In this document: positions 1 to 64,000 of the stretch, piece by piece
Layout of the letters: every line of letters starts with the position of its first letter
Position numbering within the stretch: position 1 is the stretch's first letter
From: Sphingopyxis sp.
GTDB taxonomy: Bacteria; Pseudomonadota; Alphaproteobacteria; Sphingomonadales; Sphingomonadaceae
NCBI RefSeq assembly: GCF_016793825.1
Contig: NZ_JAEULM010000044.1
Location: forward strand, 372,001 to 436,000
Length of the DNA stretch: 64,000 bases
Direction of reading: 5' to 3'
Made by a program: the position numbers and the translations under genes
Notes under the pieces: model-generated
Seen by the model: the letters and a program-made list of their open reading frames with translations, nothing else
Told to the model about the DNA's origin: nothing
Database searches by the model: none

Positions 1-607
1 CGACGATCCCCGGCCCCGACACGATCCGTTCGGCCGAAACGCGGCGATGGCGTTTGCGAAGGCGAGCGAGGATCGCATCCTCGATACTGTCGAGCGGCGC
101 GAAATCGATATGGCCGCCCTCCGTCGCCTGGACGTGATAATCATCGCCATCGCGCCGGATATACGCGACGCCGAGCCCTGTACCCGGGCCGATGACGCTG
201 ATCGTGCCGGTCGTGGGAAGTGGCGTTTCGGGACCAGTCAGGCGTTCAAAATGGCATTCGCCCGCCTGTGCGACAGCATGTCCGACCGCTTCGAAATCAT
301 TGACCAGCACAAAGCGGTCCACGTTCAGTTTCTCACCGATCAGTGCCGGCCGAATGATCCAGGGGTTGTTGGTGAAGCGGATGACCTCACCGCGCGTTGG
401 CCCCGCGATCGCAATCGCAACAGCGCGCGGCAGCACCCCGCCCTGCCGGTGTTCAAAATCCTGCCAGGCCGTCTGGAAACTCGCATGGTCGCTGGTATGC
501 AGCGTCGTCGCATCGCCGAGCGAAACGACACGGCCGCCCTCGATACCGGCAAGCGCAAAGCGCGCGTGTGTGCCGCCGATATCAACCGTGACGATCTGTT
601 CGCTCAT
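1..607 (-). CDS. glk: Glucokinase, partial (C-terminus beyond the left edge)
   Basis: About 202 N-terminal residues of a Glk-family sugar kinase are visible; the family is usually about 320 residues, so the rest lies left of the window. The start codon at 605-607 follows a GGAGG ribosome site. Visible motifs are the phosphate-binding DIGGTHARFAL near residue 9, NDFEA near residue 103, GPGTGLGVAYI near residue 142 and EGGH near residue 164, all in the order of bacterial glucokinases. The enzyme phosphorylates glucose with ATP in the cytoplasm, feeding Entner-Doudoroff or glycolytic metabolism. It is transcribed away from the methyltransferase at 739. This is ordinary chromosomal metabolism and supports the idea that the left end of the window is host DNA. 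Confidence 0.88.
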   Translation of the reverse strand, partial: MSEQIVTVDIGGTHARFALAGIEGGRVVSLGDATTLHTSDHASFQTAWQDFEHRQGGVLPRAVAIAIAGPTRGEVIRFTNNPWIIRPALIGEKLNVDRFVLVNDFEAVGHAVAQAGECHFERLTGPETPLPTTGTISVIGPGTGLGVAYIRRDGDDYHVQATEGGHIDFAPLDSIEDAILARLRKRHRRVSAERIVSGPGIV

Positions 608-738
608 GCCTCTCTCCTCCCGGCCCTGATACGGGATCGGCGTCAGATGTCGCACCCCCGCGAGCGATGCAACAAGGCATAGCTATGCGCGGCGATTTGG
701 TCTACTTGCGAGTAGTTCTCAATAATGGAGTCACCCCG

Positions 739-1599
739 ATGCCTGCCGCCAATCCGAATCCGACGCACGACTGGGATGGTGCGACTGGCGACAATTGGGT
801 CGAGCATCAGATGAGGCTCGACCGGATGCTGCAACCGTTCGGCGATGCCGCCCTTTCCGCCGCCAACGTACAGGCAGGCGAGCATATACTCGATGTCGGC
901 TGCGGCGCAGGGACAACGAGCTTTGCCCTGAGTATCGCGGCCGGCGTGCGCGGACGGGTGGTCGGCGTCGACATCTCGCCGCAACTGATTGCCCGAGCGA
1001 AAGCCGATAGGAAGCCGGACGCGCCGGTTGCATTCGAACTCGCCGATGCCGCCACCGCGCCGTGGGCCTCGGACAGCTTCGATCTGCTCTTTTCACGCTT
1101 CGGCGTCATGTTCTTCGGCGATCCGGTCGCCGCGTTCACCCATATGCGCCGCGCGCTGAAGCCCGGAGGTCGTCTGACCTTCGTCTGCTGGCGTGGGGCG
1201 CAGGAAAATGACTGGGTGCGCCTTCCGATGGCGGCCATCCGCGATCTGGTCGTCCCGCCCAAAACAGACCCCGAAGCGCCCGGCCCGTTCGCTTTCGGCG
1301 ATCCGGCACGTGTCGAGCGAATTCTCCTAGCGAGCGGCTTTACCGACGCGATCCTGTCGCCCCTCGATGCCAGCATTCCTTACGGCCATGGCGCCACGCA
1401 CGATGACGCTGTCGAGGATGCGCTGCGCCTGAGTTTCGCTGTCGGCCCGCTGGCACGGGCATTGGCGGGTCAGCCAGAGGACATTCGCGCACGTGCAGCC
1501 GACGCCGTTCGCGCCGCCTTTGCCGCCCGACCCGGCGGAACGTCGGTGATGATCGACGGTGCGGCCTGGATCGTTACCGCGCACAATCCCGCAGGCTGA
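739..1599 (+). CDS. Class I SAM-dependent methyltransferase
   Basis: This 286-residue protein has a Rossmann methyltransferase fold: motif I LDVGCGAGTT at residues 51-60, then a FDLLFSRFGVMFF segment (motif IV region) and LKPGGRLTF (post-motif). The start at 739 was chosen because GGAG lies 8 bases upstream; an in-frame ATG at 667 would add 24 residues with no methyltransferase character. The fold is that of small-molecule methyltransferases of the UbiE/type 11 group, but the substrate cannot be read from the sequence. The C-terminal third carries no recognised domain. It is a single gene, divergent from glk and convergent with the Lrp-type regulator, with only 26 bases between the two stops. 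Confidence 0.8.
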   Translation: MPAANPNPTHDWDGATGDNWVEHQMRLDRMLQPFGDAALSAANVQAGEHILDVGCGAGTTSFALSIAAGVRGRVVGVDISPQLIARAKADRKPDAPVAFELADAATAPWASDSFDLLFSRFGVMFFGDPVAAFTHMRRALKPGGRLTFVCWRGAQENDWVRLPMAAIRDLVVPPKTDPEAPGPFAFGDPARVERILLASGFTDAILSPLDASIPYGHGATHDDAVEDALRLSFAVGPLARALAGQPEDIRARAADAVRAAFAARPGGTSVMIDGAAWIVTAHNPAG

Positions 1600-1625
1600 A
1601 CCGGCGCTCCCTGGTCGACACGCGA

Positions 1626-2072
1626 TCAGCGTTCGATCTTGGTCGCCAGAATGACCGAGGTCGTCGTGCGTTCGATGCCATCCAGCAGACCGACATCGTC
1701 GATCAGTTCGTTGAGCTGGATGCCGTCTTCCGCCTCCAGCATCGCGATTATGTCGTACTCGCCGCTGATCGCATGGATCGCCTGCACTTGCGGCAGCGCC
1801 GCGAGAGCCTGTTCGACCTCGCGATGATAGCGCGGCAGCGTCTTGATCATCATATGCGCGCGGACGCGGCTGGCGGCGAAGGCATGACCGAGACGAACGG
1901 TGTAGCCCGCAACGACCTTGTCCTCCTCCAGCCGCGCAAGCCGCGAGTAGATTTGTCCGCGCGAAATACCGAGTTCCTTGGCGAGCTGCGCGATCGTCTG
2001 CCGAGCATCGTCGCGCAGGAGAGTGAGCAGGCGTTCATCGACCTCGTCCAGATTGATCCCGTTATTCGCCAT
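1626..2072 (-). CDS. Lrp/AsnC family transcriptional regulator
   Basis: A 148-residue regulator with the standard Lrp layout: an N-terminal winged helix-turn-helix (about residues 5-60, including LAKELGISRGQIYSRLARLEE) and a C-terminal RAM ligand-binding domain containing SGEYDIIAMLEAED. Lrp/AsnC proteins sense amino acids and form octamers. Its ATG overlaps the stop of the upstream peptidase gene (TGATG), so the two are almost certainly co-translated. An in-frame GTG at 2084 is less likely. The context suggests it senses an amino acid released by the peptidase (aspartate or arginine would fit) and controls the divergent TonB receptor/peptidase promoter region. That ligand is an inference. 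Confidence 0.88.
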   Translation of the reverse strand: MANNGINLDEVDERLLTLLRDDARQTIAQLAKELGISRGQIYSRLARLEEDKVVAGYTVRLGHAFAASRVRAHMMIKTLPRYHREVEQALAALPQVQAIHAISGEYDIIAMLEAEDGIQLNELIDDVGLLDGIERTTTSVILATKIER

Positions 2073-4009
2073 CAATCGGGCCACTTCTCGTCCACGAAAA
2101 TGGCGGTTTCGGCTGCTTTCCCGGCACTGATACGGCCACGATACATCCCGAGATCGTTAATGGCGAAAGCGGGATGGCCGTCGGGACCCATCGCGATCAG
2201 GCCCCCGTCGCCACCGATCGCGCCAACCGCGAGGATCGTCGCCTGCGCCGCGGCGGCAAGGCTTTCGCCATGCCAGGCGACCCGGTCGCAGACCTGACGC
2301 GCGGCACTTTCCCGGATGAAATATTCGCCCGACCCGGTCGCCGACACCGCGCATTGTCCATTTTTGGCGTAGGTACCGGCACCGATGATCGGCGAATCGC
2401 CAACACGGCCCCAGCGCTTGCCGGTCATTCCACCGGTCGATGTCGCAGCCGCGAGGTTGCCGTCGGCATCGATCGCAACCGCGCCAACAGTGCCGAACAG
2501 ATGGGTTGGATCGATCGCCGCCGCCTGCTTCTCACGCCAACGGAGCAACTGTTGCCAGCGCTCTTCCGTGCGGAACCAGCCCGGATCGACCTGTTCGAGT
2601 CCCTGTTCGACCGAAAAACGGTCGGCGCCAGCCCCCGTCAGCATCACATGCGGGCTCTTGTCCATGACGGCGCGCGCCAGATCGATGGGATGCCGCGTTC
2701 GCGTGACGCCTGCAACGGCGCCAGCCTTTTGCGTCTTGCCGTCCATGATCGCCGCGTCGAGTTCATTCTTGCCGTCAGCAGTGAAAACGGCGCCGCGCCC
2801 GGCGTTGAACAGGGGGTTATCCTCGAGCACCCGCACTGCTGCGGCGACCGCGTCAAGCGCCGGGCCGCCCTTGTCGAGCACCGCGCTCCCTGCGCGCAGC
2901 GCATCGTCGAGTCCGGCGCGGTAGGCTTTTTCCTTTTCGGGCGACAGCGTGGCACGTTCGATCACGCCCGCACCGCCGTGGATTGCCAGCGACCAGCGCG
3001 GCACTTCGACGACTTCGCCCGCGCGCGCAGCATAGTTGCGCACGAACACGGGGTTGTCGACCTGCCCCGAAGGCAAGTGAACGACCGATCCGCGCCCGAC
3101 GCCGGTGACTTTCACCCGCGGCGCATCGAGCGGTCCGCGCCCCGGGATATCGCGAAGGCCGCCGCCGTCGACAACCCAGGCAGAGCCATCGGGCTCGGTC
3201 GCGTAGATGCGCCCCGTTCCATCCGGTTCGACCGCAAGCGCCGCGCTCTCGTCGACGCCGAGGCCGATCATCGCGGTCTGGTCGGCGGGGCGACCGACCT
3301 GCGCCTTTGCGACAAAAGCGAACAAGCGGCCAAGGCGATCGCGTTCCTTGAAATGCGTGTCGGTCACGACGCCCTTGAGCAGCGCGAAGTGCAGGAAATC
3401 GCCTTCGATCGTATTCGCGGGGCCGAGCGGGTCGGCGAGCGCTTCGGGGCTGCGGATGCTGCCGTCGTCCATTGCGCCATAGAGCTTCTCGCCCTGGATC
3501 GCGAGGCCCGCGCTGGTGCCGGCCAGCGGCTTGCCCGCCGCGACGTGCGCATTGAGGATGTCGCCAACCGGCGTCCCACGCCAGAAGCGGACATAGCGAG
3601 CCTGATCCCCGCCGGCGATGAAGATGCCGTCGGCTTTGCGCAGTCGATCCAGGATCTTCTTGTTCGTCGCCTGCGACCGGGCATGAAAGACGAAAATCTC
3701 GGTCGACTGAATGCCGCCGATCTCGTGATAGAATTCCTCGCCGATCTCCTTGCCGTAAGATGCGCTGATCACGACGATGTGACCGTTTCCGGCCTTTTGG
3801 AAAAGCCACTTCATCGCGTCGGTGTTGCGGTCGCCACCGCCCATCAACAGCAATCCGCCGGAAACCGGGCCCGGTGTCGGGGTGTCGAGCTTTCCGAAGA
3901 CATAATGTTCGTACGGTTGCTCTTTCGCTTCCTTTGCAGCTGCAGAAGAGAGCGTCAGCCCCAGCGCCGCGAACACCAGCCAGAGAGCCCGCATGATCCG
4001 ATGCCGCAT
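2072..4009 (-). CDS. Secreted cyanophycinase/isoaspartyl peptidase fusion
   Basis: A 645-residue two-enzyme fusion. A signal peptide (about residues 1-25, hydrophobic core LWLVFAALGLTLSSAAA) is followed by a cyanophycinase-like serine peptidase domain (family S51, about 35-275) with the GTSAG nucleophile motif at 164-168 and a GGDQ motif before it. The second half (about 338-645) is an Ntn-hydrolase of the isoaspartyl peptidase/type III asparaginase family. It opens with AIHGGAG and has the autocleavage and catalytic threonine in HLFGTVGAVA (Thr near 507), followed by GRVGDSPIIGAG. Cyanophycinase cuts cyanophycin into beta-Asp-Arg dipeptides and isoaspartyl peptidase splits such dipeptides, so the fusion joins two consecutive steps. 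The start at 4009 has AAGGA seven bases upstream; an upstream in-frame start at 4042 lacks this. It is coupled to the Lrp gene and divergent from the TonB receptor. Confidence 0.85.
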   Translation of the reverse strand: MRHRIMRALWLVFAALGLTLSSAAAKEAKEQPYEHYVFGKLDTPTPGPVSGGLLLMGGGDRNTDAMKWLFQKAGNGHIVVISASYGKEIGEEFYHEIGGIQSTEIFVFHARSQATNKKILDRLRKADGIFIAGGDQARYVRFWRGTPVGDILNAHVAAGKPLAGTSAGLAIQGEKLYGAMDDGSIRSPEALADPLGPANTIEGDFLHFALLKGVVTDTHFKERDRLGRLFAFVAKAQVGRPADQTAMIGLGVDESAALAVEPDGTGRIYATEPDGSAWVVDGGGLRDIPGRGPLDAPRVKVTGVGRGSVVHLPSGQVDNPVFVRNYAARAGEVVEVPRWSLAIHGGAGVIERATLSPEKEKAYRAGLDDALRAGSAVLDKGGPALDAVAAAVRVLEDNPLFNAGRGAVFTADGKNELDAAIMDGKTQKAGAVAGVTRTRHPIDLARAVMDKSPHVMLTGAGADRFSVEQGLEQVDPGWFRTEERWQQLLRWREKQAAAIDPTHLFGTVGAVAIDADGNLAAATSTGGMTGKRWGRVGDSPIIGAGTYAKNGQCAVSATGSGEYFIRESAARQVCDRVAWHGESLAAAAQATILAVGAIGGDGGLIAMGPDGHPAFAINDLGMYRGRISAGKAAETAIFVDEKWPD

Positions 4010-4066
4010 TCGATCGTCCTTCCCCACGCTCCAAAGAGGCATGATGTTACATAATGATCGCCTCGA

Positions 4067-4097
4067 TTGACAATATGATTTCCGTATTTGCCATATT
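4067..4097 (+). promoter_or_regulatory. AT-rich divergent promoter region with a possible sigma-70 promoter
   Basis: The 197 bases between the peptidase gene and the TonB receptor gene are much richer in A and T than their surroundings. TTGACA at 4067-4072 is followed 19 bases later by CATATT (4092-4097), a weak promoter match reading toward the receptor. AT-rich stretches with loosely spaced dyads are typical of Lrp-binding regions. The assignment rests on composition and one good hexamer only. Confidence 0.35.
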
Positions 4098-4206
4098 GAT
4101 TGAAATTATCGGCAATTTCTGATTCAGTGGTATCGACAAAGAAGCGCAAAATGGTTGGATCCGATTCGCGCGATGCCACGGCGCTGAAACAACAGGGGGT
4201 TGTACG

Positions 4207-6939
4207 ATGACGAATTTTTCGAAGCGGTCGTTTCGGGTGTTGCTGGGGCTGGGGGTTTGCATCCCGGCGTTCACCGCATCGGCTTTCGCACAGGAAAGCT
4301 CGGAGAGCGGCGAAAGTCAGGAAATCATCGTCACCGGATCGCGCATCCCGACGATCAAGGACCAGGGGCCGTCGCCGGTCACCGTCATCGATTCCGACAC
4401 GATCCGCGCAAATGGCTATACCAGCGTTCCCGAGCTGCTCGCCGCGATGACCCAGAACAGCGGCGAAACGCAAAGTCCGCAGTCAGGCAGCAGCGCCGAC
4501 TTCACGCCGGGAGCGCAGCAGGTCGACCTTCGCGGCCTTGGCCCCAATCACACGCTGGTGCTGGTCAACGGCCGGCGCATCGCCGATTTCCCCCTGCCCT
4601 ATATCGGCCGCAGCAACTTCACCGACATCTCGAACATCCCGGTCAGCCTGATCGACAAGGTCGAGATTCTCAGCGGCGCGGGATCGGCCATCTATGGCTC
4701 CGACGCGATCGCGGGCGTGATCAACTTCAAGATGAAGGAAAAGCTCGACGGGCTGACGCTCGACTATCGGCATGGGCGCACCGAGCACGGCGGCGGCATG
4801 TCGCATCGCTTCACTGCGACGGGCGGCTGGTCGTCGGGACGCTTCAACATCGCCGGGGGCGTCGAATATCTCGACCAACGACCACTCTGGGCCTATGATC
4901 GCGCGATCCAGGACAGCACCGACGACAGCCCGGTGGCATCGACGCGCATCGCACGGCGCACCTTTTACCGTGCGGATGAAAATGTCGACTATATCACGCC
5001 GCCGGACGGCGCCTGTGACGCGCTGTCATCGCTCAACGGCGGATCGATCTTCCTCGCGAACCGGCCGCGCTATGGCGACTATTGCGGCAGCAAGACCTCG
5101 ATCGGCTATGGCACGATCATTTCGGGCCGCAAGGGTTTCAACAGTTTCGGAACCATGTCCTACGAGCTGTCCGACAATGCCAAGCTGTTCACCGATTTCC
5201 AGTTCGGGATCAGCAAGGTCCGGCTGATGTACGACGTGACGAGCTGGGCATTCGAACAATCGTCGAGCAGCGCCGACAATTATTTCTTCAACGGCACGAC
5301 CGGCCAGCTGGAAGATTGGGGCCGGCAGTTCACGCCCGAAGAAACCGGCGGGCTGGAAATGCAGCGCAGCAAGCAGACGACCTACAGCATCACGCCGGGC
5401 GTCCGCGGCAATTTCGGTAACGCCTGGAATTACGAGCTGTCGTTCAATTACAGCCGCTACCAGTCGACGGTTCGCTGGCCGCAGATCATCAACAGCAAGG
5501 CGAAGGCACTGTTCCTGGGCGCGCAGGACGGCGTTGACGAAGACAGCGGCTATCCGATCTTCAACCCCGATACGGCGCGCCTGTATACGGCCCTGACACG
5601 CGCGGAATATGAGAGCATTTCGGCCGACACCGTCTATCGCCCGTTCGCCTGGACGAGCAATCTACAGGCAACGTTGACCAACGGCGAGTTGTTCCAGCTT
5701 CCCGCCGGGCCCGTCGGTTTCGCGGTGGTCGCCGAATATGGCAAGCAGGGCTATAATCTGCGGCCCGACCCGCTGGCACTTACCGATTATTACTACAGCT
5801 GGAAGGACAGCGACGGCGTCGGCAAGCGCAGCCATGGCGCGATCGGCGGCGAGCTTCGCGTGCCCGTGCTCGATTTCGTCACGATCTCGGGCGCAGGCCG
5901 TTATGACAATTTCCGCTTCGCCGGAGGAAGCACCGGGAAGTTTACCTATAACGGCGGGGTGGAAGTGCGCCCGATGGAAAGCCTGTTGTTCCGCGCCGCC
6001 TATGGCACGGCCTTCCGCGCGCCCGACCTCCATTATGTATTCACCGGCCCCGGCAACGTCGAAGGCAGCGTCAACGACTATCGCCTTTGCGCGGAGGAGG
6101 GTCAGGATATCGAGGATTGCGATTACGCCGACATCGGTGTTGTCGTGAATCGCAACGGCAACCGCGACCTCAAGTCGGAAACCGGCCGGACGCTGACGGC
6201 GGGCCTCGTCTTTTCGCCGTCGAGCCGCCTGCATATGTCGGTCGATTATTTCCGCGTCACACTCGACAACCAGGTCGACGATCTCAGCCTCGACACGCTG
6301 GCGCGAACCGAAGCCGACTGCCAGCCGGGCGGCGATCTCGACCCCAGTTCGCCAACCTGCGTAGACGCGATCGCGCGTATCCAGCGGTTCCCGTCCAATG
6401 TTCAGGACGGCCGGATCGAATCCATCCGCGTCAACCCGATCAATATCGCGCGCGAAAAGACCAGCGGCATCGACCTCGCCTTCCGCGGCAGCTTGCCGAC
6501 GAGCTTTGGCACCTTCACCCTGTCGCTGGGCCACAGCCATGTGTTCAAGCACAGCTTCCAGCAGTATCCGGGCGATCCGACCATCGACAAGCTGGCTGCC
6601 GATAGCGGTTATTACCTGCCGCGCGACAAATCGACCGGCAGCTTCAGCTGGGAGAATGAGGGGTTGCAGTTCACCCTGTCGGGCACTCGCCTCGGCAAGC
6701 TGCCCAACTATGACGAAGATGCCTTCATCAAGGCGAGCTATCTGTTCAATGCGACGATGCAGTATGACTTCACCGATCATCTGCGCGGCTCGCTGACGAT
6801 CCGGAACCTGCTCGACAAGAACCCGGTGAAGGATCCGACCTGGTCGAGCTATCCCTATTACAACACGAGCTGGTTCGACAGCATCGGGCGCAGCGTGTTC
6901 CTGCAACTGACCTACAAGCTGGGTGGCGCGGCGCTTTAA
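4207..6939 (+). CDS. TonB-dependent outer-membrane receptor
   Basis: A 910-residue receptor starting after an AGGGGG ribosome site. A signal peptide ends at AFA-Q (about residue 29). The mature end carries EIIVTGSRIP, the TonB-box-like start typical of sphingomonad receptors, then a plug domain (about 50-165, with VLVNGRRIADFP and GSAIYGSDAIAGVINF) and a 22-strand barrel finishing near RNLLDKNPV and a final hydrophobic strand ending in KLGGAAL. Members of this large-plug type in sphingomonads and xanthomonads often import peptides or glycans. The divergent peptidase and Lrp regulator suggest a peptide substrate, possibly beta-aspartyl peptides, but this is inference. Confidence 0.9.
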   Translation: MTNFSKRSFRVLLGLGVCIPAFTASAFAQESSESGESQEIIVTGSRIPTIKDQGPSPVTVIDSDTIRANGYTSVPELLAAMTQNSGETQSPQSGSSADFTPGAQQVDLRGLGPNHTLVLVNGRRIADFPLPYIGRSNFTDISNIPVSLIDKVEILSGAGSAIYGSDAIAGVINFKMKEKLDGLTLDYRHGRTEHGGGMSHRFTATGGWSSGRFNIAGGVEYLDQRPLWAYDRAIQDSTDDSPVASTRIARRTFYRADENVDYITPPDGACDALSSLNGGSIFLANRPRYGDYCGSKTSIGYGTIISGRKGFNSFGTMSYELSDNAKLFTDFQFGISKVRLMYDVTSWAFEQSSSSADNYFFNGTTGQLEDWGRQFTPEETGGLEMQRSKQTTYSITPGVRGNFGNAWNYELSFNYSRYQSTVRWPQIINSKAKALFLGAQDGVDEDSGYPIFNPDTARLYTALTRAEYESISADTVYRPFAWTSNLQATLTNGELFQLPAGPVGFAVVAEYGKQGYNLRPDPLALTDYYYSWKDSDGVGKRSHGAIGGELRVPVLDFVTISGAGRYDNFRFAGGSTGKFTYNGGVEVRPMESLLFRAAYGTAFRAPDLHYVFTGPGNVEGSVNDYRLCAEEGQDIEDCDYADIGVVVNRNGNRDLKSETGRTLTAGLVFSPSSRLHMSVDYFRVTLDNQVDDLSLDTLARTEADCQPGGDLDPSSPTCVDAIARIQRFPSNVQDGRIESIRVNPINIAREKTSGIDLAFRGSLPTSFGTFTLSLGHSHVFKHSFQQYPGDPTIDKLAADSGYYLPRDKSTGSFSWENEGLQFTLSGTRLGKLPNYDEDAFIKASYLFNATMQYDFTDHLRGSLTIRNLLDKNPVKDPTWSSYPYYNTSWFDSIGRSVFLQLTYKLGGAAL

Positions 6940-6946
6940 GCGCCGC
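6928..6946. terminator. GC-rich palindrome across the TonB receptor stop codon
   Basis: Nine-base arms (6928-6936 and 6938-6946) pair around a single central base and span the TAA stop. There is no following T-run, so it could be a weak terminator or a mere by-product of GC-rich coding sequence. Confidence 0.25.
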
Positions 6947-7387
6947 CTGCCGGCTGTACAAAGACGGGAGAGGCGTCGGTAGTCCATGCGGGCATCCGGC
7001 GCCACCTCGCGCGCGCGTCAGATAGAAGGGGACGCGCCGCGGCGCGCCCGCAAGGCCGCACTCAGCCGCCGTAATTGCCATCATTTGAAGGAATGGCGCC
7101 CCGTGCTGGATAAACATAACGAATATGTGTCGCCGTTCGTACTACTATAGCGCCGCAGCGCGACGCTGTTCATCGTCTTTTACCGCCGCGTCAAACCGCC
7201 AGCGCTACAGACTAGGTTAGGGCCAAAGCGGCCGCCTAGAGCAACAGGCCTTGTGATTGCGATCTGAACGCAGGCGATGCTGGCGGTTCCTGCTAGGAAT
7301 CGGGCTTACGCTTCGCGAAACCGCGTCACCGTGTTGGTTGCCTTGCCATGGGAGCAATCGCACGAGACGACGCCACACATTGCCTAG
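6947..7387. other. Gene-free stretch between chromosome-like DNA and metal cargo
   Basis: No convincing gene was found here. Short open frames lack ribosome sites and protein-like composition. No tRNA, direct repeat pair or integrase fragment was recognised. Because the gene content changes here from host metabolism to mobile metal resistance, this is the likeliest place for an island or element boundary. Confidence 0.4.
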
Positions 7388-7425
7388 TTGACAAACATCA
7401 TATGAACACATATTCATGTGTTCAT
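7388..7425 (+). promoter_or_regulatory. Promoter and ArsR/SmtB-type operator ahead of the CDF gene
   Basis: TTGACA at 7388-7393 is followed by a perfect interrupted palindrome: TGAACACA (7403-7410), six bases, TGTGTTCA (7417-7424). Its position, 17 bases after the -35, would cover the -10. The form matches known zinc-type ArsR/SmtB operators with a TGAACA..TGTTCA core. Very similar sites occur at 9724-9747 and 24858-24880, so it is the expected target of the ArsR protein encoded at 9761. Confidence 0.7.
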
Positions 7426-7448
7426 TCACTTTCTATGAAAGCTCTGTA

Positions 7449-8474
7449 ATGGCCCATTCGCACGCAGATCATGGTCATGGCCACGATCACGATCATTCGC
7501 ATACGCCGACCATCACCAGCGCCAACGAACGCAAGGTACTTTTGTCGTTCGGTCTGATCTTCACCTTCATGGTGGTCGAAGTGGTTGGCGGGCTGCTTTC
7601 TGGTTCGCTCGCCCTGCTGGCGGATGCGGGGCATATGGTGACGGACGCTGCCGCGTTGGCGCTCGCTTACGCGGCCTTTCGTTTTGGTCAGCGCGGAGCC
7701 GATTCCAAGCGCACCTTCGGCTATCTGCGGTTCGAGGTGGTTGCGGGTTTCGTCAACGCCGTCACTTTGTTCGCGATCGTAGGCTGGATCGTCTATGAAG
7801 CTTGGGAACGCTTTCAGGAGCCGCAGCCGATCCTCGCGGGGCCTATGTTCGCCGTCGCGGTCGCGGGGCTGCTGGTCAATATCCTCGTATTCTGGATTCT
7901 GACGCGCGGCGATAGCGAGCACGTCAACATCAAGGGTGCGGCGCTGCACGTCATGGGCGACCTGCTCGGTTCGGTTGGTGCCGTAGGTGCTGCGGTGGTG
8001 ATCTATTTGACCGGCTGGACGCCGATCGATCCGATCCTGTCGGTTGTCGTCTCCATCCTGGTCTTGCGTAGTGCATGGAAACTGGCCGCCAAGTCGCTTC
8101 ATATCCTGCTCGAAGGCGCACCCGACGGTGCTGCACCGGAGAAGATCGAGCGTCATCTTCTGGAGCAGGTGCCCGGCGTTGCGGCAGTCAGTCATATCCA
8201 TGTGTGGTCGATCACGTCGGGCCGCACGCTGGCGACGATGCACATTCGTCCCAAGAGCGACGCTGAGGCCCGCGTGGTCGTGCGTGCGGTCGAGCGCGAG
8301 CTGGAGCACCAATTCGAGATTGAGCACGCTACTGTGGCGGTCGACTGGAACGAGGAAGGCGAAACGTGCAGCCTGGCGCCGGGCAACAAGCGGGACAATG
8401 GGCATGGACACGACGAGAAGCATGACCATTCCGCTCACGGCCACGGCACGTCAGGAACGGGTTGTTCCCACTAG
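7449..8474 (+). CDS. CDF family zinc/cobalt/cadmium efflux transporter (CzcD-like)
   Basis: A 341-residue cation diffusion facilitator. The N-terminus is histidine-rich (HSHADHGHGHDHDHSH), followed by six predicted membrane segments. The metal-transport motifs are visible: LLADAGHMVTDAA in the second segment and ALHVMGDLLGSVG in the fifth, giving the His/Asp site of zinc-type CDFs. A cytoplasmic domain follows, and a second histidine-rich tail ends in GTGCSH. It exports divalent metal in exchange for protons at the inner membrane. The start at 7449 gives the usual MAH-type opening; an upstream in-frame start at 7416 would lie inside the operator palindrome. It leads a cluster with an MFS transporter 12 bases downstream and an ArsR sensor. 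Confidence 0.92.
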   Translation: MAHSHADHGHGHDHDHSHTPTITSANERKVLLSFGLIFTFMVVEVVGGLLSGSLALLADAGHMVTDAAALALAYAAFRFGQRGADSKRTFGYLRFEVVAGFVNAVTLFAIVGWIVYEAWERFQEPQPILAGPMFAVAVAGLLVNILVFWILTRGDSEHVNIKGAALHVMGDLLGSVGAVGAAVVIYLTGWTPIDPILSVVVSILVLRSAWKLAAKSLHILLEGAPDGAAPEKIERHLLEQVPGVAAVSHIHVWSITSGRTLATMHIRPKSDAEARVVVRAVERELEHQFEIEHATVAVDWNEEGETCSLAPGNKRDNGHGHDEKHDHSAHGHGTSGTGCSH

Positions 8475-8486
8475 GGGTTATTGAAA

Positions 8487-9677
8487 ATGGCAGACCAACC
8501 AAATGCCCGCCGGAATGTCGCCGTCCTTACGGCCGCGCAAGCCTTGGGCGGCGCCAGCCCGCCCATCGTGATGTCGCTCGGTGGGTTGGTTGGTCAAGAC
8601 CTTGCGCCCGATCCCGCATGGGTGACTTTCCCTGTCAGCCTGTTCGGTCTCGGCCTTGCAATCGGAACGCTACCTGCCGCCTTCGTCATGCGGCGTTGGG
8701 GGCGGCGAAATGGCTATGTATTCGGGGCTCTGATCGGGATTATCGGAGGCTTGATCGCCGCATTCGGGATCTTCTCCCGTTCATTTGAGATATTTTGCGC
8801 CGGCACCTTCGCTGCCGGCTTCTATAGCTCCTACGTCCAAAGCTATCGTTTCGCGGCCGCGGATGCCGCAGAAGGCGCGTGGAAAGCCAAGGCGATTTCG
8901 TGGGTGATGGTGGGTGGCCTTGCCGGTGCTGTCGTGGGGCCTCAACTCGTCATCTGGACGCGAGATGCGCTCGGCGGCGCTCCTTATGCCGGCAGTTTTC
9001 TCAGTCAGGCGCTGCTGCCAGTGATCGCTATTCCGATCCTCCTCATGCTACGCGCACCGCGCGCGGATACGGGCGGCGATTCTGAAAGCGGCGGTCGGTC
9101 GCTGCTTCAGATATTGTTGATGCCGCGGTACATGTTGGCGGTGGCAACAGGCGTCGTTTCCTACGGCGTCATGGCTTTCGTCATGACCGCCGCACCGGTT
9201 GCCATGGTTAACAACGGGCATTCGGTGGACGACGCCGCGCTTGGTATCCAATGGCACCTGCTTGCGATGTTTGCGCCGAGCTTTTTCACCGGCAGGCTGA
9301 TGGCGCGCTTCGGCAAAGAGAGAGTCACGGCGATTGGCCTCATTCTGCTCGCTGCCTCGGGCGTCGTCGCGCTGGGCGGCTTGGAACTCTCGAACTTCTG
9401 GTTCTCGCTAGCCCTGCTCGGGATCGGCTGGAACTTCAGCTTTATCGGTGCGACCGCAATGGTGACAGATTGCCATAGTCCAGCCGAGCGCGCGAAAGCG
9501 CAAGGCGCGAACGACTTCATGGTCTTTGGGACCACTGCCCTCGTTTCCTTCCTTGCTGGCTCGATCCTGCACAGCTCCGGTTGGGCCGCGATAAACTGGC
9601 TGATCTTCCCTGTGATCGTCGCGGGCCTTGTTCCCCTACTGCTTCGACAAGCTGGCTCCGCGAACGCTAAGGAGTGA
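8487..9677 (+). CDS. MFS transporter, YcaD/sugar-drug type
   Basis: A 396-residue membrane protein with about 12 hydrophobic segments. It has the MFS loop 2-3 signature in the form MRRWGRRNGYVFGALIG (near residue 70). An AGGGG ribosome site precedes the ATG, and only 12 bases separate it from the CDF gene, so they are probably co-transcribed from the ArsR-controlled promoter. MFS members of this type are repeatedly found in sphingomonad metal islands next to CDF and ArsR genes; whether this one moves metal, a metal complex or an organic solute is unknown. Confidence 0.82.
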   Translation: MADQPNARRNVAVLTAAQALGGASPPIVMSLGGLVGQDLAPDPAWVTFPVSLFGLGLAIGTLPAAFVMRRWGRRNGYVFGALIGIIGGLIAAFGIFSRSFEIFCAGTFAAGFYSSYVQSYRFAAADAAEGAWKAKAISWVMVGGLAGAVVGPQLVIWTRDALGGAPYAGSFLSQALLPVIAIPILLMLRAPRADTGGDSESGGRSLLQILLMPRYMLAVATGVVSYGVMAFVMTAAPVAMVNNGHSVDDAALGIQWHLLAMFAPSFFTGRLMARFGKERVTAIGLILLAASGVVALGGLELSNFWFSLALLGIGWNFSFIGATAMVTDCHSPAERAKAQGANDFMVFGTTALVSFLAGSILHSSGWAAINWLIFPVIVAGLVPLLLRQAGSANAKE

Positions 9678-9723
9678 TTGTTGGAGACTAGCTATCGCGC
9701 GGTCGCGGGACAGTACATTACGC

Positions 9724-9747
9724 ATGTACACATCGTCATGTATTCAT
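9724..9747 (+). promoter_or_regulatory. Second ArsR/SmtB-type operator, ahead of arsR
   Basis: This 24-base stretch matches the CDF operator at 7402-7425 in 20 of 24 positions (ATG-ACACAT..TCATGT-TTCAT). It lies directly upstream of the ArsR gene, which would allow autoregulation in addition to any read-through from the CDF-MFS genes. Confidence 0.6.
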
Positions 9748-9760
9748 GTATGCGAGAGCC

Positions 9761-10114
9761 ATGATGAACGACACCGCAGCCCCAGTAGATCACGACAATC
9801 CCGAGCATTCCTTGGGGCTGTCTGGTCAAGGTGTAACGACCCTGACTGAAACCTTCAGGCTGCTGGGTGATCCTTCTCGCCTGCGCATCCTGCTTTATTG
9901 CTTGCAAAGTCCGCGATCGGTCGGCGACATCGCAAAAAGCCTTAACTTGTCTCAAACGCTGGTGAGCCATCACTTGCGCCTCCTGCGCGGCGCGCGCTTG
10001 GTCCGAAGCGAACGGCAAGCCAAGCAGATATTCTATGAAGTGGCCGATGCTCATGTGAGCACCATGCTCATCGATATGGCGAGCCATATTGTTGAGGATC
10101 ACGGCGACGACTGA
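9761..10114 (+). CDS. ArsR/SmtB family zinc-type metal sensor
   Basis: A 117-residue (or 116 if it starts at 9764) winged-helix repressor. The DNA-binding core is LLGDPSRLRILLYCL to LSQTLVSHHLRLLRGARLV. The C-terminal helix carries DAH at about 100, then ten residues, then H and a nearby E/DH: the alpha-5 metal site of CzrA/SmtB-type zinc sensors (Asp-x-His-x10-His), with Glu or the last His standing in for the fourth ligand. No ArsR-type Cys-x-Cys site is present, so zinc, cobalt or cadmium is favoured over arsenite. A GAGAG ribosome site fits the ATG at 9764 slightly better. It probably represses the CDF-MFS promoter, itself and the RND pump. Confidence 0.9.
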   Translation: MMNDTAAPVDHDNPEHSLGLSGQGVTTLTETFRLLGDPSRLRILLYCLQSPRSVGDIAKSLNLSQTLVSHHLRLLRGARLVRSERQAKQIFYEVADAHVSTMLIDMASHIVEDHGDD

Positions 10115-10192
10115 TCGCGCGTTCGTGGATCGGCCGCGTGCCTTCCGGCGCAGTCGTATCCTTGATCGGCTGGTCGGGACCGACAACCGCCT

Positions 10193-10468
10193 TCACGGTT
10201 GGAGCCGGCATGGGATTTGCGCTGGGTAGCGAGACATGCGGCGGCGGAATGACAGTCCTGTCGGGTATCGGCTTGGGTTAATCCTGCTGAATCTCTTCTG
10301 GCCGGGCGGCTTCTCTTCGACCGGTACTGGCGGAGCGGCGGGCGGTGCCACGTTGAACACGCCGAGATGCGTCGGCTCTTTCAAGACATGGTAATGGTCC
10401 AGGAATTCAGCGTCACGCCGACGATCGCCATAGCAACCACCGTCACCCCGCCCATGCCTAACAATCAC
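10193..10468 (-). pseudogene. Possible frame-broken small membrane protein gene
   Basis: This 91-codon frame starts with GTG overlapping the upstream stop (TAGTG), which suggests coupling. Its first 25 residues are arginine-rich and unlike a protein, whereas another frame starting at the ATG near 10456 encodes a membrane-like GGVTVVAMAIVGVTL segment. The later part reads sensibly (LKEPTHLGVFNVAPPAAPP, then VPVEEKPP). The simplest reading is a small TM plus proline-rich protein broken by a frameshift near 10410. No family was recognised, and it may equally be non-coding. Confidence 0.3.
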
Positions 10469-10824
10469 TACCTGCGCTGAAGTTCGACCACATCGTGACG
10501 CGCGGCTGTGCCTTGCGTCACCGTCGCACGTGCGAAATGCTCATCGAAAACCTCGTCGATCGTAACCTGGGCGACTTTGGTGCGGGTGAACGTGGGGCTT
10601 CCCTTCGAGGGGCCGGGTCGTTGGCTGATTCGATAGACATCCAGCACCTGGGCGGCTGTTGCGCCATCAGCTTTGCCGATACAGAGGACGGCTTGCGTCC
10701 CGTCGAGCGAGACGATCTGGCCACGCATGAAGATCGTATGGCCGATGCCCTGGGCGATTGCGGGCGGAGCGGCGAGAGGCGCGGCGCACAGGAGGGCAAC
10801 AGCGGCAATGGTGCGTAGGCTCAT
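10468..10824 (-). CDS. Putative periplasmic protein of unknown function
   Basis: A 118-residue protein with a clear signal peptide (core IAAVALLCAAPLAAPPAIA, cut after AIA-Q). The mature part is about 93 residues, beta-rich in appearance, with one cysteine and no metal-binding cluster. I do not recognise the family. It sits directly downstream of the MerR regulator gene on the same strand, so it may be a member of the copper-response region acting in the periplasm. Its stop overlaps the start of the doubtful frame downstream. Confidence 0.6.
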   Translation of the reverse strand: MSLRTIAAVALLCAAPLAAPPAIAQGIGHTIFMRGQIVSLDGTQAVLCIGKADGATAAQVLDVYRISQRPGPSKGSPTFTRTKVAQVTIDEVFDEHFARATVTQGTAARHDVVELQRR

Positions 10825-10866
10825 GCATTATCCCCTTTCAGTGGACGGTTTAAAGTCGAAGAAACG

Positions 10867-11298
10867 TCAATCTTCGCGCTCGCCCTGCCTTTCGGGCAAC
10901 GCCGCGAGATGTGCGAGAATCGGGCAATCGGTCGCCGGCGCATTCACGGGACACTCGTCAGCTAGGCGCTGTAGCGCCGCCTCGATCTGCGATAGGTCAG
11001 AGATCTGGCTTTTGAACTCGGCGATCTTGCGCTGGGTTATGTCGAGCACGTCTGCGGCGCGCGCGGTATCGGAGCTGTGCAGCGACAACAGCGTGCCGAT
11101 CTCCTTCAGCGTGAAGCCAAGATGCTTGCCCTTGCGGATAAAGCGCACCCGCTCAACGTCACGCGCATCGTAGATGCGATAGCCCGCCGCTGTGCGGCCG
11201 GGATCGGCGAGCAGGCCATGCCGCTCGTAATAGCGGATGGTGTCGGCTCGCACGCCGACAGATTTTGCAAAGGCGCCGATGGTAAGGCCGTTGGTCAT
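10867..11298 (-). CDS. MerR family heavy-metal-responsive regulator
   Basis: A 143-residue MerR protein: N-terminal HTH with TIGAFAKSVGVRADTIRYYE, wing, a long dimerisation helix and a C-terminal metal loop ECPVNAPATDCPIL, which resembles the Cys-loop of CueR/HmrR activators but is one residue longer between cysteines. At the helix position where CueR has a conserved serine and ZntR a cysteine, this protein has alanine (RAADVLD), so the metal preference is unclear. The start at 11298 is preferred because the other in-frame ATG (11325) lies inside the operator. It diverges from the Csp-like gene, with identical operators on both sides. Confidence 0.85.
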   Translation of the reverse strand: MTNGLTIGAFAKSVGVRADTIRYYERHGLLADPGRTAAGYRIYDARDVERVRFIRKGKHLGFTLKEIGTLLSLHSSDTARAADVLDITQRKIAEFKSQISDLSQIEAALQRLADECPVNAPATDCPILAHLAALPERQGERED

Positions 11299-11313
11299 GG
11301 CCTGCTTCCCTGC

Positions 11314-11338
11314 ACCTTGGACCATAGTCCAAGGTCAA
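11314..11338 (-). promoter_or_regulatory. MerR-type promoter/operator of the merR gene
   Basis: Reading on the minus strand, TTGACC is followed by a near-perfect palindrome ACCTTGGAC/GTCCAAGGT (11314-11335) in the long spacer characteristic of MerR activators. Its sequence is identical, in inverse orientation, to the site at 11411-11432, implying one regulator acts on both divergent genes. Confidence 0.75.
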
Positions 11339-11407
11339 GCTGTTTTTTTGACGAGGCGGAGGATCGGCGGCCTGTGTCGTCATAACGACCAATAGCGAAT
11401 GCGACCC

Positions 11408-11432
11408 TTGACCTTGGACTATGGTCCAAGGT
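11408..11432 (+). promoter_or_regulatory. MerR-type promoter/operator of the Csp-like gene
   Basis: TTGACC (11408-11413) overlaps the palindrome ACCTTGGAC/GTCCAAGGT (11411-11432), leaving a spacer of about 19 bases before a GCACAG -10 candidate. The lengthened spacer is the hallmark of promoters twisted into activity by MerR proteins. Confidence 0.75.
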
Positions 11433-11492
11433 GCACAGCCGTGAACGGATGTTCGTCGGGTGGTCCGGCGAATCGATCCGAGGAGGTAATTC

Positions 11493-11825
11493 ATGTCTCA
11501 TTCTGCGAATCAATCCTGTATCGACGCCTGCAACGCCTGCGCCGATGCTTGCGATCACTGCACCTCTGCTTGTCTGCAAGAGGCCAACTGCACCGCGATG
11601 GCCCGCTGCATTCAGATGACGATCGACTGCGCCGCGCTGTGCCGGCTCGCGGCGAGTTTCCTGGCACGCGGCAGCGACCATGCGAAGGCGCTGTGCGAGC
11701 TTTGCGCGGCGGTCTGCGACGCCTGCGCAGCCGAGTGCGGCAAGCATCAGCACCAGCACTGCCAGGACTGCGCGGCGGCCTGCCGGCGCTGCGCCGAGGA
11801 ATGCCGCCGCATGATCGGCGCCTGA
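11493..11825 (+). CDS. Csp-like four-helix-bundle copper storage protein (DUF326)
   Basis: A 110-residue protein with about 19 cysteines spaced every three to four residues (CIDACNACADACDHC, CELCAAVCDACAAEC, CQDCAAACRRCAEEC), plus a KHQHQHC segment. This is the pattern of the Csp copper-storage proteins, where cysteines line the core of a four-helix bundle and bind many Cu(I) ions. No signal peptide is present, so it should be cytosolic (Csp3-like). A strong GGAGG ribosome site precedes the ATG. Its own MerR-type promoter is at 11408 and an intrinsic terminator follows at 11846, so it is a single-gene unit buffering Cu(I) during stress. Confidence 0.9.
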   Translation: MSHSANQSCIDACNACADACDHCTSACLQEANCTAMARCIQMTIDCAALCRLAASFLARGSDHAKALCELCAAVCDACAAECGKHQHQHCQDCAAACRRCAEECRRMIGA

Positions 11826-11845
11826 GCGACCGCTGCGTAATTCGG

Positions 11846-11878
11846 AAAGCCGCCGCTGGTTGACCGGCGGCGGCTTTT
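11846..11878. terminator. Bidirectional intrinsic terminator between Csp and the cop operon
   Basis: A GC-rich stem (AAAGCCGCCGC paired with GCGGCGGCTTT) with a ten-base loop is followed by T-rich sequence on the plus strand and flanked by A-rich sequence on the other side. It separates two convergent units, the Csp-like gene (+) and the DUF305 gene at the end of the copAB operon (-). Confidence 0.85.
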
Positions 11879-11891
11879 CTCTGTCACAGGA

Positions 11892-12380
11892 TTATCTCAA
11901 ACGTGCTCCGACCCGTTCCATCTGTTCGATTTCGCGGCGCTGTGCCTTGCGGATTTCGCCACACAGCGCGACCAGCTCAGGATCGGCAAGATTCGCCTCG
12001 CGGCACATCAGGATTGCGCCGGAATGATGCGGGATCATCGAGGCGACGAACTGCCTGTCGTCGATTGCGGTTTGCGTCCGCGTCGCCCAATAGGAACCCG
12101 CCGTCAGCACGATGAACAGCGCGTACAGTGCCAGGTTCATCTTTCGATTAGGGAACATGCCCGGCATGGTCGCGAGCATGAAGACCCCCATCGGCGCCCA
12201 CATCGTGACTGCCATATAGGCCATATTGAGGTTGTTCCGAAAATCGCGCCACCCGTCGATCATCGAGAACATGACCAGGTACATGACGACAAGGCCGAGG
12301 CCCATGTTGAGCCAGAACATCAGATAGGGGCGGCCATGCCCGCTATGGCTTGACTCGTGCCCGCTATGACTCTGCGCCAT
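11892..12380 (-). CDS. DUF305 domain membrane protein
   Basis: A 162-residue protein. A His/Ser-rich N-terminus (SHSGHESSHSGHG) is followed by about three membrane segments and a C-terminal DUF305 domain recognised by FVASMIPHHSGAILMCREA. The paired histidines and the acidic/methionine residues of DUF305 are thought to bind metal, and such proteins are common in copper-resistance clusters, but the role is not established. The start at 12380 is preferred: upstream sequence in frame is arginine-rich and unlike protein. It is the last gene of the copA-copB-glutaredoxin operon, 32 bases after the previous stop. Confidence 0.85.
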   Translation of the reverse strand: MAQSHSGHESSHSGHGRPYLMFWLNMGLGLVVMYLVMFSMIDGWRDFRNNLNMAYMAVTMWAPMGVFMLATMPGMFPNRKMNLALYALFIVLTAGSYWATRTQTAIDDRQFVASMIPHHSGAILMCREANLADPELVALCGEIRKAQRREIEQMERVGARLR

Positions 12381-12412
12381 GATGCGATCCTCTCTCCGTT
12401 GTCGTGTCCCGA

Positions 12413-13177
12413 TTAGTGGCCGAGGCCGACCCCCATCGGCTTGACCAGCATCCACACCGCCATCGCCACCATCATCAGGTTCTCGGTCAGCGATACGAAG
12501 CCGAGCGGGACGTTGCTGTCGCCGCCGACGCAGGCGCATTTCAGCTCGCGCTTGTCGATATAGACGGCCTTATAGACGGAGACCGCGCCGACAGTGCCGA
12601 TGAACAGCGCCACGGGGACCGACAGCCACATGAGCGCGCCGGCCACCATCAGCACGCCCGCCAGCCCTTCCGCGAACGGATAGATATAGGCGTAACGCAC
12701 CCAGCGCTTGGCGAGCAGATCGTAGTTGAGGAACATCGTCGCGAACCCGTCGACGTCCTTGAGCTTTTGGAGCGCCAGCAGACACATAGCGATGGCGATG
12801 AACCATTCTGCCGCTTGGACGGTCGCGAGTGCACCATAGGCCGCCCAGCTCGCCGCCAGCGCCATCGCGGCGGCCATCGCGAACAGCGCGATGACGGGAC
12901 GATAGGTGACGGCGTTCTTGTCTCGGACCGTCTTGCCGAAGAAGCGGCGCAGATCGTCGTAGCCGCCGACCCGCTTTCCGTCGATGAACACCTGCGGCGT
13001 CGTCTCGACCTGGTGCTTGGCCTTGAACGCGTCGGTTTCCTCGCGCGTGGTCAGATGATGGTCGTCGACCGCGTAGCCCTCGCGCTTCAACAGATCGAGC
13101 GCCTTCAGCCCATAGGGGCACGTGTGATGGGGCATGACCATGCGGTAGATTTCGGCATGTTCGGCGGCTGCGACCAT
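12413..13177 (-). CDS. Glutaredoxin-MauE/DoxX-like membrane fusion protein
   Basis: A 254-residue protein. The first 80 residues form a glutaredoxin-like domain with a TCPYGLKALDLL active site (one cysteine, CPYG) and a TPQVFIDGKRVGGYDDL substrate-binding region. The remainder has about four to five membrane segments of the MauE/DoxX type and a conserved KCACVGGDSNVPLG loop containing two cysteines. Fusions of this type are found in proteobacterial copper and mercury clusters and are presumed to handle thiol redox or metal at the inner membrane. An AAGGAGAG ribosome site supports the start. It lies 25 bases after copB in the same operon. Confidence 0.82.
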   Translation of the reverse strand: MVAAAEHAEIYRMVMPHHTCPYGLKALDLLKREGYAVDDHHLTTREETDAFKAKHQVETTPQVFIDGKRVGGYDDLRRFFGKTVRDKNAVTYRPVIALFAMAAAMALAASWAAYGALATVQAAEWFIAIAMCLLALQKLKDVDGFATMFLNYDLLAKRWVRYAYIYPFAEGLAGVLMVAGALMWLSVPVALFIGTVGAVSVYKAVYIDKRELKCACVGGDSNVPLGFVSLTENLMMVAMAVWMLVKPMGVGLGH

Positions 13178-13202
13178 CGTTTCTCTCCTTAGCGTTGTTC
13201 CG

Positions 13203-14309
13203 TCAGAACCAGACCCGGACGCCGGCGACGAAACTGAACCCGCCGGTGTCCTCGCCGTCGGCGCGGGCGAACCGCGCGGTGTCGCCGAACTTGCGCTCCC
13301 ACGAGACGCCGACATAGGGCGCAAACTCGCGCTTCAGCTCGTAGCGCAGCCGCAGGCCGGCTTCGGCGTCGACCAAGCCCGAGCCAATCCGCTCGGCGGG
13401 CATATCCTGCGCGGACAGGTTCAGCTCGACGCGCGGTTGCAGGATTAGACGCTGGGTGATGCGCTGGTCGTAATAGCCTTCGAGCCGGCCGAGCACGTCG
13501 CCTTTGTCGGAGAGGAAGACGGCACCCTCGACCTCGAACCAATAGGGCGCCAGCCCCTCGAACCCGACCGTCGCATACGTGCGCCGTGGCTTGGGCTGGA
13601 AGTCCTGGCGCACGCCCGCCTGAAAGTTGAAATAGGGACCGATCGCGCGGCTGTAGAGCGCCTGCACCTCCGCGGACTCCACACCTTCGCGGAAGATGCC
13701 TTCGCCTTCGGACTTGATGGTCAAGCGGTTGATGTCGCCGCCGAACCATGCCTCGCCGCCCCAGCGGTAGCCATCGCGGCCGTTGCGGAACTGAGCTTCG
13801 GCGATGTTGAGCATGACCTGGGAGTATGACATGCCGCCATGCTCACGCATCAGCCCCGAACGGACGGGCGCCATCGCGTCGGCACCCCATATGCGATCAG
13901 CATAGGTGGCTGGCACCGGCGCCGGTGCCGGGGCGTTGCCGGCGGGCAGCGCGGTGCCGCTCGGCGCCAATACGTCCATGTCTTGTGATCGGTCCGCCGG
14001 GGCGGCCGGTTTGGGTGTGCAGTGGCCCATCGCGGCATGTTCGGGCGGGCACGACGGATCGCTCGCCGCTGCGGCAGGCACTGCGCCGCCCATCTGCGAC
14101 ATGTCATGGCCAGCGGGCGCTGCGCTACCCTTTGTTGGCGCGCAATGGCCCATTGCCGCGTGTTCCGGCGGGCAAGATGGATCGGCGGAGGGCGGTGCAG
14201 ACGGTGCGACGACCTGACCTTGGGCTGGCGAATGGTCCATGTGCTGCGCGGTGGCGGGGGCGGCAATTGCCAGCGCCGAGCTGGCGGTGAGGAGAGCAAA
14301 CCCGTTCAT
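13203..14309 (-). CDS. copB: Copper resistance outer-membrane protein CopB
   Basis: A 368-residue protein: signal peptide (FALLTASSALAIAAPATA, cut before QHMDH), a low-complexity Met/His/Pro-rich linker, and a C-terminal beta-barrel of the CopB/PcoB family ending in an aromatic residue (VRVWF). The linker holds two copies of an 11-residue motif CPPEHAAMGHC, also found once in CopA. CopB is thought to bind or move copper at the outer membrane. The start codon overlaps the copA stop (ATGA), the usual copAB arrangement. A longer in-frame extension upstream is the shadow of copA and is not used. Confidence 0.92.
   Translation of the reverse strand: MNGFALLTASSALAIAAPATAQHMDHSPAQGQVVAPSAPPSADPSCPPEHAAMGHCAPTKGSAAPAGHDMSQMGGAVPAAAASDPSCPPEHAAMGHCTPKPAAPADRSQDMDVLAPSGTALPAGNAPAPAPVPATYADRIWGADAMAPVRSGLMREHGGMSYSQVMLNIAEAQFRNGRDGYRWGGEAWFGGDINRLTIKSEGEGIFREGVESAEVQALYSRAIGPYFNFQAGVRQDFQPKPRRTYATVGFEGLAPYWFEVEGAVFLSDKGDVLGRLEGYYDQRITQRLILQPRVELNLSAQDMPAERIGSGLVDAEAGLRLRYELKREFAPYVGVSWERKFGDTARFARADGEDTGGFSFVAGVRVWF
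14019..14174 (-). repeat. Two copies of a CPPEHAAMGHC-coding repeat in copB
   Basis: Bases 14142-14174 and 14019-14051 each encode CPPEHAAMGHC, preceded by DPS and followed by A/T-P. The codons differ at several third positions, so the protein motif is kept although the DNA has drifted. The Cys, His and Met content suggests copper binding. Confidence 0.85.
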
Positions 14310-16150
14310 GCCGCGTCTCCTTCGCGCGGTCGCACCGTGATGACCTGCATCATGCCGGCATGCATGTGGTAGAGCAGGTGGCAGTGGAACGCCCAGTCGC
14401 CGACAGCATCCGCAGTAAAGTCGAACGTCACTGTGCCGCCGGGCTGGACCTGCACCGTATGCTTGCGCGGCGCATGATCGCCATGCCCCGTCACCAGCTC
14501 GAAGAAATGGCCGTGGAGGTGGATCGGGTGGCCCATCATCGTGTCGTTGACGAGCGTGATTCGCACCCGTTCGTCCTTCAGGAACGGGATCGGCGCCTTT
14601 ACCTCGTTGAGCTTCACGCCGTCGAACGCCCACATATAGCGTTCCATGTTGCCGGTCAGGTGGATGCGCATCGACCGATCGGGCGCGCGCACATCTGGGT
14701 TCCGGTCGACCGCCATCAGGTCGCGATAGACCAGCACCTTGTGGCCGACATCGCGCAGCCCCTGTCCCGGCTCGCCGGTGCGGTCGACCGGCATCGGCGA
14801 AATCGTCTGAACGGTCGGCGTATCCTTGACCTCCGGCGCCACCGACAGGTCGCGCATCGAGTGGTTCATCCCACCGGCCCCGTGCCCCATCGCGCCGTGA
14901 TCCATGCCTCCGCCGGCAGCAGCGGGCGTGCAATGGCCCATCGCAGCGTGTTCCGGCGGACAGGCTGGATCGCCCGCCGGGGCGGCTTGGTCGGTCGCGC
15001 CATGGTCCATCACTGGCATCGCGCTGTGGTCCATGCCGCCCATGCCCATATCTTTCATGTCGGCGAGCGGGCGCTGGCGTAGTGGCGGCACTTCGGCCGC
15101 CATGCCCTCGCGCGGGGCGAGCGTCGCGCGCGCCATGCCGGAGCGATCGACCGTTTCACCGATCAACGTGTAGGCACGATCGTCGGTCGGCTGGACGATG
15201 ACGTCATAGGTCTCGGCGACGGCCATCTGGAACTCGTCGACGGTGACGGGGCGCACGGGCAGGCCGTCGGCCTGGACGACCGTCAGCTTGAGACCGGGGA
15301 TGCGCACGTTGAACGTGGTCATCGCTGAGGCGTTTACGAACCGCAGCCGCACGCGCTCGCCGGGGTTGAACAGCCCGGTCCAATTGTCGCGCGGGCCGTG
15401 ACCGTTGACGAGATAGGTATAGGTCGACCCGGTCACGTCCGAGACGTCGGTCGGGTCCATGCGCATCGCACCCCAGGCGAGGCGGTCTGCCAGCGATTGA
15501 TCCCGTCCTGAGAGCAGGCCGGCCAACGTCTGCTTCTGATAATTGAAATAGCCGCCCTGCTGCTTGAGCTTCGTGAAGATGGTGTGCGGGTGCATTGGAC
15601 TATGGTCGGAGAGCACGATCACATGCTCGCGGTCCGACGCGATCGGATCTTCGCCCCTGGGGTCGATGACGATCGGCCCGTAATGGCCGAGCTGTTCCTG
15701 TAACCCCGAATGGCTGTGATACCAGTAGGTGCCGGACTGGATCACCGGAAACTCGTAAATGAAGGTCGAGCGCGGCTTGATGCCGGGGAAGCTAACGCCC
15801 GGCACGCCGTCCATGTGGAACGGTAGGATCAGGCCGTGCCAGTGGATCGAGCTGTCCTCGTCCAGCGCGTTTTCGACGTGAAGGCGCACGGTCTGCCCCT
15901 CGCGCAGCCGGATGAGCGGTGCGGGCACGGTGCCGTTGATCGCGATCGCATGACTCTCGCGACCGTCGATCGTCATCATCTGCTCCGCGATGCGCAAATG
16001 GATGTTTTCGCCCGAAACGGTGGGCAGCGGGCGAATGATGCCCGGCGACACGGATTGCGCCCAAGCGGGAAGCCATGCGGTGAGCGCGGCGGTGCTACCG
16101 ATCGCGGCGGTGCCGCGCAATAGGGCACGGCGGTCGATTACTAAGTCCAT
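14306..16150 (-). CDS. copA: Copper resistance multicopper oxidase CopA (PcoA family)
   Basis: A 614-residue periplasmic multicopper oxidase. The N-terminus is a Tat signal (DRRALLRGTAA, mature after about residue 31). Copper-site motifs are in order: HWHG at 103-106, HSHSG at 145-149, HPIHLHGHFF at 541-550 and HCHLLYHMHAGMM from 589, giving type 1, 2 and 3 copper ligands. A Met/His-rich insert (about 365-430: MKDMGMGGMDHSAM, GGMDHGAMGHGAGGM) is typical of CopA and thought to gather Cu(I). It also contains one CPPEHAAMGHC motif shared with CopB. It oxidises Cu(I) to less harmful Cu(II). It is the first gene of a four-gene operon driven by the MerR-type promoter at 16194. Confidence 0.95.
   Translation of the reverse strand: MDLVIDRRALLRGTAAIGSTAALTAWLPAWAQSVSPGIIRPLPTVSGENIHLRIAEQMMTIDGRESHAIAINGTVPAPLIRLREGQTVRLHVENALDEDSSIHWHGLILPFHMDGVPGVSFPGIKPRSTFIYEFPVIQSGTYWYHSHSGLQEQLGHYGPIVIDPRGEDPIASDREHVIVLSDHSPMHPHTIFTKLKQQGGYFNYQKQTLAGLLSGRDQSLADRLAWGAMRMDPTDVSDVTGSTYTYLVNGHGPRDNWTGLFNPGERVRLRFVNASAMTTFNVRIPGLKLTVVQADGLPVRPVTVDEFQMAVAETYDVIVQPTDDRAYTLIGETVDRSGMARATLAPREGMAAEVPPLRQRPLADMKDMGMGGMDHSAMPVMDHGATDQAAPAGDPACPPEHAAMGHCTPAAAGGGMDHGAMGHGAGGMNHSMRDLSVAPEVKDTPTVQTISPMPVDRTGEPGQGLRDVGHKVLVYRDLMAVDRNPDVRAPDRSMRIHLTGNMERYMWAFDGVKLNEVKAPIPFLKDERVRITLVNDTMMGHPIHLHGHFFELVTGHGDHAPRKHTVQVQPGGTVTFDFTADAVGDWAFHCHLLYHMHAGMMQVITVRPREGDAA
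14930..14962 (-). repeat. CPPEHAAMGHC-coding repeat in copA
   Basis: These 33 bases encode the same 11 residues as the two copB copies, again with a DPA lead and TP tail. The copies lie in different proteins that act in different envelope compartments. Confidence 0.85.
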
Positions 16151-16193
16151 GTCGTCTCCCGAACCCGAAGGGATGGAAAGACATGACTTATCA

Positions 16194-16217
16194 ACCTTCC
16201 CAGTATGGCAAGGTCAA
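16194..16217 (-). promoter_or_regulatory. CueR-type promoter of the copA-copB operon
   Basis: On the minus strand, TTGACC (16217-16212) is followed by CTTGCCATACTGGGAAG dyad sequence and, about 19 bases on, GATAAG as -10. The dyad matches the CueR/HmrR consensus CCTTCC..GGAAGG. It lies 45 bases upstream of the copA start. Confidence 0.75.
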
Positions 16218-16266
16218 GGTTTAATTGCAGCTCGGACGAAAAGAGATGTGTGTAGCGGCTCTCTGA

Positions 16267-17166
16267 TTAGCGCAAGAATTCGCCCGGGTCGAGCGTGCCA
16301 AGCCAGGCGACCAGTACGAGGATTAGGATCGCCGCCGTCGTTTCGAGCATGATGCTCAGCCGGATGCGTCGCTCGGCAGGCCATGCGCCAGCATCGCTGC
16401 CCGCTGCGGCGAGCGCGGGCGTGAGCCGCCAGCGGTTGATCGCGGCGAGGCCGAGCATCGCGCCGAACAGCGCGAGCTTGGCGAGCAGCAAACGGCCATA
16501 GGTCGTTTGCGGCATGGCTGGCAGGCCGGCGATGCCTAGGATCGACACGAGGTTGACCGCGCCGCTCGCGATCATTGTTGCCACCACGACCGAGCCCGTG
16601 CGCGCGAAGCCACCGAGCGCGGCCACCGCCATCGCCCGCTCCCGCTCTCGGCGGAGCGGCCGGAACACGCACGCGGCGAGGATGACGAGTGCGCCGAGCC
16701 AGACGCCGGCAGCGAGCAGGTGAGCGATGTCGGCTGCGCGGTGCAGCGTGCCCGCCGTGCCTTCCGTCGCAGCGGCATGGCCGGACCAGGCCAGTGTCGC
16801 GACCGCCACGGCGGCCGAGACCACGACCACAAGGCGTCCGCGGCCCATCAGCACGAGCGTCGCGACCAGCAGCAAGGCAACGGCGCGCACGGCGGACGCT
16901 GTTCCGATCGGCGTCTCGCGCAGCACGAATGAGAGCGTGCCGCGGTCAAGGTCCAACAGCCCAGCTCCCGTCATCGCCGCAACGGTCATCCAGAGCGCCG
17001 CCGCCGAGACGACGAGACCGACCAGCGCGAGCGCGATGACAACGCCGCGACGGGGCGCGAGCTGCGCAGCGGGGCGCGCGTGGAAAGGCCAGGCCGCGAC
17101 CCCGAACAGGATCAGCAGATCGGCGTAGAGGACAAACCGCAGCCCGATCGCCGCCGCGCTTTCCAC
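16267..17166 (-). CDS. copD: Copper resistance inner-membrane protein CopD
   Basis: A 299-residue protein with about eight membrane segments and the CopD/PcoD signature: an amino-terminal FVLYADLLILFG, central SGHAAATEGTAGTLHRAADIAHLLAAG (split by conserved histidines) and VWLGALVIL. CopD works with periplasmic CopC in copper transfer across the inner membrane. It starts 4 bases after the copC stop, so the two are one unit. Its transcription runs into the CueR-type promoter of copA, 51 bases after the copD stop. Confidence 0.9.
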   Translation of the reverse strand: MESAAAIGLRFVLYADLLILFGVAAWPFHARPAAQLAPRRGVVIALALVGLVVSAAALWMTVAAMTGAGLLDLDRGTLSFVLRETPIGTASAVRAVALLLVATLVLMGRGRLVVVVSAAVAVATLAWSGHAAATEGTAGTLHRAADIAHLLAAGVWLGALVILAACVFRPLRRERERAMAVAALGGFARTGSVVVATMIASGAVNLVSILGIAGLPAMPQTTYGRLLLAKLALFGAMLGLAAINRWRLTPALAAAGSDAGAWPAERRIRLSIMLETTAAILILVLVAWLGTLDPGEFLR

Positions 17167-17170
17167 CTGC

Positions 17171-17554
17171 TCAGCGAATCGAGAAGGCGTGCGTGCCCGT
17201 GATGCGGTGCGTGTCGGCGCCGACGATCACCCAATCGATCCGGTAGCTGCCGGCCGGTATCGGCTTGGCGCTGGTCAGCACCAGCCCTTTGCCGTCGCGC
17301 GACACCGCGCTGGTGACGCCTTGCATCGGCATGTCGGGATGGTTGGCCATGCCCGGCATCCCGGTCATCACCAGCGTTGCACTGGAGAGCCTAGGGGTCA
17401 GCCGCTCGCTGAAGATCAGCGTCACCGTCCGCGTCGGGGAGACGGTGGCATTGGCGGCAGGCGTCGCTGCGACGAGCCTAGGATGCGCCAGTGCCGGGCT
17501 AGCGACGGCCACGCCCAGCGCGGCCATGACGAGAGCGAAATTACGGAAGCGCAT
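17171..17554 (-). CDS. copC: Periplasmic copper-binding protein CopC
   Basis: A 127-residue CopC family protein: a signal peptide ending ALA, then HPRLVAATPAANAT, with the mature N-terminal histidine that ligates Cu(II). A Met-rich MTGMPGMANHPDMPM segment serves as the Cu(I) site, and the C-terminal DTHRITGTHAFSI contains the second set of histidines. AAGGAGACAATT precedes the ATG at 17554; an in-frame start at 17575 is less likely. It heads the copCD unit. Confidence 0.93.
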   Translation of the reverse strand: MRFRNFALVMAALGVAVASPALAHPRLVAATPAANATVSPTRTVTLIFSERLTPRLSSATLVMTGMPGMANHPDMPMQGVTSAVSRDGKGLVLTSAKPIPAGSYRIDWVIVGADTHRITGTHAFSIR

Positions 17555-17860
17555 AATTGTCTCCTTGCTTGGCATGCCCAGTTAAAGCGGCAGGACAGCA
17601 TTGCCGAATATTATCGCAAAACTGATGACGAACAGTTCAAAGACCTGCCATCAGCCGCCCGAAAGATTAGCAGCGCCCCGGTCTTGGGCAAAGACCGAGG
17701 CGCTGCGTGGCCGGGCTGTCTTGTTCTTCCCGGCCTTGCCGCCGTCCTGGGGGCTGGACGGCTAATATGGGTCTAAGCTTCATGTTATTCTCTAGGTGAT
17801 CTGGCTGCGGCCAGAGGGGCTGAGATCAGGCGGCGCGGGCATCAGCTACGGGCGGGCGGT
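17555..17860. other. Gene-free region upstream of copC
   Basis: No gene was seen. On the minus strand a weak promoter (TTGAAC and GATAAT about 19 bases apart) lies just ahead of copC near 17610-17640. The main feature is the long hairpin at 17670-17706, described separately. Confidence 0.4.
17670..17706. terminator. Sixteen-base-pair hairpin, probable terminator
   Basis: The arms 17670-17685 and 17691-17706 pair in 15 of 16 positions around a GGGCA loop. There is no strong T-run on either side. It lies downstream of the HMA-lipoprotein pair and upstream of copC on the same strand, so it could end the first transcript or act as an attenuator for copCD. Confidence 0.55.
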
Positions 17861-17998
17861 CTAATGCATTTGCGAGTGATCGACGTTCGCCTCCGAGCCC
17901 GAACCGGAAGCCGGCTCGCTGAGTTGCGATTGAGTCCAGCTAAGGCAGCCAGCGGCCAGAAGCGCGCCGGCGATGAAAATCAGGCTGAGCTTGTTCAT
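17861..17998 (-). CDS. Small putative lipoprotein
   Basis: A 45-residue protein with a lipoprotein signal (LSLIFIAGALLAAGC) and a very short mature part that ends in VDHSQMH. The His/Met end could bind metal. No family was recognised. It follows the HMA protein gene by 22 bases and probably shares its MerR-type promoter. In-frame residues upstream of 17998 are too basic to be part of the signal, so the later start is used. Confidence 0.6.
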   Translation of the reverse strand: MNKLSLIFIAGALLAAGCLSWTQSQLSEPASGSGSEANVDHSQMH

Positions 17999-18020
17999 GG
18001 CCGGCGCCTTCCGTTCGTCC

Positions 18021-18215
18021 TTAAATTGCCGTTGCTTCATAGCCATCGGCAGCGAGGGCCTGCGTGATGGCGTCCCTGCTCGCCGTGGTCGTCACAGTGA
18101 TCTTGCGAGCAACCGTATCCGCCTCAACCTTCGCGCTTGGATCGACTGTGGCGACGGCCTGAGTGACGTGTTTCACGCAGCCGCCGCAGGTCATCTTCTC
18201 AATGTGAAACTGCAT
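18021..18215 (-). CDS. Heavy-metal-associated (HMA) copper chaperone, CopZ/MerP-like
   Basis: A 64-residue ferredoxin-like HMA protein with the metal site MTCGGCVKHV near residues 8-17. The rest (VDPSAKVEADTVARKITVTT and a final ADGYEA) fits the beta-alpha-beta fold of CopZ or MerP. No signal peptide is seen, so a cytosolic copper chaperone feeding the P1B ATPase is favoured. AAGGAG lies just upstream of the ATG at 18215. It diverges from the TPR gene, with back-to-back MerR-type promoters between them. Confidence 0.9.
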   Translation of the reverse strand: MQFHIEKMTCGGCVKHVTQAVATVDPSAKVEADTVARKITVTTTASRDAITQALAADGYEATAI

Positions 18216-18256
18216 CGGACACTCCTTTAATTTCTTTTGCAAAGCAGGAGATGCGG

Positions 18257-18279
18257 CTTCCCAGCGTTGGAAGGTCAAG
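18257..18279 (-). promoter_or_regulatory. CueR-type promoter of the HMA-lipoprotein unit
   Basis: On the minus strand TTGACC (18279-18274) runs into CCTTCCAACGCTGGGAAGC, a dyad matching the CueR consensus. The HMA start is about 42 bases downstream. Confidence 0.7.
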
Positions 18280-18304
18280 AACATTTTTGCGGAAATTTCA
18301 CGGC

Positions 18305-18327
18305 TTGACCTTCCAACGATGGCAACC
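18305..18327 (+). promoter_or_regulatory. CueR-type promoter of the TPR gene
   Basis: TTGACC (18305-18310) followed by the dyad TTCCAACGATGGCAA and a CTAGGG -10 candidate about 19 bases on. It faces away from the promoter at 18257-18279, with only 25 bases between the two -35 boxes. Confidence 0.7.
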
Positions 18328-18396
18328 CCTAGGGCGGAGCCCGTCCAATTGCGAGGCGTCGCACCGCCCGAGTTAAAAACTAGACGGAGTTCCAAT

Positions 18397-20076
18397 ATGT
18401 CAGATGCCTATTATGATCTCGGTGAATATCGCCGAAACGTTACGACGTCCTCATCTGATGCCCAGATATGGTTCGACCGGGGATTATTGTGGACATACTG
18501 CTTCAACCCCGAGGAAGCTGTGCGTTGCTTCGAGAAAGCTGTCGAATTTGATCCGCAATGTGCGATGGCGCATTGGGGCGTGGCATTCGCTTGGGGTCCG
18601 AACTACAACAAGGCGTGGCGGATGTTTGATCTCGCCGATATGGAGATAGCGATCGGCATTGCCAGCGCGGCTCTGGAGAGGGCGCGTGAGTCGTCGTTGA
18701 ACGCTTCGCCGTTCGAGCGCGATCTGATCGAAGCTCTCATCGCGCGCTATCCCAGGGCGGCCACGCAAGACCCGGAGGAGTTCCACGGGCGAAACCTTGC
18801 CTATGCCCACGCGATGCGGGCATTCTATCAAAAATACTCGGACGATATGGATGCGGCAGCGCTTTTTGCTGACGCGCTCATGTGTGTGAGCCCGCGAGCG
18901 CTATGGGATCTGGATACTGGAGAACCCGTCGGCTACGGCACGGTTGAAGCCCGCAAGGTGCTCGAAGATGCGCTGGATCAACCCGGCGCCCATAAGCATC
19001 CCGTCCTCAACCACCTCTATATCCACCTGATGGAAATGTCGCCCTACCCGGAGGTGGCCTTGCGGGCCGCCGACGACTTGCGAAGAATAGGCCGCGACGG
19101 CTCCCACCTGGCACATATGTCGACGCATATCGACAATGCCTGCGGTGACTGGCGCAAGGTCATCGATTCCAATCTCGATGCGGCCGCTGCGGACGACAGA
19201 TACTTTGCGCGTGAGAAAGCTGGTGCTTGGTACACTTATTATCGCGCGCACAATCTAATGGTCGGGACATATGGTGCGATGATGGCCGGTCGGTTCCGAG
19301 AGGCCATGGATATGGCGCAACGGGTGAATCAGGTCGTTACGCCGGAGTTTCTCCGGACCTCAGTGCCGCCGATGGTCAATTTTTGCGAAAGCGCCTGCGT
19401 AATGGTGCCGCATGTCCTCATCCGGTTCGGTCGCTGGAATGACATCATAGAACTCGGGCTTCCCGAGGACCAGAAGCTATGCTGCTCAACAACAGCGATG
19501 ATCCATTATGCTCGTGGTATCGCTTTCTCCGCGCTGCGTCGTATTCCGGAAGCCGAAGCAGCCCGCGAACAGTTCATCGCTGCGGCGGCCCACGTGCCGG
19601 AAACGCGCTTGAATAACCTTCCGGTAAGTCAGGTGGAGGTTCAGAAGGTCGCTGCGAAGATGCTCGATGGCGAACTGGAATATCGCAAGGGCAATATCGA
19701 AGAGGCGTTCGACCTGCTCCGTCAGGCCATCGCGCTGGAAGACGCCCTTCCTTACTGTGACCCGCCGGCCTGGCTCCAGCCTGTTCGCCACGCTTATTGC
19801 GCGCTCATGATCGAGCAGGGACGGTTGGAAGAAGCTGTCGTCGAGTACCGCATCGATCTTGGCCTGACCCGTAAGCTCGGGCGCCGGCGCATCCGGCCTA
19901 ACAACGTCTGGAGCCTGCACGGCCTTCACGAATGTCTCACGCTGCTTGGAAGGCACGACGAGGCCAACGAGATTGAACTCCAGCGTAACATAGCCGTGGC
20001 TTCTGCCGACGTTAGGATCGAGGCGTCATGCTTCTGCCGGCTGAGCGCCTACGAAGACAGCGAGCAATGCTGCTGA
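18397..20076 (+). CDS. Tetratricopeptide-repeat protein in the copper regulon
   Basis: A 559-residue soluble protein without signal peptide. TPR-like helix pairs are seen at about 25-70 (WFDRGLLWTYCFNPEEAV, CFEKAVEFDPQCAMAHWG) and again at about 230-260 and 440-540. Histidines and cysteines are frequent (PVLNHLYIHLMEM, HLAHMSTHIDNAC, DQKLCC) and the tail ends CFCRLSAYEDSEQCC. Proteins like this occur beside copper and mercury genes in sphingomonads and other bacteria, but I know of no assigned function. The start at 18397 follows GGAG. Its MerR-type promoter suggests induction by copper. The DMT transporter gene overlaps its end by 49 bases. Confidence 0.75.
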   Translation: MSDAYYDLGEYRRNVTTSSSDAQIWFDRGLLWTYCFNPEEAVRCFEKAVEFDPQCAMAHWGVAFAWGPNYNKAWRMFDLADMEIAIGIASAALERARESSLNASPFERDLIEALIARYPRAATQDPEEFHGRNLAYAHAMRAFYQKYSDDMDAAALFADALMCVSPRALWDLDTGEPVGYGTVEARKVLEDALDQPGAHKHPVLNHLYIHLMEMSPYPEVALRAADDLRRIGRDGSHLAHMSTHIDNACGDWRKVIDSNLDAAAADDRYFAREKAGAWYTYYRAHNLMVGTYGAMMAGRFREAMDMAQRVNQVVTPEFLRTSVPPMVNFCESACVMVPHVLIRFGRWNDIIELGLPEDQKLCCSTTAMIHYARGIAFSALRRIPEAEAAREQFIAAAAHVPETRLNNLPVSQVEVQKVAAKMLDGELEYRKGNIEEAFDLLRQAIALEDALPYCDPPAWLQPVRHAYCALMIEQGRLEEAVVEYRIDLGLTRKLGRRRIRPNNVWSLHGLHECLTLLGRHDEANEIELQRNIAVASADVRIEASCFCRLSAYEDSEQCC

Positions 20077-21086
20077 GACGCAGCGAAAAGGCCGAAGCCG
20101 ATGCAAGCGGGAGCGGCCATGACCGCTCCCGCTACGACAGCGGCCGGCGATCGTCGGCCCGCGGCAATAGCCCCCTAGAGGCCGCTTTCTCGATTACGCT
20201 AGTCGTGCTGCTTGCGGCGAGTTGGCTGCTTGCGGGCCATCTTGTCACCCGTGTTTCCCCCATGCTTGTCGCCGCCGGAAGAACCGGGGGCAGCTTCGTC
20301 GTGCTTACTCTTGTAGCTCTGCTGTATCGGCGCTCCCGTAGGGACATGCGCTTTGCCGCAAGCCGGGTCCGAAGCGTCGTCCTTCTCGGCTTCCTGGGCT
20401 TTTTCGCCTATTATGCTGGAACGATGATCGGGACCGGGTTCATAGGAGCCTCACGCGTGGGGCTGATTACGTCCCTGTTACCCAGCATAACTTTTGCGAT
20501 CGGGGTTATCGCATTTGGCGAACCTTCCACGCTCAGCAAGATAGTCGGCACGCTACTCGCCGTGTCAGGCGCGATCGGATATGTGCTTGCTGAGGGCGAG
20601 GTGCCCTCAGGCGGTTCGAGCCCCGGTGGTGCGACCATGCTTTGGGGGGGGATGCTCGGGTTCGGCGGCACTTTTGCCTATGCGCTATATGGCTATATCT
20701 ACCAGAAGCGCTTGTCCGATCTTTCCTCACTCGGCGTGCTTCCTGCCATCACGGGTGTTGGCACGGTCATGCTTATGCTCGCGGTAATTCTCTTTGTTCC
20801 GTTAGACGGCATCGCAGTGATGGATCTGGTTGGAATCGCCGCCCTCGGAACGGTCCTGACCGCTCCGGTTTTCCTCCTGCTGCACGAACTCATACTGCGT
20901 AAAGGGCCGCTGTTTACCGCAGCCCTGTCGCTGGCGGTTCCATTTTCGGTTCGTATCGGGGAGTGGATGTTGGGCTGGGCAAGTGCGCCCAATCCTCTCG
21001 TACTATTTCTGCTCTTGATCTGCGCAATCGGCGTGGGACTGACAATAAGGGGCGGCCAGCGGGTTGCAGAACGCCCTTCTGCCTAG
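20028..21086 (+). CDS. DMT/EamA family transporter
   Basis: A 352-residue protein with ten predicted membrane segments in two EamA halves (first about 50-175, second about 195-345) after a basic cytoplasmic N-terminus of about 48 residues. It contains GTGFIGASRVGLITSLLP, a typical end-of-first-half motif. The start at 20028 has GAGG seven bases upstream and overlaps the TPR gene by 49 bases; ATG at 20067 is the alternative. The tight overlap implies co-expression with the TPR protein under the copper-type promoter. Its solute is unknown. Confidence 0.8.
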   Translation: MLLPAERLRRQRAMLLRRSEKAEADASGSGHDRSRYDSGRRSSARGNSPLEAAFSITLVVLLAASWLLAGHLVTRVSPMLVAAGRTGGSFVVLTLVALLYRRSRRDMRFAASRVRSVVLLGFLGFFAYYAGTMIGTGFIGASRVGLITSLLPSITFAIGVIAFGEPSTLSKIVGTLLAVSGAIGYVLAEGEVPSGGSSPGGATMLWGGMLGFGGTFAYALYGYIYQKRLSDLSSLGVLPAITGVGTVMLMLAVILFVPLDGIAVMDLVGIAALGTVLTAPVFLLLHELILRKGPLFTAALSLAVPFSVRIGEWMLGWASAPNPLVLFLLLICAIGVGLTIRGGQRVAERPSA

Positions 21087-21266
21087 CCTATTGCGCATTC
21101 TAAGCTACCACGTGCTGCACCTCACCGAAGTTGAGCTTGACCACTAACCGACCAGCCCCACCTGCATTGAGGTGCCGATCAGCGATCTTGTTCTCGACGT
21201 CTGAGGCGACGCAATCACGCTCGCGCGAAAACCCTCCCATTTACTGGAAGGTTTGTCATTTCGCCC

Positions 21267-21290
21267 TTGACCTTCCCACGATGGGAAGCC
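21267..21290 (+). promoter_or_regulatory. CueR-type promoter of the copper ATPase
   Basis: TTGACC (21267-21272) followed by CTTCCCACGATGGGAAG, a perfect dyad with a three-base centre, in the long spacer. A second, weaker dyad (CCTCCCATTTACTGGAAGG) lies at 21233-21251, just upstream. The arrangement is the classical one for copper-exporting ATPase genes. Confidence 0.8.
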
Positions 21291-21335
21291 TCACTTTCAT
21301 GAAAACTCCTATCGTGACCTGTGAGGTATCGCGCA

Positions 21336-23864
21336 ATGATAGCCGCCAAAATCCGAGAAAATCCGGTTAATCTCGCCGATTCGACGATCATTCTGCCAAT
21401 AGAGGGCATGACCTGCGCCTCGTGTGTGGGACGCGTCGAACGATCGCTGGGCAAGGTTGAGGGTGTCCGCTCCGTGAGCGTGAACCTAGCGACCGAGCGC
21501 GCCGATATTCACACAAGCGGCAACATCGATCGGACGGCGCTGGTGCAGGCCGTCGAGGATGCCGGCTACAGCGTGCCGTTGGGAGCCATCGAACTGGCGG
21601 TGGAGGGGATGACCTGCGCATCCTGTGTCGGCCGTGTTGAACGGGCTCTCAAGGCTGTGCCCGGCGTCACCGAAGCTACCGTCAACCTGGCAACCGAGCG
21701 TGCGAGTGTGCGTGGTGCAGCCGACATTGAGTCGCTCGTCGCCGCCATAGCGGAGGCCGGCTATACCGCCCATCCGATTGAGGCAAGCACGTCGAATGAC
21801 GACGAGGCGAGCGAGCGCAAGGACGCCGAGCGCCGCGAATTGAAGCGTGATCTCGTTCTAGCGACTGTGCTCGCGCTGCCAGTGTTTCTGCTGGAAATGG
21901 GCAGCCACGTCGTTCCCGGCGTCCATGAGTTGATCGGCCGGACGATCGGAATGCAGGCAAGCTGGTATATCCAGTTCGTCTTGACGACGCTGGTGCTCGC
22001 ATTCCCCGGCATCCGCTTTTATCAGAAGGGTATTCCTGCGCTGCGCCGTCTTGCGCCGGACATGAACTCGCTCGTCTCGGTCGGGACGCTTGCTGCTTAC
22101 GCCTATTCACTCGTCGCCACCTTCGCGCCCGGCCTGCTGCCGGCGGGGACGGTGAACGTCTATTACGAGGCGGCCGCGGTTATTGTCGCACTGATCCTGC
22201 TCGGCCGCTATCTGGAAGCCCGTGCCAAAGGCCGCACGTCCGAAGCGATCAAACGGCTCGTGGGACTTCAGGCCAAGACCGCCCGGGTTCGCCGTGGCGG
22301 CGCGTTGGCCGAGGTATCCATCGATGAGGTTGTAACGGGCGATATCATTGAGGTGCGCCCCGGCGAGCGCATTCCCGTCGATGGCGAGGTTATCGAAGGC
22401 GAGAGCTATGTCGATGAGTCGATGATTACCGGCGAACCGATCCCTGTCGCCAAGGCGAAAGGCGCCACGCTGGTCGGCGGCACGGTCAACCAGCAAGGCG
22501 CGTTGGCCTTTCGCGCCACCGCCGTCGGCGGTGCGACCATGCTCGCGCAGATCATCCGCATGGTCGAGCAGGCGCAGGGGTCCAAGCTTCCGATCCAGGC
22601 ACTAGTGGACAAAGTGACGATGTGGTTCGTCCCTGCCGTGTTCGGCGTTGCGGCGCTTACCTTCGCTGCCTGGCTGTGGTTTGGCCCGTCACCTGCCTTG
22701 ACCTTCGCGTTGGTCAACGCCGTGGCCGTGCTCATCATTGCCTGCCCCTGCGCGATGGGGCTCGCTACGCCGACCGCGATCATGGTTGGCACCGGGCGCG
22801 GCGCGGAAATGGGCATCTTGTTCCGCAAGGGCGAGGCCCTCCAGCTTTTGAAGGACGCTCGGGTCATAGCAGTCGACAAGACCGGCACGCTGACCGATGG
22901 ACGGCCCGCACTCACCGACCTTCATGTGACCGAAGGGTTCGACCGAGCGATGGTGCTGGGCCTGATCGCCGCCGTCGAGGACAAGTCGGAGCATCCGATC
23001 GCCCGCGCGATCGTCGATGCGGCTAACGCCGAGGGAATCACGCTGCCCGCAATCGGGGACTTTGACTCCATCACCGGCTTTGGGGTCAAGGCGGTGGCGG
23101 ATGGCCAACTGATTCAGATCGGCGCCGACCGATACATGAGTGAACTTGGCCTTGACGTTGCCGCGTTCGCCGCGACGGCCGAGCGGCTGGGTCAGGAAGG
23201 CAAGTCACCGCTCTATGCCGCGATTGGCGGTCGCTTGGCCGCGATCATCGCCGTCGCCGATCCGATCAAGCAAACGACGCCTGCTGCGATTGCGGCTCTA
23301 CACGCGCTCGGCCTGAAGGTAGCGATGATAACCGGCGACAACCGCATGACCGCACAAGCCATTGCCAGTCAGCTTGGCATTGACGAAGTGATCGCCGAAG
23401 TTCTGCCCGATGGAAAGGTAGAAGCCATCAATCGGCTCAAGGCCGAGCATGGCCGTGTAGCCTTCGTCGGCGACGGGATCAATGACGCCCCCGCCCTGGC
23501 GGCGGCCGATGTCGGCCTTGCGGTCGGCACCGGCACGGATATCGCGATCGAAGCGGCCGACGTCGTGCTGATGTCCGGTCATCTAAACGGGGTAGCGACG
23601 GCCATTGCACTGTCGCGTGCCACGATCGGCAACATCCGGCAAAACCTGTTCTGGGCCTTCGCCTATAACATTGCATTGATTCCGGTCGCGGCGGGCGTCC
23701 TCTATCCCGCCTCGGGCATCCTGTTGTCGCCGGTATTCGCGGCGGGTGCTATGGCGCTATCGAGCATCTTCGTGCTGGGCAACGCTCTGCGTCTGCGCGG
23801 TTTCCGGCCTCCCGAGTCGGCAAGCCGATCGTCCGGCACAATTGAGAAACGAGAAGCATCATGA
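21336..23864 (+). CDS. P1B-1 copper-exporting ATPase
   Basis: An 842-residue P-type ATPase. Two N-terminal HMA domains carry GMTCASC at 24-30 and 91-97. The transmembrane metal site is CPC near residue 470 ([13 protein letters not shown]), the phosphorylation site DKTGTLTDG is near 514, the HP motif of the N-domain is SEHPIARAI, and [16 protein letters not shown] closes the P-domain. The sixth to eighth membrane segments include the [16 protein letters not shown] motif of Cu(I)/Ag(I) pumps. It exports Cu(I) from the cytoplasm. ATG at 21336 is preferred over an in-frame GTG at 21321 because a GAGG-like site precedes it. It overlaps cueR by four bases (ATGA). The usual name copA/actP collides with the oxidase copA, so no symbol is given. 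Confidence 0.96.
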
Positions 23865-24313
23865 ATATCGGACAAGCATCCAAGGCATCGGGCGTATCTG
23901 CCAAAATGATCCGCTACTATGAGCAGACTGGCCTCATTCCGAAAGCCGATCGCAGGGATTCCGGCTACCGCGATTATTCCCCGTCGGACGTCCATATGCT
24001 GCGCTTTATCCGGCGCGCGCGTGATCTCGGCTTCTCGGTCGCGGAGATCAACGAGCTGCTTAGCCTCTGGCGGGACAAGGCCCGCCAGAGTGCTGACGTG
24101 AAGCGGATCGCGCAGGCACATATCGACCAGCTTCAGCAACGCATCGCAAACCTCGAACAGATGGCCGCGACCTTGGGAACATTGGTGGACTGTTGCGCCG
24201 GCGACGGTCGACCAGACTGCCCGATCCTTGCCGATTTGGAAGAACCCGGCGACGATCACGACGTGCCGAGCCTAACCACGGCCGGAATAGGTCGCCTCAG
24301 ACACCGCCACTAA
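23861..24313 (+). CDS. cueR: Cu(I)-responsive MerR regulator CueR
   Basis: A 150-residue MerR protein with [24 protein letters not shown], dimer helix with the conserved monovalent-metal serine (QSADVKRI, position equivalent to Ser77 of E. coli CueR), and metal loop [13 protein letters not shown] that supplies the two Cu(I)-binding cysteines. The tail is extended and His-rich (RLRHRH). It is translated from an ATGA overlap with the copper ATPase. It is the best candidate activator of the dyad-containing promoters at 16194, 18257, 18305, 21267 and perhaps 24892. Confidence 0.9.
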
Positions 24314-24387
24314 GGTCGGGCTGGCCCTGTTCGCAGAGATATCGCTGTCGCCCGTCGGGGGTAGCGATGGTGTGATCCCGTCCTTAG

Positions 24388-24735
24388 TTAGATGAAATGC
24401 CAATACTTCGCTTTATTGGCTTGGGGCGGGCAGCAGGCGGCGCTGCCGCCGCTCCCGAGACCGGCATCCATTTGGATTTGCATCTTGCGTAAGATATTCG
24501 TTCGTCCTCTTGCGCCACGAAGACGCTCAATCTCAGCCTCGGGCACGGCATAATCAAGATATTTTCGGGCATATTGCTCGTTAGCAGGCAGGAACCTCCT
24601 ACACGGCGCAGGACGGACTAACCAGATCCGTCTCTTCCATTGCGAAGATTTGCCACGTCTTACGTCGATCGGACCAGGTCGCTCTAGATTGCCCCTAAAT
24701 GAATTATCCCATCGGTGTTGCCCGTGATGCGGCAC
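24388..24735 (-). pseudogene. Possible remnant of a metal-related gene in a 670-base gap
   Basis: The stretch 24314-24857 has no convincing intact gene. The minus frame over about 24388-24590 reads protein-like (YARKYLDYAVPEAEIERL, then MQIQMDAGLGSGGSAACCPP) and ends with a Cys-Cys-Pro-Pro tail, but the upstream part is basic and lacks a ribosome site. It may be the end of a decayed gene; the family is not recognised. Confidence 0.25.
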
Positions 24736-24857
24736 CGATCCCGCTGGAACGTCGACGGCACTCGTTTTGGGCTACCAATTCAACCGTAAGCGATCGGCGC
24801 GCGGCGCGATGCCTTGCGAAGGGATGAATCCCGAAAAAGCCGCCCCACCCCTCACAC

Positions 24858-24880
24858 ATGAACATATTTTCATATGAATG
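24858..24880 (+). promoter_or_regulatory. Third ArsR/SmtB-type site, ahead of the RND pump
   Basis: ATGAACATATTTTCATATG closely follows the first half of the operators at 7402 and 9724 (ATGAACACAT..TCATGTG); the far half is less conserved. It lies 12 bases upstream of a MerR-type -35 element, so both sensor types may act on the RND pump genes. Confidence 0.55.
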
Positions 24881-24891
24881 GCGATCAAGCC

Positions 24892-24914
24892 TTGACCTTA
24901 CCATCGTTGGAAGC
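24892..24914 (+). promoter_or_regulatory. MerR-type promoter of the RND operon
   Basis: TTGACC (24892-24897) followed by the imperfect dyad CTTACCATCGTTGGAAG. It resembles the copper promoters in this region but the left arm is altered (TTACC instead of TTCCC) and no clear -10 is visible, so its strength and regulator are uncertain. Confidence 0.55.
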
Positions 24915-24987
24915 CGCAAAGCGAACATGAATCAATCAGACGCCGCGGAATGAATGCAGAAGACGTGGCAAGTTGAAGGGCAAAAAG

Positions 24988-26190
24988 ATGCGAGTAAAAA
25001 ACGCACTTCTCCTGGCCTCCGTAGCCTTGGCTATAGGTGGCCTTACGTCGGCCTGTAGCGAATCGGGCGGCGGTCAAGCCGCACAGGCACAAGCAGCGCC
25101 GCAAGTGCCAGTGGCGCAAGTCGAGGTGCGCGAACTTGCGCCCACGGCCGAGTTCAACGGCTCGCTGACATCGCCCCAAAGCGTCGAACTGCGGCCTCGC
25201 GTCAGCGGTGCGATCGTATCCGTTCACGTCCCTGAAGGCGCATTGGTCAGGAAGGGGCAGCTTCTGTTCCGCATTGATCCGCGCCCTTTCCAGGTTGCGC
25301 TTGACCGGGCGCGGGCCGAGCTTCTCCAGGCCCAAGCCGCAGCGGCGCTTGCCGAAAGCAATTTCAGCCGCTCGGAACAGCTCGTCGCAACTAGCGCGAT
25401 CTCGCGCAAAGCCTATGACGACGCCGTGGCGCAGCGAAACGCCGCTCGCGCGCAAGTACAGGCCGGGAACGCGGCCGTCGCCGCCGCGCGGCTCGATCTT
25501 TCCTTCACTCAGGTCACGGCACCGATCAGCGGCCGCGTCGACCGTGTTCTGGTTACGGAGGGCAATGTCGTCGGCGCTGGCGCAGGCGCCGCTCCGCTTA
25601 CCACAATCAAATCGGTCAGCCCGCTTCATGTCCTGTTCGACATCGACGAGGCGACCTATCTCAATTTCGTAGAGCAGGCCCGCCGGGGCGGTTCGACTGC
25701 GCGGCTTCCGGTCGAAATCGGCCTGATGACCGAGCAGGGATATCCGCACAGAGCCACACTTGATTTCCTTGGCAACGGTATTGACCGCAGCGCGGGCACC
25801 ATCCGTGCCCGCGCCGTGATCGCTAATCCCGGTGGCGATCTTGCGCCGGGGCTGTTCGCGCGCGTGAGGCTGACTCTCGGCGCACCGCAGCAGGCAATCC
25901 TTATCGATGACCAGGCAGTCGGGAACGATCAGGGTAAGAATTATGTGTTGGTCGTTGGCCAGGGCAACAAGGCTGAGTTTCGGCCGATCGAACTTGGTCC
26001 GGTGGTCGATGGCTTGCGCGTCGTCAAATCGGGGCTGAAGCCGGGCGACATCATCATCATCAAGGGTCTGGTGCGTCCAGGGATGCAGGTCACACCGCGT
26101 CGGGGGCCAATGGTCCAAGGCTCAGGCCCCGGTGCCGGTGGGGGCAATCGTCCCGCTGCCGAAGCGGCTCCCGCGGAGGCCGGTCAATGA
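24988..26190 (+). CDS. RND efflux periplasmic adaptor subunit
   Basis: A 400-residue membrane fusion protein of the AcrA/MexE type. The N-terminus has a lipoprotein-like signal (LAIGGLTSACSES). Then come a lipoyl half (VELRPRVSGAIVSVHVPEG), a coiled-coil hairpin (about 100-170, Ala/Gln/Arg-rich heptads), the second lipoyl half (FTQVTAPISGRVDRVLV) and beta-barrel domains. It links the inner-membrane pump to the outer-membrane channel. The ATG at 24988 is preferred over TTG at 24973; GAAGGG lies upstream. It overlaps the pump gene by four bases (ATGA). Confidence 0.92.
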   Translation: MRVKNALLLASVALAIGGLTSACSESGGGQAAQAQAAPQVPVAQVEVRELAPTAEFNGSLTSPQSVELRPRVSGAIVSVHVPEGALVRKGQLLFRIDPRPFQVALDRARAELLQAQAAAALAESNFSRSEQLVATSAISRKAYDDAVAQRNAARAQVQAGNAAVAAARLDLSFTQVTAPISGRVDRVLVTEGNVVGAGAGAAPLTTIKSVSPLHVLFDIDEATYLNFVEQARRGGSTARLPVEIGLMTEQGYPHRATLDFLGNGIDRSAGTIRARAVIANPGGDLAPGLFARVRLTLGAPQQAILIDDQAVGNDQGKNYVLVVGQGNKAEFRPIELGPVVDGLRVVKSGLKPGDIIIIKGLVRPGMQVTPRRGPMVQGSGPGAGGGNRPAAEAAPAEAGQ

Positions 26191-29100
26191 CATTCCCTCG
26201 CTTCTTCGTCGACCGCCCGATCTTCGCGGTCGTGCTGTCGGTGCTCATGCTGATCGCCGGGGGCATCACTCTGTTTCAGCTCCCCTTGAGCGAATACCCC
26301 TCCGTCACGCCGCCGACGGTGCAGGTAACGGCCGCCTATCCGGGGGCTAGTCCCGAAGTGATGGCCGAGACCGTCGCCGCGCCGCTCGAACAGGCGATCA
26401 ACGGCGTCGAAAACATGCTTTATATGAGTTCGCAGTCGGCGACCGACGGGCGTATGACGATCTCGATCTCCTTCAAGCAGGGGACCGATCCCGACGTCGC
26501 GCAAATTCAGGTGCAGAACCGCGTATCGCGCGCACTGCCCCGGTTGCCGGAAGAGGTGCAGCGCATCGGCGTGGTGACGGACAAGACCTCGCCCGACATT
26601 CTGATGGTCGTGCATATGCGCGCCACGAACCAGCACTATGATCCGCTCTACGTCTCGAACTATGCGTCGCTGCATGTGAAGGATGAGTTGGCGCGTCTGC
26701 CGGGTGTCGCCAATGTTAATATCGGTGGCGAAGGCGAGTATGCGATGCGCGCATGGCTCGACCCGACCAAAGTCGCTGCGCGCGGTCTGACCGCGAGCGA
26801 TGTCGTCGCAGCGATTCGCGAGCAGAACATCCAGGTCGCGGCTGGCTCGATCGGCCAGCAGCCCAATGCCAAGGCGGCCTATCAGGTCTCCGTCAATGCG
26901 CTGGGCAGACTGACCACGGAGGAGCAGTTCGGCGATATTGTCGTCAAGAGCGGCGAGGATGGCCAGATCACCCGCCTGCGAGACGTGGCCCGGATCGAAA
27001 TGGGCGCGGACAACTATACACTCCGCGGCATGTTGAATGGCAAGCCTGCCGTCGGCCTACAAATCCTGATGAGCCCCGGCGCTAACGCACTCGACACGTC
27101 GAGCGCAGTGCGAGCCACGATGGAACGCCTTAAGACCGAGTTCCCCGAAGGTATCGGTTATGAGATCGCCTACGATCCAACGATCTTCGTGCGCGCCTCG
27201 CTCAAGTCGGTGGCGGTGACGTTGCTCGAAGCGACTCTGCTCGTCGTGCTTGTGGTCATTATTTTCCTTCAGAGCTGGCGTGCGTCGATCATCCCCCTGA
27301 TCGCCGTGCCGGTGTCGCTCGTCGGCACCTTCGCCATCATGTATCTGTTCGGCTTCTCGCTAAACACGTTGTCGCTGTTCGGCCTGGTCCTCTCGATCGG
27401 TATTGTCGTCGACGACGCGATCGTGGTGGTGGAGAATGTCGAGCGACACATCGCACTCGGTCAGTCTCCCAAGGAAGCGGCTCGAAAGGCGATGGACGAG
27501 GTAACGGGGCCGATCCTCGCGATTACCTCGGTGCTGGCGGCGGTATTCATCCCCTCGGCTTTCCTTTCGGGATTGCAGGGCGAGTTCTATCGCCAGTTCG
27601 CGCTCACCATCGCGATCTCGACCATTCTGTCGGCCATCAACTCGCTGACCCTCTCGCCCGCGCTCGCCGGTATGCTGCTGAAGCCGCACCACGGCGACAC
27701 GCCGCGCGACCGTCTCACTCGCGGAATCGACCGCGTGTTCGGGGGCTTCTTTGCCCGGTTCAACCGCTTCTTCGACAAGCTATCCGACCGCTATGTCGGT
27801 TGGGTTCGGCGCGCGGTGCGGGCAAGCGGCATCGTCGGTCTTCTCTACGCCGGCTTCCTCGGTCTGACCTGGCTGGGCTTCCACCAAGTCCCCGCAGGTT
27901 TTGTGCCGATGCAGGACAAATATTATCTGCTCAGCATCGCCCAGCTTCCTGCCGGAGCCTCGCTCGACCGCACCGAAGCCGTGGTGCAGCAGATGTCCGA
28001 AACCGCACTTGCGGAGCCGGGCGTCGAAAGTGTCGTCGCCTTCCCCGGCCTCGATGTGAACGGCGCGGCCAATCTACCCAACTCGGCGGTGATGTTCATC
28101 ATGCTCGACAGTTTCGAGGACCGAAAAGGCGCGGACCTCTCAGCTCATGCCATCGCCGGCAAGCTGATGGGCAAATTCAGCCAGATTCCCGACGGCTTCG
28201 TGGGTGTGTTCCCTCCGCCTCCTGTGCCGGGCCTTGGCGCAATGGGCGGATTCAAGCTGCAAATCGAGGATCGCGCCGGACTTGGCTTCAACGCGCTGGC
28301 GCAGGCGCAAGGGCAGATCATGGCGCGCGCCATGCAGACGCCTGAGCTGGCCGGGATGTTGGCGAGCTTCCAGCCCAACGCGCCTCAGGTCCAGGTCGAT
28401 GTCGATCGGGTGAAAGCCAAGGCGCAAGGCGTGCCGTTGACCGCGATCTTCGAGACGATGCAGGTCAATCTCGGCTCGCTCTACGTCAATGACTTCAACC
28501 GCTTTGGCCGCACCTACCGGGTGATGGTCCAGGCCGACGCGCCGTTCCGCCAGCAGGCCGAAAGTATCGGTCAGCTTATGGTCCGCAACGCGGCGGGCGA
28601 GATGATCCCCTTGTCGTCGCTGGTCACAATCACACGCAGCACGGGGCCGGATCGCGTTATGCACTATAACGGCTATCCGTCAGCCGACATCAGCGGCGGT
28701 CCCGCGCCGGGCTTTTCGTCGGGTCAGGCGACGGCGGCGATCGAGCGAATCGTCCAGGAAACGCTGCCGCCCGGCATGACCTATGAATGGACCGATCTTA
28801 CCTATCAGGAGAAGGCCGCAGGCAACACCGCGCTCATCGTGTTCCCGCTGTCGGTGCTACTCGCCTTCCTGATCCTCGCGGCCCAATATAATAGCTGGTC
28901 GCTGCCGTTCGCCGTGCTGCTGATCGCTCCAATGGCCCTGCTTTCCGCCATTGGCGGCGTGTGGATCTCGGGCGGCGACAACAACATCTTCACGCAGATT
29001 GCCTTCGTCGTGCTGGTCGGCCTGGCCGCCAAGAACGCCATCCTGATCGTGGAGTTCGCCCGCGCGAAGGAACAGGACGGCATGGAGCCACTGCCGGCGG

Positions 29101-29363
29101 TGCTCGAAGCAGCGAAGCTTCGATTGCGCCCGATCCTGATGACGTCGATCGCGTTCATTGCCGGCGTCATTCCTCTGGTGATTGCAAGCGGCGCTGGCGC
29201 GGAAATGCGTCACGCCATGGGCATCGCAGTGTTCGCCGGAATGCTTGGGGTCACGCTGTTCGGCCTGATCCTCACGCCTGTCTTCTACGTCGCGGTGCGA
29301 CGCTTCGCGGCCCGCCGCGAAGCGTCGAAGCAAGCGACCCCCGCTTCGGAGCAAAATGTATGA
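26187..29363 (+). CDS. HAE1-type RND efflux pump, MexF/AcrB-like permease
   Basis: A 1058-residue RND transporter with 12 membrane segments and two large periplasmic loops. The N-terminus MTFPRFFVDRPIFAVVLSVL and the proton-relay sequence GIVVDDAIVVVENVERH in segment 4 (adjacent Asp-Asp) mark the hydrophobic and amphiphilic exporter (HAE1) class. Heavy-metal RND pumps (CusA/CzcA) have different segment-4 signatures and methionine pairs, which are absent here. Substrates are therefore more likely drugs, solvents or metal chelates than free metal ions. It is the middle gene of a complete tripartite operon with four-base overlaps on both sides. Confidence 0.94.
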   Translation: MTFPRFFVDRPIFAVVLSVLMLIAGGITLFQLPLSEYPSVTPPTVQVTAAYPGASPEVMAETVAAPLEQAINGVENMLYMSSQSATDGRMTISISFKQGTDPDVAQIQVQNRVSRALPRLPEEVQRIGVVTDKTSPDILMVVHMRATNQHYDPLYVSNYASLHVKDELARLPGVANVNIGGEGEYAMRAWLDPTKVAARGLTASDVVAAIREQNIQVAAGSIGQQPNAKAAYQVSVNALGRLTTEEQFGDIVVKSGEDGQITRLRDVARIEMGADNYTLRGMLNGKPAVGLQILMSPGANALDTSSAVRATMERLKTEFPEGIGYEIAYDPTIFVRASLKSVAVTLLEATLLVVLVVIIFLQSWRASIIPLIAVPVSLVGTFAIMYLFGFSLNTLSLFGLVLSIGIVVDDAIVVVENVERHIALGQSPKEAARKAMDEVTGPILAITSVLAAVFIPSAFLSGLQGEFYRQFALTIAISTILSAINSLTLSPALAGMLLKPHHGDTPRDRLTRGIDRVFGGFFARFNRFFDKLSDRYVGWVRRAVRASGIVGLLYAGFLGLTWLGFHQVPAGFVPMQDKYYLLSIAQLPAGASLDRTEAVVQQMSETALAEPGVESVVAFPGLDVNGAANLPNSAVMFIMLDSFEDRKGADLSAHAIAGKLMGKFSQIPDGFVGVFPPPPVPGLGAMGGFKLQIEDRAGLGFNALAQAQGQIMARAMQTPELAGMLASFQPNAPQVQVDVDRVKAKAQGVPLTAIFETMQVNLGSLYVNDFNRFGRTYRVMVQADAPFRQQAESIGQLMVRNAAGEMIPLSSLVTITRSTGPDRVMHYNGYPSADISGGPAPGFSSGQATAAIERIVQETLPPGMTYEWTDLTYQEKAAGNTALIVFPLSVLLAFLILAAQYNSWSLPFAVLLIAPMALLSAIGGVWISGGDNNIFTQIAFVVLVGLAAKNAILIVEFARAKEQDGMEPLPAVLEAAKLRLRPILMTSIAFIAGVIPLVIASGAGAEMRHAMGIAVFAGMLGVTLFGLILTPVFYVAVRRFAARREASKQATPASEQNV

Positions 29364-30817
29364 ACGCTCGATTTAATGCCATGAGCGGCAAGCTCGTACT
29401 TCTGCTTGGATCGGCGGCGCTGGCAGGCTGTTCGATGGCGCCGAAATATGTGCGCCCGGCAGCGCCGGTAAGCCCATCTTTCCCGACCGGCGCGGCCTAT
29501 GAGAGCGTGCAGCTTTCGGAGGATGGTGCGGGAGCCGACATAGGATGGCGCGACTTTTACGACGATCCCCTGTTGCACGAGTTGATCGAAAAGGCGCTTG
29601 CGAGCAACCGCGACCTCCGTGTGACGGCGCTGAACGTGGAAGCGGCGCGCGCCCAATATCGCATCCAGCGATCTGAGTTACTGCCCACGATCGCAGTCGG
29701 CGCGGAAGGAACAGCGCAGCGGTTGCCGTCCGAGCTTTTCAATAACCGCCGGAGCTATCAGGTGGGAGCGACCGCTTCAGCCTGGGAGTTGGACCTTTGG
29801 GGCCGCATCCGCAGCCTGAGCGATGAGGCGCTCGAATCCTATCTGTCGCTCGACGCCACCCGGCAGGCTTCGCAGATGAGCCTCGTCGCCGAGGTCGCCA
29901 ACGCCTATCTGACCTTGCGAGCCGATCAGGAGCTGTTGCGTCTCGCAAACGAAACGCTTGTGACCCAAGAGCGGAGCTATGCGCTCACAAAGCAGCTAGC
30001 CGACGTGGGCAATCTTGCCCGGCTAGATCTGGAGCGCGCTGAGGTAGCACTACGAACGGCGGAATCGGATCGTGCGACCTATACCCGCCTTGCCGCACAG
30101 GATCGCAATGCGCTGGTTCTGTTGCTGGGCGAGCCTCTGTCGGCGGAGTTGGCCACCCGGCTCGATGCGGCCGACACGCTGCCTGACGGGATCATGCCCG
30201 CTGATCTGCCCGCCGGCTTGCCATCGGACCTGCTCGCGCGCCGGCCCGATATTCGCGCGGCAGAACATACTTTGCGCGCTGCGAACGCCAATATCGGCGC
30301 TGCCCGCGCGGCGTTTTTTCCGACGATCAGCCTGACCGGCTCGGCAGGGACGGCGAGCGCCAGCCTCGACGATCTCTTCTCGTCAGGGTCGGGCGCATGG
30401 AGCTTTATGCCGCGCATCACCCTGCCGCTTCCTATCTTTGGTGGCGGCGCCCTCAGAGCAAACCTCGATCGCGCGGAGGTGCAGAAAAGGATCGAGATCG
30501 CCAATTATGAAGGAGCGATCCAGACCGCTTTTCGCGAAGTGGCTGACGGCCTCGCCGGGAAAGGCACCTTGGATGCTCAGATCCGATCGGAAATGCAGCG
30601 GGTCGGAGCGAGCCGTAATGCCTACACGCTCGCGGAGCAGCGTTTTACGACAGGCGAAGACGACAATCTCGCTTTGCTTGACGCTCAGCGCACGCTTTAC
30701 AGATCACAACAAGACCTGGTCCGCTCAAAACTCTTGCGACTCAGCAACCTAATCAACCTCTACAAGGCGTTGGGCGGAGGCTGGCAGGAGAATGGCCGGT
30801 CGGCAGATGCCATTTAA
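29360..30817 (+). CDS. RND outer-membrane channel lipoprotein, OprM/NodT family
   Basis: A 485-residue TolC-like factor. A lipoprotein signal (LVLLLGSAALAGCSMAPKY) gives an acylated cysteine near 23, followed by the family opening YVRPAAPV. Two repeats follow with ARAQYRIQRSELLPTIAVG and ANIGAARAAFFPTISLTGS, the canonical OprM repeat motifs, and RRPDIRAAEHTL between them. It completes the tripartite pump. The ATG overlaps the pump stop (ATGA). Confidence 0.93.
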   Translation: MNARFNAMSGKLVLLLGSAALAGCSMAPKYVRPAAPVSPSFPTGAAYESVQLSEDGAGADIGWRDFYDDPLLHELIEKALASNRDLRVTALNVEAARAQYRIQRSELLPTIAVGAEGTAQRLPSELFNNRRSYQVGATASAWELDLWGRIRSLSDEALESYLSLDATRQASQMSLVAEVANAYLTLRADQELLRLANETLVTQERSYALTKQLADVGNLARLDLERAEVALRTAESDRATYTRLAAQDRNALVLLLGEPLSAELATRLDAADTLPDGIMPADLPAGLPSDLLARRPDIRAAEHTLRAANANIGAARAAFFPTISLTGSAGTASASLDDLFSSGSGAWSFMPRITLPLPIFGGGALRANLDRAEVQKRIEIANYEGAIQTAFREVADGLAGKGTLDAQIRSEMQRVGASRNAYTLAEQRFTTGEDDNLALLDAQRTLYRSQQDLVRSKLLRLSNLINLYKALGGGWQENGRSADAI

Positions 30818-31727
30818 CATCTGCCAGTTACGCTATGCGATCGCGGCTGCCGACCACGGGAGCTTCTATCGGGCTGCCCGAGCCCTCGATATCGAGCAAT
30901 CGACCCTCAGTCGGAACATTCTCAAATTAGAGCGATCCATAGGGATGGCGATTTTTGAACGTTCTCGCTCCGGTGTGACTATGACACACGCAGGCAGCAC
31001 TTTCATTCGCGGCGCAAAGCCAATGGTTGCCAATGCGGACAGACTTGTAGCCATGATGCGGGCTGCGGGCCAAGGGCGAGCTGGCGGCCTGAGGCTGGGT
31101 CATAACAGCTCCGTCTCCGCTGGCAATCTGCGAGCTACCGTGATGAGCTGGCATGAAGCGCATCCGGATGTTGAAGCAGAATTTGTCGAGGCCGATCGCA
31201 GCGAGTTGATCGCGGGCCTTGATAGCGGCGAAGTCGACGTGGTGATCCTAATGGGTGATGCCGGGCATGACGGACTTCGATGTGAGCCATTGTGGAGCGA
31301 ACGGATACTTGCCGCACTCCCCACGTCACATCGTTTGTCACAACACGAGGTAGTTCACTGGACGGATCTTAAGGGCGAGTGCTTCCTATTACCTGCCGCA
31401 GACCCTGGCCCTCACGTGCGCGACATGCTGCTTGGTCGCCTGTCAGTTTCCGGCACCAAACCCGACATAAGGATGGTGAAGTCGAGTCGGGAAACAGTCC
31501 TAAGCATCTTAGGCGGAAGCCTAGGGGTGAGTATCGTATGCGAAGGGTCGACGGGAGCACACTATCCGGATGTCGTATATCGACCTGTTCACGGCGAACA
31601 GGGGCCAGCTTTGATCGGCTATTCGGGTTATTGGCGGGATGATAACGGCAATCCCGCGCTTCACCGTTTCCTAGGCTTTATCAAATCTCGATACGCACTG
31701 TCTTTTGATTTTCAGTCTAGAATCTAG
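30807..31727 (+). CDS. LysR family transcriptional regulator
   Basis: A 306-residue LysR protein: N-terminal HTH (about 1-60, YRAARALDIEQSTLSRNILKLE) and a two-lobed effector domain (about 90-300). Its start lies inside the end of the outer-membrane factor gene (11-base overlap; in-frame ATG at 30792 is also possible), so it is the last gene of the pump operon. The base composition is less GC-rich than the trb genes next to it. LysR proteins of this subgroup are often carried on sphingomonad mobile elements; the ligand is unknown. It could control the RND pump. Confidence 0.85.
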   Translation: MPFNICQLRYAIAAADHGSFYRAARALDIEQSTLSRNILKLERSIGMAIFERSRSGVTMTHAGSTFIRGAKPMVANADRLVAMMRAAGQGRAGGLRLGHNSSVSAGNLRATVMSWHEAHPDVEAEFVEADRSELIAGLDSGEVDVVILMGDAGHDGLRCEPLWSERILAALPTSHRLSQHEVVHWTDLKGECFLLPAADPGPHVRDMLLGRLSVSGTKPDIRMVKSSRETVLSILGGSLGVSIVCEGSTGAHYPDVVYRPVHGEQGPALIGYSGYWRDDNGNPALHRFLGFIKSRYALSFDFQSRI

Positions 31728-31760
31728 TAAAAATGGACGATAGCTTTTGGAGTTGACGCC

Positions 31761-32069
31761 ATGTCGCACGGCAAGACAGTGATTGTTGCGATAGTCACTT
31801 TGGTGATAGGATTCGCGGGTGGATTCATCTTGCGGCCAGTCATCACACCATCGCCGGAAGCCGTCGCTGACAGCAAGCCAATATCCATTTCGCCGACCTC
31901 AGGCGAGGCGCGCGGGACACAGTATTTCATGGCGCATCTCGACGAAGCGCAGCGGGTGGTAGCCGGGTGTCGCGATGGTTTGGTGCGGGGAGACGAATGC
32001 GCCAATGCCGAGGAAGCAATCATCAAGGTCGAAGCCCAAGAGCGCCGGAGGCGTTTCTTGGGCAACTGA
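31761..32069 (+). CDS. Small TrbK-alt-like membrane-anchored protein
   Basis: A 102-residue protein: one N-terminal membrane segment (VIVAIVTLVIGFAGGFIL) and an outer part with CRDGLVRGDEC, followed by EEAIIKVEAQERRRRFLG. The pattern of two cysteines about ten apart and an RRRFLG-type end resembles the TrbK-alt protein at 36522-36824, suggesting a second entry-exclusion-like protein. GGAG precedes the ATG. It lies on the opposite strand to the trb operon and converges with it. Confidence 0.6.
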   Translation: MSHGKTVIVAIVTLVIGFAGGFILRPVITPSPEAVADSKPISISPTSGEARGTQYFMAHLDEAQRVVAGCRDGLVRGDECANAEEAIIKVEAQERRRRFLGN

Positions 32070-32071
32070 CC

Positions 32072-32305
32072 TTAGCCGGTGGGCTCGGCCCTTCGCGTCA
32101 CGCGGCGGGAAAAGCCCCGGTCGCTCGCCATGAACTTCGCCAGCATCGGCGAGACGAGCTTTTCGGGAGGAATGGCGTCACCGCCCGTCTCGGCCGCGAG
32201 CGCAAGCGCGTAAGCCGAAAGATCGCGGTGGACTGAAGCAGGCAACTCCACCGTCAGCTTCACGGGCCGGTCATCGGCGAGCGGCCCCAGCTTTAACTTC
32301 GTCAT
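32072..32305 (-). CDS. DUF2274 domain protein
   Basis: A 77-residue protein with the DUF2274 pattern: short N-terminus MTKLKLGPLADDRPVKLTVE, PASVHRDLSAYALALA and PPEKLVSPMLAKFMASDRGF. The fold is predicted to be ribbon-helix-helix-like. The gene is nearly always last in trb operons of Tn4371-type elements; here it overlaps trbI by four bases. Its role is unknown but DNA binding is plausible. Confidence 0.85.
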   Translation of the reverse strand: MTKLKLGPLADDRPVKLTVELPASVHRDLSAYALALAAETGGDAIPPEKLVSPMLAKFMASDRGFSRRVTRRAEPTG

Positions 32306-33513
32306 CTTGTTGCTCCCATTGGTTCCAGCACCAAGTCGCGGGTCAGAACGACACGCAATGGATGGCCCGGCCGGACCGTGAGCGTCGGCGGCACATTGAG
32401 CTGCCGTCGCACGATCTGCTGGCCGGTCTGGTTGATGGTGTCCTGCGAGCCACGCCGCAGCGCGCGGGTTAGGTCATCCTCGCTGTCCGCGCCCAGCTCT
32501 GCGCCAACGCCGAGGAGCGTCGAGACCGCAGCGGCCTTGAACAGATTGCCCCAATGCTGGTTCACCCGGTCCTGTAGCCCCGCGAAGCCAGCGCCGTCCG
32601 TACCAGGCTGGCGCTCGAGAACGAGCGAGCGGCCGTCCGGCAAGATAAGCCGATCCCAGGCGAGCAGAACGCGGGTCTGTCCTGCGGCGACTTCGCTGTC
32701 GTATTCGCCGATCAGCCGCGAACCCTGCGGAATGAGGAGGATGCGTCCGGTTGGGCTGTCATAGACATTGGCCGTCACCTGCGCAGTGATCTGTCCGGGC
32801 AGGTCGGAGCGAATCCCGGTGATGAGCGCGGCAGGGATAACGCTGCCCGCCTGCACAATGTTCGCCGATGCCGGAGCCGTCAGTCGCTCGACGCTGACGG
32901 TGCGCTGGTTGGACGCTTGCGCCATGAAGGCGCGCCGGCCCGCTTGATCCCCTTGTGGGGCCGTGTCTGCCGACGTCTGTGTTGCTGGCACGGCCAGAGC
33001 GGGCAGAGCTGGTGATGGTAATGCTGCGCCGCCTGCGTTGCTGCCGAGAAAAACCGAGCTGGTGCGCGCAGCGTCGCGCTCCTGAGCGGCGCGCTGGCGG
33101 GCGGCCTCCTCGGCCTGCGCGCGCGGATCGGGCGGCCCCGGTTGTGCGCCGATCGGCGGGACCGGCACATTCTCGCCACGCTGTTGCGCCGACACGATCG
33201 GGCCGCCGAGATCGCCGGGAAGCGGCGGACCGAGGCGCGGCGCCTGAGCATAGTCGCGCGGTCCCGAGGTGATGGTCTCTGCCGTGGTCCGGCTGTCGGT
33301 GTTGTAGAGTTCCTGTGCCTGGCGATCGCTTGGCGGTCGTAGCGCATAGATCAGCGAGCCGCCAATGCCGAGGCCGGCGGCGACACCGACAACGGCGAGC
33401 GCCTTGCGCGACAAGCGCATGACGCGCGGTTGCGGCCCGCGTAGCTGGAATGCGTTCGGATCGGGCTGCGCTGCCGATGCGACGGGTTGTACGGTGACAG
33501 TAGGATCGCTCAC
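32302..33513 (-). CDS. trbI: Conjugal transfer protein TrbI (VirB10-like)
   Basis: A 403-residue protein: a cytoplasmic N-terminus, one membrane segment (ALAVVGVAAGLGIGGSLIYAL, split here as about residues 38-58), a proline-rich periplasmic stretch, and the VirB10 C-terminal domain with GSRLIGEYDSEVAAGQTR, WDRLILPDG and NQHWGNLFKAAAV. It spans inner to outer membrane in the mating channel. The GTG start at 33513 overlaps the trbG stop (GTGA); sequence upstream in this frame is a trbG shadow. Confidence 0.93.
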   Translation of the reverse strand: MSDPTVTVQPVASAAQPDPNAFQLRGPQPRVMRLSRKALAVVGVAAGLGIGGSLIYALRPPSDRQAQELYNTDSRTTAETITSGPRDYAQAPRLGPPLPGDLGGPIVSAQQRGENVPVPPIGAQPGPPDPRAQAEEAARQRAAQERDAARTSSVFLGSNAGGAALPSPALPALAVPATQTSADTAPQGDQAGRRAFMAQASNQRTVSVERLTAPASANIVQAGSVIPAALITGIRSDLPGQITAQVTANVYDSPTGRILLIPQGSRLIGEYDSEVAAGQTRVLLAWDRLILPDGRSLVLERQPGTDGAGFAGLQDRVNQHWGNLFKAAAVSTLLGVGAELGADSEDDLTRALRRGSQDTINQTGQQIVRRQLNVPPTLTVRPGHPLRVVLTRDLVLEPMGATR

Positions 33514-34526
33514 GGCCGCCGCTCCCGTCCGTCGGTTCGGACGATGCGGACACGCTGCGCGGTGCGTCGGTCGCCCAGCCGCAGTTCTGCGGCGGCAAAC
33601 AGGCGGTCCACGACCATGTAGCGGCCTTGCACCCGGTAATTGACCAGCTCGGCTTCGCCAGATGCGCCACTTACGAATAGCGGCGGCATCTCGCCCTGCG
33701 AGATCCCGGCCGGAAACTCGATGAATACCTGCCGTCCATCGTCGAACGCGCGCGCCGGTCGCCACGGCGTGCGATCACCGTCGATGCGATAGCGAAAATT
33801 GAGCGTGGACAGGTCGATGCCGCTCGCCACCGGCGCGGCGGCTGCGGCCGCCGCGTTGCGGCCCTGCAAGGCGATCAGGGCGTCGTGTGGATAGGTCCAG
33901 CTCACCGACGCCATGTAGGTCGAGGACGCGGCGCGCAGTTCCAGATGATAGGTGCGCCGATCGGTGTTGATGACGAGATTGGTGGTGAGATCAGGCCGGG
34001 TTGGCTTGACGAGGATGTGGACGCGCGCGGTGGGACCGCTGCCGCTGATGGTGTCGCCGATGATCCACCTGACCGTATCGCCGGCCGCGACCGGCCCTGG
34101 CCCTACGAGTTGCTCACCTTCCTGCAAGGCGATGTCCGTCACCTGACCCGGCGCGGTATAGACTTGATAGAGCGCGCCATCGGTCCACGGATACTGCTGG
34201 ATCGCGTTGAGGAAGCCGTCGCGCACCGGCTGGACGCGAGCAGCCGCGTTCGCCGCGCCGACGCGCTGGCGAGGATCGGGCGGCTCTGGCGGGCGGCCTG
34301 TGTCGGGCACGGGCATCAACTGGCCCGGAAGCGGCAACGGTTCGGGGATCGTTACGACTTCGACTGCGCGGGGCGCCTCCGGGGCGAGCGTCGCGACGAT
34401 CTCGGCCGGGGGATCGTCATAGGCGATGGCCGGCGGTCGCGCCGATGTGGTGGCGCATCCGGCGAGCGCGGTGGCGGAAGCGAGCAGCGCCGCCGATGCG
34501 GCACGGCGATACGGACTGACGGTCAT
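33510..34526 (-). CDS. trbG: Conjugal transfer protein TrbG (VirB9-like)
   Basis: A 338-residue protein with a lipoprotein-like signal (ALLASATALAGCATT), a proline-rich region, and the VirB9 domain with FLNAIQQYPWTDGALYQVY, DTVRWIIGD and RRTYHLELRA, ending in VFIEFPAGISQGEMPPLFV. It forms part of the outer-membrane core complex with TrbI. It overlaps trbF by four bases. Confidence 0.93.
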   Translation of the reverse strand: MTVSPYRRAASAALLASATALAGCATTSARPPAIAYDDPPAEIVATLAPEAPRAVEVVTIPEPLPLPGQLMPVPDTGRPPEPPDPRQRVGAANAAARVQPVRDGFLNAIQQYPWTDGALYQVYTAPGQVTDIALQEGEQLVGPGPVAAGDTVRWIIGDTISGSGPTARVHILVKPTRPDLTTNLVINTDRRTYHLELRAASSTYMASVSWTYPHDALIALQGRNAAAAAAAPVASGIDLSTLNFRYRIDGDRTPWRPARAFDDGRQVFIEFPAGISQGEMPPLFVSGASGEAELVNYRVQGRYMVVDRLFAAAELRLGDRRTAQRVRIVRTDGRERRP

Positions 34527-35206
34527 TGCGACAGCTCCTTTGACCAGTTGAGGGCGTTGACGAAGACGCCGAGCGGATTCTTGCGCAGGGCGTCGGGCGT
34601 GCGCGGGGGCTGCACGACTACGGTGAGGATGGCGGACCAGCGTTCGGTCGTGGTGAGGCTGCCGTCCTGATAGCGGCGCTCGGTCCAGGCGACGCGGAAG
34701 CTATCGGGTGATGCCCGGATCACGCTCGACACGTCCACGGCGACCTGCACCCTCCCGACATTGGCGAAGGGATCGTTGGCGCGCGCATAGTCGTTGAGCG
34801 CCACCGCGCCGCGATCGGTGGTGAAGTCATAGGCGCGGAGCCAGTTCTGGCGGACGATCACGGGGTCGGCCGGAATCGAGCGAACCTGCTCGATGAAGCG
34901 CGCGAGGTGGAACGCGATTTGTGGATCGGTCGGGCGATAGCCAGCCTCGGCCGGCGCGACCGCCTGCGCTTCGCCGAGCCGATCGACCTGCACGACCCAG
35001 GGAACGATATGGCCGCGCGCCGATTGCCAGATGATGCCGGCGGTCAGGCCGCCAGAAAGCGCTAACGCGCCGAAAAAGGCGACGCGCCAGTTCTTCGCCT
35101 GCACGCGGGACGATCCGATCCGGTCGTCCCAGGCTTGCGCGGCGCGTTGGTAAGGGGTCGTCGGTTCCGGCGTCTGACCGTAGCGGAGGCTGGGGCGTTT
35201 GAACAT
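34523..35206 (-). CDS. trbF: Conjugal transfer protein TrbF (VirB8-like)
   Basis: A 227-residue protein: cytoplasmic N-terminus, one membrane segment (VAFFGALALSGGLTAGIIW) and a periplasmic VirB8 fold with QIAFHLARFIEQVRSIPAD and YARANDPFANVG. It nucleates the mating-pair apparatus at the inner membrane. It begins 3 bases after the trbL stop. Confidence 0.93.
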   Translation of the reverse strand: MFKRPSLRYGQTPEPTTPYQRAAQAWDDRIGSSRVQAKNWRVAFFGALALSGGLTAGIIWQSARGHIVPWVVQVDRLGEAQAVAPAEAGYRPTDPQIAFHLARFIEQVRSIPADPVIVRQNWLRAYDFTTDRGAVALNDYARANDPFANVGRVQVAVDVSSVIRASPDSFRVAWTERRYQDGSLTTTERWSAILTVVVQPPRTPDALRKNPLGVFVNALNWSKELSQ

Positions 35207-35209
35207 GGA

Positions 35210-36520
35210 TCAATCCTTCTGGCTAACATCGACCGATGCGCCGCTGCCGCCACCGTCGCCGGAGCGCAGCGTATGGGCGGCGACAGTCGCGCCGTGGGTC
35301 ATGGTTTGGCGGCGCTTCATGGCGGTGGCCCAGGACGGCGGACCGCTGGACGCCTCCGGCGCGGGCGAAGCGCCGCCGCCCGAAATGGTGCCGCCCGTGG
35401 CGGTGACGGCGGCACGGCCGCCGGAGCGGTAGCTGTCCTTGAGCGAGGCAGCGGCTCGACGGAGGGGCGATGTGGCGGCACCCACAGCGGCCCGTCCGAC
35501 GCCGGCCGCGCCGCCCGCTGCGGCGGCTGCGCCGGTCTTTCCGGCAGAGCCGAGCGCATAGGCGCTGTTTGCTGCGCCGGAGGTGAACGCCGCACCACGG
35601 GCCGCACCGCCAACCGCACCGGCGACTGCGCCAGCGCCGAGGCGAGCGGCGGCAGCGCCGCCGACCAGCGCGCCACCGGCGGCGAGCACGGTTCCGGCCG
35701 CGGCGCCAGCACCAAGCGCGGGACCGCCGGAGACGATGCCGTTGGCGATCGACGGGCCGAAGATGCCAAGGCCGAGCAGGCAGAGTGAGGCAAGCGCGAC
35801 CGCCATCGCGTCCTCGATGGTTGGCTGAGCGCCGCCGAAGCCGGCGCGGAACTCGTCGAACAGGGTGGAGCCGATGCCGACGATGACGGCGAGCACCAGC
35901 ACCTTGACGCCCGACGAGATGACCAGCCCCAGCACGCGCTCGGCCATGAAGGCGGTCTTGCCGAACAGGCCGAACGGGATCAGCACGAAGCCGGCCAGCG
36001 TCGCCAGCTTGAACTCGATCAGCGTGATGAAAAGCTGGATCGCCAGTATGAAGAAGGCGAGGATGACCAGCACCCAGGCGAACAGCAGGCACGCGATCTG
36101 GATGAAATTCTCGAAGAAGGCGATCCAGCCCATTAGGTCGGAGATGGATTCGAGGATGGGCTGCCCGGCCTCAAGACCGACCTGAGCAACCCGGCCCGGC
36201 TGTAGCAGTTCGGCGGCCGTAAAGCCGGTGCCGGACGCTTTCAGGCCCAAGCCGGCGAAGCTCTCAAAGACGATCCGCGCCAGGCTGTTCCAGTTGCCGA
36301 TGATGTAGGCGAAGACGCCGACGAACAGTGTCTTCTTGATGAGCCGCGCAAGGATGTCGTCGCCTTCGCCCCACGTCCAGAACAGCGCGGCGAGCGTCAC
36401 GTCGATGACGATCAGCGTCGTGGCGATGAACGCCACTTCGCCGCCGAGCAGACCGAAACCGCTGTCGATGTAGCGGGTGAAGACATCCAGAAAGCGATCG
36501 ACGACTCCAGTGCCGCCCAT
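35210..36520 (-). CDS. trbL: Conjugal transfer protein TrbL (VirB6-like)
   Basis: A 436-residue polytopic membrane protein. About six membrane segments fill residues 20-260, including LARIVFESFAGLGLKASGTG and FAWVLVILAFFILAIQLFI. The C-terminal 150 residues are an Ala/Gly-rich low-complexity tail, typical of TrbL. The start at 36520 follows a weak ribosome site and is one base short of the TrbK-alt stop; upstream sequence in frame is a shadow of trbK-alt. Confidence 0.92.
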   Translation of the reverse strand: MGGTGVVDRFLDVFTRYIDSGFGLLGGEVAFIATTLIVIDVTLAALFWTWGEGDDILARLIKKTLFVGVFAYIIGNWNSLARIVFESFAGLGLKASGTGFTAAELLQPGRVAQVGLEAGQPILESISDLMGWIAFFENFIQIACLLFAWVLVILAFFILAIQLFITLIEFKLATLAGFVLIPFGLFGKTAFMAERVLGLVISSGVKVLVLAVIVGIGSTLFDEFRAGFGGAQPTIEDAMAVALASLCLLGLGIFGPSIANGIVSGGPALGAGAAAGTVLAAGGALVGGAAAARLGAGAVAGAVGGAARGAAFTSGAANSAYALGSAGKTGAAAAAGGAAGVGRAAVGAATSPLRRAAASLKDSYRSGGRAAVTATGGTISGGGASPAPEASSGPPSWATAMKRRQTMTHGATVAAHTLRSGDGGGSGASVDVSQKD

Positions 36521-36521
36521 G

Positions 36522-36824
36522 TCAGTTCTCCTGCGGGGTTGCCCCATCGGCGATGCGGGCGGCGGGACGCGCACCAGGCGCGAGGAAGCGGCGGCGGTTC
36601 TCTGCCCATGCGCGGAGGCAGGCGGGATCGCTCGCACCGGCCTGTCCGAGTGACTGGCAGCGACGCAGTTCGATCAGCAGCGGGTCCGTCGCTGGAGTTT
36701 CAGCGACGGGCGCTGCCGCCTCGCGCATCGGTTCGGGCGCGCGCGCCAATTCGATCGCGGTCATGGTGATTGCGATGGCGACGAACACGATGGCGCCGAT
36801 CCGGGCGAGGAGCTTGCTGTCCAC
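36522..36824 (-). CDS. TrbK-alt entry-exclusion-like protein
   Basis: A 100-residue protein with one membrane segment (IGAIVFVAIAITMTAIELA) and an outer part with CQSLGQAGASDPACLRAWAENRRRFL. It lies between trbJ and trbL where the putative entry-exclusion protein of Tn4371-type systems is found. The start is GTG, 5 bases after the trbJ stop. Entry exclusion is predicted from position and family, not shown by sequence. Confidence 0.85.
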   Translation of the reverse strand: MDSKLLARIGAIVFVAIAITMTAIELARAPEPMREAAAPVAETPATDPLLIELRRCQSLGQAGASDPACLRAWAENRRRFLAPGARPAARIADGATPQEN

Positions 36825-36829
36825 GGGCG

Positions 36830-37588
36830 TTAGTCGCGGAACATGCGGGCATTTCCCGGCTGATAGCCGGTGGATGGCGTCAGGAAGCGCCGACGCCGCT
36901 CACGCCCTTCTTCTTCCGCCGCCGCATGGCGAGCCGAATCCAACGCCTGCGCACGACCCTGCGCGGCGAGCAAAGCCGTGAGATCGGCGATCTGCTGCGA
37001 TTGCAGCGCGAGAAGCTGGTTGCCAGCCTGCGCGGCCTGGAGCGCGCCGGTCGCGGACTGGCTGGACGAGACCAGACTGTCCATCGTCGTGCGTGCGCCG
37101 TCGATGTTGCCGACGACGCCGGCCTGAACGCGCAACGCATCCTCGAACGCGCCGACGCTATCCTCCCAGCGCGCATTGGCGTTGGCGACCATCTGCGCGT
37201 GGGTGCCGGTGAGCGCGGCACCTTTGTAGCGGCCGTTGAACGCCTGCTGGACGTTCTGCACGTCGTAGGCAATCCGCTGCGCCTCGCCGAGAAGCTGCTG
37301 GGTGCGCTGAACCTGTTGCTGCAACTGCTGGAGCGAGCTGAACGGGAGCGATGTGAGATTACGCGCCTCGTTGACGAGGCTCGTCGCCTGCTGCTGAATT
37401 TGCTGGATCTGGTTGTTGATCTGCTGGAGCGACCGGGCCGCCGTCAGCACGTTCTGCGCGTAGTTGGTCGGGTCGTAAACTATGCCGCTGAACTGGGCGT
37501 GAGCGGGCGTCGCGGCGGTGATGCCGATCATGCTCGACGCGGCGAGCGCAGCGGATAGCACGGCACGGCACAGTAGGGAGGTTTTCAT
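36830..37588 (-). CDS. trbJ: Conjugal transfer protein TrbJ (VirB5-like)
   Basis: A 252-residue secreted protein with a signal peptide ending AHA-Q and a glutamine-rich coiled-coil region (QQINNQIQQIQQQATSLVN), followed by an alpha-helical body typical of TrbJ/VirB5 pilus-tip proteins. It starts in an ATGA overlap with trbE. Confidence 0.92.
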   Translation of the reverse strand: MKTSLLCRAVLSAALAASSMIGITAATPAHAQFSGIVYDPTNYAQNVLTAARSLQQINNQIQQIQQQATSLVNEARNLTSLPFSSLQQLQQQVQRTQQLLGEAQRIAYDVQNVQQAFNGRYKGAALTGTHAQMVANANARWEDSVGAFEDALRVQAGVVGNIDGARTTMDSLVSSSQSATGALQAAQAGNQLLALQSQQIADLTALLAAQGRAQALDSARHAAAEEEGRERRRRFLTPSTGYQPGNARMFRD

Positions 37589-40074
37589 GGGATCGTGTCC
37601 TTCAAGGCAAGGGGGAGCTGGCCGGCATCTTCCCGGCCTCCGGCCAGCGGATCGGGTTGGGGTGCGGGAAGAAGTTCGACCGCCCAGGCGCAACCGCGAT
37701 GGCGCAGCCACTCGGATGCGAAGGCGGATGCGCCGTGCGCCTCCACCAGCTCAGCGATCTGGCGCTGATCGGTCTTGGAAGATGCGGCGGCGAAGGCCAG
37801 CGCGACCTCACCAAGCCCCAGCTCGAACAGGCGGTTGCCGCGCCGCGACTGGCAGTAGTAGTCGCGCTTGGGCGTCGCCCGGCTCAGGATTTCGATCTGG
37901 CGGGCGTTGAGCCCGAACCGCTCGTAGATCACCGCGATCTGCGGTTCGACCGCGCGTTCGTTCGGCAGGAATATCCGCGTCGGACAGCTCTCGACGATGG
38001 CGGGCGCGATCGTGCTGCCCTCGATCTGCGCGAGCGATTGCGTGGCGAAGATGACGCTGGCGTTCTTCTTACGCAGCGTCACCAGCCATTCCGAAAGCTG
38101 TTTGGCGAACGCGGGCGATCCCAGCGCCAGCCAGCCCTCGTCGATGATGATGAGCGTCGGGCTGCCGTCGAGCCGCCCTGCGATGCGGTGAAACAGATAG
38201 GAGAGCACGGCGGGGGCCGCGCCGCTTTCCATCAAGCCTTCGGTCTCGAACACCTGAACGGCAGTCTCGCCAAGCCGCTCGGTTTCGGCATCGAGCAGCC
38301 GGCCCCATGCGCCGCCGACACACCAGGGCGCGAGCGCCTGCTTGAGCTGCTGGCTCTGAAGCAAGACTGCAAGACCCGTCAGGGTGCGCTCCGCGATCGG
38401 CGCGGTGGCGAGCGAGGTCAGCGCCGACCAGATATGCTCCTTGGCCTGCGGATCGACGGTCACATTCTCGGATGTGAGGATGGCCGCCAACCATTCGGCG
38501 GCCCAGGCGCGTTCTTCGGGCAAGTCGATATGGGCGAGCGGCTGGAGCTGAACGCCGTCGCCGGCCTCGTCCGCGAGCATCCCGCCGAGATCCTGCCAGT
38601 CGCCGCCCATGCCGACCGCGGCGGCACGGATGCTTCCGCCGAAATCAAAGGCGAAGACCTGTGCCTTCTCGTAGCGGCGGAACTGCATCGCCATCAGCGC
38701 GAGCAACACCGATTTGCCGGAGCCGGTCGGCCCAACGACAGTCATGTGGCCGACATCGCCGACGTGAAGGGAAAACCGGAACGGGGTCGAGCCTTCGGTT
38801 CTTGCGTAGAGCAAGGGGGCTGCACCGAAATGCTCGTCCCGTTCCGGCCCCGCCCATACCGCTGACAGGGGGATCAGGTGGGCGAGATTGATGGTGGAGA
38901 TCGGGGGCTGGCGGACGTTGGCATAGGTGTGGCCGGGAAGGCTTCCCAACCATGCCTCGATCGCGTTCATGCCCTCGGGAATGACGGTGAAATCGCGGCC
39001 CTGGATGACCTTCTCGACCAGCCGCAGCTTTTCGGCGGCTACGGCGGGATCGCGGTCCCACACCGTTACGCTGGCGGTGACATAGGCCATGCCGGCGTAG
39101 TCGGCTCCCAGCTCCTGCAAGGCGGTGTCGGCGTCGGCCGCTTTGTTCGAGGCGTCGCTGTCGAGCAGCGTCGATGCCTCGTTGGTCATTACTTCCTTGA
39201 GGATCGCGGCGACGCTCTTGCGCTTGGCGAACCACTGGCGGCGGATGCGGGTCAGCAGCTTGGTCGCGTCGGTCTTGTCGAGCATGATCGCGCGGGTCGA
39301 CCAGCGATACTCGAAGGCGAGCCGGTTCAGCTCGTCAAGCAGGCCGGGGAATGTGACGCTCGGGAATCCCGTGATCGTCAGCGTCCGTAGATGATGGTCG
39401 CCCAGGCGCGGCTCCAGCCCGCCGGTCAGCGGCTCGTCGGCCAGTAGTGCGTCGAGGTGCATCGGCGTCTCAGGCACGCGCACTCGTTGGCGTCGCGTCG
39501 AAATTGTCGAATGGAGGTAAGTCAGCGTCTCGGCGTCATCGAGCCAGCGGACCTCGGGCACGAAACCTTCGACAAGATTGAGCACGCGGTCGCTGCGATC
39601 GGTGAAGCCCTTGAGCAACTCCCACGGATCGACGCCGGCTGTGGACCGGCCCTCGTAGAGCCAACTTTCGGCCCGCGCGGCTTCCTCGGCGGGCGGCATC
39701 CACAAGAGCGTCAGATAATAGGCGCTCTCGAAATGCGCGCCTTCCTCGCGGAATTGTTCACGCCGTTCCATATCGACCAGCGCCGACACGGGATCGGGGA
39801 AATCATCCTCGGGATAGTCGAGCGCGGGTGTCCGCTGCGCTTCTACGAAGATCGCCCAGCCCGAACCAAGCCGGCGAAGCGAATTGTTGAGCCGCGAGGT
39901 GGTCGCCACCAGCTCGGCCGGCGTGGCGCTGTCCAGATCAGGGCCGCGGAACCGGGCGGTGCGCTGGAATGAGCCGTCCTTGTTGAGCACGACGCCTTCC
40001 CCGACCAGCGCGGCCCAGGGCAGGAAGTCGGCGAGATGCGCCGCCTTGTTGCGGTATTCGCTGAGGCTCATCAT
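37585..40074 (-). CDS. trbE: Conjugal transfer ATPase TrbE (VirB4-like)
   Basis: An 829-residue ATPase. The N-terminal CagE/TrbE domain begins MMSLSEYRNKAAHLADFLPW. The C-terminal half carries Walker A GPTGSGKSVLL near residue 445 and Walker B LIIIDEGWLALG near 665, with a VIFATQSLAQI motif after it. It powers pilus biogenesis and substrate transfer. It overlaps trbD and trbJ by short stop/start fusions. Confidence 0.95.
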   Translation of the reverse strand: MMSLSEYRNKAAHLADFLPWAALVGEGVVLNKDGSFQRTARFRGPDLDSATPAELVATTSRLNNSLRRLGSGWAIFVEAQRTPALDYPEDDFPDPVSALVDMERREQFREEGAHFESAYYLTLLWMPPAEEAARAESWLYEGRSTAGVDPWELLKGFTDRSDRVLNLVEGFVPEVRWLDDAETLTYLHSTISTRRQRVRVPETPMHLDALLADEPLTGGLEPRLGDHHLRTLTITGFPSVTFPGLLDELNRLAFEYRWSTRAIMLDKTDATKLLTRIRRQWFAKRKSVAAILKEVMTNEASTLLDSDASNKAADADTALQELGADYAGMAYVTASVTVWDRDPAVAAEKLRLVEKVIQGRDFTVIPEGMNAIEAWLGSLPGHTYANVRQPPISTINLAHLIPLSAVWAGPERDEHFGAAPLLYARTEGSTPFRFSLHVGDVGHMTVVGPTGSGKSVLLALMAMQFRRYEKAQVFAFDFGGSIRAAAVGMGGDWQDLGGMLADEAGDGVQLQPLAHIDLPEERAWAAEWLAAILTSENVTVDPQAKEHIWSALTSLATAPIAERTLTGLAVLLQSQQLKQALAPWCVGGAWGRLLDAETERLGETAVQVFETEGLMESGAAPAVLSYLFHRIAGRLDGSPTLIIIDEGWLALGSPAFAKQLSEWLVTLRKKNASVIFATQSLAQIEGSTIAPAIVESCPTRIFLPNERAVEPQIAVIYERFGLNARQIEILSRATPKRDYYCQSRRGNRLFELGLGEVALAFAAASSKTDQRQIAELVEAHGASAFASEWLRHRGCAWAVELLPAPQPDPLAGGREDAGQLPLALKDTIP

Positions 40075-40340
40075 GGCTGCATCCAGCTCGGGTAACGGAG
40101 GTGGCGGCGGGCCACGTCCACGAATTGCGGATCACGGCGGGCGGCCCAGACGGACAGCGCATGGCCAATGGCCCAGATGACCAGCCCGGCGATCCAGAGG
40201 CGCAGGCCGAGGCCGATCGCGCCCGCCAGCGTCCCGTTGACGATGGCGAGCGCGCGCGGAGCGCCGCCGAGCAATATCGGCTCGGTCAGCGCCCGGTGGA
40301 CGGGGGCATAGAAGCCCGCGATCGGCTCGGCGCTCTCCAT
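40071..40340 (-). CDS. trbD: Conjugal transfer protein TrbD (VirB3-like)
   Basis: An 89-residue protein with the VirB3 opening GFYAPVHRALTEPILLGGAPR and two close membrane segments (ALAIVNGTLAGAIGLGLRL, then IAGLVIWAIGHAL). The ATG sits in a TGATG overlap with the trbC stop. Confidence 0.93.
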   Translation of the reverse strand: MESAEPIAGFYAPVHRALTEPILLGGAPRALAIVNGTLAGAIGLGLRLWIAGLVIWAIGHALSVWAARRDPQFVDVARRHLRYPSWMQP

Positions 40341-40672
40341 CAGACCAGCGCCCCGCCGCCGAAGCTGAAGAACGACAGGAAGAAGGAGCTGGCCGCGAAC
40401 GCGATCGACAGACCAAAAACGATCTGGATCAGACGGCGGAAGCCGCCGCTCGTATCGCCGAACGCCAGGGTCAGGCCGGTCACGATGATGATGATGACCG
40501 CGACGATTTTTGCCACCGGCCCCTCGATGGATTCGAGGATGCTTTGCAGGGGGGCTTCCCACGGCATCGACGAACCGCCCGCGTGAGCCGGAACGGAAAT
40601 GCTCAGCGCGATCACGCTGGCGGTGGTTGCAAGCATGGCGCGGCGTGCGCCATGCCGAAGGGCATGGATCAT
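40340..40672 (-). CDS. trbC: Conjugal transfer pilin TrbC (VirB2-like)
   Basis: A 110-residue prepilin. A signal peptide ending AHA is followed by GGSSMPWEAPL and two membrane segments (IVAVIIIIVTGLTLAFG and IVFGLSIAFAASSFFLSFF). TrbC is processed, and in RP4 cyclised by TraF; a TraF homologue is encoded at 47531 in this element. It overlaps trbB by four bases. Confidence 0.93.
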   Translation of the reverse strand: MIHALRHGARRAMLATTASVIALSISVPAHAGGSSMPWEAPLQSILESIEGPVAKIVAVIIIIVTGLTLAFGDTSGGFRRLIQIVFGLSIAFAASSFFLSFFSFGGGALV

Positions 40673-41655
40673 GGCAGGTCTCCGGGTTGGGGGGTGGTCA
40701 GCGGCGTGAGGCGGTAGTCGCCGGTGGCGGGATCGAGTCCCTCGACGCGGGCCAGCTCGGCAAGGCGGCGGCCGTGTCCGTCGCGGACCAGGACGGCGAT
40801 GATGTCGATAGTCTCGGCCAGCAGTGCGCGCGGGACCGTCACAACGGCCTCTTGAATGAGCTGCTCCATGCGGCGTAGCGCGCCGAGTGCGGTTCCGGCG
40901 TGGATCGTGCCGATCCCACCGGGATGTCCGGTGCCCCAGGCTTTGAGAAGGTCGAGCGCCTCTGCGCCGCGCACCTCGCCGATGGGGATGCGATCAGGAC
41001 GCAACCGCAGCGAGGACCGGACAAGATCAGACAGCGAAACGACGCCATCCTTGGTCCGCATGGCGACGAGGTTGGGCGCGGAGCATTGCAGTTCGCGCGT
41101 GTCCTCGATCAGGACGATGCGGTCGGTCGTCTTGGCGACTTCGGCCAAAAGCGCATTGACGAGCGTGGTCTTTCCACTGCCGGTCCCGCCAGCGACGAGG
41201 ATGTTGGCGCGGGCTTCGACACCCTGACGCAGCGCGATCGCCGCATCCGGTCGCATGATGCCCGCCGCTGCATAGTGATCGAGCGTGAAGACGGCGACGG
41301 CGGGCTTACGGATGGCGAAGGCCGGCGCGGTGACGACAGGCGGCAGCAGCCCCTCGAACCGCTCGCCCCCTTCGGGCAACTCAGCCGAAACGCGCGGAGA
41401 TCGGGCATGAACCTCGACGCCGACGTGGTGCGCGACTAGGCGGACGATGCGCTCGCCGTCTGCCGCAGTCAGCGACAATCCGGTGTCGCTGATCCCTTCG
41501 CCGAGCCGATCGAGCCACAGCCGACCATCGGGGTTCAGCATCACTTCGATGACGGCAGGGTCGTCCAGCCACGCGGCGATTGATGATCCGAGAGCTGTGC
41601 GCAGCATTCGCGCACCGCGTGATCTCGCCTCGGATTGGGTTGGCTGGACGGTCAA
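40669..41655 (-). CDS. trbB: Conjugal transfer ATPase TrbB (VirB11-like)
   Basis: A 328-residue ATPase of the VirB11 family with Walker [17 protein letters not shown] near residue 155, [13 protein letters not shown] (Asp box) and the [13 protein letters not shown] region. It supplies energy for pilus assembly. The start is unusual: TTG at 41655; the next ATG at 41607 would cut conserved sequence [16 protein letters not shown]-rich inverted repeat (41676-41695) lies in the leader between the CopG-like gene and trbB. Confidence 0.93.
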
Positions 41656-41825
41656 GACATGGCCCCTGCAATGGACCGGGCGAACCGCCGCCCGGCGTCA
41701 GGAGCACATCAAGAGAGCCAGAAAATCGGCTTCTGCAATAGTTCGTTAGAGGCGTAGTAGAGGCGGCGGCACATACTTACCGAGTGCGGATCACATCCTC
41801 GGCCGAACCGACGATCTCGGGAAGT

Positions 41826-42251
41826 TTATTCCGAATCGCTCGGCGTTTTGGGCCATACATCTTCGGGGATTTCGTCGAGCACGCTCTTGCCGCTGGCGAA
41901 GCGCCGGCCGAGCGTTTCGATGAAGCCTTCGTAGCGTTTGCGCCCCTTCACTTGGGCGGCCGCCTGATCCTCGTCCGGCAGCGGTGGGGTCACGGACAGC
42001 CAGAAGCGGACGAACAGCGCCAGCGCCTCAGTCGAAAGGCCCGTATTACGCTCAAGCCGCTGCACCTGACGCGACAGTCGGTCGAGGCGACGGGCGAACG
42101 CTGCCTCCATCCGGTCGGCGCCGTCGGGCGACAGGTAGGACGCCACCGCCGCCTCTACGATCGCCGAGCGTGAGATGCGACGCCGTATCGCCAGCTCGTC
42201 AACCTGCTTGGCGAGCGCGGGCGGGAAATAGACGTTGAGACGGGTCCGCAT
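41826..42251 (-). CDS. CopG/ribbon-helix-helix family protein of the transfer operon
   Basis: A 141-residue protein whose N-terminus (RTRLNVYFPPALAKQVDEL, then RRRISRSAIVEAAVASYL) is a ribbon-helix-helix DNA-binding domain; the rest is helical (DRLSRQVQRLERNTGLSTE). It sits between traG and trbB in Tn4371-type elements and may control the trb genes or help at oriT. GGAGG precedes the ATG at 42251. The 170 bases downstream before trbB contain no gene. Confidence 0.87.
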   Translation of the reverse strand: MRTRLNVYFPPALAKQVDELAIRRRISRSAIVEAAVASYLSPDGADRMEAAFARRLDRLSRQVQRLERNTGLSTEALALFVRFWLSVTPPLPDEDQAAAQVKGRKRYEGFIETLGRRFASGKSVLDEIPEDVWPKTPSDSE

Positions 42252-42260
42252 CACAGCCTC

Positions 42261-44234
42261 CTACAGTTCAATGCCGTCGCCGGGGTCGAGTGACGCCTGC
42301 CGCGCGATCCCCTGCATTCGGCGGCGCACGGCGGCCTGCCGCGCCGCATCGTCCTGATCGTCTTCGACGATCGAAAACTCCTGCGCCGGTGGCGGCGATG
42401 TTTCGGGCACAATGGCAACATGCTCAGGCAGCTCCGGTTCGCGGCGCAGCCCACCGTTGGCGGCATCCTCGGCCTCGCGAACTATTCGCGCGATGTGGCT
42501 GGGATCGGCCGCCGCCTGCCGCCCTGTCCAATCGTCGGGACGGATCTCGGCAGCGATCGATGTGGGCGGCGGCGCGATCCGCTCTGACAAGCGGCTGTCC
42601 TGGAAATAGCGCGCCTTCTTCGCCCGGATCGGATGCACGCCCGCCACCATGACGATCTCGTCGTCGGGCGGGAGCTGCATCACCTCGCCCGGCGTGAGGA
42701 GCTGGCGGGCGGTCTCGGACCGTGACACCATCAGATGACCCAGCCACGGCGACAGCCGGTGCCCGGCATAGTTCTTCATCGCCCGCATCTCGGTCGCGGT
42801 GCCGAGCGCATCGGACACGCGCTTGGCGGTGCGCTCGTCGTTTGTGGCGAAGCTGACACGGACATGGCAGTTGTCGAGGATCGCGTTGTTCGGGCCGTAA
42901 GCCTTCTCGATTTGGTTCAATGACTGCGCGATCAGAAACGCCTTGAGGCCGTAGCCCGCCATGAACGCCAGGGCGGACTCGAAGAAATCGAGCCGGCCAA
43001 GTGCGGGGAACTCATCGAGCATTAAGAGCACGCGATGGCGGTTGCCCTTCGGTGTCAGTTCCTCGGTCAGTCGGCGCCCGATCTGGTTGAGGATGAGGCG
43101 GATCAGCGGCTTGGTGCGCGAGATGTCGCTGGGCGGCACGACCAGATAGAGCGTGGCCGGCCGATCGTCCTCCACTAGATCCGATATGCGCCACTGGCAC
43201 GCCCGCGTGACCTGCGCGACCACGGGATCACGATAGAGGCCGAGGAACGACATGGCGGTCGAGAGCACACCCGAGCGTTCGTTGTCCGACTTGTTCAGCA
43301 GCTCGCGCGCGGCCGAAGCGACGACGGGATGCACGCCGGCTTCGCCCAAATGCGGCGTCGCCATCATCGCCGCCAGGGTCTGCTCGATCGTGCGCGCCGG
43401 GTCCGACAAAAATCCGGCGACGCCGGCCAAGGTTTTGTCGGTCTCCGCATAGAGGACGTGGAGGATGGCGCCGACGAGCAGCGAGTGGGAGGTTTTCTCC
43501 CAATGGTTCCGACGCTCCAGCGAGCCTTCCGGGTCCACCAGCACGTCGGCGACGTTCTGCACGTCGCGCACTTCCCACTGGCCGCGCCGCACTTCCAGCA
43601 ACGGGTTATATGCGGCCGACTGCGCATTGGTCGGATCGAACAGCAGCACGCGGCCGTGCCGAGACCGGAAGCCGGCTGTCAGGGTCCAGTTCTCGCCCTT
43701 GATGTCGTGGACGATCGCCGATGCCGGCCAGGTCAGCAATGACGGCACGACCAGGCCGACGCCCTTGCCGCTGCGTGTCGGCGCGAAGCACAGCACATGC
43801 TCGGGGCCGTCGTGGCGCAGATAGTCGCGGGCGAGCTTGCCGAGCATGACGCCGTTTGGCCCGAGCAGCCCGGCGGCGCGCACCTCCCGCACACTCGCCC
43901 AGCGCGCCGAGCCATAGGTCTCGGCGTTCTTCAGTTCGCGCGCTCGCCACACCGACATGCCGATCGCGACGACGATCGCGGCAAACCCGCCCGAGACGGC
44001 GATGAACGCGCCGGTCTGGAATATCTGCGGCGCATAGGCGTCGAACGAGAACCACCACCAGAAGAAGGCCGGCGGCGGATAGATCGGCCAGTCGAACGCC
44101 ACGAACCACGGCGGACCAAGCTCGGCCTGATAGGCGAGCGCCGCCGCGGTCCATTGGGTCGCGCCCCACACGCCGACCAACACGATCAGGAACACCGTGA
44201 TGACCTGGCCCCATAATATCTTCGTCGCGGACAT
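42261..44234 (-). CDS. traG: Type IV coupling protein TraG (VirD4-like)
   Basis: A 657-residue coupling ATPase. Two N-terminal membrane segments (ITVFLIVLVGVWGATQW and TGAFIAVSGGFAAIVVAIG) precede the ATPase domain with Walker A PTRSGKGVGLVVPSLL near 155 and Walker B LLMLDEFPALG, plus a FLIAQSLNQIEKAYG motif. It brings the relaxase-DNA complex to the secretion channel. AAGGAG precedes the start. It lies between rlxS and the CopG-like gene. Confidence 0.95.
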   Translation of the reverse strand: MSATKILWGQVITVFLIVLVGVWGATQWTAAALAYQAELGPPWFVAFDWPIYPPPAFFWWWFSFDAYAPQIFQTGAFIAVSGGFAAIVVAIGMSVWRARELKNAETYGSARWASVREVRAAGLLGPNGVMLGKLARDYLRHDGPEHVLCFAPTRSGKGVGLVVPSLLTWPASAIVHDIKGENWTLTAGFRSRHGRVLLFDPTNAQSAAYNPLLEVRRGQWEVRDVQNVADVLVDPEGSLERRNHWEKTSHSLLVGAILHVLYAETDKTLAGVAGFLSDPARTIEQTLAAMMATPHLGEAGVHPVVASAARELLNKSDNERSGVLSTAMSFLGLYRDPVVAQVTRACQWRISDLVEDDRPATLYLVVPPSDISRTKPLIRLILNQIGRRLTEELTPKGNRHRVLLMLDEFPALGRLDFFESALAFMAGYGLKAFLIAQSLNQIEKAYGPNNAILDNCHVRVSFATNDERTAKRVSDALGTATEMRAMKNYAGHRLSPWLGHLMVSRSETARQLLTPGEVMQLPPDDEIVMVAGVHPIRAKKARYFQDSRLSERIAPPPTSIAAEIRPDDWTGRQAAADPSHIARIVREAEDAANGGLRREPELPEHVAIVPETSPPPAQEFSIVEDDQDDAARQAAVRRRMQGIARQASLDPGDGIEL

Positions 44235-44250
44235 GGCTTTTCTCCTTCAG

Positions 44251-46008
44251 TCAGATGCCGAGGCCGCGCTTGCGGCCTAGCGCCCAGTCGATGCCGCCAC
44301 CGGCCCGGACGACGCCGGAGACCTGACGGCCGAGTTGCTGTTCGAGGGGGCTGGCCCAGGGCACGAGCCGGAAGCCAAGGCCATCGTCGATCATGGCGAA
44401 GCGGCCCGACGCCAGCGCGAGGCGCTGGCGGACGACGCCCGCGATCTTCTCGCCGGATGCGGTGGGCCGGTAGGTCCGCCCGGTTTCGCCCGCGATCTTT
44501 GCGCCGACGGAATCCAGCTCACGCTTGCGCAGCGTGTCGAGCATCCCGCGCTCGAACACCGTGCGCTCGCCGAAGCGCCGCGCCAGCCCCTCCTTGACGA
44601 GATGGTCGGTGCGCGAATCCATCGCTCGATGTACTTCCGCGCCGAACCCGCCGTCCGCCACACCCGCGCCGCGCTCGATAAGGCGATGGTCGAGCCAGGT
44701 CGCGCCGGGCGCTTTCACCTGTGCGGCAAGGTCGAGGTCCGATCGCGTCGCCAGCACGAGCGTCGGCTTCTCCTCGCCGGGCCGTCCAACGCCACGCAGT
44801 TCGACGATGCCGCCGAGCTTGGGGCTATGCTCCAGCGCCTCGATGCCGGGTAGCCGGACATGATGGGTCCGCCCGTCCGTGCCGTCGATCACGGCATAGG
44901 CGGCTCCATAGAGTTCGTCGTGCAGCCCCTTGTCGATCAGCCGGCCGACGATCGGCTTCTCGGGCGCACCGCTGACGACCGCATAGCTATCGAGCGGGCG
45001 ATGCTGTCCCTGATCCTTCAGTGCCTGGCCGATGGTGCGGATGATGTCGCCGCGCGTGCCCAGCTCGCGCAACTTCGTCTGCGCCCCCTCGGCGACCGCC
45101 CATCGGCCCGGATCGCCCTCGGCCGCGAGCCCCATCGTCTTCAGATGTTGCAACCGCCCGACCATCAAACGGCGGAGACGCGGATCGTCCGGGCCAGGCC
45201 GCTCGGCGCGCAGGTCGATCACACCCAGTTCGTCGGCGGCGCGCCCGATCTCTGCATCGAGCCGGGTCCAGCGCTCGGCCGTCACCTCTCGGTCGAGCGC
45301 GCGCTGCACTTCATGCTCGGGCTTCGGCCCCAGCTCGGCGAAGGCCAGTTCCTCGGCGCGCGAGCGCAGGCCGTGGCCGATATAGTCGCGGGCAATAACG
45401 AGATCCTGGCCCTGATCGTTGACGCCGCGCACCAGCAGATGGACGTGCGGGTTGTCGGTATTCCAGTGATCGACCGCTACCCAATCGAGCCGCGTGCCGA
45501 GGTCGCTTTCCATCTGCCGGACGAGATCGCGGGTGTATTCGCGCAGGTCGGTCAACTCGGCCGCATCCTCGGGCGAGACGATGATGCGGAAATGGTGCCG
45601 ATCATCCTTGCATCGCTCGGCGAAGCCACGATCGTCGGCGCGGTCCCCGTCCGAGTCGAACATGCGCGTCGGCGAGCCGTCGCGGGTCACGCCGTCGCGT
45701 TTCAGATAGGCGATGTGCGCGGACAGCGGCGCCATGCGCCGCCCGCCCCGGCTGCGGGCGGTGACAGGCAGCATCTTGACCAACACCCGGCGCTGCGATC
45801 CGAACAGCCGACTGCGGGCGAAGGCCGTGCGGCCCTGTCCGAAATGCGAGTGGCCGCCACGGCGCGGCCCGCCGGCGGTGCGCCGGCCGCTGCTGTGGAT
45901 CGCCGCGACGCGCAGCACTTCGGCGACAAGGCCGCGTGCGTTGCGCCCCTGCGCCTTGCTGCGCTTGGCCTTGCCCGGCCGGACGCGAAAGTCGCTGTCC
46001 TCGGTCAT
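44251..46008 (-). CDS. rlxS: Relaxase RlxS (DUF3363, VirD2-like)
   Basis: A 585-residue relaxase. The N-terminus is basic (RPGKAKRSKAQGRNARG). The HUH motif is in VDHWNTDNPHVHLLVRG near 188, and DUF3363 fills the C-terminal half. A plausible catalytic tyrosine is in REYTRDLVRQME or ARDYIGHG. It nicks the element at oriT and is carried into the recipient. The start at 46008 is chosen because upstream in-frame sequence is non-protein-like; the ribosome site is weak. Confidence 0.92.
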   Translation of the reverse strand: MTEDSDFRVRPGKAKRSKAQGRNARGLVAEVLRVAAIHSSGRRTAGGPRRGGHSHFGQGRTAFARSRLFGSQRRVLVKMLPVTARSRGGRRMAPLSAHIAYLKRDGVTRDGSPTRMFDSDGDRADDRGFAERCKDDRHHFRIIVSPEDAAELTDLREYTRDLVRQMESDLGTRLDWVAVDHWNTDNPHVHLLVRGVNDQGQDLVIARDYIGHGLRSRAEELAFAELGPKPEHEVQRALDREVTAERWTRLDAEIGRAADELGVIDLRAERPGPDDPRLRRLMVGRLQHLKTMGLAAEGDPGRWAVAEGAQTKLRELGTRGDIIRTIGQALKDQGQHRPLDSYAVVSGAPEKPIVGRLIDKGLHDELYGAAYAVIDGTDGRTHHVRLPGIEALEHSPKLGGIVELRGVGRPGEEKPTLVLATRSDLDLAAQVKAPGATWLDHRLIERGAGVADGGFGAEVHRAMDSRTDHLVKEGLARRFGERTVFERGMLDTLRKRELDSVGAKIAGETGRTYRPTASGEKIAGVVRQRLALASGRFAMIDDGLGFRLVPWASPLEQQLGRQVSGVVRAGGGIDWALGRKRGLGI

Positions 46009-46123
46009 GGCCGGGCCGCTTTCGGTCGAAAATGGCCTGCGGTGCCATTCGAGGCGTTGTTTTCTCTGCCTTTTTTCTTCCGTGCGGCACGCGCGCCGAC
46101 CGACGCCCCCATGTGAAGCCACG

Positions 46124-46170
46124 GAAAAGCCAGAGCTTTTCGGCGAAACGGGGTGCGGCTTATATCTTGC
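46124..46170. other. Candidate origin of transfer (oriT) upstream of rlxS
   Basis: In the 238-base gap between rlxS and the lytic transglycosylase, an inverted repeat GAAAAGC/GCTTTTC (46124-46130, 46135-46141) lies 20 bases before TATATCTTGC (46161-46170). The latter resembles the P-type nic consensus ATC(C/T)TG-C cut by RP4/VirD2-like relaxases. Position beside the relaxase gene supports the call, but the exact nick site is inferred. Confidence 0.4.
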
Positions 46171-46246
46171 CCTCGCACCTCCCCCCAGTTTCCTGCCCTC
46201 CCGGTTCCCTTGTTGAATCCGGTGGCCGATCGGGAGCGAGCACCGG

Positions 46247-47011
46247 TCATTGCGGTCGGCCCGCGCGGGCGCGGGGAACGAACAACGTGTCCGCCTGCGT
46301 TTCCGGTGACGAAGGCACAGCGCCTTCTTGCGCTTCGGTAGGACGTGGCGCGATCGTTGACGGCGCATCGGATGTGTCGTCCGATTGCGCGGCCGGCGAC
46401 ACGGACCCGCTGCCTGTGATGCGGACGAACAGCGCCGCACGACGCCACGCGAAGCGATCCGGCGGCGCACTCACCGCCGTTTCGACCGCTCCCGGTGCGC
46501 CAACTACGGCCGTAAGTTGCGCGAGATAGCCGACCGTCTCGGCGGGCAGCGGGCGGCCGCGCGATACATAGTCATCGTAGCGCCCCGGTCCCGCATTATA
46601 GGCCGCCAGCATCGCGCTAGGATTGCCGTAGCGGTCGTGCATCTCGCGCAGATAAGCCGCACCCGCCATGATGTTGTCGCGCACGTCGAACGGGTCGGTT
46701 CCGAGACCGTAACGGGCGCGCAGCCCTGCCCAGGTCGCGGGCATGATCTGCATCAGCCCCATCGCGCCAGCCCGCGAGACGGCGCGCGAATTGCCTCGGC
46801 TTTCGACACGCATGACCGCCCAAATCCACACTTCGGGGATGCCGAACCGCCGCGCGGCGTCGGCGACATCGCCGGCGTAAGGATGTGCTGCGACCGGGAC
46901 GGCGACGGTCGCTTGTTGCGCCCAAGCCGTTCCCGGCGCAGCGCCACTGGACAGCAGAACGGCGGCAATCAATATGGCCGAACCGACTCCGCTTCGCCGC
47001 CAGCCTGCCAC
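46247..47011 (-). CDS. Lytic transglycosylase of the conjugation system (VirB1-like)
   Basis: A 254-residue secreted enzyme. With a GTG start at 47011 the N-terminus is a signal peptide (SAILIAAVLLSSGAAPGTAWA). The SLT domain follows: WIWAVMRVESRGN with the catalytic glutamate, GAMGLMQIMPATWAGL and YNAGPGRYDDYV. It opens peptidoglycan for the mating channel. A GTG at 47158 would add 49 low-quality residues; I consider it less likely. The C-terminal 60 residues are low-complexity. Confidence 0.87.
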   Translation of the reverse strand: MAGWRRSGVGSAILIAAVLLSSGAAPGTAWAQQATVAVPVAAHPYAGDVADAARRFGIPEVWIWAVMRVESRGNSRAVSRAGAMGLMQIMPATWAGLRARYGLGTDPFDVRDNIMAGAAYLREMHDRYGNPSAMLAAYNAGPGRYDDYVSRGRPLPAETVGYLAQLTAVVGAPGAVETAVSAPPDRFAWRRAALFVRITGSGSVSPAAQSDDTSDAPSTIAPRPTEAQEGAVPSSPETQADTLFVPRARAGRPQ

Positions 47012-47162
47012 CGTGCTCTCTGCGGTAAAGGGTTCGCGCGAAGCGCCGACCTTCGGCCGCCCTTGACCTCCGCTGCGCGCGTTGGCCGGCCTTGGGCCGA
47101 GCGGGACGAAGGGATGAGACGGCTTTCCCGCGAACAAAGGGATGAAGATGGATCGCACCGGC

Positions 47163-47495
47163 TCAGTCCTGCTCGCGCGTCTTTGGCTGGCGATTCCAGC
47201 GCAGCGACCAGGCCGATTTGTCGCCCGTGGTCTGGAACAGCGCGGCGCGGATCGGCTGTGCGAACGCGGGGTCGTCGATGCGCACCGAGACGTAATCTCC
47301 CGCGCGCTCGCCGGTCTCGTTCCAGCCCGCGCCTATCTCCGGGCCTTCGCTGTCGCCGCGGTGGACGCGCCAGTCGGGCGCCTTGTCGGCGTCGCTCTGC
47401 TCGGCCGGAACGATCGAGATACGGATGTCGAGCGTCGCTGTCTCGATGATGCCTTCATAGCCGTTTTCGGTGCGGAAAAAGCTGCCGATCTGCAT
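47163..47495 (-). CDS. DUF736 domain protein
   Basis: A 110-residue protein starting MQIGSFFRTENGYEGIIETA, the signature opening of DUF736 proteins found in sphingomonad and rhizobial plasmids and elements, with NETGERAGDYVSVRIDDP later. Function unknown. It is encoded between the lytic transglycosylase and TraF genes. Confidence 0.88.
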   Translation of the reverse strand: MQIGSFFRTENGYEGIIETATLDIRISIVPAEQSDADKAPDWRVHRGDSEGPEIGAGWNETGERAGDYVSVRIDDPAFAQPIRAALFQTTGDKSAWSLRWNRQPKTREQD

Positions 47496-47530
47496 GGGAA
47501 TGTCCTTTCGTTTGGTGGGTGGAGGGGGAT

Positions 47531-48088
47531 TCAAGGCCGAGCTGCACGCCACGTCAGCGGCGCTTCGGGGGTGTCGCGGGTGATGATCGGGATCGCGCGG
47601 CCGAGTACGGTTGAGGCTGGCAGCGGCCCGAAATAGCGACCGTCCAAGCTGTCGGGATGATCGGGGTTGAGCAGCAGCAGCTCACCGGCTGCGAGCGTGC
47701 GGCAACCTTGCCACGCGGGCAGCGGACGGCCGACCCGGTCCCGGATCAGGGCGACGGCAACCGCCCGCTCGTCAACGCTGACTGTGGCGCCGATCCGGCA
47801 AACGCGCTGCCCCGTCTTGGCGGCGACATGCTTCAACAGCGGCACGTCGTGGCCGAGATAGCCGCGCTCAGCCATCCAATGGCCGAGCCGTTCGGGCGGC
47901 GCGACGGCGATAAGCGCGCCAACGGGCGGATCGCTGTCGGGCCGTATGCGATAAAGGCCGAGGGGCGCGCTCGCGCTAGCGTTCCAGATGATGCGCGGCA
48001 GCGGATCGGTCAGCGCGACGGCAGCAAATGACAGGACAAACACTGACGCAGCGGCGGCGGTCGCGCGAAAATAGAAACGGCGCGTCAT
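47531..48088 (-). CDS. traF: TraF-type S26 signal peptidase
   Basis: A 185-residue inner-membrane serine peptidase: N-terminal membrane segment, then SASAPLGLYRI (serine nucleophile in the ASxPxGLY motif) and LLKHVAAKTGQRVC (lysine of the Ser/Lys dyad). In RP4, TraF matures and cyclises the TrbC pilin. It overlaps the DUF2840 gene by four bases. Confidence 0.92.
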   Translation of the reverse strand: MTRRFYFRATAAAASVFVLSFAAVALTDPLPRIIWNASASAPLGLYRIRPDSDPPVGALIAVAPPERLGHWMAERGYLGHDVPLLKHVAAKTGQRVCRIGATVSVDERAVAVALIRDRVGRPLPAWQGCRTLAAGELLLLNPDHPDSLDGRYFGPLPASTVLGRAIPIITRDTPEAPLTWRAARP

Positions 48089-48591
48089 CCCTCGATCTCC
48101 CGGCGCTTGAGCCAGGCGCGATGACGCTCCTGTGTGTAAGGACGCGGGATTTGTCCGGCGGCGATGCGGTTATGAACGTGCCGCCAGTGGTCGGGCGCGG
48201 CGTCGCACGGATCGACGCCGGCCGCCTCGGTCGCGTCGATCGCGACGAGCACTTGGCTGACCTTGGGCCAGCCCTCGACCTTGAGCAGGATGTCGCCACC
48301 CGGCCGCACGAACGGCAACGTGGTGAACGGCTCGCTCTTGCCGACCGCGCGCACGATGTCGATGCGCGAATTGATCGTGCCATAGTCGTTCGCCGCCCAG
48401 CGGACGAACGCGAAGATCGCGCCGGGCCGAAAGCGGACGATGCGGCGGCGGCGATCGACGATCTCGTCCACGGTAACGCGGCCAAACCTGATCCAGTGCT
48501 CGATCCGCTTCTCGATCCAGGTCAGTTCAACGCGGGTCATACCGTCGTCGGACGGCTGGTGGTGACGCATGGGTGACGGCGGGACGGTCAT
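48085..48591 (-). CDS. DUF2840 domain protein
   Basis: A 168-residue protein with the DUF2840 pattern TRVELTWIEKRIEHWIRFGR, FRPGAIFAFVRWAANDYGT and HVHNRIAAGQIPRPYT. Always near traF in Tn4371-like elements; function unknown. It begins in an ATGA overlap with the upstream HTH gene. Confidence 0.87.
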   Translation of the reverse strand: MTVPPSPMRHHQPSDDGMTRVELTWIEKRIEHWIRFGRVTVDEIVDRRRRIVRFRPGAIFAFVRWAANDYGTINSRIDIVRAVGKSEPFTTLPFVRPGGDILLKVEGWPKVSQVLVAIDATEAAGVDPCDAAPDHWRHVHNRIAAGQIPRPYTQERHRAWLKRREIEG

Positions 48592-48854
48592 CGCCGGCTC
48601 CGGGCGATGGCCGAATCCTTGCGCGGCATAAGGTCGTCCTGACCCGGATCGGACGTCGAATGCTTGATACCGATGTCGGCCCATGCTCGCAGGTCATCGA
48701 CCGAATAGACGACGCGACCGCCGATTCGGCGGTAAGCGGGGCCGGTGCCGAAATAGCGGTGTTTCTCCAGCGTGCGACCGGAAAGGCCAAGGAAGCGTGC
48801 GGCTTCCGGCGTGCGCAGGAAGCGGGGCGGCAAGTTGGTGGGCGTATCGGACAA
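48588..48854 (-). CDS. AlpA-like helix-turn-helix protein
   Basis: An 88-residue protein with a MerR/AlpA type winged HTH: PPRFLRTPEAARFLGLSGRT, then KHRYFGTGPAYRRIGGRVV. Such proteins act as excisionases or activators in mobile elements. The start appears to be TTG at 48854, supported by AGGAG eight bases upstream. In related elements repA and parA usually follow this gene; here DUF2840 follows immediately. Confidence 0.87.
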   Translation of the reverse strand: MSDTPTNLPPRFLRTPEAARFLGLSGRTLEKHRYFGTGPAYRRIGGRVVYSVDDLRAWADIGIKHSTSDPGQDDLMPRKDSAIARSRR

Positions 48855-48983
48855 GTGACGGCTCCTGCGGGTGGTGGCGGCAGGAGGCGTAATTGTCAGA
48901 ATGCAAGCGGCTGGGTGGGGTATGAAGATGTGCGGCTGCGCGGATGTGACCCCCCCCCGCGACAGCGGGCCGGAGTGGGCGAT

Positions 48984-49652
48984 TCAGCGGATGCGGAGCA
49001 GCTTGCGGTAGTCACCTTTCATCATGGCGATGCCATCACGGACTAGGCGAACCACGAATGACCGGGTCGCTGACATTTTCCAGTCGCTAGCGGAGAGCTT
49101 GGTCGCATCCTCGCGCCCCAGCTCGACCGCGATCTGGCGATAGGTTGCACCGCCATCACGCAAATCAAGGGCGCGGAGGATCAGGTTTAGGCGGGCCAAA
49201 CGATAGGGTGTGAGCGGCCAACCGCGCGGCAACGGACCGGCCTCCCGGCCGAGCAGCCGCCGATGGAAGCGCAACAGGGTGGCGATGCGGGTAACGAAGT
49301 CCCGGTCGAGCGGAACGATGGCGGCGAGCGGCCGGCCGGGTGTCGAGTTACGCAGCCACAGACGGTGCTCGCCGGCCGCGTCAGCGACAATGACATGGCG
49401 CCCGTCAATCCCCGCTAAGTCCGCGAGCAGCGCACCGAGCGTGCGTGGATCGACCGGCTGGGCGGTCGCGAAACCATCCGGCGCGGCGTCGAGGATGACG
49501 GTCACGGCGGACAGCTCTGGCCGCCAGATGATGGGGTCGGTCAGGTCATCCGGCGCCGTGGCGAAAGGATAACCCCCAATGCCGCGCGAACACCGTTTCG
49601 GCGGCGTTCTTGGCGACGGCGCCGTCTGCGATGCGCTGCTGCATCTGCGCAT
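48984..49652 (-). CDS. DUF2285 domain protein, N-terminus interrupted by frameshift
   Basis: The frame encodes a DUF2285 domain: LARLNLILRALDLRDGGATY, RQIAVELGRE, RSFVVRLVRDGIAMMKGDY ending RKLLRIR. Its upstream part (MRRCSSASQTAPSP) is not protein-like and lacks a ribosome site. The natural start is instead the DUF6499 gene just upstream, in another frame; see that entry. These proteins are thought to be DNA-binding regulators of the element. Confidence 0.75.
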   Translation of the reverse strand: MRRCSSASQTAPSPRTPPKRCSRGIGGYPFATAPDDLTDPIIWRPELSAVTVILDAAPDGFATAQPVDPRTLGALLADLAGIDGRHVIVADAAGEHRLWLRNSTPGRPLAAIVPLDRDFVTRIATLLRFHRRLLGREAGPLPRGWPLTPYRLARLNLILRALDLRDGGATYRQIAVELGREDATKLSASDWKMSATRSFVVRLVRDGIAMMKGDYRKLLRIR

Positions 49653-49767
49653 ATTCGGCGCGATAGGTGCGATTTCGGCGTAAAAACTCGGCGGCTATGT
49701 CGGCGCGCCCCAGCGCATCGGACAGTCTGCCGATGCGCCGCTGGCGACGCGCTGGCGGCGTCGGCAT
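49546..49767 (-). CDS. DUF6499 (transcriptional-regulator-like) domain protein
   Basis: A 73-residue frame with the DUF6499 pattern DIAAEFLRRNRTYRAEYAQM and a final FARHWGLSF. In the usual single-protein arrangement the WGL motif continues directly into DUF2285. Here a run of five C (49573-49577; G on the coding strand) separates the frames. Loss of one base would give HWGYPFATAPDDLTDP and join the two into one 260-residue protein. So this is either a frameshift mutation, a sequence error or a programmed frameshift. Confidence 0.7.
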   Translation of the reverse strand: MPTPPARRQRRIGRLSDALGRADIAAEFLRRNRTYRAEYAQMQQRIADGAVAKNAAETVFARHWGLSFRHGAG

Positions 49768-49922
49768 GGCATCCTCTCAATCACGCTTTTAGCGCGGCCT
49801 ATGAAAGGTCCAAGATCGTCATGTAGAGTACGCGCGATAGCGCTAAGTGTGCTCACAACCATGCCGTGTAGGCAGTAATGTGAACTGGCGATTGGTCCGA
49901 AATGGAGAGTAATATTAACTAT

Positions 49923-50186
49923 TTAGCCGCGCCCTGTTCTTAGCAAATAGGCGTACCCGATTTCCGTCATCCATCGCGCACGGACAAGGTGGCTTTCGTG
50001 CATGAGCTTTGCACGATCCGGCTCACGTGCAACGTCGATACCGAAGATCAAACCAGCGGTTTCACGCCAATCCGCCCCGACGGCATCAGCGTCGAGCAAC
50101 CACAAGTAATCGCTGAGATGGCCTTCATCATAAGCCGTAAGATCGGCAGAGTTGGGCGCGCAATCATCGAAAAATTTGTTGTTCAT
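49923..50186 (-). CDS. Small element-associated protein of unknown function
   Basis: An 87-residue protein: DEGHLSDYLWLLDADAVGAD, WRETAGLIFGIDVAREPDRA and HESHLVRARWMTEIGYAYLL. This pattern is common beside DUF2285/DUF6499 genes in proteobacterial mobile elements; possibly DNA-binding. GAGAATGAG precedes the ATG. Confidence 0.75.
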   Translation of the reverse strand: MNNKFFDDCAPNSADLTAYDEGHLSDYLWLLDADAVGADWRETAGLIFGIDVAREPDRAKLMHESHLVRARWMTEIGYAYLLRTGRG

Positions 50187-50624
50187 CTCATTCTCGCCGA
50201 TCCGTGCCCTTAACTAACTAGATCAGGTCACTGCATTTTCTATGTGCGTAATAGGCATGATTGGCGGCGAATCTTGCATGGCTCGCCGACACTCCAAAGG
50301 GCTGCTGATTTGCGGTGCGCCCCCGCAAACAGCTCCTATGACCCGTGATCGGGGAGTTGGAAAACCGGAATATCTCGGTCCCTATGACCTTTAGCCCGAG
50401 AGCCTGTTGTATACGCCACAGGCTCCCCGACCATGCGGTCAAGGATGGCGGCGTCGTCACGGCCGACGCCCAACCGGATATTCCGGGGTTTCCACGCCCC
50501 AGGCCGCCGCGTAGCGGCCCTCTGTCCTTCTACGGCAGCGGCAACGAGAATTCCACTACCAAGCGCGAGCCGGGAGCAAGCCCGGCGAGCGCACTTTTAG
50601 ACCCACTCGTTCAAGATACTGAGG
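50187..50624. other. Gene-free stretch between ssb and the small upstream gene
   Basis: No gene is visible. An eight-base inverted repeat GAGCCTGT/ACAGGCTC lies at 50400-50425. The terminator of ssb is at its right end. Confidence 0.4.
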
Positions 50625-50652
50625 AAGCCCGGCGGCTTGAGCCGCCGGGCTT
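50625..50652 (-). terminator. Terminator-like perfect hairpin after ssb
   Basis: Perfect 12-base arms (AAGCCCGGCGGC and its complement) with a four-base loop lie 13 bases beyond the ssb stop on the minus strand. The T-run is weak (CTTCCTC). Confidence 0.65.
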
Positions 50653-50665
50653 CACCTGCTCCTGG

Positions 50666-51070
50666 TCAGAACGGAATGTCATCGTCAAGGCCGTCGGAGG
50701 AGCCGCCGCCTGTCTGCGCGGGCTTTGACCGGCTCAGGAAGTCCACCGTCTCGGCGATGATCTCGCAGCCGTAGCGGTCAGCACCCTGTTGGTCGGTCCA
50801 CTTGGTATAGTGGATGCGGCCGCGGACCAGCACTTTCATGCCCTTCTCGCAATGCTCCTGAATGGTCTTGCCTAGGCCGTTAAAGGCGGTGATCCGGTGC
50901 CATTCAGTGTCCTGCACGCGATAACCGTTGTCATCCCGAACGACTTTGCCCTCCGAATAGCGGGGGCGCGAGGTTGCGAGGGTGAAGTGGGTGATATGGG
51001 TGCCGCCCTGCGTGGTGCGGCTTTCCGGATTCTGGCCGATGTTGCCGGCGAGTATGACGATGTTCTGCAT
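50666..51070 (-). CDS. ssb: Single-stranded DNA-binding protein
   Basis: A 134-residue SSB with an OB fold (MQNIVILAGNIGQNPESR, TEWHRITAFNGLGKTI, KVLVRGRIHYTKW) and the acidic partner-binding tip DDDIPF. Element-borne SSBs protect DNA arriving in the recipient. The ribosome site is weak, and the 5-prime leader contains hairpins described separately. Confidence 0.95.
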   Translation of the reverse strand: MQNIVILAGNIGQNPESRTTQGGTHITHFTLATSRPRYSEGKVVRDDNGYRVQDTEWHRITAFNGLGKTIQEHCEKGMKVLVRGRIHYTKWTDQQGADRYGCEIIAETVDFLSRSKPAQTGGGSSDGLDDDIPF

Positions 51071-51963
51071 GATCTAAGTTTCCGTTGCTTCAAGTCCGAG
51101 GGACCGTCCCTCCGACGAGACCCGGCCAAGACCGTCGGGAGGAGCAGGCATCGACGCGCAGCGGAGACCTGACCCCCAAGGCCCGAAGTGGTGCGGGCAG
51201 GCGCTTCAGCGCCAACACGGTTCGGAAGCCGCGGGGGTTGCTGGCGATAACCGAACGGGCTTAGGGGATCAGTCAGTCGGAGAGGCTGTTCGCTCGGCGA
51301 AGCGGCACGGAGCGATTTGCAAAAACAGAGGATCTCACAGCGGTGAACGCACGATCAACCCGGTAGCCGAATCTGGGCGCTGCTACTTCGCCGCTTCCTC
51401 GCCTTCGCCCTGCCATGTCGGCTGGGGTCGTTTGACGGGACAGATGGCCACGTGCGGTTTGCCGATCCCGTGTTTCTGCCGAGGACAAGACAAACCAGTC
51501 AGGCGCCGGAAAGGAACTTTGCTGGTCGCCGGCATTCCCCCGGAGAGACCGGCCCAGAGCAACAAAAGCGGCGATGGGATTTCGCCGAATGGACGCCTAG
51601 CGAGGCGCGCAGACGGGCGGCGGCGATGACTGGCATCGTAGTCATTGCCGATCCGAGTTGCGCGAGCCCGGAGGAGGCGCGCCCCGGTCTTCGTCGGTTT
51701 CATGCGGAATGACCGATAAGTCCAGCGCGGTCTAAGGGCGCTGGATATGAACGGCAGGCATGGCCCACTACCAATAAAACCGAGCGACCGCGCAAGGCAG
51801 GGATGCACTACGCAACCGCCTCTGTCCTTTCGCCAGCCGGGCCCACTGCGGTTGCAGGCTGTATGAAAAAGATGCGAGGCCGGCTCGGCGCATGTCATCG
51901 GCCAGTTTTTGCAGTCGACGCCTTCGGTGCGGTTCAGCGCCGAAGGCGGATGAAGCGTTTCGA
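51071..51963. other. Long gene-poor leader/spacer upstream of ssb
   Basis: Several open frames exist on both strands but none has a credible ribosome site with protein-like composition. On the ssb strand the leader carries a GAGGGA-CGG-TCCCTC hairpin (51098-51112) and a GCCCG..CGGGC repeat (51181-51198). The rest is unexplained. Confidence 0.4.
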
Positions 51964-52131
51964 TTAAGCCGTGAAGGGATCATATTCGTGAACGATGCTG
52001 GCCATATCCCCATCGAACTCACGTGCTTCGACGACGCCGAAGATACGGTCGCTGATCTTAAAGACGATTATGGAGGTCATCAGAGTCCGTGCGAGATTCC
52101 AGGCATGGGACTGAGCGATTTTAAGGGACAT
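51964..52131 (-). CDS. Small hypothetical protein
   Basis: A 55-residue protein: MSLKIAQSHAWNLARTLM, then SIIVFKISDRIFGVVEAREF, DGDMASIVHEYDPFTA. AGGAG lies eight bases before the ATG, and a long hairpin lies immediately upstream. An internal ATG at 52080 would give a 38-residue product. The family is not recognised. The opposite-strand frame here is longer but lacks a ribosome site. Confidence 0.45.
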   Translation of the reverse strand: MSLKIAQSHAWNLARTLMTSIIVFKISDRIFGVVEAREFDGDMASIVHEYDPFTA

Positions 52132-52141
52132 TGAACCGGCT

Positions 52142-52179
52142 CCTGTCTTTGGGAGCGGGGACCATCCCCGCTCGACAGG
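52142..52179 (-). promoter_or_regulatory. Hairpin covering the ribosome site of the 55-residue gene
   Basis: On the transcribed strand, CCTGTC pairs with GACAGG and inside that GAGCGGGGA pairs with TCCCCGCTC around a TGG triloop; five unpaired bases form a bulge. The last pairing bases overlap the AGGAG ribosome site of the gene starting at 52131, so the structure could regulate translation. Confidence 0.55.
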
Positions 52180-52196
52180 CGCCCGAAGTGTCGGGC

Positions 52197-52760
52197 GGAC
52201 GGCCGCAATCACCGCACAGGCGAAGCCTGAAGGCCGCACGCTCGCGTAGCGGACCCTTTACGGGTTGATGGCGACAGGCCATCCGTCCGACCAAGGATAG
52301 CGACTCAAAGAGCGGGGTGGTGCGCGCGGAGAACGGAGTTGGATGCCCCGACAGGGTGATTGTTCAGACCTATAGCGACTTCACCAGCGATCAACTGTGT
52401 CGAACGAGGCCAAGAGGTTGCGTTTGCGGAAACCGTAGGCGCGATCTGCGCCGGTTTTCTGCTTGGCGTCTTGGTGCTTCCCGGATGAGGCGCCCGCCGG
52501 GGCCAAGTGCGCAAATCAGCAGCCGACCCAGGAAGAAGGCATTAGCTTTGGGCAATCGCGATCACCTTGGCTGGGGCCATAGCGGAATCATGCCGAGCAA
52601 ATCAGGAATGGGAACGGATGTGGGGAGCCCCTCTTCACTTCGCACACGGGATCACACGCAACGGGCGATATGCCAGAACGGCCGGGCTTTACCTACGTCC
52701 ATGTCGGGCAATCGCCGGTGGCAGGAGGCCGCTCCCATCGGGTGACAGGTTTGGCGGCGC
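52197..52760. other. Gene-free stretch upstream of the small hypothetical gene
   Basis: No supported gene, promoter or terminator was found between the hairpins and the DUF2493 gene stop. Confidence 0.35.
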
Positions 52761-53702
52761 TTACGCGCCGCCACGCTGCCGAAAGTCCCAGACCTTGATG
52801 CCCATAGCCTTGGCCTTGTCGCGGATGTTGTCCTGAATGCCGGTGCCGGGAAAGACGACGAGACCCTTCGGCATCGTTTCAAGCACATCGTCATTGCGCT
52901 TGAACGGCGCGGCCCGCTTGTGCTTGTCCCAATCGGGCTCGAAGGGGACGCTCGGGACGCCGCGATTGTCCGCCCACAGGACGGAGATGTGCTCGCCGCC
53001 GGTGCCGGTCGCGCCATGCAGCAGCACCATGTCGGGGAACTTCGCCTTGATCCGGTCCAGCGTCGCGAAGATGAAATTGACATCGTTGAACGCCGGACCC
53101 GAGGAGACCGCAATGCGGGTGCCGGGCGGCATGAGCACCTGCTTGTCGGCCCATTTGCGCGCATTGATGAAGTCGCGGCTGGAGATAACCGCCGAGGTGA
53201 GCGCCTTGCGGTTGACCTTCGAGCCGGAGCGCGGCGTCCAGGCTTTGCGGATATGGATGCGGTAGTGATCGGCGCAGGCGTCGCGGAAGAACTCCATCGC
53301 GTCCCGGCGCTCGATCATGGTCGCGCCCTCGCGCAGCAGCCGCTCCAGCTCGACCGACTTCACCTCGGAGCCATCCTGTTCGCGCTGGCTGCGCTTCTGG
53401 GCGAACTCGTTGTCGTCCAACTCGCGCTCGATCCGTTCGCCGGCGCGCTGGAAGACGTTGGTGATGTTCCAGAGCAGATCTTCAAGATCGGGTTCGAGCC
53501 GCGTGTCGATCAGGCACGAAACCATCGCGTCGAAGATGTCGGCGACTGCACCCTCGGCCGAGCGGGAGTCGGGGAGCGGGCGCTGGTCGGGCTCGTCCTC
53601 GAAGGGCCGGTATCCGTAAAGGGCCATCTCCTGAAGCAAGTACGCGGTGGGGGATTCCTCGTGCTCGGGTTCATGGTCGGGAAGCGGATTGTCGGTTGTC
53701 AT
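52761..53702 (-). CDS. DUF2493 (SLOG-like) domain protein
   Basis: A 313-residue protein. The N-terminal half is acidic and helical (ESPTAYLLQEMALYGYRPFE, RIERELDDNEFAQKRSQREQ). The C-terminal DUF2493 domain (about 205-313) contains RIAVSSGPAFNDVNFIFATL, VLLHGATGTGGEHISVLW and GIQDNIRDKAKAMGI: a Rossmann-like fold of the SLOG superfamily that binds nucleotides or their derivatives. Such proteins recur in alphaproteobacterial plasmids beside the helicase and Toprim genes found here. The start at 53702 is preferred over 53717. Confidence 0.82.
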   Translation of the reverse strand: MTTDNPLPDHEPEHEESPTAYLLQEMALYGYRPFEDEPDQRPLPDSRSAEGAVADIFDAMVSCLIDTRLEPDLEDLLWNITNVFQRAGERIERELDDNEFAQKRSQREQDGSEVKSVELERLLREGATMIERRDAMEFFRDACADHYRIHIRKAWTPRSGSKVNRKALTSAVISSRDFINARKWADKQVLMPPGTRIAVSSGPAFNDVNFIFATLDRIKAKFPDMVLLHGATGTGGEHISVLWADNRGVPSVPFEPDWDKHKRAAPFKRNDDVLETMPKGLVVFPGTGIQDNIRDKAKAMGIKVWDFRQRGGA

Positions 53703-53781
53703 GGCGACGCCTCTCATCGGTTGACCGCGCCCTCCGCGGCCTTCGCAGGCGTCGAAAGACGGCGGGCGAACCGGGCCTGCA

Positions 53782-53811
53782 CCGCCAACCCCGCCCCTCG
53801 CGGGGTGGCGG
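53782..53811. repeat. Twelve-base-pair hairpin upstream of the DUF2493 gene
   Basis: Arms 53782-53794 and 53800-53811 pair fully apart from a single bulged A. It lies 80 bases before the DUF2493 start and 26 bases from a larger palindrome. Confidence 0.6.
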
Positions 53812-53836
53812 CCAAGCGCAGCGCCGGACGGCAGGG

Positions 53837-53900
53837 CGGCGGCTAATTTGTTTCGCGATGCAAAGCGGCCGCTCGCGGCCGCGGCGGAAATTAGCCGCCG
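53837..53900. repeat. Cruciform-like palindrome between Toprim and DUF2493 genes
   Basis: Perfect 13-base arms (53837-53849 and 53888-53900, CGGCGGCTAATTT and complement) enclose 38 bases that contain a second inverted repeat, GCGGCCG/CGGCCGC. No T-run follows. It might be a terminator, a binding site for the ParB-like protein, or a replication/transfer site. Confidence 0.6.
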
Positions 53901-54052
53901 AACGCCGTTGCCGGGCCGGGGCGGCTGTCGTCCCGAACGCCTCTCAAGAAGGCAGCAAGGGCGCGGGCCTCTCCGATGATCGCAAGCGTCACCGCAACCG
54001 GCAGGCCGGACCTTGCCGAACCCCGAGCCGAAGCCCACGCCGCCTTTCCGGC

Positions 54053-55117
54053 TCAGCCGGGCATGGCCAGGAAACGGCCCGCATCCTCGGGGACGAGCTG
54101 CCCCGCCAGCGCCGCCGCCATCCGCTCGGCCCCGACCAGGCGCAGATCCTCGTTGAAATCGCCGAGCATGGGCGAGAGCGGCACGACCTCGATCCCGGCC
54201 CCGGAAGCCCGCTCGGTCAACCTCGCCAACGCAGCGTCGCCGGCCGGATCGTCGTCGCGGCCGACATAGAGGCGTCGGAGCGCGGACGGGAACAGGATGG
54301 CTCCAAGGTGGGGCGAGGACAGCGCGGCGATCATGGGCATGGCGGGCATGACCTGACGCAGCGACAGGATGGTCTCGATGCCTTCGCCGGCCGCCATCAC
54401 CGCATCCGGTCTGCCGAAGCGGACACCGTGCCCAAGAAGGAAACCCATCGCGCGCCGAGGCGTGACCACCGGCGCCTTGGTCGATGTGGCAGGGTCGAGC
54501 CAGGTGCGATGAACGCCGGTGATCGCGCCGCCCTCATCGGTGACGGCGGCGATCATGGCAGGCCATGCGCGGCGGGTTCCGGGCAAGTCCTTCCGCGACG
54601 GGGTGTAGTAGCAGCGCGGGTGGAAACGGAGCGGATCGTCTGCCCGCAGGGCCGTGATCGCGCGTCCCCGCAGATAGGCTTGAGCGAGCGATCCACGGAC
54701 AGGCCCGGACGCGGCGAACAGGCGCTTGGCGGCCTGCGGCGAGCCGGTGGGCGCGTTCGGCTCACGCGCATGGCCGGGACCATCGGCGCAAGGCTCGGGA
54801 TGCGGCAGGCTGAGGAAGCTGCGCGCCTCGTCCAGCGTGTCGCGGAGCTGCGAATGGCCGCAGGCGAGCGCGATGATGTCGAGCAGGTCGCCATGCTCGC
54901 CGGTCGCGGCATCGGTCCATTTGCCGGCCGCGCCCCGGCCATCCTCCGAGCCGGACAGCCGCACATAGAGGCTGCGCCCCGGCGTGTTGTGGGCATCGCC
55001 GACCAGCCAATAGCGGCCTTCGCGATGCCCCTTCGACAGGTAATGACGGCAAACCGCCTCGGCCCGATCGCCGAGACGGTTTGCGAGTTCGCCTGCCTGA
55101 TCCGACAGCCGGCCCAT
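54053..55117 (-). CDS. Toprim domain, plasmid primase-like protein
   Basis: A 354-residue protein. The N-terminal part (RAEAVCRHYLSKGHREGRYW, HGDLLDIIALACGHSQ) resembles the zinc-free DUF7146 of plasmid primases. The C-terminal Toprim domain has AVMAAGEGIETILSL with the conserved glutamate and LYVGRDDDPAGDAAL with the DxD motif. It probably makes primers or otherwise acts on DNA during replication or transfer. The ATG at 55117 lies in a TGATG overlap with the helicase stop. Confidence 0.85.
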   Translation of the reverse strand: MGRLSDQAGELANRLGDRAEAVCRHYLSKGHREGRYWLVGDAHNTPGRSLYVRLSGSEDGRGAAGKWTDAATGEHGDLLDIIALACGHSQLRDTLDEARSFLSLPHPEPCADGPGHAREPNAPTGSPQAAKRLFAASGPVRGSLAQAYLRGRAITALRADDPLRFHPRCYYTPSRKDLPGTRRAWPAMIAAVTDEGGAITGVHRTWLDPATSTKAPVVTPRRAMGFLLGHGVRFGRPDAVMAAGEGIETILSLRQVMPAMPMIAALSSPHLGAILFPSALRRLYVGRDDDPAGDAALARLTERASGAGIEVVPLSPMLGDFNEDLRLVGAERMAAALAGQLVPEDAGRFLAMPG

Positions 55118-58100
55118 CACGCGACCGCCCGGTCGGCGATGCGCTGGAGCGGCCAGCGATCCATCAGGCGCTTCAGCACGGCCACGCCGACGGCATCGAC
55201 GGGGACGAACATCCTGAGCGACCAGGAGATGATCTCATGGAACAGGCCGTAGGCGGTCAGCCGCTCGCGCATGGCGTCGGTGAAGCCGGTCAGCTCGATC
55301 CGGTAGGCGTTCATCACGCGCACGCGGCGAAGCTGGAGACCTTCAGCGAGGTCGAGCACGGTGCGCCCGTCCATCAGCGCGGCGAAGGCGGCTTGCGGGT
55401 CGAGGCTCGGCCCATCGTCATTGGCGGTCGCCGTCGCCACCCAGGCGGGCGACACCCGGCGGCCGACGATCCGCTCGCCATCATCGGTCTGGAGCCGATA
55501 GACGCGCGTGGATTCGTTCGGCAGGCGCTTCCAGATCGGGAGCAGCAGGCCCGTGACGATGTGCATGGTGCTGGTGGCGAACTCCGGCACCTCGGCCAGT
55601 TCCGCCTCCCAGGCGCGGGCGAAGTCCGCCCGGCTCGCCTCGCGCCATTGCGTCTGCGCCATCGCCTCCAGCGGCATCGGCGTCGATTCCATCGGCCGGA
55701 CCAGCCGCACGCGGCGTTCGACGCTGCCGTCGTCGAGCAAAGCGCCCTTCGTCGGTATCTGCACGGCCGCACGGCCCGATTGTGCGTTGACCAGCAGGAC
55801 CGCGCGCGGGTCCGACAGCCGGTCGAGCGCGTCGTCCAGTGTGAGGGGCCGATTGCGGTCTTTGCGTTCCATCGTCAGCAACCTCGTCTCCGCCGTGGTG
55901 CCCGGATGGGTATAGATGGTGCTCCGCTCGGCGATCGTGAAGCTCTCGGCCTGGAGCGTCTCCAGTCCCAGCTCGTAGGTTCCCGACGCGACGGCGCCCT
56001 CGATGCGGGCGGTCAGCAAGTCCTCGAACGCGGTGAACAGGACATTCTGCAAGTCGATGGTGAGCGCCAGCATCCGGTTGAGGAAAGTGGTGATCGGCGG
56101 CAGCTCGTCCTTGAGGCCGGTGTCGTCGCGCAGGCTGAGACCCGTCGCCTCCTCAAAGGCGAGCAGCGAACATCCCTCGACCTTGCCCGCATAGAGCAGG
56201 CGATAAAGCTGGCGCAGCGCATCGCGCGCATATTGCGATTCCAGATTATCCTCCGGCCGGAACAGCCCCTGGCCGCCGGTCTGGCGCTGGCCGCGCGTGA
56301 TCGCGCCCAGCGTGTCGAGCCGGCGTGCGATGGTCGAGATGAAGCGCTTTTGCGCCTTCACGTCGGTCGTAACCGGCCGGAACAGCGGCGGCTGCTTCTG
56401 ATTGGTGCGGTTGGTGCGGCCGAAGCCCTGGATGGCGTTGTCGGCCTTCCAGCCCGCTTCCAGAAGATAGTGGACACGCAGCCGCTGGTTCCTCGCGCCG
56501 AGGTCGGCGTGATAACTGCGGCCAGTTCCCCCCGCGTCGGAGAAGATCAGGATGCGCTTGGCGTCGCTCTGGAAGGCGTCGGTCTCGCCGACATTGGCCG
56601 AACCCGGCCGGCTCTCGACGACATAGCGGTCGATCCCGTCCGATCCGCGCCGCTTGACGATCCGCCGCGAACGGCCCGTCACCTCAGCAACCATATCGGT
56701 CCCGAAGTGGTGGAGAATCTGGTCGAGCGCGGCCGGCACCGGCGCCAGCGAAGCCAGATGCTCGATCAGTCGGTCCCGGCGGGCGGCCGCCTCGCGGGAC
56801 TCGACCGGATTGCCATCCGGGTCGGTGACGGGCCGGGACGACAGATTGCCCTCGCTGTCGGTGAACGGCTCGTAGAGCTGCACCGGGAAGCTGTGTTCGA
56901 GGTAGGACAGGACATATTCGCGGGGTGTCACGTCCACGCGAACGTCGTCCCATTCCTCGGTCGGGATGTCGGCCAGCCGGCGTTCCTGCAATGCCTCGCC
57001 GGTCGAGACGATCTGGACGACGGCGCTGTGGCCGGCCGCCAGGTCACGCTCGATGCTGGCGATCAGCGAAGGCGTCTGCATCGCCGTGATGAGGTGATTG
57101 AAGAAGCGCTGCTTGGCCGATTCGAAGGCGCTGCGTGCCGCCGACTTGGCCTGGGCGTTGAGCGTGCGGGTCGCGCCGGTGATGTTGGCGGCCTGCATCG
57201 CCGCGTCCAGATTGTTGTGAATGATCTGGAACGCGCCCGCATAGGCGTCGTAGATGCCGATCTGCGCTCGCGTCAGCGCATGTTCGAGCATCTCATACTC
57301 AACGCCGTCGAAGGACAGCGAGCGGGCGGAATAGAGGCCGAGCGCCTTGAGGTCGCGGGCCAGCACCTCCATCGCCGCGACGCCGCCGTCCTCGATCGCC
57401 GCGATGAACTCGCTGCGCGTGGCGAAGGGGAAATCCTCGCCGCCCCACAGGCCGAGGCGCTGGGCATAAGCGAGATTCTGCACGGTGGTCGCGCCGGTGG
57501 CCGAGACATAGACGACGCGGGCATCGGGTAGCGCGTGCTGGAGCCGAAGCCCGGCGCGGCCCTGCTGCGAGGGCGCCTGCTCGCCGCGATCGCTGGTGCC
57601 GCCGGCCGCGTTCGCCATCGCGTGCGCCTCGTCGAAGACGATCACGCCGTCGAAGTCCGCGCCCAGCCAGTCGACGATCTGCTGCACGCGGCTCGCCTTC
57701 GCGCCGCGTTCCTGCGACCGCAGGGTGGCGTAAGTGGCGAACAGGACGCCCTCATCCAGCGTGATCGCCGTGCCCTGCCGGAAGCGGGAGAGCGGCGTCA
57801 CCAGCAGGCGCTCCTGGCCGAGCGCCTCCCAATCGCGCATGGCGTCCTGATGCAGGGTCTCGGAACGGCTGATCCAGACGGCGCGGCGGCGGCCTTTCAG
57901 CCAGTTGTCGAGGATGATGCCCGCGACCTGGCGGCCCTTGCCCGCGCCGGTGCCGTCGCCGAGGAACCAGCCCCTACGGAAGCGCACGGCTTTCTCAGCA
58001 TCGTCCGGCGCGGCGGTGACGCCATCCCAGCTATCATCGACCGTCCACGCTCCGGCGAGATGGCCGCCATGCGCCTCGCCCGCGAGGATCACGGATTCGA

Positions 58101-59481
58101 GCTGGGCGTCCGACAGGATGCTGTCGGTGACGAGGTTCGCCGGCAAGGTCGGCCGATAGCTCGGCTTGGGCGGCGAGACCGACGCCATCGCCGCCGATTG
58201 GACCAGCGGCGTCGGATGAGGCTTGGCGCCGTCGATGCGCAGCGACTGGAGCGCATAGGGCTCGTAGATCGCATCGGTCAGACGGCCGGCTTCGGCGGGC
58301 GTCCAGTCAATTGCCTCATAGGCCAGCTCCGCCGCCTCCGGCAGTACGATGGGCGCGGGCGTGGCTGGCCTGGCATGGCGGCGGACGGCGGGCTTCGCCG
58401 ACATCGCCCGCATGGCGACGGGCAGCGCCACCGGCATGGCGGGCGGCGGCGCGTCGGGGCCGGACCCACGCGGAGGCACATGGTCGAGCACCCAACCGAG
58501 CAGGGTCGCGGTGTCGGGCGCAACACCCGGCGAGGCCGGGAAGACGGAAGGATCATCGGCGGGAACGCGCTCGATGACGGTCAGGCGCGTGTCGATGGTC
58601 GTGCCGTGCTTGGCATAGACGCGGCCGTCGATCGCAGCGGAAAACAGGACGCGCCCGCGCTCCTGAAGCCCGATGAAGCTGTCGGTCCAGGTGGAATTGT
58701 CGGGCGCGCAGCTCGCCCCGGTGATCGCGATCAGGCGGCCGCCCTCGGCGAGCCGGGCCAGCGCCGACCCGATATGGCGCAGCGCCGCGTCCTTCATCGT
58801 GCGATCGACATGGGCGACGGCCGAGAAAGGCGGGTTCATCACCACCACGCTCGGCACGATGTCGGCGCGCAGATAGTCATGGATATGCGCGGCGTCGTGG
58901 CGGGTGACGGGGCAATCGGCGAAAAGCCCCGCGAGCATCTCGGCGCGGATCTCGGCCAGCTCGTTGAGAACGAGGCTGCCCCCGCGCGTCTCAGCCTGGA
59001 CCGCGAGGAGCCCGGTGCCGGCGGAGGGTTCGAGCACCAGATCGCCCGGCCCGATCGCGGCCGCGACAGTGGCGACGAAGCCCAGCCCGGCCGGGGTCGA
59101 GAATTGCTGGTACGCTTGGCTGGTCTCGGAGCGGCGCGTATGGGTGGGGAGCAGCGCCGCCACCTTCTCGATCATCGCCAGCGCGGCGAGCGGCGAGGCG
59201 GATTTACGCAGGACCGGGCCGCCATATTTACGCAGGAACAGAACCTGCGCGGCTTCGCAGGCGTCGTAGGCGGTCTTCCAGTCCCAGGCGCCATCGGCGT
59301 CCGAGCCGCCAAAAGCGGTCTCCATCGCCGAGCGCAGGGCGCGCGCGTCGATGGCGCGGCCCCGTTCGAGGTCGGGCAGGATGAGCGCGGCGGCGGCAAG
59401 GATGGACCGGGCGGTCGCGGCGAAACCGGGCGCGACGGGAAACGGCGCCGCCGAACGGGCAGCGGGAGCAGCAAGAGTCAT
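55117..59481 (-). CDS. Strawberry-notch-like methyltransferase-helicase
   Basis: A giant 1454-residue protein. Residues about 100-290 form an N6-type DNA methyltransferase: LEPSAGTGLLAV (SAM motif I) near 147 and VVMNPPFS (motif IV) near 215. From about 480 it is a superfamily 2 helicase of the strawberry-notch class: Walker A-like FLGDGTGAGKGRQVAG near 510, VIVFDEAHAM near 613 and AIQGFGRTNRTNQKQPP near 1020. The last 300 residues match no domain I recognise. P1 DarB and related methylase-helicases have the same order and act against host restriction, which is a possible role here. The start at 59481 is used; it has AAGGAC upstream. Confidence 0.87.
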   Translation of the reverse strand: MTLAAPAARSAAPFPVAPGFAATARSILAAAALILPDLERGRAIDARALRSAMETAFGGSDADGAWDWKTAYDACEAAQVLFLRKYGGPVLRKSASPLAALAMIEKVAALLPTHTRRSETSQAYQQFSTPAGLGFVATVAAAIGPGDLVLEPSAGTGLLAVQAETRGGSLVLNELAEIRAEMLAGLFADCPVTRHDAAHIHDYLRADIVPSVVVMNPPFSAVAHVDRTMKDAALRHIGSALARLAEGGRLIAITGASCAPDNSTWTDSFIGLQERGRVLFSAAIDGRVYAKHGTTIDTRLTVIERVPADDPSVFPASPGVAPDTATLLGWVLDHVPPRGSGPDAPPPAMPVALPVAMRAMSAKPAVRRHARPATPAPIVLPEAAELAYEAIDWTPAEAGRLTDAIYEPYALQSLRIDGAKPHPTPLVQSAAMASVSPPKPSYRPTLPANLVTDSILSDAQLESVILAGEAHGGHLAGAWTVDDSWDGVTAAPDDAEKAVRFRRGWFLGDGTGAGKGRQVAGIILDNWLKGRRRAVWISRSETLHQDAMRDWEALGQERLLVTPLSRFRQGTAITLDEGVLFATYATLRSQERGAKASRVQQIVDWLGADFDGVIVFDEAHAMANAAGGTSDRGEQAPSQQGRAGLRLQHALPDARVVYVSATGATTVQNLAYAQRLGLWGGEDFPFATRSEFIAAIEDGGVAAMEVLARDLKALGLYSARSLSFDGVEYEMLEHALTRAQIGIYDAYAGAFQIIHNNLDAAMQAANITGATRTLNAQAKSAARSAFESAKQRFFNHLITAMQTPSLIASIERDLAAGHSAVVQIVSTGEALQERRLADIPTEEWDDVRVDVTPREYVLSYLEHSFPVQLYEPFTDSEGNLSSRPVTDPDGNPVESREAAARRDRLIEHLASLAPVPAALDQILHHFGTDMVAEVTGRSRRIVKRRGSDGIDRYVVESRPGSANVGETDAFQSDAKRILIFSDAGGTGRSYHADLGARNQRLRVHYLLEAGWKADNAIQGFGRTNRTNQKQPPLFRPVTTDVKAQKRFISTIARRLDTLGAITRGQRQTGGQGLFRPEDNLESQYARDALRQLYRLLYAGKVEGCSLLAFEEATGLSLRDDTGLKDELPPITTFLNRMLALTIDLQNVLFTAFEDLLTARIEGAVASGTYELGLETLQAESFTIAERSTIYTHPGTTAETRLLTMERKDRNRPLTLDDALDRLSDPRAVLLVNAQSGRAAVQIPTKGALLDDGSVERRVRLVRPMESTPMPLEAMAQTQWREASRADFARAWEAELAEVPEFATSTMHIVTGLLLPIWKRLPNESTRVYRLQTDDGERIVGRRVSPAWVATATANDDGPSLDPQAAFAALMDGRTVLDLAEGLQLRRVRVMNAYRIELTGFTDAMRERLTAYGLFHEIISWSLRMFVPVDAVGVAVLKRLMDRWPLQRIADRAVA

Positions 59482-59523
59482 GGCGAATGTCCTTGAGGAG
59501 AGCCGGGAGGGAATGGGCCACCG

Positions 59524-59579
59524 GACGCTCTCTCTCGATCCGGCCGACCCGCCCGTTCCCGGTCCGCCTCTCACTCTCT
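59524..59579 (-). promoter_or_regulatory. Shared leader element, copy ahead of the helicase gene
   Basis: Two blocks, GACGCTCTCTCTC (from 59524) and CCTCTCACTCTCT (59567-59579) as read on the plus strand, occur 43 bases apart. The same pair at the same spacing lies ahead of the ParB-like gene, and the first block also lies ahead of the unknown gene at 60533-61057. Confidence 0.5.
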
Positions 59580-59656
59580 TGCAGTCGCGTGCGGTCAGAA
59601 CACATCGGACACGCCGATCACCGCGCCGCGACGAATCCGGTCTCCAATCGCCGGAC

Positions 59657-59694
59657 AAAAAAAGAGCCCGTCCCCGGCCGAAGCGGGGACGGGC
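59657..59694 (-). terminator. Intrinsic terminator after the DUF7007-like gene
   Basis: Perfect ten-base arms (GCCCGTCCCC and complement; 59666-59675 and 59685-59694) with a nine-base loop are followed on the minus strand by a seven-T run (59663-59657), with two or three bases between. It separates the DUF7007-like gene from the helicase unit. Confidence 0.88.
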
Positions 59695-59705
59695 CATGCT
59701 GAAGG

Positions 59706-60536
59706 TCAGGTATCGGGAGCGATCGGCAGCGCCCAGGTCTCGTGCCGGGCTTCGTCGATGACGAACCCATGCGGGCCGGGAGAATATTCCGCCGCGGGCA
59801 CGAGAAAGCCGCGCAACGGCCTCCGTTCACGCTTGCCGCCGAGCGCCGCGACGCACTCCACGAACCCCGGCGAAGTCTGCGACCGGCTGGCCGAGACGAC
59901 GATCCAGTCCTGGGCGTGGGCCTCCTCGAACAGGCGACGATCGTTCGAGAAGGATTCGCCCGGCGCGAGGGGCCGGCCGTGGACGGCTTCCCAGCGTTGG
60001 GGATAGGTATCGCGCAGGGTCTTCTCGGCGATGCGGCGCTCGTAGGCGGTGAACAGTTCGGGAAAGCCGCACGCGACCATCGCCCAATCGCAATCCTCCT
60101 CATACCAGCCACCCTCGATGCGAAGCGCGGCGGGCATCGCCGCGTTGCGGGCGTCATCGAGATTGAAGCCGCCATGGCTGGCGGTGACATGGAAGACGAC
60201 GCCCTCGGCATAGACCGAGCCGCCCTGCGACGCGCCCCAGGGACTCCAGCGATCGGATGCCCGGTGCTGCCGGTCGAGCGCGATCATCTCGCGCCGATGC
60301 TCGACCTGCTCCGCGACGAGCGCCCGAAACTCCGCTTCGTCGGCGATCGCGTCGCCGAAGCCGGAGAAGTCGGCCCGCCGCCACTCGGCGATGGGCCGGT
60401 TGATCCGCCAGGCGCTCGCGAGGCGGAAGCCATCGTCGACCGGCAGCGCGAGATAGGCGTTGTCGCCGACCTGCGCCGCGAGATACTGATCGGCGGTGCG
60501 GCCATAGACGGCTTCGATCGGAGCGGCGGCGTTCAT
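59706..60536 (-). CDS. DUF7007-like protein of unknown function
   Basis: A 276-residue protein: EAVYGRTADQYLAAQVGDNA, GVVFHVTASHGGFNLDDARN and GWYEEDCDWAMVACGFPELF. The GGF..D and the paired Glu/Asp in EEDCDW look like a conserved core. I recall similar proteins named DUF7007 in alphaproteobacterial plasmids and elements, but no activity is known. It overlaps the upstream gene by four bases and is followed by an intrinsic terminator. Confidence 0.7.
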   Translation of the reverse strand: MNAAAPIEAVYGRTADQYLAAQVGDNAYLALPVDDGFRLASAWRINRPIAEWRRADFSGFGDAIADEAEFRALVAEQVEHRREMIALDRQHRASDRWSPWGASQGGSVYAEGVVFHVTASHGGFNLDDARNAAMPAALRIEGGWYEEDCDWAMVACGFPELFTAYERRIAEKTLRDTYPQRWEAVHGRPLAPGESFSNDRRLFEEAHAQDWIVVSASRSQTSPGFVECVAALGGKRERRPLRGFLVPAAEYSPGPHGFVIDEARHETWALPIAPDT

Positions 60537-61057
60537 GCCGCCCTCCCGACCGGGATGGCGCCGGCTTCATCGTCGCCGACGATCTCGGCGATGGGATCGC
60601 AATAGCGGTTCTTTGCCATCCAAGCCTCCGCCTCGGCCATGTCGGACGCAAGGCGATGCAGTTCGGCGCCGCCCTTGCGGCGCGAGAGAACGCGGACCAT
60701 TCCAGGCTTCGGCAGGTCGATGATCTCGAAGCGCAGGAACGTCGTGACATCGAAGACATGGTTGACCACGAGGATGACCGTGCCCTCGGACCCATAGGCC
60801 CCGTCGCGAAGCGTGATCGTTGCGGGATAGAGGAAACTGCCCGACCAGGGGGCGGTCTTCGCGTTGAGGCGGCCGACGCCATTGAAGCGTTGCCAGGTCC
60901 GCAATTTGCGGGTGAAGCGTTCCGGCGGCCTTGGCGTCCCGTCGAAATAGCGCAGGGTCGCGCCCAACGGAACGCGATCATAGACGGCATTGCCGTCAAG
61001 CGGGGGCGCAGCGGATGCGCCCGCCGGAGCGGCGGGAACGGTGGCGGAATATGTCAT
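60533..61057 (-). CDS. Hypothetical element-associated protein
   Basis: A 174-residue soluble protein with a basic RYFDGTPRPPERFTRKLRTW region and a hydrophobic TVILVVNHVFDVTTFLRFEI strand pair; FNGVGRLNAKTAP and FLYPATITLRDGAYGSEGTV suggest a beta-rich fold. No family was recognised. GGAG precedes the ATG, which follows one copy of the shared leader block. It is coupled to the DUF7007-like gene. Confidence 0.7.
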   Translation of the reverse strand: MTYSATVPAAPAGASAAPPLDGNAVYDRVPLGATLRYFDGTPRPPERFTRKLRTWQRFNGVGRLNAKTAPWSGSFLYPATITLRDGAYGSEGTVILVVNHVFDVTTFLRFEIIDLPKPGMVRVLSRRKGGAELHRLASDMAEAEAWMAKNRYCDPIAEIVGDDEAGAIPVGRAA

Positions 61058-61096
61058 GGCGGTTCTCCGGGAGAGCGGGAAAGGAGCGAGCCGTCC

Positions 61097-61153
61097 GGCG
61101 CTCTCTCTCCATCCGGCCGGCTCACCCGGCCCCCGGCTTTCCTCGGGCTCTGG
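61097..61153 (-). promoter_or_regulatory. Shared leader element, copy ahead of the 174-residue protein gene
   Basis: GGCGCTCTCTCTC (from 61097, plus strand) followed by ATCCGGCC, then a less conserved CCTCGGGCTCTGG at about 44 bases. It matches the helicase leader closely in the first block. Confidence 0.45.
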
Positions 61154-61188
61154 CCGCCGGCCCCGTTATGGGACCGGCGGCGCGCGGC

Positions 61189-61383
61189 TCAGTCGGTGAG
61201 CTTGCCGGCCGCGATGTCGGCGATCCATTCGGCGGCCTCGTCGAAATCGGCGTCGCCGTCGTCGACCTGCCGCGCCAGCGCGACGGCGCCCGATCGGCCG
61301 AGCTGGCCGAGACGCTGAATGGCGGCGAGCAGAACGGGCGCGAGCGCCTCGGCGTCCGCCAGGGCGATATCGTCGATCTTCAT
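61189..61383 (-). CDS. Small acidic hypothetical protein
   Basis: A 64-residue acidic protein (MKIDDIALADAEALAPVLLA, QVDDGDADFDEAAEWIADIA) with an AGGAGA ribosome site. The family is unknown. It lies alone between tandem terminators and the shared leader, probably expressed with the following genes. Confidence 0.6.
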   Translation of the reverse strand: MKIDDIALADAEALAPVLLAAIQRLGQLGRSGAVALARQVDDGDADFDEAAEWIADIAAGKLTD

Positions 61384-61442
61384 GGGATTCTCCTATGTTG
61401 GAATTGGAAGCCGCTGGCCGGAAGTGGCCCGGCGGCCATGCG

Positions 61443-61466
61443 AAAAGGCCCGGCGCTCGGCCGGGC
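61443..61466 (-). terminator. Second intrinsic terminator downstream of the ParB-like gene
   Basis: GGCCCGGC pairs with GCCGGGCC, followed by four T on the minus strand. It backs up the stronger terminator at 61477. Confidence 0.7.
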
Positions 61467-61476
61467 CATTGGGCGC

Positions 61477-61507
61477 AAAAAAGGGGCGGAGCGGCCGAAA
61501 CCGCCCC
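61477..61507 (-). terminator. Intrinsic terminator of the ParB-like gene
   Basis: GGGGCGG (61507-61501) pairs with CCGCCCC (61489-61483), followed by six T (61482-61477) on the minus strand, 12 bases after the ParB-like stop codon. Confidence 0.88.
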
Positions 61508-61518
61508 GCCCGATGCAG

Positions 61519-63672
61519 CTATTCCGCCGCGATGGCGTAGGCCGAGCCGGGCTCGTCCTCATCGCCGTCGTCGCCATCCTCGCCGAGGAACGCCGGGAGC
61601 GCCTCGCCGTCGGCGGCCGTGTCCGCGATCGGCAGGACGGGATCGACCTCCGGCATCCTCAGCGGTTCGGGAAGCCAGCCGGAATCGGCCAGCAGCCGCT
61701 CGGCTTCGCGGGCCATGTCGCCCTTCTTGAGGTGGTCGATCAGCCCGGCCTTCTGCGGCTCGGTGCCTTCGGCGACCGCTTCGAGGATGCGCGGCTTGGT
61801 GATGCGGCCGAGATAATTCTCGTAGGTCGGCCGCCAGCCCGTCACCGCCATGTCGAACCCGATAGCGCGGGCCAGGACATTGGCGTGCTCGATCCGGCGC
61901 GCGACGCCATGCGCCGAGACGCGGCCACCGCCATGCTTGGGGACCGGCTCCCATTGCGCGTTCACCGCATAGGCCGCGCAATGGGCGAACAGCGCCGCTT
62001 GGTCGGCGCCGTCGAGCTGCTGGATCGCGTCCCATGCATCCTTGTCGGACTTGGGAAGCCGCGCCTTCCAACCGGCGTGGCGTTCCTCCATCGCCTTCGC
62101 CGCCGCGCTTTCCCGCAGGCCCGGCGCCTGGAACGGGAAATAGACGCGGGAAACCGACAGCTCCAGGCAGGTCTCCGTCCGCACCTGATAGAAGGTGGTG
62201 AGCACCATCGCGTGCAGCACGGCGGCGAAGGCCACCGAGGGGTTCTGCGCGAAGGCGTCCTGCAGCGCGACCGTGCGGGATGCGGTCAGTTCGGCCACCA
62301 GCCTGTCCGGTAGCGGCTTGATGACTTCATCGTCGTCTTCGTCGCTGTCGGTGGCGACGGGCGCGACCGCGCCACCAAGCCTCTCGGAACCCGCCTGCAC
62401 GGCGATGTCCGCCGGTTCATCGCCGGTCGCCTCGATCTCCTCATCGGTCTCCTCGTCGTCGGTTTCGACGGCTTCCTCCTCCGGCTCATCCTCCGGCCGC
62501 ACATAGCCGCGGTCGATGTAGAGGGTGCCGTCAGCTTCGAGGCCGACGAACACGCCGGCGCGAGCCTGCTCCTGCGCGTCGTAGGTGCGGCGACCCTGCG
62601 ACAAGGCGGCCAGCTCGACATCGATGGCGGTGACGCGGGCATCGACCTCGGCCGGGACGTCGCCCTTGCCCGCCCACTGTTCCTCCAGCGCATCGGCCTC
62701 GGCGCGAAGCTCGGCGATGCGGGCTTCGTCTTCCTCGGTCGGCGGCTCGCGGGTGGCTTCGATCGCGCGGCAGTCCGCGTCGTAACCATAGGGCAGATCG
62801 ACCAGCGCCTCGACCCACTTCCAGCCTTCGGCCCTGATCCTGTTGGCCTCGGCGTCGAGCTTCTCGGCGACCAGGCGGTCGAGCAAGGCCGGATCGGTCA
62901 GCCAGCCGCCGTCATCGGGCTCGAACAGGTCGCGCGTCGGCGCCACGCCGCCCGCCGCGAGATAGGCGTCGAGACCGACGAACCGCACGCGGGCATCGGA
63001 CATCTCCACCATATCCTCGGTCAGCTTGTCGCGGATGAAGCTGGGCGACTTGTTGATGCTGTGGTCGAGCTGCTTCCAGAGCTGCTCCTGGCGGGCATGA
63101 TCGTCGCTGACGGTGAAGGCCATGAGCTGATCGAGAGTCATGTCGCCGGCGACATAGACCTCGTGCAGCGTCGGCGAGACCGCGGCGAGCTTCAGCCGCT
63201 GACGCACCACGGCCGGCGTGACGCGGAAGTGCGCGGCGATGGCCTCCTCGCGCTCACCCTTGTCGATCAGCACCTTCATGCCGTGAAACTCGTCGAGCGG
63301 GTGGAGCGGCTCGCGCTCGCTGTTTTCCGCAAGCGAGTCCTCCTCGGCCAGGACCGGATCGTTGGCCGCCTTGACGACGCAAGGCACCAGCGCATCCTTG
63401 GCCATCCGCTTGCGCTTCACGAGGATCGCCAGCGCGCTGTAGCGGCGGCCGCCGGCGGGCACCTCGAAGAAGCCGGTTTCGGCGCCGTCGTCATCGAGCT
63501 GCGGGCGGACATTGAGGCCGTGCAGCAGGCTGCGGCGCGCGATGCTGTCGGCAAGGTTCTCGATCGTCACGCCGTTCTTCACCCGGCGGACGTTCGATTG
63601 GGACAGGATCAGCTTGTCGAAGGGAATATCCCGCGACGGGCTGAGAACGATCTTGGCGGCAGCTTTTGCCAT
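61519..63672 (-). CDS. ParB/RepB/Spo0J-like domain protein (717 residues)
   Basis: A large protein whose first 200 residues are ParB-like: KLILSQSNVRRVKNGVTIEN, FFEVPAGGRRYSALAIL (ParB-N/sulfiredoxin-like box), ENSEREPLHPLDEFHGM and an HTH ITVVRQRL-like region (VTPAVVRQRLKLAAVSP). The remaining 500 residues are much longer than in partition ParB proteins and include an acidic stretch (EEEAVETDDEETDEEIEATG). No ParA is in the window. It may act as a nuclease or regulator rather than in partition. GGAG precedes the start. Confidence 0.87.
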   Translation of the reverse strand: MAKAAAKIVLSPSRDIPFDKLILSQSNVRRVKNGVTIENLADSIARRSLLHGLNVRPQLDDDGAETGFFEVPAGGRRYSALAILVKRKRMAKDALVPCVVKAANDPVLAEEDSLAENSEREPLHPLDEFHGMKVLIDKGEREEAIAAHFRVTPAVVRQRLKLAAVSPTLHEVYVAGDMTLDQLMAFTVSDDHARQEQLWKQLDHSINKSPSFIRDKLTEDMVEMSDARVRFVGLDAYLAAGGVAPTRDLFEPDDGGWLTDPALLDRLVAEKLDAEANRIRAEGWKWVEALVDLPYGYDADCRAIEATREPPTEEDEARIAELRAEADALEEQWAGKGDVPAEVDARVTAIDVELAALSQGRRTYDAQEQARAGVFVGLEADGTLYIDRGYVRPEDEPEEEAVETDDEETDEEIEATGDEPADIAVQAGSERLGGAVAPVATDSDEDDDEVIKPLPDRLVAELTASRTVALQDAFAQNPSVAFAAVLHAMVLTTFYQVRTETCLELSVSRVYFPFQAPGLRESAAAKAMEERHAGWKARLPKSDKDAWDAIQQLDGADQAALFAHCAAYAVNAQWEPVPKHGGGRVSAHGVARRIEHANVLARAIGFDMAVTGWRPTYENYLGRITKPRILEAVAEGTEPQKAGLIDHLKKGDMAREAERLLADSGWLPEPLRMPEVDPVLPIADTAADGEALPAFLGEDGDDGDEDEPGSAYAIAAE

Positions 63673-63701
63673 GTCGGTTACTCCATGACGAGCCGCCGCG
63701 A

Positions 63702-63757
63702 GACACTCTCTCGGCTATCCAGCCCGTCACGAAACCGAAGGCCCCCTCTCACTCTCT
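63702..63757 (-). promoter_or_regulatory. Shared leader element, copy ahead of the ParB-like gene
   Basis: GACACTCTCTC (from 63702) and CCTCTCACTCTCT (63745-63757), plus strand, exactly 43 bases apart as in the helicase leader. Confidence 0.5.
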
Positions 63758-63787
63758 CCTGCGCTGCCGGGGCCGCCACGCCCGACG

Positions 63788-64000
63788 CTAGACGCCGCAC
63801 ATGCCCTCGCACTCATTGCCCCAGAGATCGAGCTGACCGCGATCGGCCGGGGTGCTGAGATCGGCTTGGTCGAGCGGCACGGCCGAGCGGTGCAGATACA
63901 CCTCGCCCCGGATGCCGCGCAGACCGGTGCGGATCGCGCGGTCCACCACGACTGCTTCGCCCCAGGCTTCGGGATCGTGATCGCGGATCTCGCGCCAGCG
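63788..64000 (-). CDS. Probable PAPS-reductase-like protein, C-terminal fragment
   Basis: Seventy residues before a TAG stop are visible: RWREIRDHDPEAWGEAVVVD, RAIRTGLRGIRGEVYLHRSA, VPLDQADLSTPADRGQLDLW, then GNECEGMCGV. The Cys-containing GNECEGMCGV tail and the YLHRS motif match the end of PAPS-reductase-family proteins (adenine-nucleotide alpha hydrolases) that often neighbour ParB-like proteins, as in the IbrA/IbrB pair. The catalytic part lies beyond the window, so the family call is tentative. Confidence 0.55.
   Translation of the reverse strand, partial: RWREIRDHDPEAWGEAVVVDRAIRTGLRGIRGEVYLHRSAVPLDQADLSTPADRGQLDLWGNECEGMCGV

Follow-up and report, generated by a model that had tools for sequence, protein, structure and literature searches.

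What is the function of a row of genes, all read in one direction, that ends a 64,000-nucleotide stretch of Sphingopyxis sp. DNA (the whole stretch is called the window here)? The row encodes a methyltransferase joined to a helicase, a long ParB-like protein and, cut by the window end, a protein resembling PAPS reductase, and a preliminary description had proposed that it marks DNA chemically or protects incoming DNA, rather than simply maintaining a plasmid. We consider it rather probable that the row is a leading-region entry module of an integrated conjugative element, with a DarB-like methylase-helicase, that shields incoming DNA.

Gene content and conservation of the row

The SLOG, Toprim, methyltransferase-helicase, DUF7007, ParB-like and PP-loop genes are all encoded on the minus strand (Table 1), which bears out the single direction first reported. 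Two unknown proteins had also been listed; between DUF7007 and ParB, a cut-off of 90 aa left one plausible unknown gene, for U174. This protein gave no family match in Pfam, NCBIfam, PADLOC or PHROGs, its matches occur in 8 of 97 homologous loci, and one relative is also carried by plasmid L224. The block held as regards its genes and its conservation as a unit, but not its extent, since it exceeds 52,761–64,000 and continues leftwards to an SSB gene. Extension to the right completed the PAPS-like gene within the host contig. Further on it reached a gene for a toxin of the ParE family, preceded by a small open reading frame, and one for a large serine recombinase, the 3' end of which extends into tRNA-Arg(ACG).

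Table 1. Features of the window and of the adjoining host contig (window coordinates unless indicated)
Feature	Position	Strand	Evidence or remark
Trb/VirB-type secretion genes and TraG coupling protein	32302–44234	-	TrbI, VirB8, TrbL, T4SS-DNA_transf; also TrbE-like ATPase and T2SSE ATPase
DUF3363 relaxase	44251–46008	-	PF11843, PF03432; start 46008 by inspection
Predicted oriT	46009–46246	+	between transglycosylase stop and likely relaxase start
Nic-like TATATCTTG/CCC in predicted oriT	predicted nick after 46169	+	
Transglycosylase (SLT)	46247–47158	-	PF01464
S26 signal peptidase (TraF-like)	47531–48088	-	PF10502
DUF2840 protein	48085–48684	-	PF11000
DUF7012 + RovC DNA-binding protein	48984–49652	-	
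SSB	50666–51070	-	PF00436, TIGR00621
DUF2493/YAcAr SLOG protein	52761–53702	-	PF10686, E 1.8e-22; likely start 53702, 313 aa; open reading frame 52761–54038
DUF7146 + Toprim_3, primase-like	54053–55120	-	PF23639, PF13362; PHROG DNA primase
Methyltransferase + Strawberry-notch helicase	55117–59481	-	PF13872, PF13871; likely start 59481, 1454 aa; open reading frame 55117–59697
DUF7007 protein	59706–60536	-	PF22653, E 2.6e-48
U174, 174 aa	60533–61057	-	
Long ParB-like protein, 717 aa	61519–63672	-	phrog_7783, E 4.1e-82, nearly full length
PAPS-like PP-loop gene, 3' part	63788–64000	-	cut by window end
Whole PAPS-like gene	63788–64687	-	L003:15788–16687, host contig

The same neighbours, on the same strand, recur in the 97 homologous loci, so that the row is conserved as a unit, as had been supposed. 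One of the locus sets consisted of the best 80 of 420 confirmed relatives, and 683 of 72,556 plasmid records matched the methylase-helicase. The ParB gene flanks the methyltransferase-Strawberry-notch gene in 76 of the 84 loci whose upstream sequence extends for 7.5 kb or more, and Toprim and DUF2493 genes are present in 81 and 79, respectively, of the 83 loci with at least 3 kb downstream. Furthermore, every match counted in the 97 loci lies on the strand of the methylase-helicase gene (Toprim 99, ParB 88, DUF2493 84, ArdC 45, RovC 38, S26 19, SSB 14, SLT 11, PAPS-like 7 and relaxase 4). The long ParB-like protein carries the ParB-type motifs GGRR and SLAEN, and its closest solved chains are Spo0J/ParB, other ParB matches being weaker; judged by these features it is a canonical ParB. 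It is a core neighbour of the methylase-helicase.

Element context and predicted origin of transfer

The row is carried by an integrated conjugative element, whose other genes include those for Trb secretion, TraG and a relaxase of the DUF3363 type. The trb, TraG, relaxase, traF-like and msi107-like genes, and their order around oriT, are common to this element and the ICEMlSymR7A family (PMC8627217, PMC11963761), where oriT was located between msi107 and rlxS (PMC11963761). That family uses IntS, whereas the present element has a large serine recombinase at tRNA-Arg; the row itself is not discussed in the portions of the two papers available to us. A copy of the tRNA-Arg 3' region was absent within contig positions 352001–472000 (exact 15-mers, near matches not rising above background), so that the left boundary and the size of the element are not fixed.

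The coding-strand motif GGCARGATWWA, which we regard as nic-like, was found in 12 of 17 compared regions when read strictly and in 14 when a one-base variant, GGCAAGATGAA, was counted, and was missing from three; it had been derived from six of these regions before being counted in all 17. Of the 26 genomes that have the methylase-helicase, 16 supplied these regions; the six other genomes with a PAPS-like gene were deliberately included, so that such genes are over-represented here. The RP4 nic word ATCCTGY was tried and set aside, with 25 matches in the window against 15.3 expected and none in the predicted oriT. We take the nick position and the direction of transfer to follow the nick rule of MOBP relaxases. 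On this assumption, the position of the nic-like motif between the transglycosylase and relaxase genes would place the row on the side of oriT that is predicted to enter first and, given its coding strand and the predicted nick strand, the entering strand would serve as its template.

According to Samuel et al. (2024, PMC11541004), leading regions carry SSB and methyltransferases as well as anti-defence genes, in an orientation that lets the entering strand be transcribed. The row shares with these islands its oriT-adjacent position, an SSB, a methyltransferase and a strand permitting transcription from the entering strand, and relatives of the row also include anti-restriction genes. It differs in that no single-stranded DNA promoter of the Frpo or ssi type was identified and in that the window copy carries no known anti-restriction gene. 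Neither Strawberry-notch nor Alphaproteobacteria occurs in the main text of PMC11541004. An Rfam search of the window gave no match; a structured conserved element at 52126–52320 (z -3.43) hugs the start of one small gene, and the element preceding SSB had a z of -0.23.

The methyltransferase-helicase and its anti-restriction neighbours

The adenine methyltransferase motifs QQFSTP, LEPSAGTG and NPPF are invariant in all five aligned proteins, and the C-terminus is a SWI2/SNF2-clade (Strawberry-notch) helicase (PF13872, AAA_34, E 3.5e-122; PF13871, Helicase_C_4, E 2.6e-96), the motifs of both parts being intact. Solved structures yielded no match up to E 0.1, and a phage search gave only four, all partial and to the methyltransferase part. 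PADLOC also linked that part to mad2 (MADS defence system; E 4.9e-8), which we read as a shared methyltransferase domain. The best reading of the protein is DarB-like, as judged by motifs and domains. DarB-type fusions have been linked to anti-restriction, and the dyad described by Iyer et al. (2017, PMC5512222) likewise couples an adenine methyltransferase bearing N-terminal TP and NPPF motifs to a SWI2/SNF2-clade helicase in mobile elements; the Strawberry-notch type is mentioned there. The window protein differs from DarB in that it has two domains and stands alone within a conserved gene row, instead of being embedded in a giant polyvalent protein.

Known anti-restriction genes often lie close by in relatives of the row. 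ArdC is found upstream of the methylase-helicase in 41 of the 84 testable loci and ArdB-type genes occur in 6 of 97; in the examples that were scanned, Pfam confirmed ArdcN+MPTase-PolyVal and Antirestrict. Homologues of ArdC of R388 (PMC7213743), with ArdcN and metallopeptidase domains, are often upstream in relatives; the window's contig, however, has no ArdC, the three ArdcN matches of this host being on contigs C36 and C17. Only 2 of 72 open reading frames in the slot between ParB and the methylase matched an anti-restriction family, few matching any family, and 22 of 84 loci had none of the upstream markers sought (ArdC, PAPS-like, DUF932-like, ArdB).

The sequence itself shows gene content, order, strand, conservation, motif integrity and element context; nick site and direction, early expression, methylation of incoming DNA and the roles of the ParB and PAPS-like proteins are our inference, as follows. 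The relaxase would nick the plus strand at 46169, and that strand would pass into the recipient with the side of the row first. SSB, the primase-like Toprim protein, the SLOG protein, the methyltransferase-helicase and ParB would be early products there, coating and priming the incoming strand. The methyltransferase-helicase may travel along this strand and methylate adenine, in a DarB-like manner, with the result that restriction enzymes would not cut; ParB may spread over the element DNA and help to load or organise the early proteins. The position upstream of ParB would be an exchangeable accessory one, taken by ArdC, DUF932-like or PAPS-like genes in relatives and by the PAPS-like gene here, whose product might add a second protection step based on sulphur chemistry or an iron-sulphur centre.

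If so, a gene row present on many alphaproteobacterial plasmids and integrated elements would be a conjugation entry kit, of a type unmentioned in the available text of the leading-region survey (PMC11541004). Testable roles would follow for the uncharacterised DUF2493, DUF7146, DUF7007, U174 and this type of ParB, and for PAPS-reductase-like proteins, which in phages are usually read as sulphur-metabolism genes.

The PAPS-reductase-like protein and rival explanations

The PAPS-like protein matches PHROG 424 (E 1.5e-47) and the SspD profile of PADLOC (E 2.2e-7); the SspD profile also matches all 42 viral relatives (best 4.5e-18), and DndC was not among the PADLOC matches. Of the conserved cysteines, four are invariant and two nearly so. 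A relative adopts a PP-loop fold, with PAPS reductase and the [4Fe-4S] protein LarE as nearest solved folds at TM-scores near 0.4, and a search of solved structures gave only a weak match, to a chain named PptA (E 1.3 with the single protein, 0.0033 with a profile). NCBIfam gave weak matches only for the 42 relatives, the PAPS reductase model in three; its commonest match, a beta-lactamase model in six (E 0.0059 or worse), was taken as chance. The gene is accessory to the row: it is present in 7 of 84 testable loci, the other 77 keeping the rest of the row, and in 1 of 67 in a second set of closer homologues. Among 385 alphaproteobacterial genomes, seven have it, each time upstream of the methylase-helicase.

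PP-loop, conserved cysteines and SspD profile match appear to be shared with SspD and DndC of phosphorothioation (PMC7188994, PMC11662687, PMC10853773), systems from which the present protein differs in having no recognised partner proteins beside it. It may, although we think this improbable, be a new SspD-like leading-region anti-restriction factor, probably with a [4Fe-4S] cluster, adding or removing sulphur on the incoming single strand, beside or replacing ArdC and beside the DarB-like methylase-helicase, common to MOBP elements and Ti-type plasmids, with the family also in phages.

That the row serves maintenance, with ParB, SSB, Toprim and the helicase acting in replication, second-strand synthesis and establishment of an excised circle and the methyltransferase marking element DNA for timing or self-recognition, is the less likely but most serious rival. 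In its favour, replication or partition is the business of SSB, of a primase-like Toprim and of a canonical ParB, and plasmids with the row have RepA/ParA genes near it. However, frequent ArdC or ArdB neighbours speak against it, the methyltransferase-translocase fusion is left unexplained, and an ordinary ParABS system was rejected, as six ParA matches of the AAA_31 family (the only one searched) occur in the genome and none on the window's contig. The earlier doubt about simple plasmid maintenance is supported, and protection during entry is the best-supported function, by way of the DarB-type methyltransferase-helicase, the ArdC/ArdB neighbours in relatives and the predicted leading side.

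Improbable, too, is phosphorothioate or other sulphur modification, as suggested by the preliminary description, in which the PAPS-like protein with ParB would mark the element DNA. The SspD matches, the fold and the cysteines favour it, as does the gene's place immediately before ParB in the window and in L164, L178, L180 and L181, but in L182 it comes after ParB, the TM-scores are modest, most loci lack the gene, and a nucleotide reductase or tRNA-type sulphur transfer enzyme would be expected to have the same fold. Moreover, PADLOC recognised no second Dnd or Ssp component among ten proteins of the row and its surroundings; DUF4007, sought as a sign of SspB, was found in 0 of 7 genomes, a result that is uninformative because the control likewise gave 0 of 14. 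Least probable by far is an IbrA/IbrB-like pair jointly activating transcription, a pairing that the preliminary description had raised and that the adjacency of the two genes in the window recalls. It is not supported, because the ParB is long and canonical and mostly occurs without the PAPS-like gene. Relatives of this ParB were found in none of 63 viral PAPS-like loci (E 1e-4, at which a short domain of the IbrB kind might escape notice), NCBIfam gave the window PAPS-like protein no IbrA family match at E 0.001, and the gene often follows ArdC instead, in 7 of the 9 alphaproteobacterial plasmid records viewed (11 of 185 plasmid records were viewed, two of them from other groups, together with 2 of 44 phage records).

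Setting and conservation of the block

The window (372001-436000 of contig C43, in a genome of 3.86 Mb) covers part of an integrated conjugative element. Leftwards of the block, the minus strand encodes SSB, a DUF7012/RovC protein, DUF2840, an S26 peptidase, a transglycosylase, a DUF3363 relaxase, TraG and Trb-type secretion proteins, with copper-resistance genes farther left in the window than the secretion genes. The block is followed on the right by a plus-strand gene for a ParE-type toxin and by a large serine recombinase that resembles cassette recombinases (its score with the NCBIfam CcrB model stays under the cut-off); past the recombinase and tRNA-Arg lie ordinary-looking chromosomal genes. 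Neither the left end of the element nor a second attachment copy of the tRNA-Arg end was found. The DUF7012/RovC gene stands at the site where related elements are known to carry FseA-type activators.

The eight genes listed in the preliminary description are all there, on the minus strand, except for one of its two unknown proteins. Extension to the right, the check suggested there, completed the PAPS-like gene outside the window.

Coordinates of features in and beside the window
Feature	Position	Strand	Remark
Copper-resistance cargo (CopB, multicopper oxidase, heavy-metal P-type ATPase, HlyD-type and AcrB-type efflux genes)	13203-29363		
DUF7012 and RovC/DUF2285-type DNA-binding protein	48984-49652		
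Second conserved non-coding stretch	51075-51284		Directly before SSB
Small ORF, 55-aa protein	51969-52133	minus	
Structured, conserved leader	52126-52320	minus	Directly before 55-aa protein
Large serine recombinase	L003 (host-contig extract):17876-19576		Frame ends inside tRNA-Arg; window scale 65876-67608 together with tRNA-Arg
tRNA-Arg	L003:19532-19608		Overlapped by 3' end of recombinase

Conservation was assessed by searching two sets of methylase-helicase loci with the block's proteins: 80 loci from the genome collection (the best 80 of 420 confirmed relatives) and 17 regions in 16 genomes, taken from an evenly drawn sample of 385 alphaproteobacterial genomes. Because full flanks are missing at many loci, absence was counted only given enough sequence (at least 7.5 kb upstream for ParB, at least 3 kb downstream for Toprim and DUF2493). 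ParB was found upstream of the methylase-helicase at 61/67 and 15/17 testable loci of the two sets, respectively, with Toprim (67/68 and 14/15) and DUF2493 (66/68 and 13/15) downstream. The block is conserved as a unit. Every match to ArdC, PAPS, ParB, Toprim, DUF2493, SSB, RovC, DUF2840, S26, SLT, relaxase, DUF7007 and U174 lay on the methylase-helicase strand; the matches on the opposite strand were two recombinases and one to a different, plasmid-type ParB query.

The upstream accessory position and the PAPS-like protein

Of the 84 testable loci, 41 carry ArdC upstream of the methylase-helicase, 14 a DUF932-like protein (never together with ArdC), seven a PAPS-like protein (two with ArdC too) and five an ArdB-type gene (three with ArdC too); 22 have none of the four. 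The ArdC examples contain ArdcN and polyvalent-type metallopeptidase domains, and in plasmid L018 PF03230 (Antirestrict) lies between ParB and the methylase-helicase. It counts against an enrichment claim that only 2/72 representatives of the ParB-to-methylase slot ORFs matched Antirestrict and that no more than 12 families were hit by the set as a whole.

In the 385-genome draw (thresholds E 1e-20 for PAPS-like, 1e-50 for methylase-helicase), the PAPS-like gene was present in 7 genomes and the methylase-helicase in 26. All seven are among the 26, and in each PAPS shares contig and strand with the methylase-helicase and lies 0.2 to 10 kb upstream of it; the chance of this overlap, ignoring relatedness, is 2.8e-9 (4.1e-8 when the genome of the window is left out). 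In the best-80 set (of 420 relatives) it occurred at only 1/67 testable loci, L093. The L093 frame looks degraded. Matches were found in 185/72,556 plasmid records (110 from Agrobacterium) and 44/50,697 phage records. ArdC lies just upstream in 7/9 alphaproteobacterial plasmid records examined (five with a stop/start overlap, one with a small gene between, one unannotated), and in the remaining two the PAPS-like gene adjoins ParB; no ArdC was seen in the Streptomyces and Lysinibacillus plasmid records with PAPS-like. In two of the plasmids the ArdC-PAPS pair is preceded by fragments related to DUF7007 and U174. From its occurrence in genomes, plasmids and phages, the PAPS-like gene is an accessory that mobile elements share and that in Alphaproteobacteria goes with ArdC or with this block.

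One Ti plasmid has two ArdC-PAPS pairs (L165:2943-4819 and 11108-12867), the first behind a ParB-type gene. Four PAPS genomes (L178-L181) have a gene of the DUF2285/RovC type immediately before PAPS.

With a confident predicted fold (pLDDT 89.5, pTM 0.84), a viral relative of the PAPS-like protein is a PP-loop protein, the closest solved folds being PAPS reductase and the [4Fe-4S] protein LarE (TM-scores ∼0.4). Across 42 relatives there are four invariant cysteines and two more that hardly vary; the PADLOC SspD profile matches all 42 and the window protein, the latter having no Pfam or NCBIfam match at E 0.001. DndC is described as requiring C280 for its cluster (PMC11662687), and a phage PAPS-DndC resemblance has already been remarked on (PMC8092301). 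The protein probably has a role in sulphur handling or an iron-sulphur role.

Predicted transfer origin and proposed entry of the block

In ICEMlSymR7A, oriT is placed between msi107 and rlxS (PMC11963761). The corresponding window interval contains TATATCTTG|CCC on the plus strand, inside an inverted repeat. Of 17 such intervals, 12 carry the coding-strand motif GGCARGATWWA (in 500 Markov resamples the mean was 0.002 and the maximum 1), and a variant, GGCAAGATGAA, occurs in two more; the L195, L197 and L201 intervals have neither. As the motif was first read off six intervals, the fair test is the remaining 11, of which 6 have the strict form and 8 when the variant is counted.

Under the MOBP nick rule, the plus strand would lead towards the block, and this strand is the template of the block's minus-strand genes. 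Use of the entering strand as template is described for leading-region genes (PMC11541004), an arrangement that the block would share under that rule.

The methylase-helicase retains intact methyltransferase and helicase motifs. Iyer et al. propose that such fusions travel along incoming DNA, methylating it (PMC5512222), and ArdC is reported to be necessary in recipients with restriction (PMC7213743). The methylase-helicase and its neighbours SSB, the primase-like Toprim protein and ParB probably form an entry kit, and the window copy would protect DNA.

Among the papers listed, only PMC5512222 mentions Strawberry-notch, and no literature was found pairing DUF2493 with conjugative elements or ArdC with PAPS reductase; subscription papers and preprints being outside the scope, these negatives are no proof of novelty.

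Conserved non-coding stretches near SSB

The leader is present in 43 copies in 41 sequences, including the window, among the gathered loci; behind 39/43 copies comes a 54-57-aa protein, recognisably of a single type. It has no Rfam match. Its T-strand fold has a z of −3.43, and in its outer stem the ribosome-binding region is paired. Double changes occur in 3/10 consensus pairs, so that covariation support is modest. The stretch before SSB occurs in 16 sequences, one of them the window, and is not unusual in structure (z −0.23). The Ti-type plasmids L165 and L166 have two divergent leader copies.
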